Source: Cladocopium goreaui
Taxonomy: Eukaryota > Sar > Dinophyceae > Suessiales > Symbiodiniaceae
Assembly: GCA_947184155.2 (NCBI GenBank)
Contig: CAMXCT020001403.1
Location: 81,916 to 145,915 of the forward strand
Length of the DNA stretch: 64,000 bases
Direction: 5' to 3'
The notes beneath the pieces are model-generated. The model had not been told where the DNA came from. It ran no database searches and was given only the letters and a program-made list of their open reading frames with translations. Made by a program: the position numbers and the translations under genes. How positions within the stretch are numbered: position 1 is the first letter of the stretch; the number at the start of each line of letters is the position of its first letter. Positions 1 to 64,000 of this stretch are shown in pieces.

Positions 1-1
1 C

Positions 2-370
2 ATTTGGGCTTTTGACTTGTTTCCTTTTTACGGGGGTACAACACTCAAACAAGTACAAATGGTTGTGGTTCAAGGTGGTTTCAGAGACCGCTGGCAGCGT
101 CAATTTCAGTCCAGACAGCATGGAGCTGCCGGCAGTCAATGTGAGGACTCACAGCAGGATCCTTTTGGGTCGCAGCGTGATGAATTTTCAGATGTGGCTG
201 ATGATTCTTTTCTTCATGTGCATGGTTTTGCAGGTTCTGATGCTGAAGGCAGTCTTGACTTGCTTTTTGACCCTGAACAGAACTTGGAACAGAACAATTT
301 TGTCGGAGGGTTCCCAGCCACGCTTCCTGGAGCCCAGACCAAAGTCCAGACCTTAGAGCATTGTGAGTGA
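2..370 (+). other. Possible 3' part of an ORF upstream of YR (outer element)
   Basis: The second frame is open from the window edge to a TGA at 368-370. It encodes a hydrophilic, acidic stretch rich in D, E, Q and S (for example SDAEGSLDLLFDPEQN). It overlaps the beginning of the YR frame by a few bases. It could be the N-terminal part of the YR protein separated by a frameshift, or the tail of another ORF. I recognise no domain. A chance ORF is possible. Confidence 0.3.
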
Positions 371-419
371 AGTCACACGCAGCCTTGGAGTGAAGCGCAC
401 TGCAGATGAGTTTGCATCC

Positions 420-2105
420 ATGAAGGTACACGGACATTTTTCTGAGATGAAGCAACCATGGCAAAGGGGTCCACTATCTCCTTTATTTGCAAAGCAGAAG
501 TCGTTTTGGGAAAAGCCTGCAACTGCCAGTTTGTTTTCAGTCGTGGGCATGTCTGACCATGTTACTGCAAGTGATTCAGCGGCAGCGATTCCACGCCCTG
601 TCAAGCAACTGGAAGCCACAGTCCAGCGCCTCAGGATGACCAGGGTCGTCTCGAGTGATGATGATTTTCGCAGGTTATCCCTATCCAGGTTCAAAACCAT
701 GGTGTTGCTGGAGGTTGATGCAACCAGACTTGGACTCTCATTATTGACTTTTGCTGGTACTCTGTGCTCAAACGAGGAACTGGGACAGATTTTCAACGAT
801 GTTTTTGCACCAAAATCTTCTGGTACAATTCTCAAGCGTTGCAATTCCATGTGGAGGTTTTCATGTTGGCTGCAAACCAAGTTTTTGGGGTCCCCGTTCA
901 ACCAGAGCGAGGGAATTGTGTACGCCTACATTTGCCACCTCCGCACTTCAGAGGCTGGGGCAACAACGCCAGCACAATTTGTTGAGGCATTGCGCTTTTC
1001 AAATGCCCTGCTTGGCTTTTGCAAGACCAGCCTTGATGATATGCTCAGTGCACGTGTTGTGGGTGCCTCACACTCCATATATCTGACAAAGAGGGTGCGC
1101 CGGCCGGCAGAGGTGCTCACTGTTTCTGAGGTTCAACAGCTGGAATCCATTTGTTTGCAGGACGAGTTGCTGCATCACCGTGTCATTGCTGGTCATTTTC
1201 TCTTTTGCATGATGGCAGCTGCTAGGTGGCATGATTCAATGCATGTTGTCTCCATGGAACTTTCGAAGGCAGACCACCTTTGCTTGTTGGAGGCGGCAAC
1301 ATCGAAGCACAAGTCGTCCCGTACCAAGGAACAGCAGAGGGAGCTGCTGCCATTTACTGCACTGGGACAAACCCTGGCTGTTGAAAGCTGGGCAGACTCT
1401 TGGTCCGAACATCAAGGCGATTGGGCAGACACAAAGATGTCAACCGCTGAGGCCACTTTTTGGCCGAGAGAACTGCTGGAGCTGCTGGAGCCCATGGTAG
1501 GGCCAGACCGGTCGGCAGTGCTGACTGTGCACGGCCTGAAGGCCACGATGTTGAGCTGGGCGGCAAAGAGCATGTTGTTCACCCCAGAGGAGCAACTGGC
1601 GCTTGGACACCATGTGAGCTCTCACTACAAGTCTGCCTTGATCTACTCTCGTGATAATCAGATTGGCCTTTGCAAAAAGATTTATGACATGATGGACAAG
1701 ATCAAAGCAGGTACTTTCAACCCCGATGGCAGCCGCGTTCAGAGGTTGCTGCAACTAACGATGGCCAGGGCCCAAGAGTTGCAGTCAGATGATGACAGTG
1801 ACACTTCATCTACCTCCACTGACGCTTCAAGTGTGGCTTCATCAGAGGGGGAGCACCGTGAGCCGGAACCGTCCTCTTTCAGACGGTTGGATGCAGCAGA
1901 CATTGACCGAGACCACTGCTTCATCAACACAAGATCCAGGGTCGTTCACTTGCAGCTTCTGGGTCAACAAAAATTTTGGTGTGGAAGATGTGCCTCCTCA
2001 TCGTTCAGGAAGGCATCCAGAGATGATTTAGCAAACGCAGAGACTGTGATTTGCGCCAGCTGCTCACACTCTTTCAGAGCGGCGAACCCAGACGATGCAA
2101 CCTAA
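420..2105 (+). CDS. Tyrosine recombinase (integrase) of the outer element
   Basis: Predicted DNA strand-exchange enzyme that would integrate the circular retrotransposon copy. The frame is open from 357 to a TAA at 2103-2105; the first ATG is at 420. The C-terminal half carries the family's catalytic pattern: Arg in AAARWHDSM (codon near 1222), the HxxK box HGLKATMLSW (near 1531), His in LGHHVS (near 1606) and the Tyr nucleophile in LIYSRD (near 1644). A Ser/Asp-rich low-complexity stretch follows (about 1786-1850). The tail has CxxC pairs (CGRC and CASC), which may bind zinc. The homologue in the inner element is at 6349-8298. The YR gene precedes Gag here, whereas it usually lies 3' of RT/RNase H in DIRS-order elements. 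The catalytic residues look intact. Confidence 0.85.
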   Translation: MKVHGHFSEMKQPWQRGPLSPLFAKQKSFWEKPATASLFSVVGMSDHVTASDSAAAIPRPVKQLEATVQRLRMTRVVSSDDDFRRLSLSRFKTMVLLEVDATRLGLSLLTFAGTLCSNEELGQIFNDVFAPKSSGTILKRCNSMWRFSCWLQTKFLGSPFNQSEGIVYAYICHLRTSEAGATTPAQFVEALRFSNALLGFCKTSLDDMLSARVVGASHSIYLTKRVRRPAEVLTVSEVQQLESICLQDELLHHRVIAGHFLFCMMAAARWHDSMHVVSMELSKADHLCLLEAATSKHKSSRTKEQQRELLPFTALGQTLAVESWADSWSEHQGDWADTKMSTAEATFWPRELLELLEPMVGPDRSAVLTVHGLKATMLSWAAKSMLFTPEEQLALGHHVSSHYKSALIYSRDNQIGLCKKIYDMMDKIKAGTFNPDGSRVQRLLQLTMARAQELQSDDDSDTSSTSTDASSVASSEGEHREPEPSSFRRLDAADIDRDHCFINTRSRVVHLQLLGQQKFWCGRCASSSFRKASRDDLANAETVICASCSHSFRAANPDDAT

Positions 2106-2684
2106 ATGAACTCCAATTGAGGCAGTTCCGGCATTCCAGAAAGCCTGCATAGAAGATGCACTTTCTGTTGCGCTGCAGATAGAAAAAGGTTCAGCTTCAA
2201 GAGTCGTTTTAATTTGTTTCTTGTTGAATCGAATTTGAGTGCAACCAAATGCATCATTTCAGACCAAGTTGCAACGTGTCATCCACGCCAACCCACACCA
2301 TGTCCAAAATTGCATTTCAAACCGGACCCATCGCAGGACCAATCAACAAGAACCCGATGCCTAACATGTTTCATTTGCATGTGGCAGAGGTCAATTTTGA
2401 AATGTCCTTGAGATTGGAATCATCCGAGTTCATTTGCAATTTCTTAGCTGAGCTGCGTGAACACCACGGCATTGCACAAAATTTTAACTTGGTACTTCAA
2501 GTTGCTTTGCTAACCAATCTCAGTGTGAATTTTTTTTGTCACACTCCATCGGACACTCGTGTGTTTTGGTTTTCTTCAATCCTTCACTCCCCCAACCTTA
2601 ATTTGTTGTGGATTTTCAACTGGCATCAATAGCCAAATTGTACTTGTTCAGCTGGCCCTCCTTGGGCACCTTGTCGCGAGCTCA
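2106..2684 (+). other. Non-coding spacer between YR and Gag (outer element)
   Basis: About 580 bp without a convincing ORF. The Gag frame is open upstream to about 2556 but has no ATG there. The inner element has a spacer of similar length at the same place (8299-8895), so it may hold a promoter or translation signal for the downstream genes. I see no clear motif. Confidence 0.5.
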
Positions 2685-3869
2685 ATGGCAATAGATTCCA
2701 AAGTTGCTTTCGCAAATCGCGCACTGGAACTTGGAATTACGGAAGCTGAAATTGATGCGCTGAAAGGAGTCAACATAACCAGTTATGCTACTTATGCTTA
2801 CTGTTGCAATTTTCAACCTGGTCAAGCTGACGATGCACCCCTGACAGCTTTCTTGACCACAACGCTGGGAGCCGAGCCTTCAGCTTCAGTTGCATCGAAG
2901 TTTCGTAGGCTGTTTTTCGAAGCGCATGCACTTTCACTTGAAGACTTGAAATCTAGGGCAGAACGATCTGAGTCCAGTGAAGCTCAGGTCATTCCTTTGG
3001 CAGAAAAGATGGATAGGATCAGGCTCCAAAAGGAGCGACTTGCTGGCATAAGTTTTACCCCGCAATCAGAGCCTTCACATAGCCTTATTGACAAGGTGTG
3101 CAAGCAGCTCGATGACAACGTTGTGTCCTACATTGAACTTCAGAAATGCACTTCGAGACAAGATGAAACTTTGCATGCCAAGACAGACACTGCCTTGTCT
3201 TTGGACCTGTCAGGGAGCCTGAAACTCAACAAAAGGCAAAAGTTGGAAGATACAAACGTGACAGGAGAACACCGCCTCAGACAGGCATTCTTACGTAGGA
3301 ACCTTGCCTACGACCTAGCTGGGATTGGCACCTTTTCAGTGATGGGTTTGTGGACGCAGAAGCTCTTTGAGAAGATGAATGGGGCCCCTTTGGCGAATTA
3401 CCGCAGTATTTCAGCTGAGCAAATTCTCAACGCTGACAAGACTCTTTGGGCTAAGCTGTCAAACGAAACCAGAGGACAGCTTCAGCCCAAAACTGGAGAC
3501 CCAAAGGCCTTTGACACAGCCTTTCAGAAGTTTTCTGAGCACCCTGAAGTACTGCAGCACATGTGTCTGTTACAGAGCAGCGCATCATCCAGACCTGAGC
3601 AAGGGGCGAGCTTTTCCCATTCAGCAAAGGGAAAAGGTCAACATTTCTCAGAAGGCAAAGGCAAACATGGCAGGGGCAAATCAAAGGCGCCTGGTCCTGG
3701 GATTCAAGTTCCAGATAATTGTGAGATTTTTGTCGATGGAGAACAATTGAGCAAGCGTTGGCAGATTGGACGATGCACTGCGAAGGTTAAGCCAGGGAAG
3801 AGATGCATGGTTGGTTATCATATGTGTTGGAAAAAGGGATGCCACAAGAACCACCCGGGCAATGAGTAA
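2685..3869 (+). CDS. Gag-like nucleocapsid protein of the outer element
   Basis: A 394-residue protein from the ATG at 2685; the frame stays open upstream but without ATG. It would package the element RNA. The N-terminal two thirds are helical and charged and align in general pattern with the inner element's Gag: both have a block like RLQKERLAGI/RRLAAQQARITGI followed by SH.LID, and a later LA[FY]DLxG motif. The C-terminus is basic and rich in Cys and His (GKRCMVGYHMCWKKGCHKNH), resembling a degenerate zinc-binding region. The inner copy has a clean CX2CX4HX4C knuckle in the same place. It ends in TAA, closely followed by TGA, just before the MT-like frame, which is in another register here. 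Confidence 0.7.
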   Translation: MAIDSKVAFANRALELGITEAEIDALKGVNITSYATYAYCCNFQPGQADDAPLTAFLTTTLGAEPSASVASKFRRLFFEAHALSLEDLKSRAERSESSEAQVIPLAEKMDRIRLQKERLAGISFTPQSEPSHSLIDKVCKQLDDNVVSYIELQKCTSRQDETLHAKTDTALSLDLSGSLKLNKRQKLEDTNVTGEHRLRQAFLRRNLAYDLAGIGTFSVMGLWTQKLFEKMNGAPLANYRSISAEQILNADKTLWAKLSNETRGQLQPKTGDPKAFDTAFQKFSEHPEVLQHMCLLQSSASSRPEQGASFSHSAKGKGQHFSEGKGKHGRGKSKAPGPGIQVPDNCEIFVDGEQLSKRWQIGRCTAKVKPGKRCMVGYHMCWKKGCHKNHPGNE

Positions 3870-3888
3870 TGAGTGCCCAATCTGACAC

Positions 3889-4851
3889 TTGCAAACGAAG
3901 GAGCAGTTGAATTTCACCCCTACACATTTTGTGGAGGATGCAGTTTTCACCTTGCAACCAGTGACTATAGAAGTTTGTTGTGGGTCAGCGGGACTGTCTT
4001 CCGCCTTAAGGCGCTTGGGTTTCCATGTCCATGCAATCGACCACTCGGCCAACCGGCACTCACCAAAGGTTAGAACGCTGGTTTTGGATGTTTCAAATCT
4101 GCAGCAGCTGCAGTTACTGGAGTCAATGATAAAGTTTGTCAAGCCATGCTATATACACCTGGGCTTACCGTGCGGAACGTGTCCAAGAGCAAGAGAGAAG
4201 CCCATGCCTAAAAGCATGGGCGGGCACATGGGCCCTCAACCTTTGAGGGATGCTGACAACTTGTTGGGTCTGCCTCACCTTTGTGGGGCTGACCTGACCA
4301 AGGTGACCTTGGCAAACCAGCTCTACCGCGCTGCAATTGTCATTCTACAACTGTGTTTTGTTTTGGGCTGCCTGGTATCCATAGAGAACCCCGGCCGCTC
4401 CTGGTTGTGGCCGCTGCTGGCGCTCCTGGTTCATGAAACTCAGGATCAACCTTTTACTCAATGGTTTTCGAAATTGGAGGCAGTTTATTTCGATGCTTGT
4501 GCGCATGGCAGCTCAAGGGACAAACGCACTAAGCTGCTTGCCACGAGCGACCTTTTTTCCACCCTGGCGATTGACTGCTCTGGGGACCATCAGCATGCAT
4601 CCTGGCAACCTTTCCGTGGCGAGCATGTTGTTTTTCCAACAGCGATGGAGGCTGAATATCCTCCGCTGCTATGCAACCGTATGGCTGAATGTGTGCGACA
4701 GTCAGCAGCACACATGGGTGTTATCCCAAGCCTTCAACCACGCTTGAAGGAGCTGCTCAACCTGAGTTTGGGGCATCAGACCTTGCGGCATGAGCCATTG
4801 ATTCCAGAGTATGCAACGGTTTTTTCAAACAGATGCTCCCATTCAACATGA
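3889..4851 (+). CDS. C5-methyltransferase-like domain ORF (outer element)
   Basis: The frame opens after a TGA at 3883-3885 and has no ATG before motif I, so it was probably made as part of a polyprotein. Motif I-like: EVCCGSAGLSSALRRLGF (SAM-binding loop, codons near 3970), with the acidic end of strand 2 in HAID. Motif IV-like: HLGLPCGTCPRARE (Cys near 4172). Motif VI-like: SIENPGRSWLW (near 4380-4410). A further conserved region carries HGSSRDKRTKLL and FPTAMEAEYPPLLC (near 4630-4675). Presence of the PC and EN motifs is typical of cytosine-C5 methyltransferases, but the target-recognition region and motif VIII are not recognisable, so the substrate is unknown. A similar domain is fused to RT in the inner element and to the LINE ORF2 at 39906-40800. 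Confidence 0.72.
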   Translation: MQTKEQLNFTPTHFVEDAVFTLQPVTIEVCCGSAGLSSALRRLGFHVHAIDHSANRHSPKVRTLVLDVSNLQQLQLLESMIKFVKPCYIHLGLPCGTCPRAREKPMPKSMGGHMGPQPLRDADNLLGLPHLCGADLTKVTLANQLYRAAIVILQLCFVLGCLVSIENPGRSWLWPLLALLVHETQDQPFTQWFSKLEAVYFDACAHGSSRDKRTKLLATSDLFSTLAIDCSGDHQHASWQPFRGEHVVFPTAMEAEYPPLLCNRMAECVRQSAAHMGVIPSLQPRLKELLNLSLGHQTLRHEPLIPEYATVFSNRCSHST

Positions 4852-5284
4852 ATCACATAAACTCCTGTCAGCTCCTTTTTCACAGGGGCACCATAGCACT
4901 GAGCAGCCAGAAGGAACACAGGAACACAAGTCAAAGAGACCGCGAAAGGAGTTTAAATATGGGGTGTGGCATACACCCGAACAGTTCCTGACTAGAGCTG
5001 AAGCTGTTGTTCACCCCATGGACAATGAATCCTTTCTGCATGTGGCTACAAAGGATGCTATCAAGAAAGTGGTCAGAACTGACCCTCTGGTATTGGCACA
5101 GGAGCGCTTGGCCACCGTTTTCAACCTGCGTAAATTCACAAACGAACTCAATTGCCAAGAGTTGGCACTCAAGGACACAATGCACCCAGATGTCAAAAGA
5201 TGCACAGCGTCCAAGAACATCCTCCTTTTCGAGCACGTCCTTAAACAGCTTGGCTTTGGGATATGGAGGTTGTTTCCCTGTTGA
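4811..5284 (+). pseudogene. Linker between MT-like domain and RT (outer element), frameshifted
   Basis: Continues the pol polyprotein in frame 2 after the MT-like ORF ends in frame 1. It encodes a hydrophilic linker and a helical region (YGVWHTPEQFLTRAEA and onwards) that corresponds to the segment HFGIPREPADFVNEAF in the inner element, where MT and RT are in one ORF. The outer copy therefore has a frameshift between about 4811 and 4851 and a second near 5255-5284. These are most simply explained as inactivating indels. Confidence 0.65.
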
Positions 5285-5698
5285 AGCAGGGAATTCCCCT
5301 GGTTGGGTTGCAAGCGGCCCCTAATGGATACAGAGAGCAGCTGGTGCCAGCATCCATCACAGAGGACGAGTTGCTACAATCAGCAGCTTGGAGGCGTAAG
5401 TCTCTGATGTGTCAATCCAAGCGCTTCAAACCTGAAGAGGAAGCCGCTCTCCTCGAGACCACGGCTGAAGAAGTGGCAAAGGGTTTTTTGGAGGGGCCGT
5501 ATTCAGAACAGGAAATTTCCGTTTTGTTGGAAACCGAAGACTGGTCCCTCAGCCCGCGTTTCGTCCTCTTCCAGGGCACTGGCGGCAAGATCAGAGTGAT
5601 AGATGATGCAAAGAAGAGCTCGGTCAATGCAGCTTACAGTTCCACCGTCAAGTTGCAGCTCCAGGATGTGGACTATGCGGCTAACATGGTTCTGTTTT
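5263..5698 (+). pseudogene. N-terminal part of reverse transcriptase (outer element), cut by the inner element
   Basis: The frame resumes with DMEVVSLLKQGIPLVG and reaches the RT N-terminal motif GGKIRVIDDAKKSSVNAAY (near 5581-5640), equivalent to KNKIRMIDDFSVSRINHTY in the inner element. At 5698/5699 the coding sequence stops matching RT and runs into repeat A1 of the inner element, where the frame closes at 5814. The RT continues at 14461. Joining 5698 to 14461 keeps the frame open and leads directly to the next RT motif (GKTFDLSKAYKQ). Confidence 0.85.
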
Positions 5699-6076
5699 GC
5701 TGGAACTCTTCGAAGAAGATGAAAGCCTTATTTCCCAAGCAAGCAAATTTTTGTTTAGCCAAACATTTGGCTAAGAAACAAAAAAGGTGCACAAACTTCT
5801 GGCATATCTTCTAGAGTATTTCTAGAAAGCATCTGACAAATTTGGTCAAACCTTTTTGACACCAACTCATTGTCCAACTCCGTATTTCATTGACAATTTT
5901 ATAACACAAACTGTCAAACTTATTTAAACAGTCACACTGTGATCAATTAAATCATTTCAGTTGCGTCACTTGCATCTAATCTGCCTGATGTCAAGTATAT
6001 ATATCTCTGCAACTGTGATCATTCAAGGTGTGGGTGGGTAGGGCTCCTCAAACATTTTCATGAGGATTCAAAAATT
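5699..6076 (+). repeat. A1: left split direct repeat of the inner element
   Basis: A 378-bp segment starting GCTGGAACTCTTCG, repeated at 13688-14065 with a single C/T difference near 6033. It is AT-rich and contains no gene; the short ORF running through it is read-in from the interrupted RT. It forms the 5' terminus of the element and would contain or adjoin the promoter. Confidence 0.93.
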
Positions 6077-6117
6077 GCATTGGGGTTCTGTTTTTGTTTG
6101 ACATGTTTTGTGACAAT

Positions 6118-6250
6118 CAATGGAATCGAAGGGTGCGAATAAGGCTGCTTATTCGCGCCCTTGACATCCTGCATTTCACATTTGACAAATCAATGGAATC
6201 GAAGGGTGCGAATAAGGCTGCTTATTCGCGCCCTTGACATCCTTCCTGCA
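6118..6250 (+). repeat. Tandem 73-bp repeat, each unit with a 13-bp hairpin
   Basis: Two tandem copies (73-bp period) in the leader between A1 and the YR gene. Each contains a stem-loop with arms GGGTGCGAATAAG and CTTATTCGCGCCC around a GCTG loop, at 6131-6160 and 6204-6233. The one mismatch in the stem becomes a G-U pair in RNA. Possible roles are transcript processing, translation control or packaging; none is shown by sequence alone. Confidence 0.85.
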
Positions 6251-6348
6251 TTTCACATGAAAGAAGTGAATTCTTTTTGCCATTACATGTTTCAGACCTT
6301 GTCTTTTCGCACAATAGCACCGGGCGCTCCGTAGCAGTGCAAGCCTTC

Positions 6349-8298
6349 ATGCTGGCATCCTGCAGTGCTCGCGTTTTGATCGCAGTGGTGTCCTGGAGCT
6401 TAGCAGTGCGGAACTTTGACATCAACATGAAGGGGTCACAGTTGATTTTTTCGAAATCTTGGAGTGAACTCCCAGCTGAACCTGCAGTAACATTGCCGTG
6501 GGAATCAGGTTGTTGGAGGCACATCATAGGTGGTAAGAGTTTGTTCAACTTGAAACCTGCTACCATGAAACGACCCATGCCGCCACCACTGTTTTATGAG
6601 AGTCCTGCTACAGCTCAGCTACCTCCTGAGAAAAAGCAGCGCGCTCAGAGTGTTGTTGCAACATCTTGGAAACAGGTAGTCAAAAGTGGAGTTGAAGACA
6701 GCTGGACGGAGATGAGAGACTCACAGTTTCAAATTGCTCTCGAACGGTGGTTAGATGTGCTTTTGCAGTTGCCTGACAGTTGCAGCGTCGTGGTACAGCT
6801 GAGACAAGTTGGAGATGTCTCACATCAGTTGAGGATGCTGCGTGACATTTTTTGTAGAAAGGCGCCTCAGACTTTGCTCAAGAGATGTCACTCCTTTTTG
6901 CGTTTCGTGCACCACCTGAAGCTCACAGGCAAATCTTTTCCAGGCTCAGAAAGTGACCTTTATGCATACTTGTGTCATCTTCGTGATTCAGGTGCCGCCA
7001 CATCCAACTTGCAGAGCATTGTACAAGCTTTGAATTTTGCACAGCATGTTGTTGGATTGCAAGAGCTCATGACAATCACGATGTCAAGGAGATGCATAGG
7101 TGCTGTAGGCACCAAGAATTCTGGACCGAAGAGGCAAGCACATCCGTTCAAGGTTGCAGAGGTCATGGCACTCCACTCAGCACTGCACGACACTTTTGAA
7201 GACCCCTGGACTCGTGTTTTTGCAGGCACAGTGCTTTTTGCAATTTACAGTCGTAGCAGGTGGATGGACATGCAACATGCTGAGTTCATGGAGGTCGATT
7301 CAGATATGACTGGAGCTGTAGCCTTTGTGGAGCTGCACATTTCAGTTCACAAATGTCAAGAGTCAACTGCCTTTCGCAACACCTTTTTGACAGCTGTTTC
7401 ACCGAACTACGGGGTCACTAATGAACCGTGGATACAGGTATGGCTGGACATCAGGCAACAACTTGGCATCGACTTGAGCTCAGGCCTTCCCACATTGCCA
7501 GCCCCAAACTCAGAAGGTGCAGCTACAAAGCGTCCATTGGGAACAGACGAAATGAAGCAATGGTTGCATATGGTGTTGGCCGCCAAAGGGATTTGTCTTG
7601 ATGGCAGAAGGCTCACATCACACAGTTGCAAGTGCACCATTTTGAGTTGGCTGGCAAAACGTGGTGACGATTGGGCTGACCGCATGGCGCTGGGTGGACA
7701 TGTCTCATTTATGAAATCTGCCATTGTTTACAGCAGGGATGCTATGGCTAGACCGCTTAGACTGCTGGAATCATTGTTGCTTGACATCAGAGTTGGACGA
7801 TTTGCACCGGATGAGACAAGGAGTGGAAGATTCAAGGACATCTCTTCGGATGTTGCAGCCCATTGCATGCAATCCAATGAAGTGAGCTTTCAAGACGGCG
7901 CCGGTGATTTGTTCAGCCATCATGTTGAACCGAGTTTGAGTGTGCCGCCTGAAGTTGTTGACTTGGAGGCCGATTGCAACAGTGAAGTCAAGCTTGAGGA
8001 TCAAGAGAGCAGCAACTCAGACTCCGATGCGCCCACCACCTCATCAAGTGAGGACGAAGAAGGAGCTCAGTACACAGGAGCAGCACGTTCAATGCGGTTG
8101 CCTACCATTCCAGACACCTTGAAACTCATTCAGCATGTTAAATACAAGACGTTACACCTCATGGAGAAACAGAATTTCAGAATCATGTTGTGCGGTCTCA
8201 CAGCAACTGAAGGTAGGTATGAGGGAGCTTCAGTGGCACGCTTCGACACTCCGTGCTGCCATTGGTGCTGGAAGCACAAGAAGGACTATGAGTCTTGA
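6349..8298 (+). CDS. Tyrosine recombinase (integrase) of the inner element
   Basis: Integrates the circular element copy into the genome. The frame is open from about 6277 with its first ATG at 6349; later ATGs at 6427 and 6565 are also possible starts, and similarity to the outer copy begins near 6560-6700. Catalytic pattern in the C-terminal half: Arg in YSRSRWMDM (codon 7258), HSCKCTILSW box (His at 7621), His in LGGHVS (near 7699) and Tyr in IVYSRD (near 7732). This matches the R-HxxK/R-H-Y set of tyrosine recombinases. Downstream is an acidic Ser/Asp/Glu-rich segment (about 7960-8070) and a tail with PCCHWCWKHKK, possibly zinc binding. The ORF is intact and precedes Gag. Confidence 0.88.
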   Translation: MLASCSARVLIAVVSWSLAVRNFDINMKGSQLIFSKSWSELPAEPAVTLPWESGCWRHIIGGKSLFNLKPATMKRPMPPPLFYESPATAQLPPEKKQRAQSVVATSWKQVVKSGVEDSWTEMRDSQFQIALERWLDVLLQLPDSCSVVVQLRQVGDVSHQLRMLRDIFCRKAPQTLLKRCHSFLRFVHHLKLTGKSFPGSESDLYAYLCHLRDSGAATSNLQSIVQALNFAQHVVGLQELMTITMSRRCIGAVGTKNSGPKRQAHPFKVAEVMALHSALHDTFEDPWTRVFAGTVLFAIYSRSRWMDMQHAEFMEVDSDMTGAVAFVELHISVHKCQESTAFRNTFLTAVSPNYGVTNEPWIQVWLDIRQQLGIDLSSGLPTLPAPNSEGAATKRPLGTDEMKQWLHMVLAAKGICLDGRRLTSHSCKCTILSWLAKRGDDWADRMALGGHVSFMKSAIVYSRDAMARPLRLLESLLLDIRVGRFAPDETRSGRFKDISSDVAAHCMQSNEVSFQDGAGDLFSHHVEPSLSVPPEVVDLEADCNSEVKLEDQESSNSDSDAPTTSSSEDEEGAQYTGAARSMRLPTIPDTLKLIQHVKYKTLHLMEKQNFRIMLCGLTATEGRYEGASVARFDTPCCHWCWKHKKDYES

Positions 8299-8895
8299 CA
8301 TGCACACGCTGAGTTGCGGTGTTAAAAAAATTGAGTAGCCGACTTCATGTCACACCATGTCAATTGACGTTTTCTTTATGTCAGTTTGAGCAATGTCAAC
8401 AGTGCATTTTTGAAACGTTCAAGCAATGATCACTGTGGAGTGAGCATGAAGCGTTCATGGAGGAAACCTGGAAACATATCCTGCCTCCAAACTTTGCAAC
8501 GCCGTTCATGTGTCAGAATCTTCAAGTCATTGTGAAACCATTGCATGTCTTTGAACGTTTGCAGATGCGTGACTTGTAATTTCTAGAAGGTGTTGGCATG
8601 GCAGGCAAACTCAGAATTTTTTCTCGGACCGTCAGTTTGTGCACAGCAGTGCGGGCGGAAACGAACCGAGGAGAGAAATCACCGTGCATGACTTAATCAT
8701 GAATAAAGGGTCATGCAACAAACAGCTTGATTTCATTTAATCTTTCAACAGACAGCTTCAAAAACATGACAACGATGTCACACGGTCATTAGAAAACTTT
8801 TTCATGAAAGCACAACGTACGGCGACAGCAATAGTATTATGTTTTCTTTGGTTTGCTATTGTATGTAGTAGAATCTCACCACCTGCCAATACGTG
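8299..8895 (+). other. Non-coding spacer between YR and Gag (inner element)
   Basis: About 600 bp without a supported ORF, at the same place as the spacer of the outer element. It may hold signals for expressing Gag-Pol separately from YR. No motif is identifiable by eye. Confidence 0.5.
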
Positions 8896-10095
8896 ATGGC
8901 CCTGGTTGACTCGACAGCTTCTTTTGAGAAGCGTTGCAACGAGCTGCAAGACGGGTTGCATGAAGTCTTCAGTGACGCTGGTATCAACACCTTCTCGTCA
9001 CTCGCTTTTGCAGTTGGCACGCCTCAGAGTGCACCAGCTGATGATGACATGCAGAGGTTTACAGACAGATTGATGGGCGGCCCAGCAACATTAGCAGATC
9101 TGTCTGTGGTCAAGCGCATTCACTTCGAGGCAGTCACTTTGGTCATGGTCGACCTCCAGAAGCATTCGTCAGCCCAAGACATTTCAGAACCAGGGCGTAG
9201 CCTACCGTTTGTCGAGAAACAGCGGAGACTGGCAGCGCAACAGGCCAGAATCACTGGGATCAGCCACAAGCACGAGCAGCAGGCGTCTCATGCTTTGATC
9301 GACGCATGTTTCCAGATGATTGAGAATGGCTCTTTAGTTTACATAGCCCCATCGAAGTGTGGGTCGCGAGATCAGGAGATACAACAGGATTCAAAGACAA
9401 GGCAGAAGCAGCTGATCACCGTAGAACAGGGAGCCTTGAAGACGGTTGCGAGTCCAAACCTACCTGTTGTTGACGTGGGTACGGAATTACGATTGATGTA
9501 CGCCCTGCAAAGGCGTGGTTTGGCGTTTGACCTCGTAGGTCTTATGTCTTGGGAAACGCATACGGATTGGAGCAATAAGCTCTTCAGGGCCCTTATGGCT
9601 GATGCAATTCCGAACTTCAGCCCAATCTCCATTGACCAGTTGTTGCGTGCAGACCAGGAACTTTTCTTGCTCCTAGCAGCTGAGCACACTGGTGCGTTGA
9701 AAGCCGCTGCAGCAGACGCGGATCCACCTCTTGACCAAGAAGTTCGCAGGCTCATGAATGACCCCAGGATCAACGTCCATCTCACTCCGATTCAACGAGT
9801 TGAGAAACGACCAGCACCAATTGGCTCACCTTCCCAAGGGCCTCCAAACAGGAACAACACGAACAAGAAGCAGAAAGGAGAAGTGCCCAAGACACCTAGC
9901 CAGGTGCCAAATGAGCTGCAGGGGTTGCATACAAAAACCAAAGATGGAAAGCCTATTTGTTGGCGCAGAAACCTGAAAAGAGGTTGCCGCAACGCGGTGA
10001 AGAATGGGCGATGCCGATTTGGGTATCATACATGTATGAAGTGCTTAAAGCCAGGGCATGGAGCAGCAGAATGCAGTGGAGAAAGGGCCTCGTGA
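8896..10095 (+). CDS. Gag-like protein with CCHC zinc knuckle (inner element)
   Basis: A 399-residue protein from the ATG at 8896. It would bind and package the element RNA. The N-terminal region is mostly helical. A basic, Pro/Gln/Asn-rich linker (about 9790-9900) precedes the Cys-rich end CWRRNLKRGCRNAVKNGRC and a classical zinc knuckle CMKCLKPGHGAAEC (CX2CX4HX4C, near 10036-10077). The single TGA at 10093-10095 is followed by CAA, and the same frame then stays open into the MT-RT ORF. Gag and Pol could thus be linked by stop-codon readthrough. Confidence 0.85.
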   Translation: MALVDSTASFEKRCNELQDGLHEVFSDAGINTFSSLAFAVGTPQSAPADDDMQRFTDRLMGGPATLADLSVVKRIHFEAVTLVMVDLQKHSSAQDISEPGRSLPFVEKQRRLAAQQARITGISHKHEQQASHALIDACFQMIENGSLVYIAPSKCGSRDQEIQQDSKTRQKQLITVEQGALKTVASPNLPVVDVGTELRLMYALQRRGLAFDLVGLMSWETHTDWSNKLFRALMADAIPNFSPISIDQLLRADQELFLLLAAEHTGALKAAAADADPPLDQEVRRLMNDPRINVHLTPIQRVEKRPAPIGSPSQGPPNRNNTNKKQKGEVPKTPSQVPNELQGLHTKTKDGKPICWRRNLKRGCRNAVKNGRCRFGYHTCMKCLKPGHGAAECSGERAS

Positions 10096-10176
10096 CAAAC
10101 CAGGCAACGCAGCCGCAGTCCGAGATCACCTCTGGTCAAGCCGTTTGTGAACAAGGACCTTGTGGCAAATACAGAT

Positions 10177-12114
10177 ATGCATGTTTTTTCTGACTCTGAG
10201 CCGAAAAACCACGGCGCTGAGCAAACTGGAGGTGGTAACAGTGTTTTGGCTGACGACCACATCTCTGGACCAAGTCTTTTTCGAGCCTCGCCTGAACTTG
10301 TCAGCGATGCGCTCCCAAGGAATTCAAAGCGATCCTGTCTTGTCCTGGAAGTTTTTTCTGGTAGCTGCAGGCTCTCAAAGGCCTGTCGCAATGCTGGCTT
10401 TAGAGTGACAGCAGTTGACAAGGATGAGACCAGGGCAGAAAATTTTGCAATTTACAAGTGCGACCTCACCAATGCCGAGGACCTCGCGCTACTTTTTCAA
10501 TATGTCGAGGCCGAAAAGGAAGAGCTGTTGCATGTGCACTTTGCACCCAGCTGTGGAACGGCGTCCAGGGCACGTGAAAAAGCTCCTGGACCTCCTCCAT
10601 TGCGATCAGACGAACACCCTGATGGACTGCCAGGGTTGAACGAACAAAATAGAGCCAGGGTCGCTGCAGCCAACGACAGTTACAAAGCCATGTTGGAGCT
10701 TGCAAAATATGTCATTTCTTTGAACATCAGCATCAGCATTGAGAATCCAAAGAACTCACTTTTCTGGAAATGCACATTTGTCCAAGCGTTCTTGCGGTGG
10801 TTGCCACAACACCACGTTTGCGAGTTTCAGCACTGTATGCACGGAGGTAAAAGAAACAAATTTACACACTGGTTGAGTTGCAACCCTCGCAATTTGCAAA
10901 AAGACATGTTTGAATCACTGCATCTCTTATGTGACCAAACGCACCAACATGCAAGTTGGGCATCTTTTATTGATGAAAACGGAAAGCAAGTTTTTCCTAC
11001 CGCAAGTGAAGCAGCATACCCTGAGCTGTTGTGCAGTCGCATTGCATATATTCTCAAAGAAGAAGCTTTGAAAAACAATTTTCATTTTCCCAATGATTTG
11101 AATGAACAACTGTGTGTGGAACCTAGTGTGGCTAAACGTCAAGTTTTCACCACACAGCCAAGAGGAAAACGACTGAGACCACTGGTGTCAGAATTTCAAG
11201 CGTATCGCTCAGTGCTTTTTCCTTTGAATTGCGAACATGTCATACAACAATTTTTACAAGACCTACCACGAGGTTCCAGAATTTGTCATCGTTCTCTCAC
11301 ACATGGGGGTATTTTCTGGGATGACAATTCAGCAAAAGCGTCCAATGTGGTGGCACATGGTGACTGGATAGATGGGCAACCTGGAGAAATCATACATTTT
11401 GGCATTCCACGTGAACCTGCAGACTTTGTCAATGAAGCATTTGCCAAAGGGCATCCTAGAGATGTTGTTGCGAAAGTACCTCCGTCGGTCAAAGCCCTTC
11501 TGAAAGATTTGGTTGCCGGGAAAAGAGAAAGACGTTTTGAAAAGCGCGCCACTTTCATGAAGAAGTGGCTAAAGCGCTCCCTGGAGTTGCGCGCGGATGA
11601 GGTAAAGCTGCATCAGAAACTGCCGCCCCACCTGGGCAAAATCCTTAGAGGAAAGCGCTTGTTGCTCTTCAAAGAAATTCTCATTGATTTACAATACAAA
11701 GATGTTAGCATTGTGGATGATATAATTTCTGGTTTCAAGCTCACTGGATGGGCGCCTCAGACAGGCGTGTTCGACCCTGACGTACGCCGACCTCAACTGA
11801 CGGTTGAGCAGCTTACCAAGATGGCTCCTGGGATTAATGCTCGGGTCATCAGATCTGTGGATGAAGCGCCAGCAGACCAGACAACTGAGCATGTTTGGGC
11901 AGAGACGTGGGCAGAAGTGGATAAAGGCTGGTTGCGGCCTGCTGATTCTTCAAAGGACTGCTCTGTTGCCAAGCGGTTCGGTTTGCAACAAAAGAACAAA
12001 ATACGCATGATTGATGACTTCAGTGTCAGCCGAATAAACCATACTTATGGCATGCGGGAGAGACTTCGTCCAGTCAGTGGACGAGCTATGTGCGTATCTT
12101 GCCACCCTGCTTGA
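10177..12114 (+). CDS. MT-like domain fused to the N-terminal part of reverse transcriptase (inner element)
   Basis: The frame is open without a stop from 10096, directly after the Gag TGA; the first ATG is at 10177. Order: acidic leader; MT-like domain with motif I VLEVFSGSCRLSKACRNAGF (about 10345), acidic strand-2 residue in AVDKDE, motif IV-like HFAPSCGTASRARE (about 10540-10580, Cys kept although PC reads SC) and motif VI-like ISIENPKNSLFW (about 10735); then HGGKRNKFTHW and FPTASEAAYPELLC (about 10995-11035); a linker; the RT N-terminal region; and KIRMIDDFSVSRINHTYG (about 12000-12045). After that motif the frame continues into unrelated sequence and stops at 12114, while RT proceeds in the overlapping frame. 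The MT-like domain resembles cytosine-C5 methyltransferases; its substrate is unknown. Confidence 0.83.
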   Translation: MHVFSDSEPKNHGAEQTGGGNSVLADDHISGPSLFRASPELVSDALPRNSKRSCLVLEVFSGSCRLSKACRNAGFRVTAVDKDETRAENFAIYKCDLTNAEDLALLFQYVEAEKEELLHVHFAPSCGTASRAREKAPGPPPLRSDEHPDGLPGLNEQNRARVAAANDSYKAMLELAKYVISLNISISIENPKNSLFWKCTFVQAFLRWLPQHHVCEFQHCMHGGKRNKFTHWLSCNPRNLQKDMFESLHLLCDQTHQHASWASFIDENGKQVFPTASEAAYPELLCSRIAYILKEEALKNNFHFPNDLNEQLCVEPSVAKRQVFTTQPRGKRLRPLVSEFQAYRSVLFPLNCEHVIQQFLQDLPRGSRICHRSLTHGGIFWDDNSAKASNVVAHGDWIDGQPGEIIHFGIPREPADFVNEAFAKGHPRDVVAKVPPSVKALLKDLVAGKRERRFEKRATFMKKWLKRSLELRADEVKLHQKLPPHLGKILRGKRLLLFKEILIDLQYKDVSIVDDIISGFKLTGWAPQTGVFDPDVRRPQLTVEQLTKMAPGINARVIRSVDEAPADQTTEHVWAETWAEVDKGWLRPADSSKDCSVAKRFGLQQKNKIRMIDDFSVSRINHTYGMRERLRPVSGRAMCVSCHPA

Positions 12115-13405
12115 CAACCATGCACCTTGTGAACTCCCGAGAATAAAGGGGAGAACATTTGACTTGCGATCAGCTTACAAACAGTTTGGTGTGGATCAAT
12201 GGCACAGCGAGTTCCTTCAAATTTGCGTCAAAAACCCTGAAGGGGGTCATGGTTTATTTGGCGTCAATGCTTTGCCCTTCGGGGCAACTGGCAGTGTCAC
12301 TAGCTTCCTTAGAGTGTCCAATGCACTGGCTTACATCGGACACCATGGACTAGATCTCATTTGGTCGGCTTTCTTTGACGACTACACTGCTATCTGCACA
12401 GAGTCTGAAGAGGACAATGTGACCTTTTATATTAAGTCACTCTTTAGAATGCTTGGCATTGACTTCGCAACAGAAGGAGACAAGGCTCCTCCATTTCAAT
12501 CCAAGTTCAAGACACTGGGCTTGGAGTTCAATTTGGAAAACCTCAACACAGGGAGTTTCTTTCTACAGCACACTGAAAACAGGCGGAGTGAACTTGTCAC
12601 CACTATTGATGCTTTGATGGAACGCAGTGGAGCGTCTCCTAAAGAACTGGAGAGATTACATGGTAGGCTTGTATGGTTCAATGCATTTGTTTTTGGACGT
12701 TTAATGAATCACGCTGTCAGAACTCTGTCAATGGCTTGTCACTCAAATGAGAAATTCTTGCCTTTCACTGTTGACCTGCGTTGCGCTCTTGAACAATTAC
12801 GACGTTTGCTGATTGACAGTACGCCTCTGAGAATAAGTAAAGCGTTGGGCACTGCTTGGATCATATTTACTGATGGAGCTTATGAACCCGATTCTCCACA
12901 CCCTTCCACTGTGGGAGGCATTCTAGTCAGTCCTTGCGGTGTGATCACCGAATACTTCGGAGAACAACTCATGCAGACACTCACTGAAGATCTTTTACAT
13001 GAATCCAAACACCCAATCTATGAACTGGAAGTGCTGCCGCCACTCTTGGCTCTGCAAGCCTGGGGCCATTACATCACTGGAGCACCTGTCGTGTTCTATT
13101 TAGACAACGATGCAGCAAGGTCAGCCTATGTACAAGGTGTTGGATCAACTCGGATGGCAAAATTATTCACAAGACAATTTGTAGACCTTGAGAGCCGCTT
13201 GCAAGTGCTGTCTTGGTTCGGCAGAGTACCAAGCCACAGCAACCCCTCGGACGAACCTTCACGCTTAAATTTCAGCAGTGCCCTCTTGAAAAATTCCAAA
13301 AGAATAAGGATCCAATTTCCAGTACACTTTGAGGAAACCGGGGGTGGCTTCGGGTGTACTGGAGAAGCATGCCTGAAACAACAGGTCTCCAGCATACAAA
13401 CCTGA
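12047..13405 (+). CDS. Reverse transcriptase core and RNase H (inner element)
   Basis: Copies element RNA into DNA and degrades the RNA strand. RT motifs in order: GRTFDLRSAYKQF (catalytic Asp, about 12150-12190), LPFGATGSVTSFLRVS (about 12270-12320) and AFFDDYTAI (FDD catalytic pair, about 12370). RNase H follows: Asp in WIIFTDGAYE (about 12860), Glu in YELEVLPPL (about 13020), Asp in VFYLDNDAA (about 13095) and a last Asp in HSNPSDEPSR (about 13240). The true junction with the upstream ORF lies at about 12058-12072, where one extra base separates MREr from QSVDELCAYLA. The ORF's own ATG at 12047 is thus probably not a real start. The end of the ORF overlaps repeat B1. Confidence 0.88.
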   Translation: MACGRDFVQSVDELCAYLATLLDNHAPCELPRIKGRTFDLRSAYKQFGVDQWHSEFLQICVKNPEGGHGLFGVNALPFGATGSVTSFLRVSNALAYIGHHGLDLIWSAFFDDYTAICTESEEDNVTFYIKSLFRMLGIDFATEGDKAPPFQSKFKTLGLEFNLENLNTGSFFLQHTENRRSELVTTIDALMERSGASPKELERLHGRLVWFNAFVFGRLMNHAVRTLSMACHSNEKFLPFTVDLRCALEQLRRLLIDSTPLRISKALGTAWIIFTDGAYEPDSPHPSTVGGILVSPCGVITEYFGEQLMQTLTEDLLHESKHPIYELEVLPPLLALQAWGHYITGAPVVFYLDNDAARSAYVQGVGSTRMAKLFTRQFVDLESRLQVLSWFGRVPSHSNPSDEPSRLNFSSALLKNSKRIRIQFPVHFEETGGGFGCTGEACLKQQVSSIQT

Positions 13406-13687
13406 GACTTTTCCCCATTGCCCTCGACAAAAAAGTGTGCTGATTGGAAACGTTTGAATTTTTTCACTACTGGCAATGTGTGATCAATTTGTGATGTATC
13501 AATCATGTCAGTGCATTCATTTGCTGTGCAAGTTCAGACGTCACTTTTATTTTTTCGGTTGGCGCTACGACGACGTAACCCGACATAGCGCGGCGTGATA
13601 TATATATATATATGATACTTTATATGTACATATATATATATATGTTATATGTTGGGTTTGTGCAGCGTTTTGCTAATAGGGAAATAA
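13356..13687 (+). repeat. B1: split direct repeat of the inner element
   Basis: A 332-bp segment, repeated as B2 at 14127-14460. It overlaps the last 50 bp of the RNase H ORF. It is joined directly to A2. The copies differ only in TA-repeat length near 13600-13645. Confidence 0.92.
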
Positions 13688-14065
13688 GCTGGAACTCTTC
13701 GAAGAAGATGAAAGCCTTATTTCCCAAGCAAGCAAATTTTTGTTTAGCCAAACATTTGGCTAAGAAACAAAAAAGGTGCACAAACTTCTGGCATATCTTC
13801 TAGAGTATTTCTAGAAAGCATCTGACAAATTTGGTCAAACCTTTTTGACACCAACTCATTGTCCAACTCCGTATTTCATTGACAATTTTATAACACAAAC
13901 TGTCAAACTTATTTAAACAGTCACACTGTGATCAATTAAATCATTTCAGTTGCGTCACTTGCATCTAATCTGCCTGATGTCAAGTATATATATCTCTGCA
14001 ACTGTGATCATTCAAGGTGTGGGTGGGTAGGGTTCCTCAAACATTTTCATGAGGATTCAAAAATT
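13688..14065 (+). repeat. A2: second copy of the left repeat (inner element)
   Basis: A 378-bp copy of A1 (5699-6076) starting at the same GCTGGAACTC and ending at the same base, followed by a 61-bp unique spacer (14066-14126) and B2. Position between B1 and B2 is the hallmark of split direct repeats. Confidence 0.93.
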
Positions 14066-14126
14066 CCCGCCCAATCTTCTCCCACCCTTGTTTCGAATCC
14101 TTTGTTTCACCCTACTTTATAGCCTC

Positions 14127-14460
14127 GTACTGGAGAAGCATGCCTGAAACAACAGGTCTCCAGCATACAAACCTGAGACTTTTCCCCATTGCCCTCGACA
14201 AAAAAGTGTGCTGATTGGAAACGTTTGAATTTTTTCACTACTGGCAATGTGTGATCAATTTGTGATGTATCAATCATGTCAGTGCATTCATTTGCTGTGC
14301 AAGTTCAGACGTCACTTTTATTTTTTCGGTTGGCGCTACGACGACGTAACCCGACATAGCGCGGCGTGATATATATATATATATGTATGATACTTTATAT
14401 GTACATATATATATATGTTATATGTTGGGTTTGTGCAGCGTTTTGCTAATAGGGAAATAA
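14127..14460 (+). repeat. B2: right terminal repeat of the inner element
   Basis: A 334-bp copy of B1 that ends the element at GGGAAATAA. The next base, 14461, is RT coding sequence of the outer element. Confidence 0.92.
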
Positions 14461-15002
14461 TGATGTCAGAATCGGCGGCAGCCGGCATTTCTGGCGATGA
14501 ATGGATGGGCAAGACCTTCGACCTTAGCAAGGCTTACAAACAACTTGCCATTCTTCCTGCCCACCAGAGGCATGCAGTGGTAGGATTTCCTGTGAGTGGC
14601 ACCTGGAGATTCTATCGAAGTATCTCCCTTCCTTTCGGTTGCACTGGTAGCGTGTATGGCTTCGTGAGGGTGTCACAAGCAATATGGTACATAGTGACTA
14701 GGCTGCTATCTGCAGTATCAAGTCATTATTTTGATGACTTCCCCACTTTGGAAAGAGCCCCAGGCTGCAGGGTGCTTTCTCTTGCGTTCAGCGCAGTGCT
14801 GGACATGCTGGGTTGGGGACACGCAAAAGAGGGCGATAAAGCGTTGAACTTTGCTGGTGCCTTTGACTTGTTGGGCGTGAACTTCAACCTTGCTTTGACT
14901 CCCAAGGGGATTTTGCAGGTCACCAACAAAACTACGAGGATCGAAAAGCTGTGCGCTCTTTTGGACAAGGTCAAGAGCGAGGACTCACTCAACCACAGGT
15001 GA
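14461..15002 (+). pseudogene. Reverse transcriptase core, continued (outer element)
   Basis: Continuation of the RT begun at 5263-5698. Motifs: GKTFDLSKAYKQLAI (catalytic Asp, about 14510-14555), LPFGCTGSVYGFVRVS (about 14630-14675) and HYFDDFPTL (FDD pair, about 14725-14750), then EGDKALNFAGAFDLLGVNF. A stop at 15000-15002 interrupts the frame after KVKSEDSLNHR. In the inner element this region is followed by roughly 75 more residues of thumb/connection before RNase H. They are missing here, so a deletion and frame change occurred at about 14995-15015. Confidence 0.85.
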
Positions 15003-15018
15003 AAGAAGGCCAATACTC

Positions 15019-15579
15019 TTGTTCACGGATGGTGCTTGGGAAGATGGCCAAGCGTCTGCAGGTGCCATTCTGGTTGATGGAGATTTTCGCATTGGGTGCA
15101 CCATAACTGTACCCGACACGCTGGTTGCCCATTGGTTGAAGCATGCAGGTGAGCAAATCATCTCTCAGATTGAACTTTGGGCCCTCGTAGCAATCAGATG
15201 GCATTTCCGTGAGCGACTTGAAAGCCGCAGGTTAATCTCTTGGGTCGACAATGAAGCTGCAAGAGTTTGTGCAATAAAGGCTTCGAGCCCGTCGCCAGCC
15301 ATGAGGGCTCTCACGAGAGCTCTGGCAGACATGGAAGTAGCATGGCCAGTTTTTGCTTGGACGGAACGCGTATGCTCGTTCTCCAATCCCGGAGATTTGC
15401 CATCGCGACATAAACTGAGTGAAGCCATGCGTCGCTTCAATGTTTCTGACGGGGGCATTGTTGACGCCACCGCCGAACTTGCCACAACAATAGTTGGACT
15501 CCATGAACGACCTTTTAGTGCTGCTCTCCTTTTCCACAGGGGCACAACACCTGAGCACCAAACACGAAATGCCAGTTGA
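15019..15579 (+). pseudogene. RNase H domain (outer element)
   Basis: RNase H of the broken pol gene. Catalytic residues are visible: Asp in LFTDGAWEDG (about 15020), Glu in SQIELWALVAIRW (about 15165), Asp in SWVDNEAARV (about 15240) and the final Asp in NPGDLPSRHK (about 15395). It is in a different frame from the preceding RT fragment because of the deletion near 15000. The C-terminal end overlaps repeat B1 of the outer element, as in the inner element. Confidence 0.83.
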
Positions 15580-15905
15580 CAAAGTCACCTGGACATCGTC
15601 AGAAAATGCAGATCCAGCAACTGCATAGCAAAGCTCAAACCGTTAGTTGTGAAAACGCCCCAGACCAAGGAGCAAGCAGAAAAAGTGAAAGGCCGCACGG
15701 AACTCCATTCAGACACTTCATTTCAGTGATGTGAGCATGTTCATTTCGTTTTTCGGCGATCTCCTTTTTCTCCATGTTTAATTTCCGGCGTATTTTGCGT
15801 ATCCCATATATTTACCTATATGCATATATACATATTTATATATATGCATAGGTATAGGTGGCGTATGCCTGCGTTTATGCACCTAAGTTGTTTCTTATAA
15901 GATGA
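15539..15905 (+). repeat. B1 repeat of the outer element
   Basis: A 367-bp segment starting GGGGCACAACACC and ending TATAAGATGA. It is repeated without gaps at 16262-16628 with 4 mismatches. Confidence 0.92.
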
Positions 15906-16261
15906 GTGCTATCACGAAGTGAGAGCATTATCTTTGAAGGAAACAATTTGAAAAATTTGAATCTAACACTCAAACAAATTTTTCCTTAGGTGCAAAACCT
16001 GGTACTTGGCAACATCATGCAAATCATTTGCTCTGTTGCGTAATTTATTTTTCATGAGATTTTTTTAACACTGTGTTTCCAACCTTGCGTTTCAACACAC
16101 AGTTTGCCATGTTCCCTCATGAACTCAATCCATTTTCATTTCGACATGGCCATTATCATCTCAAGGGTGAGGTTGAGGTGGGTTAAAAAAGAACACAGAC
16201 AACAGTTCCACCTCCACAACCTCTTTTCTTTTGGCCCGCCCTCCCATCCCTTGTGGTGGGG
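15906..16261 (+). repeat. Presumed A2 repeat of the outer element
   Basis: The segment between B1 and B2. By analogy with the inner element it should be the second copy of a left repeat A1 upstream of the window. No partner is in the window, so this call is inferred from position only. It contains no ORF. Confidence 0.6.
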
Positions 16262-16628
16262 GGGGCACAACACCTGAGCACCAAACACGAAATGCCAGTT
16301 GACAAAGTCACCTGGACATCGTCAGAAAATGCAGATCCAGCAACTGCATAGCAAAGTTCAAACCGTTAGTTGTGAAAACGCCCCAGACCAAGGAGCAAAC
16401 AGAAAAAGTGAAAGGCCGCACGGAACTCCATTCAGACACTTCATTTCAGTGATGTGAGCATGTTCATTTCGTTTTTCGGAGATCTCCTTTTTCTCCATGT
16501 TTAATTTCCGGCGTTTTTTGCGTATCCCATATATTTACCTATATGCATATATACATATTTATATATATGCATAGGTATAGGTGGCGTATGCCTGCGTTTA
16601 TGCACCTAAGTTGTTTCTTATAAGATGA
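16262..16628 (+). repeat. B2 repeat, right end of the outer element
   Basis: Copy of 15539-15905. Sequence after 16628 no longer matches, which fixes the right end of the outer element. Confidence 0.9.
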
Positions 16629-16656
16629 AAACGTCTCACTTGAAACGGGGGGATGT

Positions 16657-16762
16657 CAGCGAGCCGTTTTTTTGCCAGTGTTTTTTAGGGTTGTGATACA
16701 GAGGGTTGTTTGAATCTAGCCTGAGCACACAGAACCTCTTCCGGCAAAAAAACCGGTCGCTG
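16657..16762. repeat. 20-bp inverted repeat just outside the outer element
   Basis: Arms at 16657-16676 and 16743-16762 (CAGCGAGCCGTTTTTTTGCC against its near-complement) are separated by 66 bp. A foldback transposon remnant or a hairpin in a transcript is possible. The rest of 16629-16943 has no gene that I can support. Confidence 0.6.
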
Positions 16763-16943
16763 TCTTTCGCTTGCTTGTTTGCATGTCAGAGCAACTAGAG
16801 ACAAACACACTTGAACGGTAAGGGTGTTCACTCCCTGGTGTTTAAGGTGTGGATTCAGTTTGCGCTTGGCCACACTGGGATGTAGTTGCTAGCTAATTAT
16901 TTTTTTTGCTGCCCCCCCCAAAAATGTTTTTTTTCCACACCAG

Positions 16944-17765
16944 AAGTTGTCAAAAGACTTGGAACACTGTTGGAATCAAGCTGCCGCAGAAGATGAGTTT
17001 TCAGGTCAGTTGGAGCAGCGCATCAACGACTTGAACCAGAGGGCCGAGATTGCAGAAGGTCTTGTTGACCGCAACAAAGCTGAACTCAGAGATGAACTCA
17101 TGCAAGTTAGCAGTGAGATCAGCATGACTCATGACCACACCTCTGGGATCCATTACTACATCGTGGAAAGCGGTGGCTATTTGAGGAATGGTCTTGGACT
17201 ATCCCACCAACAGTGGATTCACTCAACAACTCCGGAGCGTGCGAATCTGGTTGCTCCGCAAACTATGGGATCAGTCGAATACATGCGATTGGTTCGTCGG
17301 CGTGGCAATCCAAATGGTCGTGCAGACAACACTGACAGTGGAAATGCGGGAGAATCAGAAAGCGGAACAAACGATCATGACATGGAGGTGGAACCAGCAG
17401 CTTCATCTTCAGTTTTACCCTCAGCTGTGCCACAGACAGTTGAAGGGATGGTGGAGCTTTTGAAAACTGAACATGCGATTTGTTTGGAACGCGGAGAATT
17501 CTGGGATGCGAATGCGATTCAAAATTTGATCCTGGAATTCTTGCAAGGAGTTCGGGATGGAATCAGCGATGTGATGCTTGCCAGGTGCAAAGGTCGTATG
17601 TTTGAAGTTTTCACAGAGCTGGGATCCAAAATATGTACCCGCCGTGAGGGTATGGATGTGTTTTTCTCTGGAAGTGGCTTGGCAGTAACAATCACTGCCA
17701 ATTTGCTGATGCGAGATGCAACAAACATGGAAAATGGGACGCTTGATCAAATGAGGAGCGCGTAA
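16944..17765 (+). CDS. Hypothetical protein, possible internal or 5' exon
   Basis: The frame is open from just after a T-rich tract ending in CACACCAG (to 16943), which looks like a 3' splice or trans-splice acceptor, to a TAA at 17763-17765. The first in-frame ATG is only at 17100, so the N-terminal 50 residues need an upstream exon, or translation starts at 17100. The protein has a charged helical N-terminus (QLEQRINDLNQRAEIAEGL), an acidic low-complexity middle (about 17330-17400) and a conserved-looking C-terminal half (VELLKTEHAICLERGEFWDANAIQNL and onwards). I recognise no family. Balanced composition and length argue for real coding sequence. It could be a host gene or part of another mobile element. 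Confidence 0.45.
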   Translation, partial: KLSKDLEHCWNQAAAEDEFSGQLEQRINDLNQRAEIAEGLVDRNKAELRDELMQVSSEISMTHDHTSGIHYYIVESGGYLRNGLGLSHQQWIHSTTPERANLVAPQTMGSVEYMRLVRRRGNPNGRADNTDSGNAGESESGTNDHDMEVEPAASSSVLPSAVPQTVEGMVELLKTEHAICLERGEFWDANAIQNLILEFLQGVRDGISDVMLARCKGRMFEVFTELGSKICTRREGMDVFFSGSGLAVTITANLLMRDATNMENGTLDQMRSA

Positions 17766-17951
17766 GAGATGCATTCCCCTGCGCCAGGATGACACTGGCA
17801 CAAATCGAGATGAGTGTGTAACAGTTGCAGACATTTGCACATGCAACTCAGCTGTGCTCTGTTCTACTCTGCTCGTCTACTCGGCTCAACTTTAATCTGC
17901 TCCACTGTGCTCCCCTACTCTACTCTAGACGCTGACAGGCTTATGACACAA

Positions 17952-18150
17952 GCTACTTTTATACCTCAGAAACGTGCAAACAGGACATCAAAACTTCTGG
18001 ACTAGTTTTTTGCTCCACGAACATGGCACCTGGTCAGAATGAGTTCTGAACTACTTCCCTACGTCAAGAACATGCCAACTGGACTTAAAACCCTCTGAAC
18101 TACCTTTCTACTTCAGGAACATGCCAACTGGATTTAAACACTTTTGGAAA
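17952..18150. repeat. Degenerate 49-bp tandem repeat, about 4 units
   Basis: Units are marked by GAAACGTGCAAACAGG, GAACATGGCACCTGG and two GAACATGCCAACTGG at about 17969, 18019, 18068 and 18117, a 49-50-bp period. Copies have diverged. The preceding 17766-17951 is C/T-rich with irregular CTCTACTCTGC words and no gene. Confidence 0.7.
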
Positions 18151-18197
18151 ATCATCCGCAAGTCGGCGTTTCTTTACGAAATTTCCTTTGATCATTA

Positions 18198-18600
18198 TTG
18201 ATTCCTTGCATTATTCCTCTTCTTTTTGTTCCCATCTCGAAATCGAATGCTGTGTCTGGTTTCCCCTGGTTTTTCTCCAATTGCCTGCCTACTTGTTTCC
18301 AATTGTCTCCCGACCTGTCTGCATTTGATTCTTCACTTGCTTCCTACTTGTCTCCTTGCTTTCTTTTCCTGGTTGTCTCCTTCCTTCTCCCCCTACCCGT
18401 CTCCCTCCCTGTCTCTGTACTTGTTTCCTTACTTGTCTCCCTGGTCTCCCTACTTGTCTCGCTACTGCTACGTGTCTCCATACTTGTCTCCGGACTTGTG
18501 TCCGTACTTGTCTCCAGAGTTGTTTCCGGAGTTGTCTCTTTATTTGTAGCCTTGCTTGTGTTTCTTCTTGTTTTGCTTTTTCCTTGCCTTGATCCCGGAT
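18198..18600. repeat. Pyrimidine-rich degenerate minisatellite
   Basis: Repeated words such as TACTTGTCTCC with a period near 12 bp, strongly C/T-biased on the + strand. ORFs on both strands through it (for example a Lys/Arg/Gln-rich one on the - strand) reflect the bias and are not called as genes. Confidence 0.7.
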
Positions 18601-18640
18601 GTTGTGCAAAGATCATCGTCAAACAATTCGATTTTTAGTA

Positions 18641-20458
18641 CATCCTTTGGTCCATGGTTCTGTGGACTGGGACTCTCATCTGGAACCATAGAGCTCACAT
18701 CACATCAGTGATCTTTACACCTTCATCCGTGATCTCCTTGTTTTGCTTGATCCCGGACATTGTGTTAGCCTTCTGACGCTTTGTCTTCCGTTTTCTCTTC
18801 CCTTCCTTCCCCTACTTCTTTCTCCTTCTTTGCCCTTTTCATGATCCTGTTGAAACGTGGAACAAAAATGCAACCCAATTTCGCCAGAAGAACCCCCTTA
18901 GGTTTTCTTGGTCATGATGCCAATAACACGGAACCAAAATTTGGCAACAGGAACGTTGTTCTGCAACTTTGACACCTATCTCTGATGCCAATTTTGTTCT
19001 GATGTTTGGAACAAAAGTGCTGACTTTTTGTTTCCGTTTTTTGACGATTGACGGGTGATAGTTTGCATGTCACGTGTGGCCAGCCATGCTGCAAGAAATT
19101 CCACACATGCATTTCGATAGTTTTTGGCTCCAATTATTTCACGCCGCACGTCTCTCCGGGACAAAACTGTTCGGAAACCCATTTTTTTTAACATAATGGT
19201 GTACGAATTGCCCAACCGCCAACATTTTCCTTAGGGACACCTTACTTGAAATATGAGGTGATCTGAGTCAGATCTGAGTCAATTTGAAATAGGCAGCCGG
19301 GAGACATTCCATTCGCGCCAAGGCCACCAACGCGAGATGTTCCGAATTTTGATTGCCGCGTTGCTCCTTTGCATTGCTCAGTCCGACTCTTCCCAGGAGC
19401 AAAATGCGAGGAATTGTGGAATATAGTTGTTTGTGGACCGGCCAAATAAACGCACCTCCAAAAAATTGACATCCACATTTTTCTTTGTTTGATCCCGAAA
19501 AAATTGAGAACAGGGTAAGGTACTTGACATTTCATTCTTCTTTTTGGTGGAAGGACGAAAATTGGTGATTGTTGTTGCTGTGTTGGCACAACCACCCACC
19601 GTGATGTCAGGAGTTTTTGTCTGTTCGGGTGTCCGAGAAATACATTGGCGTGTTGCGATCGAACAACTACTTGTTCTTCTTTTCCCATGAACTGCATGGT
19701 GAAAAAGACAATGTTCACATATTTCTTGCATCCATTTGTTTTTCAGTTCCACATTCTTCAGAATTAAAACCTATCTGATTGGTGCCTGGTTTGAGGTCCC
19801 AAAAGTGGAGAACGATGCGACCCAGCCAGAGGCTGGGTTTGGCTGGGTGCTGACCATGACTCCCTTATGATTTTTAGGGATGAATGTCCTGGAACTCAAA
19901 TTCCGTTCTTACAAGACTGGGTTTGCCATGGCCATGGCAAAATCCGGTGTGGAATCTGTTGGGACCTGCACGCCCATGGGTCCCGAAAGTTTGGGGTTTG
20001 GAGCAGGGTGTTCCGCATTTTTCAGCATTAAACTATTAATTAAGTATGTGGACGTTGATGATACTTGAATATTTGAATATATTTGAATACTTGAATACTT
20101 GAACACTTGAAATTGTCAAAACCATTGGGTTTCATTTTTTTTTGTCGATTGCAAGTGATTTTGGGTATGCAGCCTGAATTTATATTGCACGAGGAACTAT
20201 CAATAGTTGCCACAGTTGGTGTACATTCCACACCAAAATGTTCTTTTCGACAAAGACATCAAACTGAGAATCGTGGGCCGTTATGTTGGTTGCTTCGGCC
20301 ACAGAGTTTGCATGCATTTGGTTGCAGATTCATTTATTTGAATAAGGTCAATGAACCAATGGTTTGGTGAAAGTGATCGCATCCAACCCCGCAGGCGCTG
20401 AAGAGTGGTGCCGTGACAGTCGCGGAGGTGAAGGTGTGGGATTTTCTGGCATTTCTGG
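18641..20458. other. Gene-poor region
   Basis: About 1.8 kb. Short ORFs only, with no recognisable domains. I see no RNA gene or transposon ends. Confidence 0.5.
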
Positions 20459-20575
20459 TTTCAAAAATGGGACCCTCAAGTTGTGGCTACTGAATGATGA
20501 CAAACAGATAAACTCAGATAAACCATAGGAATTTGGGGATTTTTGGGGTATCCTATTTTCAGACTAGCCCATCGG
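20459..20575. repeat. Foldback element with TGAAAATA/GGGGTATCC ends
   Basis: The right end reads GGGGTATCCTATTTTCAGAC (about 20549-20568); the left end, TTTCAAAAATGGGACCC (about 20459), is its imperfect inverted partner. Related ends occur at about 36487-36600, 54319-54345 and 63118-63220. Probably a non-autonomous DNA transposon remnant. Confidence 0.4.
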
Positions 20576-20680
20576 AACCAAAAGGACTTGGATGCACAGA
20601 AAAAAAATCAAACAAGACAACAATCACTGCGCAGGGGTATCCCATTGGAGGTCAACTGGATTGTTGGATATGATTGGTGG

Positions 20681-20750
20681 GCATCAATGGGCATCAATGG
20701 GCATCAATGGGCATCAATGGGCATCAATGGGCATCAATGGGCATCAATGG
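20681..20750. repeat. 10-bp tandem repeat, 7 perfect copies
   Basis: Seven exact GCATCAATGG units in a row. Perfect identity suggests recent expansion by slippage. An ORF through it (repeating WASMGINGHQ) is probably fortuitous, although the following 20751-20910 has exon-like composition. Confidence 0.95.
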
Positions 20751-22682
20751 ATCCTATATTTTCGTGAGGAGATCGAGTTTGACGCTGCCTCCAATCCATA
20801 CATCGCGACCAGCACCACGGCTGAGTGTTTGGCGTTGATCTTCATGATTGTGGTCGGTAGCCTCAGCTCTTGGCGGGATGCTCCTGTTGAAGATCTGATT
20901 CAGTTTCAAGATCTACTGATCTACTGTATATCATTGATAGATATCATTTCTCTCATTTCTACCATTTCTATCATATCATTTGATTTTTTGATAGTTTTGA
21001 CATGGAAAGTGTGCATTGTGACACACCCAACATGTCCTAGCAGTTGGAATGGATAGTGCACCAAGGCCTGTGTAATTTGCTACCTGGAGTGTTGCAAGTG
21101 TCTTGGCAAAAGACATGCCCAGTCCCCGGTGTTTTCGTAGAAGCAAATCAAGATCCTGAAAGATTGTTCTGCATGATGCTAATGAATTTATTTATATTCG
21201 AACGGTGTATAATATATATATATGTATATATCTATACACATTAACAACATGATCAGCACTTCTTGAGATCATTCCCAAGCCTGAGAAGTCCTGACATTTC
21301 AAATCACTTGACGTGACATCAGACATCTGGTCGTTGGGGGTCGATTTCAGTCAGCTGAGCAGCGACTCTTGAGCGAGGTGAGCAGCGAAGCTGGTAAGAG
21401 CTGCCATGTGCAGTGAGGCCAATGGCTACAGTATGCTACAGTGCTACAGTCAAAGTATTGGCCTCTTGTCCCCAAAGTCAAAGTTAGAAGCTCAGTGACT
21501 CAGTACCATTATAGGATCTATTTATATCTATTTGGTAATACAGAGTCAAAATATTGGCCACTGCGAGGTGGTAGCTCCCCCAGATGAACCTCAGGGGAAG
21601 CGCCTTCCCTGGCCGGGGATTTTCTTAAAATGGTGAGATTTCCGGTATTTTGAGATGCCAAGGGCCAAGAAGTTTCTGAAGATCTGCTTATAGGAGGCCA
21701 TGGTGGCTGTGAGTTGGGCAAAGGCCTTTCCAGGCCATGCCCACCATGCAGTGCCCAAGTGGCGAGGCGAGCAGGTCGTAGTTGCGGCGCCACAGTCAGA
21801 ATTAGCTCTGCTCAGTCAGAATCCTCCAAGAAATCAAGCTGCTGGCAGTCGCAGAATGTTTGCTTCAGAGATCAGAGCTTTTAACGACCCAGTCGTTGCT
21901 GTGGCTTCCAAACCCTGCTGGGGTGTTTGAACCTTCGTCTCCAGATTTCTACTTTGTGCGACAGAAATTGACATTGCTATGGGGTTCGCGTGCGTTGTCT
22001 CTAGAAATACATTTTTGTGTTCTTACATTGTCTTTTTCTTGAAAGAACTCAGTCCTTGCACCGTTTTATGCCGGAAATGACAAGTTTGTTCTGCAGACTT
22101 GATCATTTTGGAGTGTTTTTCAGTTTGTACTTTGGATTGCAGTGAGGGAGAATATGATGTACAGTAAGTTATAAGCAAACATTTGTCTGACTTGAGAAAA
22201 GGCTACATTTATTTTTGCCTTGGCTCAACTGAAAGCCTTTGATATCGGCTGTGTCAGCATCCATTGATGCAGGTTTCCTTTGACCTGTACTAGAAATTCT
22301 CGACTTAGAGTAATGATCCGTGTCTATGATAGCAAATCGGGGCTCAATGATGGTTGCGGTACCTCAGGCAGCTGGTTTCCCATGTGTTGCTCATTGAATG
22401 AGCTCATCCTACTGGATAAATCAGCTCCAGTCTGCACTCTTGGCAGCTCCTAGTGAACGCATGGGAGGGCACGTTAGTCTGCACTGAAAAATCCTGGTTG
22501 AAGCAACTCACATGTCTTGGACCATTTCTTATGTATGTATGTATATATATATAATATTACCCACAGACGCTGCGTGTTGCCCAGACATTAACATTGAGGA
22601 TGTTGTGTTGTCGAATATGATAGGAGAGATTGCAAAAAAATACTGCATATACGTAGTGTTTTCTGGTTTAGGATTCAAAGTT
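20751..22682. other. Gene-poor region with short TA microsatellites
   Basis: No supported gene. TA-rich tracts lie at about 21208-21240 and 22530-22560. An exon-like stretch at 20755-20910 (for example CLALIFMIVVGSLSSW, a possible membrane segment) is not recognisable. Confidence 0.45.
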
Positions 22683-22737
22683 TTCAGGGTTTTGGTTTTC
22701 GGGTTTAGGGTTTAAGGTTTTAGGGTTTTAGGGTCCG
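22683..22737 (+). repeat. Degenerate TTTAGGG-like (telomeric-type) tract
   Basis: Repeated GGGTTTAGGG, TTTTAGGG and similar words. Further degenerate tracts at 24378-24620 and 25135-25175 border the minisatellite and microsatellite block between them. The TTTAGGG type is known from dinoflagellate telomeres. These are interstitial and too degenerate to be a functional chromosome end. Confidence 0.7.
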
Positions 22738-22849
22738 ACGCAAAGCGGCGCCCAAGTGAAAGCTGTCTTGGACAGGAAGGTTTGTAAAGTTAATCACAAG
22801 GAATCACAAGAAAGTTTTTTAGACTCTTTTACGGGGTGCGCGCCCTATG

Positions 22850-24350
22850 CTCCAAAACTTAAGTTGAAAAAACTTAAGTTCGTCAAGGCGAACTTAAGCA
22901 CAGCCCCGTCGAACTTAAAATTTGAGGCATTAACTTCAGATCACCCAGGGCACCAACTTAAGCACAGCCTTGGCAAACTTAAGTTCACCCAGAGCCTTAC
23001 CTTAAGCACAGCCCTGGCAAACTGAAGTTTTGAAGCCCTAACTTAAGTAGACCCCCAGGCCCCAACTGAAGTTTACAGGCCCCAGGCCCCAATTTAAATT
23101 CACAGCCCCCAGGCCCGTACTTAAGCTTACAGGCCCAGGCCCCAATTTAAATTCACAGCCCCCAAGCCCCAATTTAAGTTTACAGGCCCCGGACCCCAAC
23201 TTAAGTTTGCAGGCCCCAAGCCCCGATTTAAAGTCACAGCCCCCAGGCCCCAACTTAAGTTTACAGGCCCCGGGCCCAGGCATCAATTTAAATTTACAAG
23301 CCTTAGGCCCTCCCAGGCCCCAGACTTCAACTTAATTTCACAGCCACCAGGCCCAATTTAGATTCGCAGCCTCCACCCCCGAACTTAAATTTACATGCCC
23401 CAGGCCCCAATTTAAATTCACAGCCCCCAGGCCCCAACTTAAGCTGACAGGCCCCAGGTTCCAATTTAGATTCACAGCCCCCAGGCCCCAACTTAAGCTT
23501 ACAGGCCCCGGCCCTAATGTAAATTCACAGCCCCCAAACACCAATTTAAATTTACAGGCCCCAGGCCCGTACTTAACCTTGCAAGCCCAGGCCCTAAATT
23601 AAATTCACAGCCCCCAAGCCCCAATTTAAGTTTACAGGCCCCAGGCCTAGGCCCCAATTTAAGTTTACAGGCCCCAGGCCCTCCCAGGCCCCAGGCCCCA
23701 ACTTAAGCTGACAGGCCCCAGGTTCCAATTTAAATTCACAGCCACCAGGCCCCAACTTAAGCTTACAGGCCCAGGCCCCAATTTATTTTCACAGCCCCCA
23801 AGCCCCAATTTACAGGCCCCGGGCCCTAACTTAGGTTTGCAGGCCCTAGGCCCCGATTTAAAGTCACAGCCCCCAGACCCCAACTTAAGTTTACAGGCCC
23901 CGGGCCCAGAAGTTTACAAGCCCCAGGCCCCAATTTAAATTCACCGGCCCCAGGCCTCAATTTAAATTCACAGGCGCCAGGCGCCAATTTAGATTCACAG
24001 CCTCCGCCCCCCAACTTAAGTTTACAGGCCCCAGGCCCCAATTTAAATTCACAGCCCCCAGGCCCCAACTTAAGTTCACAGCCCCAGGTCCCGACTTAAG
24101 TTCACAGCCCCCAGTCCCCAACTTAAGTTCACAGCCCCTAGGCACCAACTTAAGCTCACAGCCCCCAGGCCCCGGCTTAAATTCACAGCCCCCAGGCCCC
24201 AACTTAAGCTCACAGCCCCAGATTAAGTTTACAAACCCCAGGCCCCAACTTAAGCACAGCCCCCAGGCCCGGACTTATATTCTCTGACTTCAGGCCCCAA
24301 CTTAAGTTTACAGGCCCCAGGCCCCAACTTAAGGACTAACATGCCCAACT
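22850..24350. repeat. 27-bp minisatellite (AACTTAAG / CCCCAGGCCCC units)
   Basis: About 1.5 kb of diverged units alternating AACTTAAGTTTACAGG or AATTTAAATTCACAG with CCCCAGGCCCC. Many adjacent units are 27 bp, a multiple of three, so - strand frames stay open with a 9-residue repeat (NLSWGLGPV-like). I read this as satellite DNA and not as protein-coding, because frames are broken every few hundred bases by unit-length variation. Confidence 0.9.
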
Positions 24351-24377
24351 TAATCGAGCCCCAGGCGCCCAACTAGT

Positions 24378-24620
24378 TCAGGGTTCAGGGTTAAAGGTGC
24401 TTTGGGTTAAAGGCTTGTAGGTTTGAATTTTGGAAAAGGTTAAAGGCGGTGGGGCTGAAGGTTTGAGGGGCAAAAGGTTTTAGCGTTAAAAGGATTTAGG
24501 GCCGGAAGATTTTAGGGTGAATGGATTTTAGGGTTAAAGGATTTAGGGTTTGAAGGCTGTAGGAGTAAAGGGGGCATAGGGTTAAAGGGTTTTAAGGTCA
24601 AAACATTTAGGTTTAAAGAG
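24378..24620 (+). repeat. Degenerate TTTAGGG/TTAAAGG-type tract
   Basis: Many GGGTTAAAGG, TTTAGGGT and TTTTAGGG words. It forms the right border of the 27-bp minisatellite and the left border of the CAA/CAG microsatellite. Confidence 0.7.
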
Positions 24621-24684
24621 TTGGGATAAAAAGGGCCCATGGCAATAATTGCAATTAAAACCGGAAGGAACATAGTAATATATG

Positions 24685-24717
24685 CAATAACAACAACACC
24701 AACAGCAACAGCAACAA

Positions 24718-24758
<41 letters not shown>

Positions 24759-24991
24759 GCAACAACAGCAACAACAGCAGCAACAGCAGCAACAGCAGCA
24801 ACAGCAGCAACAGCAGCAACAGCAGCAACAGCAACAACAACAACAACAACAGCAACAGCAACAGCAACAACCACAACCACAACCACAACAACAACCACAA
24901 CCACAACCACAACCACAACCACAACCAGAACAACAACAACAACAACAACACAACAGCAACAACAACAGCAACAGCAACAGCAACAGCAACA

Positions 24992-25070
<79 letters not shown>

Positions 25071-25076
25071 TCAACA
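24685..25076. repeat. Compound microsatellite: CAA/CAG, ACAACC and ACAACG units
   Basis: Triplet CAA/CAG (24685-24860), then hexamer-like ACAACC (about 24865-24925), mixed CAA/CAG, then a clean ACAACG array (about 24993-25074). Three - strand and one + strand homopolymer-like ORFs cover it. They are artefacts of the repeat. Confidence 0.95.
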
Positions 25077-25497
25077 ACGTTATCCACACATGGTTGCAGC
25101 CGCTTTGCGTCGCCCAAGTGCCGCAAGGCTCCTAAAATTTAGGGCTTTAGGGTTTTAGGGTTTAGTGTTTAGGGTTCGTCGCTTGGGAAATCTCAAGACA
25201 CTGCCTCTATGCAGGTGTTTGAGCATGTTGAAGGATAATGCATATACGCCATTTGAAGTTTCCAGGCAACACGCAGCGCCTGGCCATAATATTACACATA
25301 CATAATTATATATGTACACATATGTATATTTAGTATTATTTAGTTATATATATATATACACATACATATACTTTAACTTCAATCCCAGAGAACTCGGGTC
25401 ATGCGGCACCGGGTCGGTGCGTTGCAATGTTTGCGCATCCTAATGTGCGTTGGTGCAGGCCATGAACACTTTGATGGATGCATGGCTCATGTCATCT
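25077..25497. other. Short telomeric-type tract and AT-rich DNA
   Basis: TTTAGGG-like words at about 25135-25175 and TATATA/TACATA-rich DNA at about 25285-25370. No gene seen. Confidence 0.5.
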
Positions 25498-25599
25498 GGG
25501 GGTTTCCTAAAATGGGGGTACCCCAAAACAGATAGTTCATACTGGAAAGTCCTACTAAAATGGAGGATTTGGGGGTACCCCAATTTTGGGAAACCTCCA
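25498..25599. repeat. About 100-bp foldback element with ~30-bp inverted ends
   Basis: The left arm 25498-25527 (GGGTTTCCTAAAATGGGGGT...) and the right arm 25568-25599 (...TACCCCAATTTTGGGAAACC) are imperfect inverted copies. Both contain the palindrome GGGGTACCCC. Probably a MITE-like element. Confidence 0.65.
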
Positions 25600-28500
25600 T
25601 ATATCTTTGTCTATTTTTGTTTCAGACTGTGTCCATGATTGCTGGATATTTCCGAACGCGATTTTGCGGAGGCAGATATTTCGGGCTTCAGGGGCTTCCC
25701 TTTGCCATACCGATTGCACAAAAGAGACTTCCCAAGGCGAGGAATGGATGGCCCAATGAGATATCCCAAGAGATTTGCACATTCTCTTGCCTGAGACATC
25801 CCTTTGCTGACCTGTGTTCAAGTGGCCACCACAGGACACAGCGTGGGAGGATGATGTAGTGCTATTCTTAGCCCCTCGTTTGCATGGATGTATCAGTCTG
25901 TTGGAACAAAATGCACTCAGAGAAACGAATGGAAAGCAGTGAAATGACATGAAAACAAACATTACTGAACATTTCAAATCAAGTGGTTTGGGACACAGAA
26001 GCAAATGGCAAAATGGAGCCCACTGTGACAAGCATCATACCGTACTCAAACAGATCTGTCAGCAGATGCAGTCCCAAGGATTGTGACGATTGCCTCTACC
26101 AAAACAACTGGACCACGGCCGAGAAGCTGACGGTGCCGTGGGTTTTCAGGTTTCGGTGGGATGTGATGTGTATCTACCCACCATGCATAAAATGTGTGAC
26201 ATAGCTTGGCTTAGACTTCCTCTAGTGTTTTTTTTCAAATATTTTTTTTGATGCCTTTTTTGGATCTTTTTCGCACAATGAATGATGCAGTGCCCACTGC
26301 TATTCCTGCTCGTTGTCGCGTGCCTTAAGAGCCACGTGACCCAGGACAGCATTGCAGCCTACACTGCTCGCCTTGGTGTCAGCAAAGAGGAAGCTTTTGC
26401 TTTGATGCTGGGCTAAAAGATGCTCAAGAATGTCACAAAAACACTAATCCCCCGTTCATAGAACAAGCACCTTCGAAATGGTCCCAAATCGTATTTTTTC
26501 TTTTCCTATCACCTTCATGTTAGGGGAATTGGATTATTATGATTATGATCATCGTTCTTATGATACGTACAAATTTGGCATTGTTCTTCCTCTTGTTGTT
26601 TGAATTCCAATGGTTTTTGTCATCGTTGGATACCCAAAGGTCACTCTTTGGCCGAGGTACGAAGAGCATGGGACCGCATTGAAAGGCCTTCTCGCTGAAG
26701 GAATCCTGGATGAAAATGGTGCAGAAGTGTCCCTTGTCCTGGCGAAACAGCAGTGACTGAGTGATGTAAATTTGAGTCAAAGAAGTTGAAACCACTGCAA
26801 CTTTCCAAATCTGACGGTACCGACTGCAGTTCAAGATCTTGAAGATCTCGGGTCCCTTTCACCGTCGAAAAGGTACAAACTCAGCGTGCTCTGAGGTATT
26901 TGCAAGACGTGCATGCCATTGACCTGTCTGCTTCTTGGCAAGTTGCATTCTCTCTGGGGCACCTGGGGTGGGTTTTCGAACGCACAAGCTTCTTCCTTTC
27001 AATATTGTTGGTACTTGTAACAAGATGATGTCTATGAGCCTATGAGCTGCTTCCTTGAAAATGGACAACCAGTTTTAAAATCTGCTTTGCTGGGGACATC
27101 CACGGTTTGGCAACCACAAGCCCAGTCCCTGGCACCTTGGCACGAAGAATTGATTCAATTAATCCTAGTGGAGTGCAAGGTCTTGATGCGAACTGGACAT
27201 TTTCGGCTTTCTCAATTCCACTCATTTCATGACTTTACTGCAAGGGAAAACAAGGACAGAGACCCCCGAACAGATGTGGAGCGGCATTTCACCGTGGTTT
27301 CTCATCAAGTTTCCTTGACAATCCAGCAACGCGTGGCTGGGTCAAGACGGTCAAGACTGTCAAGACCGAAGATACATGAAGATACCATAGTTGGGGAGAT
27401 GAACAACCATTTACCCACCATTTACCCACCATTTATATACCCACCATTTACCTGCCCTTCTTTACCCAGTTTTCCAGCGCGGCCACAAGCCCCGTCGATG
27501 TCAGGACATCACTCCGGATCCGCAGCTGGCGCGGCTGGTGGGGCGTCTACGAAAACGGCCCTGGATTTTCACCGCCTCTACGGAGGAGTCGCTTGGAGTT
27601 TCAACGTGTGGAAATGGTGCGCCACAATGGCACTAAGAAATGGTGGTTTAATAATTGGTTTATATAATAAGTTTAATATGATGGATGTTTTTTTTCCTCC
27701 TCCCTTGTTGTGTTTCCCAAGTTTGTTTGTGGTTATCCGTGCTGTTATGAGATGATTCAGATGATATATTTGACTGATTGCCATGCCTAGTGCCAGGAAT
27801 CTCTGAGGGATGGCAATAGAAGTTTTTCCGAAGAATTCACCACGGTCGCATTTGGTGATTCGCTTTCGCTGCAGAATGACAATTATGTCTTTTTGACTAC
27901 TGATGAAGGGGGCATACATACAGGGGCATTATATTTTTTTTGGGTAACGGTCGTATTTCGTTCTGGAAAGCTGTTCTGCGACCAGGCCAATTTACCTACC
28001 TATTTGGGTATGCTCCCAATATTTGAGACCGAAAGAATCATCCAAATAACCTGAACTACTTTGTAGGGGGGTTCCTAATTTTGGACATTCTCATTTGGGT
28101 TACCCTAAATTTGAGGGTTTATCAGTATGTTCCAATAAGGATTGCATTTTTTTTGGGAATTCCACCATTTTCAGACCCATTTCATCGGACCCCAACTTGA
28201 CCACGCTTGTGATGGTCGACACCAGGCATGTGCGGCGCTGTCTGGACCTTGGCTCTGCCAGCAAAGAACCACACGAACATCTACCAAAATATTAAACAAT
28301 TAAACAACACATATACCCCAGCATATACAAAAAAAGAGTAGCAAGTATACCGCCACATAGCAATTGTTGCTATCTGACTTCATCGGGCCGTGTCCCATTG
28401 ATCTACTGGACACTTCCTGAGGCATCAGACGACTGAAGCTGTCATCCAAAGACCTGGCTGGGATCATTGACACACGTCTCTGCAGGCCACAGGAAGTCTA

Positions 28501-29573
28501 AGAGTGATGCAGAAATGAGGGTGTTCGGGGTGTCTGAACATGGGCTAAACCGCTATATATAGGCTATACCCCCATATGCCCTGCGGGAATTCAGTAGGTT
28601 TGGGGGCACGTCGCTGAGAATTCAGGGAGGATGCTCGGGGTCGCAAATCCACATGGCAGGTTGGAAACAAAGCATCACCCCAGCAGCTTCAATGTGGCCA
28701 TGCAACGGGCTGGTGTTGCCAGGCTGGGGACTTGTAGCACCCCAAAATCATGAAGTTTCGCGAGATGGTACCATGATGCACACATCTTTTCGATTTTTCT
28801 TAAACCATCACTTGTTGGTTCAGTCCAGCCACACCCCAACACCAGGCCTGAGCACTGCCTTCTTTGTGATGATAGCATGGAGGCCAAGGTTTTTGTATGT
28901 TTTTGCCATCAGCCAGAGAATGTGCTGGGAGACCCCCGAAAGGGGATAATGTGGCAACGCTCCGACTTTGGGAGCGTCGCACTGCCGTTGGCGACGCGGC
29001 CCAGGTCTCAAAAACATTCGCGCGGCGAAGCGGATGGGTTGGCGCGCAGTCTTGGTGGGCTACTTGAGTCGTGGCTGGGTTGCAAAGGGGCCTGAGGCAA
29101 CACAGGGATACTGTGGGATACCAAATCCCATGCTATAACTGGGCACATCCCATCATGTATGAATGGTTCCAACATGTTCTAATCATCATTGTCAACCACC
29201 GACTGAACTGGGATGCACATTCGAGTACAGGTTTTCAAACTTGCTCGGTCCATGTTTGGAAATTGAAGGCAGGTGTATATATATATATGTACTGTATATG
29301 TATATTATACGGTCGATTGAACTAGATTCTATCATTTTGGCAGATTTATGGCATTGTTTGGCCAAGAGACCTACTACTAACCCTTACAAGCAATTTTACA
29401 AACCCCAACATCTTGAAGCCTAACCCCAACAAGTCAATTTTCCTTAACCTCAAAATTGCTGCTAACACATATATATATATATCTACTAACTTCAATATTA
29501 TTATTAATTATAACCCTTATAGAAAGCCTATTTCTATCAATGAATATATATATATATATATATTATACAGACA
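25600..29573. other. Gene-poor region apart from the small ORF at 26282
   Basis: No recognisable protein family. Some exon-like stretches exist, for example - strand about 26640-26800 (a segment with SLLFRQDKGHFCTIFIQD), but neither splice signals nor family can be established by eye. Confidence 0.4.
26282..26416 (+). CDS. Small ORF, 44 residues, with signal-peptide-like start
   Basis: ATG-ATG start; the N-terminus MMQCPLLFLLVVACLKSH has a hydrophobic core like a signal peptide, followed by a helical segment (DSIAAYTARLGVSKEEAFAL) and a TAA. It is preceded by a long T-rich tract, so it may instead be a terminal exon of a spliced gene, with acceptor GATGCAG just inside it. No homologue is recognised. 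Confidence 0.3.
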   Translation: MMQCPLLFLLVVACLKSHVTQDSIAAYTARLGVSKEEAFALMLG

Positions 29574-30812
29574 CAGATACACAAACCCAGACAGACGCAG
29601 ACAGACACAGACACAGACAGACACAGACAGACAGACACAGACACAGAGAGAAACAGACAAAAACCTGCGCAAGCAACAATAACAGGTTTTTAGTTTCGAC
29701 TGTGTAGTACAGAGCACAGACAGAAAGAAACAGAGAGAAACAAACGAAAACCTGCGCAAGCAACAGAACAGGTTTTTAGTTTCGACTGTGTAGCACAGAG
29801 CACAGACAGAGCGAAACAGAGAGAAACAGAGAGAAACAGACAAAAACCTGCGCAAGCAACATAACAGGTTTTTAGTTTCGACTGTGTAGTACAGAGCACA
29901 GACAGAAAGAAACAGAGAGAAACAAACGAAAACCTGCGCAAACAACAGAACAGGTTTTTAGTTTCGACTGTGTAGCACAGAGCACAGACAGAAAGAAACA
30001 GAGAGAAACAGACAAAAACCTGCGCAAGCAACATAAAAGGTTTTTAGTTTCGACTGTGTAGTACAGAGCACAGACAGAAAGAAACAGAGAGAAACAGACA
30101 AAAACCTGCGCAAGCAACATAACAGGTTTTTAGTTTCGACTGTGTAGCACAGAGCACAGACAGAGAGAAACAGAGAGAAACAGAGAGAAACAGACAAAAA
30201 CCTGCGCAAGCAACATAGCAGGTTTTTAGTTTCGACTGTGTAGTACAGAGCACAGACAGAAAGAAACAGACAGAAACAAACGAAAACCTGCGCAAGCAAC
30301 AGAACAGGTTTTTAGTTTCGACTGTGTAGCACAGAGCACGGACAGAGAGAAACAGAGAGAAACAGACAAAAACCTGCGCAAGCAACAATAACAGGTTTTT
30401 AGTTTCGCCTGTGTAGTACAGAGCACAGACAGAAAGAAACAGAGAGAAACAAACGAAAACCTGCGCAAGCAACAGAACAGGTTTTTAGTTTCGACTGTGT
30501 AGCACAGAGCACAGACAGAGAGAAACAGAGAGAAACAGAGAGAAACAGACAAAAACCTGCGCAAGCAACATAACAGGTTTTTAGTTTCGACTGTGTAGTA
30601 CAGAGCACAGACAGAGAGAAACAGACAAAAACCTGCGCAAGCAACATAACAGGTTTTTAGTTTCGACTGTGTAGCACAGAGCACAGACAGAGAGAAACAG
30701 AGAGAAACAGAGAGAAACAGACAAAAACCTGCGCAAGCAACATAACAGGTTTTTAGTTTCGAGTGTGCAGTACAGAGCACAGACAGAAAGAAACAGAGAG
30801 AAACAGCCAAAG
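29574..30812. repeat. Satellite array, ~86-bp unit, about 13 copies, preceded by AGACAC microsatellite
   Basis: The array starts with AGACAC-type repeats (29574-29660). Units then recur at about 29684, 29769, 29865, 29951, 30037, 30125, 30220, 30306, 30395, 30479, 30575, 30648 and 30747. Unit length varies (73-98 bp, mostly 86 or 95) through the number of GAGAAACA subunits. Each unit has an inverted pair AAAAACCTG...CAGGTTTTT around a ~16-nt loop. All - strand frames stay largely open because 86 and 95 are both 2 modulo 3. This produces overlapping repetitive ORFs that I do not call. Confidence 0.93.
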
Positions 30813-33800
30813 GGTTAAGCTCTGAAGTACTCTGTATATTAGGGTAATGTCCTGGAGTAGCCACGCCGGTGATGCAGGGCCAGCTTTTGAGGTGGCGATG
30901 GATCACCAGTCCAGTGCGAGGCACGACCTAGACGATGGAAGGTTCCAGGGGACCCTGGAAGAACTGAACCACAGATCTGGTGACTTTTACTTATTCGGAT
31001 ATGTAATATATATATATACACACACACCTGTAGAATATATACATACAAAAGCACGGTATCAACGTCTGTAAGAGGCCGTGTCGGTGATGGCATCAGCCAA
31101 TGCCATGATGGTGGTAATTTGCACATTTTCATTTCTCTTCATCAAATTCGTGGTTGATTTTCTATGGAAAGGTTCTGGAAATAGTCGGTGGATGCGTCAC
31201 AGCCTTCTTTTTCTTCGCAAGTCATGATCAAAGAACAAACAGCTTTGAAATTTGCCCCGTTTAGGTTGCTTCTCCAGCACGTTTCTTCTTAATATTCCGT
31301 GCATTTTTTGCCGGATCGACTCCTGCAGGAAGCAGATTTTCACATTGGCAACTCAGAGATGAAGGGCCTCAGGTGGTCGGGTCTATGATGGACTTACGAT
31401 GCTGAAAGCGAACTTCATCTTTCTTCATGATTTGTCTAGCCAAGATTTTCAATGCCAAGATACTCAGAATGGGTCGTTCTAAGCATTGTGGCGCTTTATC
31501 AATGTGCTAAGGACTCAGGGGTTGCAAGGGATTCCGATCATTTTGGGTAGCTGGGTAGCAGAACCCCGGACCTGTTTTGCGAGGAGGTGCACTGCTAATG
31601 CTAAGGTTCGATCCACGAATTGCCTGAAGTGATGCCAGAGCTTTGGAATTGAAGCAGACCGGGCAGACCCTCCAATTTGGTGGTTGAGGTCCGCATTCTT
31701 AAGAAACACTGATGTAGGAACCCACTTGTTCAAGTTGCCAAGTTGCTAAGATCATATTTGGCTTATAGTTTTTGGTTGAACCAAGCTGAGAAGAGCTTGC
31801 TAACAAGGCAGCTATTCCAAGAGGGTGGAAGGTTGCAGCTGCCGAGTGAAAACTGCTCGGCTGTACTGAGCTGCGCAACAGCCGCCAGACCCCAGTGTTG
31901 GCTGTGTGTGTCACAGCTCCAAGCTCCAGAAGAGGGACCAACTCTGTGGATCCACTCTGGAAAGTCTCTCTTCGATAAGATTCGATAAGTGAACAATTAG
32001 AACAATTCAATGTTTCCAGAAACGGGCCAAAGATGCGTGCGAGCGGCACTTGCTAGCCCGATCAAAGACCGGAGGAAGCAAACGAGCGAGCAGCAAAGTA
32101 CAACGTTCTTGCCTTCTGCAATCTCCAACACCTCTTTGTAATGTTTCTGTCACTTGGAAATGCGAGACTCAGCATGTCATGTCTTTGTGGGTCAAGTTCA
32201 TTGGTCTTGTGTAACTAGCATTCAGTGTCGAGATGCAGCAGCGTCCCAATATGTCGCAGCTTTCGCAGAGGTTACCATGAAAGTCATTCTACTACAGTGG
32301 TACAGTAGAGTTGAAAAAAACATCAGAGAATCTCCCTATCCAACCAGCAACAGCAGTCCTCAAAGAATATGCAGGAACTGACCTGCCAGTAGTTTCCTGC
32401 AGAGACTGAAGAATCATGCCTTGTCACTTTGCAGCAACCATTGCACCCCAGCCAAGTCACTCGTACACAAGATCAAAAGGAGATAAGAAGAGATGAGAAG
32501 AGCGTCCACATGGAGATCCCCGGGTTTTGGGGATATGCAGTATGTCAGTATGTCAGTATGTATATGTATATACATATATATTATGTATATATGTAGACAT
32601 ATTGCAATATTATGTAAAATGCACATGATGTACATAGACATGAAATGACATGAATATTATGTAATTATGTGCAGTATACGCATACATGTCAGCCCTGACT
32701 GCTGACTGACATCAGTCCAATGAGCGAGCCCGGCGCCTCGCCCGCGCTGTGGGGTGCACAGGGTCTGGCAGCCCTTTGGATGACGTCCTCGCAAGTCTTA
32801 GGTGAGGGCAGGATGCTAAAGTTTCAAGAGGCTGAAGCCAATTGCTTTGATACCAGGCATCCAAATTGAAATGGAGGATTCAAGTAGCTCGGAACCATTG
32901 TTCGACAGGGACTGTCGAATTTGGAAGAGTTTCTATGAAAAGAGTCGAACATCAATGAAATCTCGAGACATCCATTCAGAGAACAGGTTACTTAGAATAT
33001 TTAGAATAGAATTACATACAATTTAACGTACAGTTATTCACTGTTCACACAACTTTTATGCATTTTTTTGTTGGTCACACAACTTTCTGGTCCCAAAATG
33101 GCCTCGGTGTCACGATCAGGCGACGTGCGCCCAGCCAGTGCGATCAGTGGCTTTACCCGGCGACCGGAGGCGCAATAATTTGATGTCAGGGTTTACAATA
33201 GAATGAATATGGAATGATTTTTAGAATCAGCGTGGATTATACATCAACACGCATCTTCTTTTTTGAATATGTAGTGAATCACATCTTGCATGTGATATTA
33301 TTGTTTGTATTGTATATATATATATATACAATAAGTCATATCTACGTAATCTACATAACCCACAGTTTAAAGCCCATGCGACACATGTTCCATGGCCCTG
33401 CGCTTCGGAGGTGCCGCTTGAGTTGCTGCTGCTTTCTGCAGGGGTTCAGCTACGCACTGGGCATGAAGGCATCATGGCACAACGAATGCAGGTTGTGTCA
33501 TGGGCCAATCCCCAAACACCATGAATCTTCTGGATCTTTGGGTCAGTTTGTTGAAGGTTGGGGCACTTCTGGAGGTGTGACTTGCTTTCATCTCAAAGTT
33601 TGTACCAGTAATTGGACCAGTAATGATGGTAAGCTGTTCTTGGTGTGTTCACAAACAAAGAGTTTCAATGTCGCCTCCTCAGTGGCTAAGGGCGTGGGTT
33701 CCGAGGACTCCTACCCCAAGAAGAGAGAAACATCAACAGTCATTGAAGTGACCAACAGCGACTCCTTGCCAATTTCCACCCATAACCCATGGCCAATTTC

Positions 33801-35337
33801 CAGTCATACTGAGAACTGTCTTTTTGAGTTGATCTCTCCGACGCAGTGTCCATTTGGTGCTCCATTTTGGTGCTTGCTGAGGCTGTTTCCAATCCCTTCG
33901 TGGCATCTTGGCTGCGGCTGTGGGGATGGCCATAGCGCTGCTGCGGCATCTGCGCTCCGATGGTGCCGGTGTGACTTGGAGCGGGCAACAAAACAAGGGA
34001 GCGCTACAAGCTGTCTTAGCCAGTACTAAGCGACAAAACAAGGGCTTTGAGCATGGCTCTCTACTCAATTCTTTGTGAAATTGAATGGCGTATACTTTTG
34101 ATATCTTTTGATGCTTCATAACAATTATTAGGTGGTGACCCTCAGGCCGTGATCACAAACAACCTGCAAACAAGGAGTGACTAAGTTGCGAAGTCCCACT
34201 TGGTTTGGGCTTGTCCATCTTTTTGTGATGCGGAGCACAAAAGGCATAGGACTTTGGACCCCTGGATTTTGGATTTGAGACACACCTGAAGTCCCCAGGT
34301 TCCAGGTGCTTCACCAGATTTTCTAAAATGATGCACTATGGCCAGGAGCAAAGCTGTTGGTTGCCAGTTGCTCCTGCTTCCTTGGTGGGATCCAGTGTCT
34401 TGGGAGCAAGACAGGTGGCAGTGCTTCTGTTGCGAGTTGATGTGGTGACATCCCAGTTGCAGGTAGCTCGCGCCCTTACTAGATGACATGTGACAGATTT
34501 TTCGCAGATTGATCCAATTTTGTGGTAGTGTCAGCTGCATTGTTTGCCAAGCTGAGTGATAGTGTAAATGCACTCATGGCGGTGCACCAAGGATGGCTGT
34601 CCACTTCCATATTCATCGGTTGCCTCTGCTTTGTTTGCAGCGCTGCTGGCTGTCACTTGCAGCTCCCTGGAACGTGGGCTGTTGACCCTGGACCGGCAAG
34701 GACGGCTTTGGCAGTGACTCAATGATCGATCTCCGGGTTGGCCGCTGATAAGATGATCAGCTTAAAGAAGGCTGGGATTCCACTAGATGCACAAAACAGC
34801 TATTCCGATTCCAGAAAAGATGACCCAAGCAAAGTGTCCGTATAGACAGGGGCTATCGTGAAAGTCCTGATAGACTCATAGACTGATAGAAGCTTCTTTG
34901 CGACCGAGGGGTAAGGCATCTTCATTGATATGAGTGCAAGCCATGTTCGGCATGAGCGGCTCAACCGATGACAAACAAATCAAAGGACCATATGTATTGG
35001 TTTGGCATTTTGACCTTGGGCCTCGAAATCTAGATGATTTCATTTTCCATGATGTCCTGAATTGCTCCATCCTTTCTATCAGTTCATCTCTGAAGAAATG
35101 TCAAGAAGATTCAAGAAGACCCTTTTTGGGGTGCTTTGATTGTGCAACTTAGGTTCGCTCTCCTGGTTTGGTTTGCTGCACTCATCCCCAGTGGCTACAT
35201 CTTCCTATTTTCCGCTGTGACACCGGCTGCTCGCGAGCTGGTTTGGACATGGCCCCTGGCGCAGCTGGTGGATATCCTGCTAGGCTCATGGTCTGGGAAT
35301 CTAAATGGAACAGGCAGAAGGCACCCAGGATGGCTGT
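30813..35337. other. Gene-poor region
   Basis: No domain recognised. The longest ORF (33214-34029, + strand) starts in a TATATA tract and has no family signature. TA-rich tracts lie at about 31005-31040, 32555-32600 and 33313-33335. Confidence 0.45.
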
Positions 35338-35441
35338 TACCCTCCGGTAATTTAACATAGCTATTGAAAATGACCATTTATAGTGGATTTTCCCATAAAA
35401 AATGGTGATTTTCCATAGTTATGTTAGTTTACCGGAGGGTA
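35338..35441. repeat. 104-bp MITE, copy 1
   Basis: Starts TACCCTCCGG and ends CCGGAGGGTA, with inverted ends continuing through GGTAATTTAACATAG / CTATGTTAGTTTACC-like sequence; nearly the whole element folds back on itself. TA is present at both ends, consistent with a TA target duplication. Close copies are at 56579-56682 (about 95% by eye) and 61089-61192. Confidence 0.85.
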
Positions 35442-38400
35442 TATACCCAAGGCTGAAGGAAAGCTTTATTCTGAGAGTTGTAGTTGAGTGGCCAAGCAGG
35501 ATTGAGTGTACCTCTGTCAAGAATGAATTTGGGAGAATGTTCGGACACTGAAGAAGATCCAGCCAGGACCAGGAGAAAAATATTTCAGCACTGGGTTGAC
35601 GTCCACAAACCTGTGGTGTCGAATACGCAAAACCACTTGGCAACTGCAACAATTATTCAATAGATTACTATTTGAAGAGGTGGAATCCAGGTTTTTAGCG
35701 CTCGCTTCCATCGTGGGTACCATCTATGGCCAGGTGCATGTGTGGTTGGGAAGCCTTTTGCCAGTTGGCAAGGAGGCAGGAACCAGAGCATGCAGCAGAC
35801 AGACCCCAGTTCTTCCTTTTTTACAGGCAACAAAATCTTGATCTCCTCCAGCTGCGGCAAACTGTTCCAGGTGCAGCAGATGTTCTCTGCCTGATTCTGG
35901 TGTTGGTGCTGTTGCTACCCATCGAGCCTCTTGTGGCGGCAATCGTGGGCTGGTGGTGGGGAACTAATGAACATTGTTGTGCAACAAAATTAGGCTTTTG
36001 TCGTAGGACTCATTCAGTGGAAAGTGGCTGGATTCCGTCAATTGTTTCTCCAGCTTCCTATCACACATACCCATGTCCTTTTCTATCACTACCTACGTGC
36101 ACACATATGCTATATGTACATAATGTATCGTGACCGACCGTGCACTGCAGGATTTGGCGAACAAATTTGCATTTTCCACGCGTCTTTCCTCCTTGCGGGT
36201 GCCTGCATTTAATTAATTTTCGGCAAGGGTCCGCACGCTCACGAAATACTCGTCGGCATGTGCACCGGTCTCACACGTGCGCGTGACTTTGAGACGAACG
36301 TCCGAGATGTACATAATGTATCGTCATGTCATATGTATTCTACACGCAGCTCCCAAAAAAATCATCAGGCTACCCGTCCGGATGATCAACGATTCATCAC
36401 CTGAGGTCCCTGCAGGGCTTCCAGGCCGCAAAGCTGGGCAGCCTAGGTCTGGCATTGACGCTAGGGTCTGCAGGCCGGGATCCACAGGGGTACCCGAAAA
36501 TTCTGGGGAAAAGCATCGCAACCCCCAAAAAATCCATGGGTGAATCATCATTTTGCCAAATAAATTGGCCGTGAAATGGGGTATCCCCTGTTTTCAGACA
36601 TACTCAAACAGTTGAACATGGCCCAATTTGGCGGATGGTGCTGGCAACTCAATGCGACACTCCTGTACCGACGGCTTTGGATGCCTTTTTATCAGTGTAC
36701 AATCCTGGATTTTCAACCGTTGGAGAGATTCTTCAGCTTTGGGGGGTTGGGGGGACCATACCATTGGGGGTGTGGGGGGTTCCGGTCACACGTGTGTATG
36801 TATGTATATATATGTCGATAAGATGGCACACCGTCTTTTTGGATTCAAAAAATCGCAGGGGTCAAAGTGGTCATCAAGGCTCCACCCACGGGGCCAAAGA
36901 TGGCACAGTGCTATTCATGAGGTCCAGCTTACTGACTGAAAACCACAAATTTTATACTGAGACCATTGCCTTGGTTATGTGCCATTTTAGATTCCTCTAC
37001 TAGACCAAATACATAAAAGCAAATATGCATATAAACAATGAGGTACGGCTCAAATTTTCCTCTTCTGCTTCCTTCCTCTTCCTTTCCTTTTCTTTTCCTT
37101 GTCCGTTCCTTTCCAAAGCCAAGCCAAAAGTGCATGGAACTTTCCAATACAAAACAGGTGCGTACGTATTGCAAATGGGGTGTGTCACACTACGATGGCA
37201 CACCCTGCTCTCAAGACCATTTAATCGGGGAAGACTATGCAAAAATGAAGGCAGGACCATGCAAAAAATCTCAAAACACACTGGAGGACCCAAGAAAAAC
37301 AATGGAAAATGGAGCGGCACAAACCAAAAGTGAAGGTCAAAACACACATATGTCACGTATATATATATATATGTACACAATATAGTCATATTTTGGCCAA
37401 GTGGCCCGTTTCTCTGCCATCGGCGTTGTGCAGGGGTCAGCTTGCTGGCGCGTTTTTTGGCGCATCCAGCCTTGGTAGGACCGTGGGCGGCAGGTTGGGA
37501 CCAAGCACCACGGTGCCATGGTGCCCTTGTTGAAACAGCACAGGACTTGGCAAGACCTCCTGGGAGGCGATCTTCCTGTGTGGACCGTTGCTCCTTGGCG
37601 AGTTGATCACCAACCTCCCATGGATAGCGGCATTGGTCAGTTGAGCCTGAAGGGCTTAGATGAGACCCGGTGGCTAAGGTTAGAGATGTGCGGCCAATAC
37701 TTGGGCCCCAATTTTCAGAGAAGTGCTCCAGGCCGAAGGGGGCCGGGAAACCATACGTTTTGTCGGATGGGGTGGGATTGGAGGGTCGAGGGGATGTTTT
37801 GAAGAAAATCTGTGGCAAGGCAAAGGTTCTTTATTTATTTGTTTATTTATTTATTTGTGTCATTTTGTGTCTGTATTTTTGTTTGACAATGTACACATAG
37901 GTTCGTCAAGCTCCAATGCACCTAGACGTCGTGGCAGGTTTCCTGGCCTTCAACTTCTGTTTGTGGACCTTGGCCTCAAATTTGGCCACGGGGCTTAGGC
38001 CCAGTGGAGTCGTGAGTTGTCGTGGGATAGGTTTTGGATCGATTCATGGATGACTCTTGGATTGTTTTTTGGATATGGCATGGTCAGAACAAAACATCCT
38101 GGAAAACCTACTGAGAAATATTGTAAGATAATCCACCTAATCATTTTTGAGATGTTGACAAACTCTTGACCTAGCCCATACACAATATCTGGATATTTCC
38201 CATGCGTATCCACATTGTGGAAAGTCTGCTGCGAAGGCTTTGCATCCACAAGGCCTCCTCCGATCGTTTCCGGACCAGCGCTTGCGAGTAAAATCCAGGG
38301 TCGCCAGGGTCGTTCGGACCAGTTGTCTTTGGGAAATGTGTGTTGGAGATCGCCAGAACCCATTCAGTTTCCCTGTATGGATGCCTGGTTTTGGGAAACT

Positions 38401-39240
38401 CCACTCCCAATTCCTAGGATTCTGATTGAACATGCTCAGCATCTGAGCCCATTTATTCTTGCTGCCTCCTTAACCCATCCCTGGCTCAAGCCTGAGAGCT
38501 TGATGGAGCCCCAGCGGAGAATTAACGTAAGATCAGATGGAAGGGGTTCAAGACATCCTGCTATGTGACGGGGAAACTTCAGACTTCAGCGAGTGGTTCA
38601 AATGAAACTTGCATTCAGTATCGCAGGAATAAAATCCAGTAACGCCTAGAACCGCGCACATGGCACTCAAGCCAAAACACACGGCACTCATGCCAAATCC
38701 AGTGAACAGAATGAGAGGTTTCAGTGGAATACAACATGGATTTATCTACATTTGAAGCGCGTGGGTGTGTATATATACATATGCATGTCACTCCACTGAA
38801 TAGCCAAGACGTTTTCATAGGAGTCTCATGCCCTGGATTGACAATGACTGCACCGGTGGGAGCCTGCCTGTGTGGTGGGACTTCATGGTGCAGAGATGGT
38901 TGAGGCGCTGAAGAAGTCCATGTCATCCTTCATCAAACGTGGTTGGGAAATCCCCAACAACATGGAGGTTCCCCATGTTTGACTACCACAGAGTAAGGAA
39001 GGACCTTTCGAATCCTTCAATCTTTGAAAAAGATGTGGATTCAACATGTGGCCAGCACCGGGTGCCATTTTTTCGTGCAAAGGTAATTCTGCCTTCGCGT
39101 GTGCCAAGAGCGCTTGGGGCCTCAATGACAACTGCTGTCCCCTGGGGCTCCCGGCAATTGCTGTTGAAGTATGGTCTCCAACTCCATGCCTTTCGTTGTA
39201 ATCTCCAAGGTTTTTGAATGCTCTTTAAGCCAAAAAGAAA
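35442..39240. other. Gene-poor region with possible membrane-protein exons
   Basis: Hydrophobic exon-like stretches occur at about 35150-35290 (FALLVWFAALIPSGYIFLF) and 35860-35960 (VLCLILVLVLLLPIEPLVAA), in different frames, possibly exons of one spliced gene. Family unknown. A foldback pair with CAGGGG(A)TACCC lies at about 36487-36600. The rest has no recognisable content. Confidence 0.35.
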
Positions 39241-39819
39241 TATATGTATGTATATATTTACATATACAAATATATATATATGTATATATATATATGTAAA
39301 TATGTGTACACATATATGTATATATACACATATGTAAATGTATGTATGTATGTATGTATGTACGTACGTACGTATGTATGTATGTATGTATATATATATA
39401 TATATGTATGTATGTATATATTTATATGTATTACATATATATTTATGTATACATATATGTGTATAAATGCAATAAATGTAAATATATATATATGTACAAA
39501 TATGTATACATATACATATATACACATATACATATATACATATATACATATATACATATATACATATATACATATATACATATATATATACATATATACA
39601 TATATATATATACATATATACATATATACATATATATATACATATATACATATATACATATATACATATATACATATATACATATATACATATATACACA
39701 TTTATATATATACACATGTATACATATGTACATATATGCATATGTATATATATATATATGCATATATGTATAGATATATATATATACATACATATGTATA
39801 TATACATGTATATATATCT
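39241..39819. repeat. TATATACA/TATG microsatellite, left of the LINE
   Basis: Nearly 580 bp of TATATACA, TATG and TATA repeats. It ends exactly where the A tail of the LINE begins (read as T on the + strand). ORFs of Tyr/Ile/Met/Val/Cys in it are artefacts. Confidence 0.95.
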
Positions 39820-39905
39820 TTTTTTTGGCACACTGCATGTTGGGACATCTCTCGCCGCGGCAGCTGCTGTCCTTGAATTCGTGAGACGCCAGCAGTGACA
39901 GTTCA

Positions 39906-42900
39906 TCACTTCACACAGTCTGGTCCAATGGTTTCTGTGAATTCTGTGCAAACCATGGCCAAGATTGTGTCCTTTACATCTGCGGGAATGTGATGCTGGC
40001 TGCTTGGCATCGGCATTGATGCTAAAAACGTGGCAAAACTGGCAGCAAATGCACTGCACAGCGCCGGCGGATACTCCTTGAGTACCGCAGTACGGAAATG
40101 ACCCTCTTGGTCAAGTCCAATTGATCGACCTTTGGGAAGCTCTGCACTGATTGCATTGGCTCGAAGATGAAGAGGCAAGGACGGCAGGTTGAGTGTCAAC
40201 AGCGTCGTGCTTTTGGCACTGTCAGCACCAAGGAGTCCCTGAGCAAATGTGACCTTCTCGAAGCCCGGCAGAGTCAGGAGAAGCTGGATGAGAGGAAGCT
40301 TCCATATGCTTGGGCTGCCTGTGTCGGAAGGTTCAGCAGGATGCTCCAAAATGCCACTGCCGTCAACCTCGTCAAGGAGGATCATGCAGATAATGCTAAA
40401 CGCCAAGAGCTTGTGGCCGTCCATGATCTGGCGCTTCTCTCTGAGTGAGAGTGACCAGAATCCCCATAGATCCTCCGCAGATCGAATGGGTCGGGGCCCA
40501 GTCTTGCCCTGTCGTTGCATGGTCATGTCCACTTTGCCCCTCGCTGCGGACCACGTGCAACAGGGGGGACCTCCAAGCATCCCAAGGACGTATCCACTGC
40601 GAATGGCATTCGTCCAAAATTGGTACGACTCAGGTCTGCCGATATCACCCCATTGCTGGTCAATCACCAAGTCAAGTGATACTACAAAGAGCATCTCAAT
40701 GCCAGTTCTCTCCGCGGTGGCGTCGAGGTACCACTGGAAGTCCCCGTAGCGCCTGCGGCCTGAGTAGGCATGCACCACCACACGTTCTTGAAAATGGACG
40801 CGAGGAACCGTCGGCTCGACGAAGCGTGGGGGATCATGAGCTTGTAGTTCTCTGCACCAGTCTTCATAATGCGGCAGCGCAAGATCTTGGTCCGTTGACC
40901 GTTCGCAGAAATCCTCTGCAAGGAAGCTCCACTGACGGAAGTCCGCAAGGCGATAGAGCAGCTGTCTCCACTCCATTAGGCCAAGGTGGGCCAAGTTGGC
41001 ATCTTCGAGCGTGAGGGACTCTGCAATGTAGTGTAATGTCCGTTTGGTCATCGTCCAACTCACAGGGTGGGTCTGGATGCGCTCATAAAGTTCGTGAAAA
41101 AGGTCTCGTTCTGGTTGGTCCTGATGATCAAAACATGCCGAGACCAAATCTTCATAAAGACTGTCACAGAAATGTTCATCAGCACGTGGTCTGTGGCGCG
41201 CATCTTTAGGTCCTTGTGCTTGCAAAGTGGGCACAAGTCCATCGTGCGCTCTATGGAGTCTCTCATTGGCAAGAGAACCCTTTCCTGGTGCAGGTACCGC
41301 GTGTTGACGTTGTCCTTGAAGAAGATGTCGACATTGCGCAGTGCATCGCAAATGTTGTTGAAGTTTAGCAAAGGTGTGGTACTCCCGCAAGCATGATGGA
41401 CAAGTCGTTCCATCATAAAGGCGTCGGACTGGTGCCACGATGCCATGTGCTCGACAGAGATGTGCACCTTCTTCTCCATGACTCTTGAATCTCTTGCTAC
41501 AGCGCATGCATCCAAAGATCTGATGGTCTTGCGTAGGGGCTGGTTGATAGAGCTGCGGTCGATAGGCCAGCGGTCCCTTGTCGGCCAAGAATCCAAAAGC
41601 ATCTCGGTGCAAACGTAGAAGCAATAAACGATCTTCTGAATGCAAAAGTTCAAGCTGCACTGCTCGTTGAAGAAGTCGTTTCCAATAGGTTCGATGGTAG
41701 CGGAGCACATTTTCCCATGGACCAAAATGATCACGTGGCGCCGGGAGCGTCGTGGTCGAGCAAACAAGGTCCCAGAGCCACTGTAGGTCATCACAAAGCA
41801 AGGCCATCCATTGCGAGTCGGCTCGCAGTACAGCCCATGGTGTGACATGTTCGCACTTGTAGAGGAGAGCAAGATAGCGAAGTCTGGCTACTCGTAGCAC
41901 TGTGGTCGGTTGTGGCAGGCCAAGAATGACTGAGACTTCCTCGTCGGACATGGGCTTGTCATGAGGCAGCTTCATCAGGCGGCGATAAAGGCGCATGTAG
42001 GCACTGTGAAAATACTGCTTGTTGATCTTGTCCATGAGCGTCCATGACTCGGTCCCATACGTAACCTTGCTAGCCACCAAAGTCTGGAATAACTCACTGC
42101 GCTTCCGCAATGGAAGGTGACCATTTTGGAAGAGAGTCTTCCGATGTTGCGTGAAGGTCTGGTGACCTTGGGCAACTTTCCTTCTCATCTCGTAGCGCGT
42201 CTCTCCACTATGATGAATGAGTCCACCTAGATGTTGATAGTGCCCGACAACGACAATCTCTCTGCTGCCTCCTTCAGTCAGAATAGTCATCTTGCCGGCA
42301 GTGGATGGACCGAAGTATTTGTTGCGGAGTGGTCTGGAGCCTTTGCCTCTGAAGGCAAATAAGATCTCACTTTTCCCTCGTTGAAGGTTCGGTGTGACCC
42401 CATGGCGTTGACAAGCATCCAGAAGAATTCCACATGCAACACCAGTCTTGGTCTCAATGGCCTGGGCTGTTGGAGCGGAAACTGTGACGCACAAGTCATC
42501 CATCCAAGTTGGCCCTAAAAAGGGCAGAGGCCTTGTCGGTGCCCTGGCACTTGGAAAAAGGCCATTGGTCTCGGCATCCTCGAAATGTTCAATCAGGTCG
42601 GCTTGTATCATTTGAGCCTCTACCGATTTGAGGATTCGAGAAAACATGTACCCAAACACCACATCGGCGAATGGGTCGCCGGGTCGAGTGCCAACTGCCG
42701 TGCGCACATAGTCTGTCTGGCCAGCAACCCAAAAGTGCGTATCAGTATGCAAGGCCCGAAGAGCAACTTGAAGATGTTGGGGTAGACCAGCAAGTTCCGT
42801 AGCAGATGGACTCTGCAGGAGTTCATGAAGGTCGTGAAGAATTTGATCATCAAGGTTCAAGCGAGCAGCAATTTGTCCCAAAACCGCGTCTGGAAGAGTG

Positions 42901-44228
42901 CCACCGACCGCCAGAGGGCGGATGACGCGATAAAAGGCTTCCTGCAAGTCCAGGAAAATGAGTCCTGACGATGCACGTTGCTGTTTTGCCCGTCTCAACG
43001 TCGCTCGGACGTGATGGACACCAAGTCCTACAGGCACTCGCTTTCGACCTCCAATCTGACTTCTCTGTAAGAAGCATTCATACAAGCTGGATTGTTGCTC
43101 GCGAATCACTCGATGCAGAGTCTTCCCCACGTGTGAGCTGATCAACAAAGAACGATAGGAACTGCATTCTTGTTGTGCTCCTTTGCGCTTCCACGCTGAC
43201 ACAAGGAGACCTCCTTTGTGGAGTAGCGCTTCTTGGCCATGCGCCAGGAGTTTCAGCATCTGCGTGTATGTGAGTCTCGCCATGGTCACAGGTTGGCAGT
43301 GACATAGCTCTGGTGGGATGTCATCAGCACCAATAGCTTTACCTGGTCGAACTCGTCGAAAAGCTCGTTCAAGATCTGTCAGCCTTGGAATATCCTCTGG
43401 CTGGAGGCGGAGCCCGTCAGGAATGCACTCCTGTAGATTCTGCTTCCAGAGGTTTCTCAGCTGCCTCTCATCCATCCTGGTTCCCCCTTCCATGGCTCCG
43501 AAAAAGTTGGCCCATCGATCGGTCAATTCCTGTGGGGTACGACATGGACGACCATTCTCATCGTTGACCATAGGTAATGGCATCTCTCTCCGGTGTCGCA
43601 TGTTTGTGGGTCCAATCAATGGCTTGAGGGCTTGGAGGATGTCACTGGCGTGGCATTCCGGTGGCAAGGTCGAGACTGCGTCTCGAAGGGCTTGTCCTCG
43701 TGCTTCACGCAGCTTTCTTCTTAGAGCAAAGTTGGAACGCTGAAATTGAACTCCATGTTTAAGAAGTGCACATTGTAATGAGATAGCAAAGGTCTCGCCA
43801 GGGACATCAATTTCCGGTTGGTTCCAACAGGCAAATGCTCTCGCAAGCAATTCTCTGGCCTGCATGCGACGGAGTTGACGAAGACGACGACCTGCTTGAA
43901 GTTTCTGAGCTCGAAGCGCCCACATCTCCTCTGTGATGAAGGGCTTTTTGGGGCCAGTTTTGCGTTTGGGGCAATGGCTTTGTAATGTCTGGACAAGATG
44001 TTGATTGCAATGATCAACCTGTGTTGCAATGTCCGCATCCCAATCCAAAGGCACATAGCCGCAGAGTTGTGGTCCCAGTGTGCTGTGAGCAATGGCAGTA
44101 CGGTCATAGTTTCTGGCATTGTGTCCATTTGATGGGCTGTGCGAGGAGAATTGAAACCACTGCACTTCCAGTCCGACAGCTGTATGATCCCCAATGTTGC
44201 CCAAATCCAGTTCCGGAATCGTTCTGGA
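39906..44228 (-). CDS. LINE ORF2, C-terminal part: reverse transcriptase, Cys/His fingers and MT-like domain
   Basis: Begins with the last endonuclease motif ([16 protein letters not shown]). RT motifs, numbered from 44204: [11 protein letters not shown] (about 285), [11 protein letters not shown] with catalytic Asp (about 417), [14 protein letters not shown] (about 510), and TWMDDLCV with the Asp pair (about 565). Two Cys/His fingers follow: CMRCSKRF...HLCRAH (about 895-920) and CPSCLREY...LQQHLRC (about 938-960). The last ~290 residues are methyltransferase-like: [17 protein letters not shown] (about 1140), [13 protein letters not shown] (about 1209, very close to the PC loop of cytosine-C5 methyltransferases), ILEHPAEP (about 1288) and [14 protein letters not shown] (about 1370). 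RT would perform target-primed reverse transcription in the nucleus. The role of the MT-like domain is unknown; DNA or RNA modification of the element is an inference. Confidence 0.85.
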
Positions 44229-45148
44229 AGTGGTACACGAAGAAAACCATGAGATAGGGTTTGTTGGTCCCCTTGGTGGCGATCACTGGTAGCTGGGAGA
44301 CAAAGGCAATGCGTCTCCAGTAGTTCCCGTAGGAATCCTGTGCCACTGGTATGCTTGTCATCTTGCTGGAAGACATGTCTAGCATCCTGTTCACCAGACG
44401 CCGCATTCGCATCGATGAGGAGAACTAAATCTTTGTCTTGAACAGCGTCCTGAATGCTGATCATTGTGTCATTCCACCAATCAGCACGTTCTGAATGTGG
44501 AATACCGCTTTGCGGAGCATAGATGACAGCAATCATGAAGTCCAAGTGTAGATTGTGAACACGTACAAGCATACATCTTGGGCTGGCGAAGGTGACCACA
44601 ATATCTTTCTTGGTGAAGTAAAGGGGTCGACCACTTTGCCAACCATATGGTTGATTGAGGTTCACCCACAATTCCACTCCTTGGTGTCCATGATAGTCGC
44701 CACTGGCCAGTCGAAGAACAGATGCTGTGGTCGTCGAGCAGGCTGTTGTGCGAGTCTCTTGCAATCCAAGAAAATGGAGGTGGAGGTGTTTGAATTGTTC
44801 TCGCACATAATGCAACTTGCCAGGTGTACCATCAGCACCCTTGTAGAAGGTGCGGACATTTGCCGTTGCAAAACTCAAAGCCACATCTGTGCGCACTGTG
44901 TGTTGCTCTGCAGTTGAGACGGTGTGAGATGCATCCTCTGGGAGCTGTGGCGGTGGAATGGCAAGCCCTCCGTCACAGGATCTGGGCAAATCTCCGTCCT
45001 GTGCCAGGACCATCCAAAGTACACGCAAAATGCGCCCAAAGGTGGGCATGTTGATCTGCTGCCGTGGAAGGTACTGACTGTCTCGTCCTTCAAGCTTGGC
45101 AAAATGATCTACCAACTCATTGTAGGATATTGTAGGGCTCCCCTGCAT
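44205..45148 (-). pseudogene. LINE ORF2, middle part: end of RNase H and APE-type endonuclease
   Basis: Begins with the C-terminal RNase H helix (YNELVDHFAK). The endonuclease would nick target DNA to prime reverse transcription. Motifs of the exonuclease-endonuclease-phosphatase fold: Asn in FATANVRTF (residue 97 of this ORF), Glu in FLGLQETRT (131), VIYAPQSG (209-215), and D-x-N in LLIDANAAS (246-248). The final SDH-type motif (GDHTAV) is in the next ORF. A frameshift at about 44200-44230 therefore separates the last strands from the rest. The frame itself stays open to 43721, but that part is a shadow of the RT ORF. Confidence 0.82.
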
Positions 45149-48100
45149 GACTGCGTGTATGTGAAACTCGCAGATGATCTTCAGGTAAAATTGCTTCTAG
45201 CGCTTGAAAAGCAGCTCGAAGATGACAAAAGGGAGTACTCGGTGAACTGGTTCCAAGAGTCCCAGAGGCTTGTCCACCCACCAGAAGAGAGTCAGTCACA
45301 AAGATAGTCGGGAGCCTGTGGTTCTGTGCAAGCCGCCAAAGAGCGCTCCACAACAGTGCCTCGGTTTCTGCTGCATCGGAGCCGATGTGATCTGTACCAA
45401 CATGATGAGGACGATCTGGTTCATAAAGGATCTGTTGACAAGTCAGGCCAATGAACTCCAGGTTTCGTCCAGAATTGTCATCTTGGTCAGGGTACTGTTC
45501 CGCAAAAACGGCAAAGCACCAAGAGTCGCTCACTTCATGCAGGTCAGTCCATAGAGGCGAGCAATGTCTTTTCTTGCTCTGAGAGGATCCATCCGCATAA
45601 ATGATCAATCTGTCATGTCGAGAGAGCGGTCGACATTGCGCGATGGCCTCTTGTATGAAGTCTGGCACCTCATATGGAGTGATGTCTGTAATCAACTGCA
45701 GAGGTGGCGCATTGAAAAATGCTTGAAGCTCCTGACAGTCTACCTCAATGACATGCGCAGATCGTGATCGATCAAAACCTTTATCAAAGAAAGGTTTGGT
45801 CATGTTGATTTGCAGTGGCTGTGGTGAGGGCCAAGGTGTGGGCAACCTCAGTGGTTTGTGGTCCTCTTCATGCTTGGGCTCCACGTTGCAAAAATGCAAG
45901 AACGTGACATAGTCATTGACGTGTTCACGGTGCGTAATCACTGCTTTGTGAAAACCCTTCCGATATAGTATCTTCATGTGAGTGATGTCATCCTCCGCAG
46001 GAATTCCACGTTGCACATGAATGCCATTCTTAGTGGTCGTGTCCTGGTTGCAATAGATGTGCATCACTTCATGATGGAAGATACGAGGCTGAAAATACAC
46101 GGCATCATGCTGGCCACATGAGAAAACTTCACCTTCATAGCCCATGCTGTGAAGTTCTTGACGAACTTGTTCAGGTGTGCCTGGAACTTCAACCTCCACA
46201 AAGTGTGGGATTTGGGTGGAAGATCTGTAGGTCGGTGGCCAGTGGATGTAGATAATGCCTGTGGCAGGGCAAGGAGGTTCCATGTCCTCTTCCAAGATGG
46301 AGGGTGTGCAGGTTGATGTATCCAATCGTGGCCCATGGGTGTGAGCCACCTGCCCATGTGTTTGGCGCTCACGATGGATGATTTGCACTTTTGTTTGAAG
46401 AAGGTTGGTGCCGTCGCGCATGTCTTGATAGGTAGGTCTCCTGTGCATTTGGATCAGAAGTCCTTGTCCATTGCGAGCAGGAAAGACCGTTCCCGGCTGG
46501 ATGAGGAATCGATCATACCAAGTCTGGCATGTCATCGCAGCCCCTGTCGCAAGGCATCGTCCGGCCAGTCCCAATGCCATCAGCAAGTTCTGAACATACA
46601 TGTGTTCATGGGTGGTGATTGCAAGTTGCATTGTAACAGCACGTCTTGCATGACTAAGATCGACCACTGTCGTCAGAACGGTGGCAAAGACTTCATGCGG
46701 CCGCTGGATCAGGAGCACATGAGCTGCCGTCTCGCGATGTGTGTTGATGGGAGTGGGAGTCACGACCTGAATGATCGATGGCATTGCTGGATTCAACATA
46801 TCCTGCCACGTCTGGCGGATTTGAGCTTCCCACTGCGTATAGTCCTCGTAAAGACGGACTGTTCTGGGCCGAGTGCATGTCCAGAAATTTTGGTCGTGTT
46901 GATCGACGAACCATGTTTGGATCCTGGTTGATGCTGTTTCACCCTCCCAACTAAACGCAGTCCGGATCCAGTGTTGGTGTAGTTCTTGGATCTCTTCAGG
47001 CATTGTATTCAAGTTGGGGGTCAGTGGATTGAATGCTGGTGCTCCAGGATTGAAGACGAAACGTGCACATCGTCTGCTGGTTGATGACGTTGCAAGTCCA
47101 TCATTTGGTGCGTGCGCATCATCTGCTGGTGTAGAAGGCTCACGTCTCCATCTGGTGCGGGAGCGTTGCATGAGCTCCATATGGTCATCGTCATCCTGCG
47201 GCAAGATGAGAGGTCGTATGTGGATGACCAAGCTGGCGGCCCGAGGTATTTCTACCCAATCAGCAAGACCAAAGGGCAGAGCTCCAAGTCTGACAGCACA
47301 TAGTCTGGCTTGGCAGTAGATGAACATCTCGGCCAGGTGCAGCACATTGCGCTCTGTCATGATGTTGGGAAGTGAGTAGGCCCCATGCCTCGTGGAATCT
47401 CCATGTCGGTCGCGGACGTGTATGGTGATAAGTCCAACACCATGTTGAGGTCTTGTGGATTGTTCTAGAATCAAATGGACAAGAACACACTCTGTCATGG
47501 CACACGGCGGGGGCGGTTGCACCAAATGTATGGTCGTGGCCAAGTTGGGGTCAATGATATCTTGCCATAGTTCCAGAATGTCAGTCCTCCACCTGGTGGG
47601 ATCGGCTCCAAGTCTGATGGGTCGTGCTTCGCGACAAATGGTTTGTCGTTGGCGATGGATGTACCATGTGTCAATGTAGGCAATTTCGCCTTCATCACTG
47701 CATTCAATGAGTGCATCTCTGTCAAACCAGTTCCTCAGTCGTTGAAGATCACCTTGATGGAAATCCTGTGTCGGTGCAGCAGGGCGTTGGTCTTGTTGTG
47801 TTGATCCTGGAAGTCCAATAGGTCTGCCCGTCGTAACGTGGTCAGGTGCAACTTTGCATGTGGCTGGTTCCAGATTGTGTAGCAGGTTGGCACAGTCCTG
47901 CTTGAGGTGTCGCATCGCTTTTTGGAAAAGGTTGACTTCCTCAGTATCATTTGTGATCAGGCCTTCTTCCGCACTCTCGTTGTTTCCCAAATCAAGATCT
48001 GACAAGCATGTCTCAGAGTTTGGCAAGTCGCCCACAAAGATCCTGATATAGTCTCCATCTGCCATGTACAAGTTCTCCGTGGCTTGCTCCTCAATGAGTA

Positions 48101-49931
48101 CATTGTTTCTCCAAACATGGCATGGTTGATCTTGGGCATCACATAGTTCTCCCAGGCCAAGTTCATTCAGGAGGCCAGCTCTTGTGAGAATGTGTGGAAT
48201 CCATGTTGGGAATCTGCGGAAGGGCGAAGTCTGTACATTCTGCTCTACATGTAGTTCTCTGTCAATCAAAACGAGACGAACATATGGAGATGGTCGAAAC
48301 TCGGTGGACCGCTGGAGCAACATACAATGTAGGTGGACTGGCTCATAGTCCAAAGGTCTGTGTGGTACTGCGACAACTCGCAAGATGTTTCTTCTGCCAA
48401 AGTTCAGAGCAGCTGCAATTTGACCAAAAAGTGCATCCGGATCACTCCATGGAAGTTGAGCTGATGTGGACAGTCCATCCATGGTGAAGATAACCGTTTG
48501 TCTCCAGTCCAATCCACGTTCAGTTGAGGACACCGTCTCAGGCGAATTTGACGTAGATGATACCTCAATCGGTTGCCGTCGGGCAGGCCGATGTGGTCTT
48601 CTTCCCATGAAGGGAACGGCGTCTTCAGGATCCTGAGGTTGTCCATTTGCTCCCGTAGGATCAGGTCGCGGATGGTCTGCTTCTGGCGGTCCTTCGGGAA
48701 CTTCAGGAGGGTCCCAGCTGTCTCCTTGTCTGTGGTGTCGTTGTTGTTGTACTCGACGGCAGAGATTTTGTTCCGCCTCTTCAATGGAAAGAGAAGAGGG
48801 GATGCGGATGTGTACACTCAGTCCATGAAAAGTGGCGATGTCTTGATCATCGGGTTGTAGTTGATGACCAATGTGGACTGTGCAGCGATCAATTCCTTGT
48901 TGCTCACGCTGAAGACAAATTTGTTCCACACCCGCCAAATGTCGGACTCGTGCAGGAGGAAGTAGGAGATCAGTCGAGTGAGCAGAATGTCGGAAGGTGG
49001 TCACTGGGTCCATGATGTGCACTGCAGTGATGAGGCACGCAGCCCGGTCTGCTCTGTAATGTTGGTGCACAATGACGGTGGCTACCGTTCCTCGGAAAGG
49101 GATGTGTGGTGGTTCAGGACGTACAATGACAATGTCCAATGAGGCTTGGTTGTCCACCATGTCTTCCCATATGAACCGTACATCAGCCTCCCATTCTTGG
49201 TATTCCTGGTCAAAGCGCAGGATTCTAGGCTCATCATGAAACCTGTGTGTCTCGTGGTCAATGTAAAAGGAGCTGACCATGATGACCGGACCTTCTTCTT
49301 CATCACTCACTTCTCCTTCTTCTTCCAGCAGTTGTCGTATATTCTGTCCCCAAGACGGCATATGGACGTCTCCTCGAGGAGGTCGATGGTGACCTGGTCC
49401 AGGGGTGGCATCAGTGGTGTCAGCAGCGCCAGCGCTCGGGAACATGGTGGCTGCCTCAACTGGGGGAGCAGTATTCTCTCCATTGGCGTAGTCAATGAGG
49501 CTGTGGCCAGCAGGACACTGCCATTGATCTGCATTGAAGTCAAAATTGATGTTGGAAAATTCTCCTCCTCGAAGTAGACCCGCACTCCAAGGCATTGTAC
49601 CATTGCCAAGACATACATCGGGAACGGTGATCTTGTACATGGTTAACTCATCATCCAGGCCCATCAGAACATCAACGTCCGAAGCAAAACCCAAGCTTCG
49701 ACGAGGTGAAGGAGCCATGTGTGTGAGCGTAGCTGATTTTGTGTCACTGGAGATTCCATCATAGGTCCCCAATTCGAATGCAAGGGAACGCGCATTCTCA
49801 ATGGCGGCGAACTCATTGATGAAGTTGTACTCCTCGACAATGCTGTGGGACCATTTGAGGACAGCAACTTCGCCTGAAATGGCATGGCTGTCGATTGTCT
49901 GTGGCTTCAGGTTGGCATACTGTGCAGTCAT
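45117..49931 (-). CDS. LINE ORF2, N-terminal part: triplicated domain and RNase H
   Basis: 1604 residues from the ATG at 49931-49929. A domain of unknown function occurs three times, near residues 220, 755 and 1005. Each has an aromatic start (FYIDHETHRF, TWYIHRQRQTI, TWFVDQHDQNFW), then R-x-[IV]-R-[LF]...W...I...W-[EQ]-D, then a strand ending in V.P.P. At about residues 1440-1604 is RNase H: Asp in LIIYADGSS, Glu in AETEALLWSA, Asp in FVTDSLLVGG and His in HTRSHAGEPYN. The RNase H is cut short by a 10-bp tandem duplication (ATTGTAGGAT on the + strand, 45119-45128, copied at 45129 onwards), which shifts the frame to a stop at 45117. The rest of RNase H (YNELVDHFAKLEG) continues in the next frame. 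RNase H lies upstream of the endonuclease and RT here, which is unusual. Confidence 0.8.
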   Translation of the reverse strand: MTAQYANLKPQTIDSHAISGEVAVLKWSHSIVEEYNFINEFAAIENARSLAFELGTYDGISSDTKSATLTHMAPSPRRSLGFASDVDVLMGLDDELTMYKITVPDVCLGNGTMPWSAGLLRGGEFSNINFDFNADQWQCPAGHSLIDYANGENTAPPVEAATMFPSAGAADTTDATPGPGHHRPPRGDVHMPSWGQNIRQLLEEEGEVSDEEEGPVIMVSSFYIDHETHRFHDEPRILRFDQEYQEWEADVRFIWEDMVDNQASLDIVIVRPEPPHIPFRGTVATVIVHQHYRADRAACLITAVHIMDPVTTFRHSAHSTDLLLPPARVRHLAGVEQICLQREQQGIDRCTVHIGHQLQPDDQDIATFHGLSVHIRIPSSLSIEEAEQNLCRRVQQQRHHRQGDSWDPPEVPEGPPEADHPRPDPTGANGQPQDPEDAVPFMGRRPHRPARRQPIEVSSTSNSPETVSSTERGLDWRQTVIFTMDGLSTSAQLPWSDPDALFGQIAAALNFGRRNILRVVAVPHRPLDYEPVHLHCMLLQRSTEFRPSPYVRLVLIDRELHVEQNVQTSPFRRFPTWIPHILTRAGLLNELGLGELCDAQDQPCHVWRNNVLIEEQATENLYMADGDYIRIFVGDLPNSETCLSDLDLGNNESAEEGLITNDTEEVNLFQKAMRHLKQDCANLLHNLEPATCKVAPDHVTTGRPIGLPGSTQQDQRPAAPTQDFHQGDLQRLRNWFDRDALIECSDEGEIAYIDTWYIHRQRQTICREARPIRLGADPTRWRTDILELWQDIIDPNLATTIHLVQPPPPCAMTECVLVHLILEQSTRPQHGVGLITIHVRDRHGDSTRHGAYSLPNIMTERNVLHLAEMFIYCQARLCAVRLGALPFGLADWVEIPRAASLVIHIRPLILPQDDDDHMELMQRSRTRWRREPSTPADDAHAPNDGLATSSTSRRCARFVFNPGAPAFNPLTPNLNTMPEEIQELHQHWIRTAFSWEGETASTRIQTWFVDQHDQNFWTCTRPRTVRLYEDYTQWEAQIRQTWQDMLNPAMPSIIQVVTPTPINTHRETAAHVLLIQRPHEVFATVLTTVVDLSHARRAVTMQLAITTHEHMYVQNLLMALGLAGRCLATGAAMTCQTWYDRFLIQPGTVFPARNGQGLLIQMHRRPTYQDMRDGTNLLQTKVQIIHRERQTHGQVAHTHGPRLDTSTCTPSILEEDMEPPCPATGIIYIHWPPTYRSSTQIPHFVEVEVPGTPEQVRQELHSMGYEGEVFSCGQHDAVYFQPRIFHHEVMHIYCNQDTTTKNGIHVQRGIPAEDDITHMKILYRKGFHKAVITHREHVNDYVTFLHFCNVEPKHEEDHKPLRLPTPWPSPQPLQINMTKPFFDKGFDRSRSAHVIEVDCQELQAFFNAPPLQLITDITPYEVPDFIQEAIAQCRPLSRHDRLIIYADGSSQSKKRHCSPLWTDLHEVSDSWCFAVFAEQYPDQDDNSGRNLEFIGLTCQQILYEPDRPHHVGTDHIGSDAAETEALLWSALWRLAQNHRLPTIFVTDSLLVGGQASGTLGTSSPSTPFCHLRAAFQALEAILPEDHLRVSHTRSHAGEPYNILQ

Positions 49932-49933
49932 AC

Positions 49934-51169
49934 TCAACCAGCCTTGCCAAAATGCGGCTTGGATCCGTCTCCAGATGCCATATTTTGGTCTTCGTCCTTG
50001 GGTTGCATGGTGCGCTGTCTTTTGGCAGCATGGTTCTCCTCTGCGATCATGGCTTCTGCTTCTTGATGTAGAGATTGAAGGGAGGTCGCCAAGCCTTCCA
50101 TCGTCTCTGTGATCTTGACAGAGGCTTGTAATGCCGCTGCTGTTTCTGGATCCTCGGTCTCGTCGTCCGAGTTGATCTGTTGGACATCGCCAGCACCCAA
50201 TTTGGCTTGCTTGCAGGTCTCCAAGTCCTTCTTGGCTGTCAGCAGTGATTCTTTGTGAGTGATCACCTGCTCCTGCAGCTTCTGTTCCTGCTCCATGAAT
50301 TGAGCAGCATATGTCCTCCATAGTTGGACCGCGTCCGATAGAAACTTCTTCCACATTGCATGATGTTGGCTGCATGCAAGAACCGCATCGTCGTAGTTCT
50401 GCCTGGCCGTATCCAACGCCGTCACCGCAGCATGGAGGTCGGTCGATGTCTGCTGGCCGAACTTGGTGAGGACCTTCTGAACCTTCTGCTGCATGTCCTC
50501 CGGCAATTCCGCTTGTCGTCCTCTCATCATGGACATCAATCCTCTTACTTCTGCATCTGCAGCATTGCTGGATGGCACCGAAGTCACGGTCATCTTTGGC
50601 ATCGCTGGTGCAGGCATCGTGGGCATTGATGATACGAAGTTCCCACTCATGTTGGGTGCAGGTCCCGGCATGGGTGCCGGCATCTTCGCCATGTTTTGTG
50701 GCGGCGGTGGCGGTAGCGGGGGCATGCTTCCTGCCATCTGCTGCATGGGGAATGGCATGATCTGCTGAGGATACATCGTGGGCATCTGAGGTATTGTGCC
50801 CATTGGACCCATGTAGGCCTGAGGGGCCATGGGCGGCATCATCATTTGGGCCGGCTGATGTGTCGTGGGTGCTTGCTCCTGTTTCGGAGTCTTCTTCGCG
50901 CTCCTTGGTCTCTGTCGCTGTCTCGGCGAGGGCGTACGTCCTCTGGAGTTCGAAGAGTTCCAATGAGCTTGCCAATCTTGCTGCTGTTGCCATGGTGAAC
51001 CGTAATGCTGACCTTGGTCCTGTTGCGATGTCTGCTTCGAGCCATGCACGTAGGACTGGTCGATCACGTTTTGCCATGGTTGCTGGCAGTTGGTGCAGTA
51101 CAAGGCTGTATGTTTCCTCAGCTGTCTGCAAATTCTGCACTTCCACGGTGCTCGATCTGATGACGCCAT
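49934..51169 (-). CDS. LINE ORF1: zinc-finger and coiled-coil RNA-binding protein
   Basis: 411 residues from the ATG at 51169-51167 (MASSDRAPWKC); the frame is open further upstream but this start precedes the first domain. N-terminal finger WKCRIC...YCTNCQQPW (CX2CX10CX2C, RanBP2-like spacing). A basic Arg/Ser/Pro/Gln-rich stretch follows, then a long Met/Pro-rich low-complexity region (MPPLPPPPPQNMAKM). The C-terminal half is helical and likely coiled coil (AAVTALDTARQNYDDAVL through EQEQKLQEQVITHKESLL), ending in an acidic tail. ORF1 proteins of LINEs coat the element RNA and act as chaperones; this architecture fits. The TGA at 49936-49934 is 2 nt before the ORF2 ATG, which suggests termination-reinitiation. 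Confidence 0.8.
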   Translation of the reverse strand: MASSDRAPWKCRICRQLRKHTALYCTNCQQPWQNVIDQSYVHGSKQTSQQDQGQHYGSPWQQQQDWQAHWNSSNSRGRTPSPRQRQRPRSAKKTPKQEQAPTTHQPAQMMMPPMAPQAYMGPMGTIPQMPTMYPQQIMPFPMQQMAGSMPPLPPPPPQNMAKMPAPMPGPAPNMSGNFVSSMPTMPAPAMPKMTVTSVPSSNAADAEVRGLMSMMRGRQAELPEDMQQKVQKVLTKFGQQTSTDLHAAVTALDTARQNYDDAVLACSQHHAMWKKFLSDAVQLWRTYAAQFMEQEQKLQEQVITHKESLLTAKKDLETCKQAKLGAGDVQQINSDDETEDPETAAALQASVKITETMEGLATSLQSLHQEAEAMIAEENHAAKRQRTMQPKDEDQNMASGDGSKPHFGKAG

Positions 51170-51724
51170 TGTTGATGTAATTCTGCGAAGGAAATGAATA
51201 TCCTTCGAATGATGTCCTCCAAGAACTCGTGCGATGTGTCTTCTCCTGGCTGGTGTAAGCAGGAGGATTCCCTTTCGATGCAAAAACCAGGCCCTCCGGG
51301 CGGCCGCTCTTCTCCGCCGCTGTTGCCGGCGATGCGTCGCAGTCGTCGTCAGCAGTCAGAGTCCTCAGGGGGAGCGCACTCTCCGAGACAAGCAAGATCA
51401 CAAAGACGAAGAGGAGCAAAAAGACCATGTAAAAGTCAACCGCAGTCAGGACGGTGGCAAACTCGGGCAGGATCAAGTCAAACTGTCCCAAGATGATGCG
51501 AAGCCCGACCGCGAAGACAATGTACACGTGACCAGTGCAAGAACAGGTGGTGTCGGGTGGTCAATCCGACAGAGCACGTTCCGTAGGTGCCAGGGCGAAC
51601 CAGTTGAGCACCAGACGGCAAAGGCCAAGCTATTGCAAAGGCCCGCGGGCAAGAGGTCACAGGTGCCCGCTAAGGAATGAGCGTGGGGGGTCAGACAAAC
51701 ACGTCGTCCCTCAGCCAAAACCTT
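51170..51724 (-). promoter_or_regulatory. 5' leader of the LINE
   Basis: About 555 bp between the presumed 5' end and the ORF1 ATG. The ORF2 frame is open through most of it and through ORF1, which is an overlap shadow and not coding. Internal promoters usually lie here in LINEs; no motif is identifiable by eye. Confidence 0.4.
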
Positions 51725-52105
51725 TATATATCTATATGCATATATATATGTACATATGCATTTATGTAAATTTGTATGTATATATATATTTGTATATATG
51801 TAAATAAATAAATATATATATATATGTAAATATATATATATGTATATATATATATGTATATATATGTATATATATATTTGTATATATATATTAAATATAT
51901 ATATATGTATATATATATATGTATATTTTCATTTGTATTTACATATATATATATGTATCTATGTATCTATGTATCTATGTATATATGTATATATGTATAT
52001 ATCTATATACGTATATACTTATATATGTATATGTGTATAGGTATATATATACATATTTATACATCCATCCATATATATATATATACATACATACACACAT
52101 ACACA
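51725..52105. repeat. TATATG/TATC microsatellite, right of the LINE
   Basis: About 380 bp of TATATATG, GTATCTAT and TATACATA repeats bordering the LINE 5' end. Together with 39241-39819 it would be one ~1-kb microsatellite before insertion of the LINE. Confidence 0.93.
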
Positions 52106-55100
52106 GCTGTGTGCAAATTGCATGGCTTTCTCATTTTCGTGATGTTGATCCAGCAATCGAGGACCTTTGCATCGAGCTTTCGAGCAAATGGTCAGAACCT
52201 CAGATTGTGCTTCGGGTGCGGGGTTGTAGCTGTAGTGGCTCAGGTTGCCCCAATACCGCCCAAAACGGTCAGTGATCAGTAGATCAGGCATCGCATATAT
52301 AGACTGTCATAGACCCATTGGTTTCCCCTGAGTGCTGTGTCCTGTGGGGGAAGCCCTGGTTGAAGGTCGGGAGGCGAACCGACGCAGAGTGCCAGTGTCG
52401 CTGCTGACCTCTCCTCGCCCGCATGGAGAAGGTGGGGTTGATCCGATCAGCCAGGAGTTCCCCTGGTGCGACTACAAAACTGTGGCAGGGAAAAAGAGAG
52501 AATTTCATGGATGAGTGTGCTTTTACCACCATTCGTAAGAATTTGGCTCTCAGGCCACATGCAAGCTTCTGGAAAGGCAGTGGAGGCTGGAGTGAAGGGC
52601 CCGGGCCAAAGTGGGACTTTGTCACTTTTTTGGCACTCCCCATTTCTTGACAACCATTCATTTTGGAGCTTCCCAATCTGCCAAGTTAGTTCGACTGCTT
52701 TGCAGCTACTATGATGCGCGTTGGTCCGACTTGGCGGTGCCCAAATTGCGACCTTGATGGGTATTCTGCCTTGGGGGAAATATTAAGGGTCTTGTGGTGC
52801 TATGTCCGTTCAGTATTTCCCAGGTTTGGACGATGGGCACATTTACAGGACACAGCCCCATATTTCGGTTAAGAATTCAGATTTCCTGTAGAAATTCTCC
52901 TTGAACCAAGCCCAGTGATGGCTCTTGACCAAAGTGTGCATACGGAACGTAGCCAGGCTGGGACGCATGCGAATATCGATTGATTTTCTGCCGACCATCT
53001 CCCCCCTACCGGGAAAGTATTCCTAATTTCTTGGTCGGCTTGATTCCGCCAAGCTGCGGTCGTTTGCCAGGCAGACCCGGTGGGACTGTCTTCAGCTGAA
53101 GTGACAGCGGTGCGCGGGGTGAAAATTGTTATCATGGCCGGAAAGATCGAATTTCTCTGGTCAACAGCCCAACTATTGGACTAGTAGGACCAGAACTGAT
53201 ACAACTCTGTATACTACATAATGTGAGTAAAGCAATAGTAAGCCATCCCGAATTTTGCGACAAATGGGTGCCATATGGTGCCATAACATGACAGGCAGCA
53301 CGAGAGCAGCGGCGCTTGGAGATGGAACGGGAACTCTGTGAGAAGACGGGGCCCTGGGGGCTCTGGGGGCCTCGGCGATGGGTTTGTTCCAAGATGGGAT
53401 GGCAGATTTTTCTGCGGGAAAGTGATGATCAAAGATCAATTTGATAGATGATTTGGAGGTACTGTACCATGCTGTACCATACTGTACCCAATTTTCAGAC
53501 AAAGCTGGAAGAATCGATCCATCGATCGATCCATCGATCCAGGTTGGGCCTTCAAACACCAGAGGCACAGCCTGTGCGGGCATGAACACCTGCGGTCACA
53601 ATGCACCAAAGGTCTCCCCTTAGTCGGAAAGGTCTCAAAATATGTCAACTCCATGAAATCCTTCAAAAATTCAATCCCATGACATCCCAGCAATGTTTGA
53701 TTAATCCCCAATTCTCTCCAAAAACTACTCAAAAAGCACCCCCAAAAAAATCGATGGCGAGGCCAGTCCTGTGGCTCGTCCGAAGCTGACAGCGGTCGCC
53801 AAGGTTCGCGGCCCAATAGGTTTGGTGCTGGTTTTTTGGAAGCAACTAATGTGCACCAAAGTGTACCAAAGTCCAAATTGATTATAGGCGCAAGGGAGAG
53901 ATGATTTGAGAAATTTGAGGTACCTCTGGGTTTTCGAAGTCTTAAGGAGTGAGTGTCAGAAATCTTGAGATGTGCAGGTATTCATTGGCATGAGAACCAC
54001 TCGCAACGCAGGCTGTGAGATTTGTTCAAAACAAGTGAGGGAAAAATCGTTTCTGAAGCAAAGCTCAGGCTTCCCTTTGACATAAACAGTTTTTGGGTAT
54101 GAATTTACCAAATCATTTCCTCCCATAGCAAAAACAGCTGGGTTACTTCAGTAGGTGAGTGACTTGACGCTTCGGGTCTGCCATGGTTCCTGTGCTGCGT
54201 GGATGATCAGAGCTTTGCTGAACCTGGGCCTAAGTGGGTATCTTTGATAATGGGCCAAAAACCTGCCAATGGCTCATTTTTAATGGGGAGATTCGGAAAA
54301 TCAGAATGAAAACCACCGGATTTTGGGGTACCCTATTTTCAGATGAATCCATTTTTATGTCTGTTTACCCTTGTGGGACCTTTGGTGAATGGGGGGGACG
54401 AAGATCCATGACTGCCAGCCACTCGTATTGCCAAGGAAGGCCTCAGAGGTTTTCAACAGCTGGTTGGAGGGACCCTACAGTACCTGGGTGAAGGTGATTT
54501 ATATCAGACTCCTGGCAGCACTGGGACTTGCTCGACCGGTCATGGCCGTTGTTGTGGCCGTTGTTGTCTCTCATGGCCGTCATCACCAGGTTTCTTCTTT
54601 GGCGCTGGTGTGTTGGGCCTGTGGGGCCTAGCCAAGCCACTTGGTGTTGGATGAACAGTGAGACCTGCAGGGACCCGCAGGAACTACAAAAACCGTAGGT
54701 TGACCAACCTGGCAATGCTCCTGGATGTAATTCTTTGTTCTCTGATTTCTTTAAAAATCTTCTTGGATCGTCACAACCATTCAACACGTGGATCCGGTTC
54801 CAGGACATCCTTAAATCATGAATCATTGCTTTCCTTTGAAGTTTCCGGACTGGACGGAATCCCACCTGCCTTTTACCGTACACCGGCGGTTTCCAAGCCT
54901 GGCCACCAAGGAACTTGGAGACTCTGCGAGATGAGCACGAAGCGAAGGTACAGGAGGCCAGAAGTGTGAAGCCTCAATGATAAGTTATGGCAGTTATGGC
55001 AGTTATGTGTTGTGAAAAAATGTAACCAATGTAATCTCAAAGATCAGTGATGCGGGTACTCGCCACTTTTGGGATGGATTACGAGTACCTTCATGGCTGT

Positions 55101-56578
55101 TGGGTGTTGTCTGGAGAGGTCCTTGCAGAGAAGATGGCCACCTCGGGGCAGGCTGGACATGACATGTTGGGTGCTGTGGGCAGGTGGCAAAATCAAAGGA
55201 GTTCGGTTCATTAGATATATCTTATGTTGATGATGTTTGATGTGAAGCTTGGGTGGTGGTTTTTGTGGTTTTTGTGGTTTTTGCACCTCTTGGTACTGAC
55301 TTGTGACAACAATTTGCTGGCTTCGTAGCACCCTACCGACCTAACAAAAAAGGCCCAGGAACCTCGCCCCACCTTGGAAGCATGACAACGGAGAAACCGT
55401 GATGACCACATGCTCTTCAGGCAAAGGAAGACAAGGCTGCTTGGAGGGCAAAAAAGAATGGCAAGGATTGCCGCAATTGATCTTCCGATTAAAAAACCTA
55501 CACTTCATGTCATGGTGTCCCAAGCGCAAGGCTGCAGCGGCTTCGTGTAAAAGACGTACCGGCAAAGAAGGCGGAGATTTTCAGGGCCTCAAACAGTGGC
55601 TGAACTACAAACCGTCGCAAAGATCAGCGATTCCAATGGGGAAATCTTCGCGAAAACTCAAACCCAACATCAATTAGCTCTGAGGATAGTGAAGCGATCC
55701 AAACTTTTGCAAGAGTTTCATCATGAAAAAACGACATTGGTTTACCGTGAGCGCCAGGCCAGTCCTCTGAAAACTCGGACGGATGATCACCATCTCTGAG
55801 GAGGGGCAATGCTGATATCGGCTATGGATCAAGTCATTGCGGGCAGATGGACTCATCAAATTCGGTTTTTCCCGAGTGTTAGCCTATGGGTCTCAGCCCA
55901 GATATAGGTTGGGTGCGGAGGTTCTGGTGCAGTTTCCAGTGAGGTTCTGGTGGGGGTTCTGGGTGGTTCCGGGTGGTTCCGGGTGTGGCATGGGTTTCCG
56001 CGGGTACCGTTTTTTTTTTGGTTGAAAGTTGACAGGGTTTTGATGTTGAGGATACGACCTGGATTTATTTACTTATGTAAAGTACATTAAAGTACCATAA
56101 AGCCATCCATTTCTGGGCATAATCTTGACACATACCAGCCTATACCTACATGTTGGCTTGAGCAAAGACACGTTCAATTCCAAGACTGATTCAATGGCAA
56201 ATTTAAGCAATCTATGAGTAAGTTTCAGATCTCCGAAAAGAGTGGGCACAGGGTGACCATCTCCACTTTGCTTTAAAAAGTGTAGAAGATGAGTTAACAG
56301 TTAACACGATCTGAATGATTTTCGAAGGCTTAGGGGTGTGTTGGGTGCTGTTGTATGTCTTTACCCAGCCATTTCCTGGGTTCTAGAGTGAGTTGGAAGG
56401 TCAGGGTTGAAATCTTCGAGATTTGCCAGGTTTCAGGATCCTTCCATTCTCGTTAGGATGGAGCGCAATCACAGTTGGAGGGCAACACCTCAGGACAAGG
56501 CACCAGGGCATATCGATCGGATGTTGGCTCTTTGAAGTCCTTGAGCCGCATCCATCCGGGATGGAATCTGTTCCAATT
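52106..56578. other. Gene-poor region
   Basis: No recognisable gene. A short TCGATCCA repeat lies at 53514-53540, and a foldback-like end (GGGGTACCCTATTTTCAGA) at about 54324-54344. A repeated TTTTTGTGG word occurs at 55258-55282. Confidence 0.45.
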
Positions 56579-56682
56579 TACCCTCTGGTAATTTAACATA
56601 GCTATTGAAAATGGCCATTTATAGTGGATTTTCCCATTAAAAATGGGGATTTTCCATAGTTATGTTAGTTTACCAGAGGGTA
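56579..56682. repeat. 104-bp MITE, copy 2
   Basis: TACCCTCTGG ... CCAGAGGGTA, same length as the copies at 35338 and 61089 and about 95% identical to copy 1 by eye. TA at both ends. Confidence 0.88.
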
Positions 56683-59600
56683 AATCAATTTGATGTGGCT
56701 CAGTAGAGGCAATACCAAAGATTGCAATGTGGCTGCCAGGTGCCCAAGGCGATGTGAGCCGGGCAGCTATTTGTCGATAGCAATTGGAGGGAGCTGTTCA
56801 GACATCGGCCCCAGGAAGTTGGGAAACCAGTGATGGAATCAGCTGAAAGATGTGAAGATGCGAAATTCGGACTCGGCTGACAGATGGCACAAAGAGGCTG
56901 CCTTTGCATTGGTCTTGATTCAATCAGTGCTCGATTCAAAGATTGCGCTTCCGCAGCTCTCAACTGCCAAGGGTCGCTTCTTCATCTACTCATGCAGAGT
57001 GTGTCATGGAATTTGCGGCAGTGGGTACATACGGCTGAATCCCTGAAAGGTAAACGCGCATTTGCTACCATCGAACGAATTGTTGTTTGAAAGAGCAGAG
57101 TCCTGGAAGTTTATCTATGGCTGCAAATTATTGAACCCCTGAAAATGGATGGTGTAATACCAACAATGACTCGATTTTGTTGTAGTTTTGGGTTGCCACG
57201 GCATGAACCCAGGCACCTTCAGTACGGCCCACTTCTGCTGGCCCCTCGCGGCCACCTAAGCCGAAGCCGTGGGGTGCCCAATGAAAGGGGCGCAGAAGTA
57301 GAGTCGAACCATGCTGAAACCATGGGGGGCATCCGGGACCTTCCGATCTCCTTCCCACTGGTCCTTGAGGCACCGTCCACTGCCAGAGGCTGATAGCGGC
57401 AGGGAGGGCATAGCTGGCCTGGGGATGAACCGATGGGCGCCTTTTTTTTGGAAGGATCCTTTGGTGACGTTTTCAAGGGGAAAAATTACTCGATTTCCGA
57501 CTTCCAAACTAAGCAGCGACATGGCTCAGAGGCTTCCCAACACCAATTTTGATGGATCCTGCAGCTCAACTGACCAATCAAGCAGCCTCTGGCCTCTGGC
57601 AACAAAGCTGTTGAGGCGCCGGGGAGCTTCCATGCACCGGTTTCAGCAGAGGAGAAATCTGGTCCAGGTCCACAAGCTCATGGGCCGTAGACCTTTGCTG
57701 AAAGGTTTACTTTAAAGTGGAAATATCAAAGTGCGATCACCAGGTCGGGGGTGAAAAACATATTTCTTGAGCTGCTGATTCTTGTTGGAGATTGCTCAAA
57801 CTGCAAGTTGTTTTTTCTCAGATCCTGATTGATCTGGGTAGAATCCAGATTACAAACAAAAACGAGACGGACCCATTTTTCTCCCCGTTTTATTTCGATT
57901 GCGAGGAGTTGCCCAGCGTTCGTCGTTGGAAGTCCAGCGCGCTTTCTACGGAAACTGCGTGGGAGGGCACAGCAGAGGCAAGGTGAAATCGAAGGTTGAC
58001 ACCGGTTGACACCGGTTGACACCGGTTGACAGCTTGGTCATCTCTGCACGGCTCAGAATGATTTGTAAGAAAGATCAGGCAGTTTGTATCAAACATTGAC
58101 ATTTGTTTGGCTCCATCTGTACATTTTCAGGCTCAACATTTTGGAAAAGCGGCATGGAAAGATGTTGTATGATGCTGTAAGGGGTGCTGCATGGGTTTCT
58201 TGGTTCTTGGGCCATCCTTATCTCCTTGAAAAGCACTCGCAAGAGTCACTGGACTGAGGCTAGCATCTCCTGGTCGCAATGAAGGGTCAGAACTTTCCAA
58301 GACGGCACCCGCAGCCGTGTTCGGAAGCTAAGGGCCAGTTGCAAGTGCGGCTGCAACATCAGATTCAGTGGAACATGTCCAGATTGAATCTCTGTGGGAG
58401 TGAATCGGATTGACGTTGATTGATATCTAATGACAAAAATATGTTATGCAGGTTGATGATTGCTAGAAAACCATCCGCAACTGTTTCTTGTGGACGTGTT
58501 CAATTGGAAGCAATGCTGGTAAAGGAACGGGCTGGCTCTTGCTTCCTGCCTGTTTTGATGGTCCCAGAAGCAGCTGAGGGCATAGGGATCAAGACAATGA
58601 AATGCTCTTGAGCAAGTCTAGATCATAGACTGATAGCAATGACATGCAATGACCCAGAGTTCCGAAGCCAATCAACTTTCGCCATTTTTGTCAGAACTCT
58701 GCTTGTCTCTGAGAGCCATTCTCGAGGTTGGGTCCGGATGAGACCAGCCCCGCCATGTCTCCGAGACAAGAGGATCAAGAGGGCGGTATTGGCGAAGGTT
58801 TCACCCAGGCCCATGATTTCTGTAGGGAACATCTTGAAGCCATGGGTGGCAGCACCTCTCCTGGCTCTTGATGTCTGGGTTAATATGATAGATATGAATA
58901 GATATGATCTATTATAGATCTATACATACTGTATATAGTGTTATATAATGTTATATTATATGATATATATATATATATAAATAATATTCTACACGATGTC
59001 TCTTGAGGGTGGACCTTTCCATTGCTGTCTCTTGACGTGTGCTGTTGCCATACCTTTGGACCTACGCTCCAGACGTCGCTGCGCGGGACTGGCCTGTGCT
59101 CCAAGCTTAGACGGCGCAGATGTTGAAAAGTGGATCAAAGTTGGATCAAAGTGCGACATTTTGAATCATTTTGACAGAAGGCAGTTGCTTCCAGGTGTGA
59201 ATATCAAGCCATCAGCCCCACTCTCCTTGGAGGTGGGGAGCTCCTGAGATTTCACACTTGCATATCTTGATATTTGAACGGAATCGCCACTTCCGACAAG
59301 TTCTGAGTGGCATTTTTTTGGATGTGGATGATGTGGTGCAGATCTTTCCGGATTGGATCTTTTGTTCTGCGACTTTGCCTGGTAAGTGAGCATGTGGTGG
59401 TTTCCAAGACATGCCAGGCTTCACCTGCTTCAGGACACGGAGCGTGGACAGCTGGTGATAACACCCATTTGCACTCCGCCTATTGGCCTATTGATTCCTA
59501 TATAATCCCATCCCCCTAAACATTAAACATATTTAAACATCAGAAACACCAGGCGGTGTTGACTATTGGGATGAGACCTCTACGTCTCACAGACATCTCG

Positions 59601-61088
59601 CTAAATGACTGTACCAGGAGCAGATGTGTTGCTGGAGCCTGATCCACAAGTTGAGGTGCAGAACCTCGCCGCTGCTTTGCTCAAAAAACTGGGTCTGGTC
59701 TGGATCCATGTTACAACAGAAATGAATCTTTTGCCGATTGCCAAATAGGACTGGAACCATTGGAAACTCAATACTTTTTTTTTTGGTAGCAGGTTATTGC
59801 ACACATGCAGCCTCTTTTTTCTGCTATCCTCACCCAATTCTCCCTGCTAAAATATCCTGTCCCCTCCAGGTGGAACAGGTGGAACAGGTCCCTCCTGGAG
59901 ACTCTGAGCGCGTTGAAAGCCCAGGTGCTTATCTAAAGTGGAAGTGATATCAACTCTTGCAGAGGAACAACATGTCACACTGTGTCGCGCACCATTTATT
60001 TCGACAGATTGACATCCCAAATTGCCCACAAAGGTAGTTGTATGATGGTTGAATATCAAGGAACATCAATGAAAATCACCAAACCTTGCAGGAAAGCGAT
60101 ATTTTTACAGGGAGAATCAATCAACCAGGGAAGTCGACTTCAGCCCATCCCATTTTTTCTTCGGCTGGTTCACTGGTCATTGAGTCCAAGCGTTGTTGAC
60201 ACCCCCACAACATTTGCTTGCATGACCATTTCACTATATTTCACTTGGTATTTGTTGATTAATTTCTTTACGAATTTCCCTGGAAGTATCCCATTTCTGG
60301 AGTCCAACTGTGGCAACTCAAGCAACTCGCAAGATTCACTAAGACAACCTATGGAAAACCACCTTGGAGGCCCTGCGATCTCCGAGATGAAGGGCGCCAG
60401 ACTACTGGAGGCCGTCTTTTGATGGTGGAATAAGTGGAAGATATAGCTTTTAAGCAACCAAGATGATGGTTTAACCATCAAAAATGTCAGTTTTAACGAA
60501 CCGAGTTGGGGTTGGATATAAATAAATAAATACATATATATATATATATATATTATAATTATATATATACATAAAATAATATACTGTAACCAATACATAA
60601 AGTGGAGCGGTTTCCTGCCATTTTATAACAGGAAAAATATGATCATCTAATCAACCATCAAATGTTTGGACATCATATTTTCGGACAATACATCATATAT
60701 CTACATCATATATCAACATAAATACTTGATCCATTCAACCTTTAATACTTGATTCGGCTCAAGATGGAAAAGGCTGCAGCCGCTGCCTCGGTGCGGGTGT
60801 GACCTTTCATCACAACTTTTGGGGTTTTGGTTTCGGGATCAACATTTCAATTTATGTATATGATATTTATCAAGATAGCCACATATTTTCATGGTTTCTT
60901 TCCTGGGGAATGAAGGGACATCACGGAATTTCATAGGAATATGGCCGTCCCCATGTCGCCCTAGGAAGGTTCCCGGCGCCTTCGGGAGAATTTGCAGCGC
61001 CTGCGGCTGGAGAACCGGCGGCACCGAGGCGCCCGGAGTCCGGCTGTTGTGCAGCGCCTGGCTTTGTGACGCCTGGCTGTTGTAACTT
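56683..61088. other. Gene-poor region
   Basis: No recognisable gene. A 10-bp GGTTGACACC repeat (3-4 copies) lies at 57993-58032, with TA-rich tracts at about 58918-58985 and 60528-60590. Confidence 0.45.
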
Positions 61089-61192
61089 ACCCTCTGGTAA
61101 ATTAACATAGACCCTGAAAATCACCAATTTTTAATGGAAACTAATCTTCCAACCCCTATCTGCCAGGGTCTATGTTAATTTACCAGAGGGTA
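61089..61192. repeat. 104-bp MITE, copy 3 (diverged middle)
   Basis: Same ends (TACCCTCTGGTAA ... TTACCAGAGGGTA) and exactly the same 104-bp length as the other two copies, but the central ~60 bp differ. Ends are highly conserved, as expected if they are recognised by a transposase supplied in trans. Confidence 0.82.
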
Positions 61193-61312
61193 TATAACTT
61201 ACATGTAGCTTACATATAGCTTCTATTGTTCAATGATGACCATCATTGAATCATCTTCATGTCATGTTTTTCCCCACCTGCCAGGTGAGGGTTGTTAGAT
61301 TTTATGTCAGTT

Positions 61313-61425
61313 GCCTCCTCCTCCTCCTCCTGCCTCGTCCTCCTCTCCTCCTCCTCCTCGTCCTCCTTGTCGTCCTTGTCGTCCTCGTCGTCCTCGTTGT
61401 CCTCCTCGTCCTTGCTCAACTGCGA
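61313..61425. repeat. TCC/TCG-type triplet microsatellite
   Basis: Runs of CCTCCTCCT and GTCCTCGTCG words. Adjacent to the next two repeat arrays. Confidence 0.8.
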
Positions 61426-61439
61426 CTCGCGATCCACAG

Positions 61440-61660
61440 TGTTCTCTGCCGGACCTCAACCACGACCATCCACGCCCAGTGTTCCCTGCCGGACCTCAAC
61501 CACGACCATCCACGCCCAATGTTCCCTGCCGGACCTCAACCACGACCATCCTCGCCCAGGGTTCCCTGCCGGACCTCAACCACGACCATCCACGCCCAGT
61601 GTTCCCTGCCGGACCTCAACCGCGAGTATCCAAGCCAAGTGTTCCCTGCCGGACCTCATG
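61440..61660. repeat. 40-bp minisatellite, about 5.5 copies
   Basis: Units begin TGTTCCCTGCCGGACC at 61440, 61480, 61520, 61560, 61600 and 61640. Copies differ by only a few bases. Because 40 is 1 modulo 3, each frame cycles through the same three peptides, giving long ORFs that are not evidence of a gene. Confidence 0.95.
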
Positions 61661-61675
61661 TAGGAAGATAAAATG

Positions 61676-62403
61676 TCAGATAGAGTGCCAGAAGATTTGC
61701 CAGGTAGAATGCCAGAAAATATGCCAGAAGATATGCCAGATAGATATGCCACAAGATATTCCAGAAGATATGCCAGATAGAATGCCAGAAGATATGTCAG
61801 AATATATGCCAGAAGATATGCCAGATAGAATGCCAGATAGAATGCCAGAAGATATGTCAGATAGAATGCCAGAAGATATGCCAGATAGAATGCCAAATAG
61901 AATGCCAGAAGATATGCCAGATAGAATGCCAAATAGAATGCCAGAAGATATGCCAGATCGAATGCCAGAAGATATGTCAGATAGAATGCCAGAAGATATG
62001 CCAGATAGAATGCCAGAAGATTTGCCAGATAGAATGCCAGAGATATGTCAGAATATATGCCAGAACATATGCCAGATAGAATGCCAGATAGAATGCCAGA
62101 AGATATGTCAGAATATATGCCAGAAGATATGCCAGATAGAATGCCAGAAAATATGCCAGAAGATATGCCAGATAGATATGCCAGAAGATATTCCAGAAGA
62201 TATGCCAGATAGAATGCCAGATAGAATGCCAGATAGAATGCCAGAAGATATGTCAGAATATATGCCAGAAGATATGCCAGATAGAATGCCATAAGATATG
62301 TCAGATAGAATGCCAGAAGATATGCCAGATAGAATGCCAGAAGATTTGCCAGATAGAATGCCAGAAGATATGTCAGATAGAATGCCAGAAGATGTGCCAG
62401 TAA
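61676..62403. repeat. 12-bp minisatellite (GATATGCCAGAT / AGAATGCCAGAA)
   Basis: About 730 bp of 12-bp units arranged mostly as 24-bp pairs, encoding DMPDRMPE repeats in one + strand frame and a Leu/Ala/Tyr-rich repeat on the - strand. Several units have 1-2 base indels that break the frame. Called as a repeat; a low-complexity protein cannot be excluded. Confidence 0.93.
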
Positions 62404-64000
62404 GAACATGTATAAATGTCATGGTGGGGATCACACGAAGTAAAGTAATTAAAATATGTTCAATCATCATCAACCATGACATGCTTGATGCACCGAGTAC
62501 CCCGGTGGATACATATTCTGACAGTGTCTGAAACAAGTGGATAACAAAGGACTACATGGCTAATGGTCATATGGTACGAGGGTTATGATTCTCAGATACA
62601 GTACGTAGCTCGCTTCAACATGCCCTCTTTTTTGGAACAAAATGATGGTCCCTTAGGAACTATCCGCACATCGAATTGCCTCCCCTCGCCAGTTCGTCCA
62701 GTTGTTTTTTCTGCCGCGTGGGACCCAGCAACTGAAAAGGTGCACTCCAACGATGTTTTCTGCAACCTCAGCATGACCTGCTTGTAGTTGGCAATTTAGA
62801 AGAGCCAATAATAAACATGAGCAAATCATGCCTGGTTCTATTTTTTGATTATGATAAATAACAGCAAACCAAGGCAGTGTTTCACAGTTTTCCCCCACCA
62901 TTTGTTACGGCGTAACCCAGGACGTGGACGCTTCACTGGAGCTTCACGCAGATCAGGCCGAGAAACCACGGCATTTCGAGGTGAAACTCCTGGGTCCAGG
63001 GATGGTGCTGAAAAAAAAACGGGTCTGAAAATTGGGCATGTATTCAACAAATACGAGGATGGGGATATGATGATGTAATGAAATTTATAACGAACAAAAT
63101 GATAATTTGGGTCTGCATGAAAATGGGATATATGATATACCCTAATAGGTTTTTTTTTGGGTGTCTTGCGGGAAAACGATGATCATTAAATTTGTATAGG
63201 GGTATCTCATTTTCACTGGATGCGCGGTTAAGCACCAAAAAATCTTTTGCCACAAATGGGAAGGTTTAAATATCGTTTGCTCAGCATGTTTAATATGCAA
63301 ATTGGCCATGATCCCGATATGAATGGATATCACGGATGTTGATAATGAATGTGTTGTATATTTAATACAGAAAAACAAGTAAGACAAGGGATTTGACCAA
63401 CATCACATGGGGATAAGGTGGCATAGCCAATACTAGCTACCATGAATTGATATGAATATTGTGGGATTTCAACGATACTACCAATTGCAGAATTTTCATG
63501 GACGGTTTAAAAGTTTAAACTGAATGATTCTTAGCGAATCATGTGCTGCAATTGGAAGGTTTTTGAATCTTGTTCTAGGTTCGGTTTTGCCATCCAAAAG
63601 GGATGGCTTACTAATAGGTTTACATAGGTTTACCCCCGGACGTGGGATGATTCCCATCAACCCTTAGATCAATGGAATGTGCCCCAGCCAATCTAAAACC
63701 CGTTGACACCAAAAATAGCAAGAATCGTCAATATGATGCCCTCTTTTTTACTGCTAAATACTGTCCATGAAAAAGCAAAGAATCGGAATCATTTGGCATT
63801 ATAGCAACCCCCGAAAAGACAGAATTCGGTACCATCCAATCCTAGATAATGATACATGTAACATAGACCCGGGCAAGCCGGCGGCGGAAGTTTCCCAAAC
63901 ATAAATGACCTATAGTTCAAAGACAACCTGTCCCGACCGTGTCCTTCCCTCGACACTCCACACCTCACACTGCACACTGCACTCTTCGCACTCCAAACTT
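62404..64000. other. Gene-poor region, with a foldback element at about 63118-63220
   Basis: No recognisable gene. The segment 63118-63220 has inverted ends (TGAAAATGGGATA ... GGGGTATCTCATTTTCA) related to the foldback at 20459-20575. Confidence 0.45.

Follow-up and report, generated by a model that had tools for sequence, protein, structure and literature searches.

A methyltransferase-like domain shared by a LINE and two tyrosine-recombinase retrotransposons of the dinoflagellate Cladocopium goreaui

The 64,000-nt stretch of DNA analyzed here (the window; contig C1403, 81916-145915) is part of a 1.17-Gb assembly, in which the genome-wide searches were done. The 21-mer of the dinoflagellate spliced leader was present in this assembly in 172 exact copies, compared to 0 for the reversed control, which identifies the host as a dinoflagellate; the window itself contained no copy. 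The minus strand of the window carries a LINE, whose frame at 39906-44282 has RT-like motifs (A, 42924-42959; B, 42633-42692; MDD, 42480-42503), two C2H2-like fingers (within 41331-41510), and a C-terminal methyltransferase (MT)-like domain (39909-40919; designated P0011), the last of these identified with profile comparisons and a genome search. The RT-like and finger motifs were recognized by eye and had no match in Pfam or the PDB at E values up to 1. An endonuclease-like frame (43721-45196, minus strand), which is not the frame of the RT, matched Exo_endo_phos with an E value of 0.056, below the cut-off; this match and the endonuclease-like and RT motifs seen by eye are the evidence for the LINE class. 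Farther 5' is a frame (45117-51560, minus strand) without a Pfam match. Because the 5', endonuclease, and RT-MT parts are in three different frames, this copy looks broken. Motifs like those of RNase H, again recognized visually, precede the endonuclease-like part (45129-45605, within the 5' frame, and 44402-44875, both minus strand), and the order of the parts, from motifs seen by eye, is RNase H, endonuclease, RT, fingers, MT. In usual LINEs, RNase H comes after RT.

Two tyrosine-recombinase (YR) retrotransposons are located on the plus strand. The 5' part of YR element 1 (357-5698) comprises a tyrosine-recombinase-like region (357-2105) and a gag-like region (2529-3869), both recognized by eye, an MT-like domain (3922-4824, in the frame 3886-4851), and the start of Pol, which seems to resume at 14391-15579, past the nested YR element 2. 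The latter (5699-14421) has split repeats in the A-coding-B-A-B arrangement of DIRS-type elements (A, 5699-5998; B, 13356-13650; A, 13688-13987; B, 14127-14421). Between them are YR-like (6238-8298), gag-like (8872-10095), MT plus Pol (10096-12114), and RT-RNase H (12038-13405) frames; the MT-like domain (10306-11202) shares its frame with the start of Pol, and the RT matched RVT_1 of Pfam with an E value of 2.6e-4, below the curated cut-off. Thus, one DIRS-like element seems to have inserted into the Pol of another. The A repeats of YR element 2 are 100 % identical over 300 nt, which suggests that the insertion was perhaps recent, and the B repeats are 95 % identical.

A reading made from the sequence only had proposed that one domain is common to the C terminus of the LINE ORF2 and to the two YR elements, and profile, HMM, and shuffle tests confirmed this. 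The ∼300 residues at the C terminus of the LINE frame aligned with the YR MT domains over 243 columns (hhalign, 97.7 %, E 2.4e-12) with a score of 93, compared to a maximum of 33.5 among 40 block shuffles, so that the mutual similarity is far above the shuffled background. It is hardly credible that the motifs arose by chance or convergence in unrelated domains; BLASTP alone gave a nonsignificant E value of 0.093 for YR element 2 versus the LINE, but the profile, HMM, and shuffle tests all contradict unrelatedness.

In order to locate the similarity, the domain was split into three blocks, with 25 shuffles of each. The middle block, spanning the PC loop through the E[NH]P motif, aligned between LINE and YR with an E value of 9.5e-13, and the C-terminal block aligned with an E value of 1.3e-4; none of the 25 shuffles scored as high in either case. 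The N-terminal, SAM-loop block gave an E value of 0.13, and 2 of the 25 shuffles scored as high. By these tests, the shared motif order that had been proposed is upheld for the stretch between the PC loop and E[NH]P and for the C-terminal block, with no significant similarity at the SAM loop of the LINE. Both the LINE and YR domains have RARxK...GPxPxR...LxG as an additional block that separates the P-C loop from E[NH]P. In the window LINE, the PC loop is at 40533-40574, the LEHP motif at 40338-40349, and the C-terminal block, placed from the block alignments, at 40056-40097 (all minus strand); LEHP presumably corresponds in position to motif VI in C5 methyltransferases. The candidate SAM loop of the LINE (40740-40772, minus strand) had no significant similarity to the YR or phage blocks and is a conjecture.

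The retention of catalytic-type Cys and Glu residues in both families, also proposed from the sequence, was borne out in the alignments. The PC-loop Cys was found in 35/35 LINE and 28/28 YR rows, and the Glu of E[NH]P in 35/35 and 27/28, with Gln in the remaining YR row (Glu167). Other invariant residues in the 35 LINE rows, in which the Cys and Glu are Cys120 and Glu192, were Trp123, Arg127, Arg146, His193, Pro194, Lys236, and Thr238 and, toward the C terminus, Glu282, Tyr283, Pro284, and Cys288. Gly54, Asp60, and Asp83 were each conserved in 34/35 rows, with a gap in the other. The 28 YR rows were invariant at Cys96, Arg101, Arg103, Arg121, Asn168, Pro169, Lys213, and Thr215 and, in the C-terminal part, at His235, His237, Trp240, Glu255, Tyr258, and Pro259, and position 68 was Asp in 23, Asn in 4, and a gap in 1. 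A C-x3-H-x-H-x2-W motif in the YR domain (4576-4605 in element 1 and 10930-10959 in element 2) retained its Cys in 27/28 rows and both His residues and the Trp in 28/28; it was not seen in the LINE alignment. This motif could bind metal.

The domain is under strong purifying selection. Ka/Ks values for the LINE domain were 0.05 to 0.12 in 19 pairs with a Ks of 0.05 to 1 for which upstream sequence was also available, and in 18 of these pairs the value was not above that of the upstream coding part. Values for the YR domain were 0.05 to 0.25 in 20 of 21 pairs and 0.55 in one close pair. These overlapping pairs are not independent.

The nearest known relatives of the YR version appear, from these comparisons, to be the short phage proteins of phrog_757, for which "DNA methyltransferase" is the annotation name. 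Members of this group are found in phages and archaeal viruses, for example, Inoviridae MW202486, Bacillus phage BM15, and Haloferax tailed virus 1. They have the same motif order (AGS..., D, SPPC/LPCGT, IENP, KPT/KxT, and IPxxL/YPxxLC) and are likewise short and without a target recognition domain (TRD), but they are stand-alone proteins of ∼220 to 256 amino acids without the RARxK...GPxPxR block. A tblastn search of phages with one YR member and one divergent LINE member yielded a 16 % motif-I match to an Inoviridae protein (E 0.02), with other matches weaker, and the Inoviridae protein led to further phrog_757 members. At E values of ≤1, phrog_363 was matched by 10/23 and phrog_757 by 8/23 YR members (best E, 6.7e-5); several single YR members matched phrog_757 weakly or had no match, and the best phrog_757 row spanned motif I to ENP. 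At the profile level, the YR family aligned end to end with a 7-row phrog_757 profile (96.1 %, E 3.1e-9, 216 columns) and with a 39-row phage profile (94.6 %, E 7.1e-8) with a score of 60.7, compared to a maximum of 29.3 in 30 block shuffles. The N-terminal block had the greatest similarity (E 1.1e-10, a score reached by 1/25 block shuffles), and the middle (E 0.0055) and C-terminal (E 0.0083; 0/25 shuffles as high) blocks matched weakly. No LINE member matched phrog_757 itself. Direct comparison of the LINE with the phage profiles was marginal (E 0.0012 with 7 rows and 0.0048 with 39 rows; score of 28.3 versus a shuffled maximum of 25.9 in 30), with block E values of 0.013 for the N-terminal block (3/25 shuffles as high), 2.5e-5 for the middle block over 14 columns only, and 0.025 for the C-terminal block. 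No relatives of the single proteins or of the families were detected in IMG/VR and GTDB genomes with back-translated peptides. In Bacillus phages CM1 and BM15, three annotated DNA methyltransferase genes are adjacent (C5 type in BM15), and the middle one is of the short phrog_757 type.

Membership in PF00145, which the sequence-only reading had put up for checking, was not found. PF00145 was detected at E values of ≤1 in 4/23 LINE members (best, 0.021) and 1/23 YR members (0.051), below the curated cut-off, and the Pfam scan of the window proteins gave no match to it. In the scan of LINE members, the unrelated family FWWh (3/23; E 0.0078) outscored PF00145, and the only PDB match of the LINE profile was an unrelated hydrolase (E 0.056). 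Direct searches of the domains against Pfam, NCBIfam (YR only), and the PDB yielded no confident match; the best YR matches were motif-I matches to general methyltransferases (Methyltransf_23, 0.0017; TehB, 0.0046; PDB 7zgt, 0.023). At an E value of ≤1e-3, neither the LINE nor the YR profile detected any of 24 canonical DNA methyltransferase (DNMT) representatives. The earlier description of the LINE PC loop as C5-like was upheld by hhalign against a canonical profile (55.9 %, E 1.1e-4, 19 columns around the loop); the similarity of the LINE to canonical DNMTs resides in ∼20 columns at this loop, where the alignments of both the LINE and YR families to the canonical profile stop. A pooled LINE and YR profile aligned with the 24 canonical DNMTs over 72 columns (90 %, E 1.5e-6), with a score of 52.9 compared to a shuffled maximum of 27.3 in 40, and a looser alignment placed motif I on motif I and PC loop on PC loop. 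Among the phage members, 5/6 tested exceeded the cut-off of PF00145, with alignments that reached profile positions 113-124, and one (L183) did not; the canonical DNMT and phage profiles aligned over 109 columns (96.4 %, E 1.4e-9).

The motif numbers are those in general use for C5 methyltransferases. In both families, the P-C motif with its Cys is followed by the E-N motif with its Glu in the order of PF00145, with His in place of Asn in the LINE. The G-S loop of the YR domain matched motif I (the F-x-G-x-G SAM loop) of the phage proteins and, weakly, that of other methyltransferases; the N-terminal block of the LINE had no significant similarity to motif-I blocks. The QxRxR motif VIII, TRD, and motif X of C5 methylases were not encountered in the LINE or YR domains. 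Only ∼31 (YR element 1) or ∼36 (LINE) residues separate the K-x-T block from the C-terminal block, which appear to be too few for a usual TRD. Judged from these alignments, the LINE is tied to the YR family via the catalytic half, and the YR family is tied to methyltransferases via the SAM half; the LINE would thus be linked to PF00145 weakly, mostly via the YR family and phrog_757.

SAM binding is likely in the YR domain; the LINE domain may bind SAM and may be catalytic. It is possible, if unlikely, that the LINE version has lost SAM binding and is a noncatalytic nucleic-acid-binding or scaffolding domain, with only the YR version an enzyme. The N-terminal block of the LINE was not homologous to motif I by test, RRR is invariant at the place of motif I in 23/23 LINE rows, and EHP replaces ENP or ENV, which counts against an enzyme; the GRRRxGD of the LINE is unlike the usual motif I. 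However, the Cys and Glu, which a pure binding role would not need, are retained in 35/35 LINE rows, and the acidic positions Asp83 and Asp92 are each kept in 34/35 (a gap and a Thr, respectively, in the remaining row).

Many copies of these domains were found in the genome. First-look candidates numbered 3402 for the LINE domain, 3492 for the YR domain, and 5077 for P0016 (see below), most of which were not scored. Among the scored part of the LINE candidates there were 119 matches, all with E values of ≤3e-73; the open frame around the match was ≥3,000 codons long for 35 of the 119, and in one of the 35 a stop interrupts the matching part. The same genome has canonical PF00145 DNMTs, with 125 matches among 2685 candidates. 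Three of these were on contig C1 (7.38 Mb), which resembles a bacterial chromosome although it is part of this assembly and carries bacterial-type DNMTs (e.g., 2459259-2460266). Contig C1 also holds 22 of the 150 best rows for the rve integrase, 15 of which have the same score and a 383-amino-acid frame, as copies of an insertion sequence might.

In a phylogenetic tree, LINE (support, 100/99), YR (99/91), and phage (100/100) rows formed three separate clades. The separation of the LINE and YR clades excludes a recent exchange between the sequences in this tree. Being unrooted, the tree is silent on which two clades are closest, and the program warned of long branches; independent captures from one source and a single ancient exchange fit it equally well. 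Of the earlier proposal that the domain was captured twice or exchanged, recent exchange among these rows is thus set aside, and two captures and an old exchange both fit.

When phrog_757 was searched against the genome, 130 of the 150 matches listed were in open frames of 90 to 237 amino acids (best E, 6.9e-18). Many of these short frames (e.g., C1335:1171860-1172378) were 213 amino acids long with the same score, and they may represent another short phage-type methyltransferase in a multicopy element. The other 20 matches were mostly in longer frames, about half of them of ∼1035 to 1077 amino acids; those in ∼1035-amino-acid frames, taken as YR-type by length only, reached an E value of 7.3e-8. 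One match, on contig C190, was in a frame of 2603 amino acids. The domain in this frame, designated P0016, had at least 150 matches in the genome. It scored 32 bits against the YR profile (E 3.7e-12 in a one-sequence search), 18 bits against the phage profile, and hardly at all (6.8 bits) against the LINE profile, its tblastn matches were to YR loci only (E 1.8e-5 to 7.7e-4), and its tree branch was very long. In 4 of the best 150 rows of the P0016 search, the rve integrase shared strand, neighborhood, and open-frame length with the domain (C2757, 2820 amino acids; C2, 2288; C1574, 1550; and C1891, 2484), and on C1478 an rve row adjoined in a different frame, making five adjoining places. The rve-associated rows were 31 to 33 % identical to P0016. 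None of the rve matches listed was beside the C190 domain itself, and by eye no Copia RT (PF07727) adjoined the third domain family among the best 150 rows. With an integrase but no RT, Copia and Gypsy elements are indistinguishable. This distant relative in frames with rve is perhaps a third carrier class, probably LTR-type.

We favor, with moderate confidence, the interpretation that the domain is a short, TRD-less C5-methyltransferase-like domain of the phrog_757 type that marks the DNA of its element in cis. Such a domain would consist of motif I, the P-C loop, E-N-P, K-x-T, and the Y-P-x-x-L-C end plus the extra block. The LINE carries it at the C terminus of its ORF2-type protein, and YR/DIRS-like elements carry it in Pol before the RT; a more distant relative shares frames with an rve integrase. 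Tethered to the RT through the polyprotein or particle, it would most probably act in cis, methylating cytosines of the cDNA made from its own element or of the target site during insertion, in order to make the new copy resemble the methylated host genome. Catalysis, DNA rather than RNA as the substrate, and this purpose are what we infer from the sequences. As a functional precedent, some of the DNMTs of Symbiodinium retrotransposons carry out de novo CG methylation (PMC5890265). CpG observed/expected ratios were 0.69 for the LINE, 0.64 for YR element 2, 0.53 for YR element 1, and 0.56 to 0.58 for the rest, and thus a clear trace of additional CpG methylation and decay was not apparent; in a genome that is already methylated, this ratio is neither for nor against methylation.

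An active methyltransferase with an RNA substrate (element RNA, primer RNA, or tRNA) seems improbable. The domain sits in proteins of retroelements, which handle their RNA, and RNA was proposed as the substrate of SymbioLINE-Dnmt, because the one tested left yeast DNA unmethylated (de Mendoza et al. 2018; PMC5890265). However, the nearest relatives are annotated as DNA methyltransferases in phages, and the weak matches in Pfam (LINE and YR) and NCBIfam (YR only) did not include any family of RNA methyltransferases.

If DNA is marked, jumping genes may carry a tool for the chemical marking of their own copies. Tentatively, it could be proposed that a phage-type family invisible to PF00145 is a standard accessory of three unrelated classes in a dinoflagellate (LINE, YR/DIRS-like, and integrase-bearing LTR-type), possibly in thousands of copies, beside the canonical DNMT genes, and that base modification of cDNA is a general need of retrotransposition in such nuclei. 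Dinoflagellate retrotransposons with DNA methyltransferases, detected through the Pfam C5 model, are already known. If a second family, common to unrelated element classes and strongly constrained by purifying selection, was missed by that model, the marking of cDNA would be something that dinoflagellate nuclei repeatedly require and not just a curiosity. The family provides a concrete link of phage-type methyltransferases to eukaryotic retroelements and is open to expression and assay.

Among titles and abstract openings in the open PMC literature, nothing pointed to this domain except PMC5890265, which concerns the PF00145 kind. It is very improbable that the domain is simply the published SymbioLINE-Dnmt or SymbioDIRS-Dnmt3, even though the kind of host, the two element classes, and the broad enzyme superfamily are the same and, in both cases, LINE and DIRS-like elements of dinoflagellates carry a domain of the cytosine methyltransferase type. 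As described in PMC5890265, the PF00145 DNMTs of the Symbiodinium LINE were found with the Pfam model and are in ORF1, upstream of the RT ORF, whereas the present domain largely escapes that model, does not retrieve canonical representatives, and is C-terminal of the RT-like motifs in the same frame. SymbioDIRS elements have Dnmt3 in Pol and a split-repeat arrangement like the A-coding-B-A-B repeats of YR element 2, but the present YR domain, compared with the published description, is below the PF00145 cut-off and has ENP, not ENV. DIRS elements with Dam-like domains (PMC5890265) resemble the YR elements in having a methyltransferase-type domain in Pol. In the Pfam scan of the 23 YR members, none of the matches at E ≤ 1 was to a Dam family. 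A Cys loop with ENP is of the C5 type, not the N6-adenine type. The possible integrase-bearing class is like KnitGypsy-Dnmt3 of the charophyte Klebsormidium in that a DNMT is associated with an LTR-type retrotransposon, but the latter is of the Dnmt3 type (PMC5890265). By these tests, and as far as the published descriptions go, the domain differs from the SymbioLINE and SymbioDIRS DNMTs in family, motif VI, and place.
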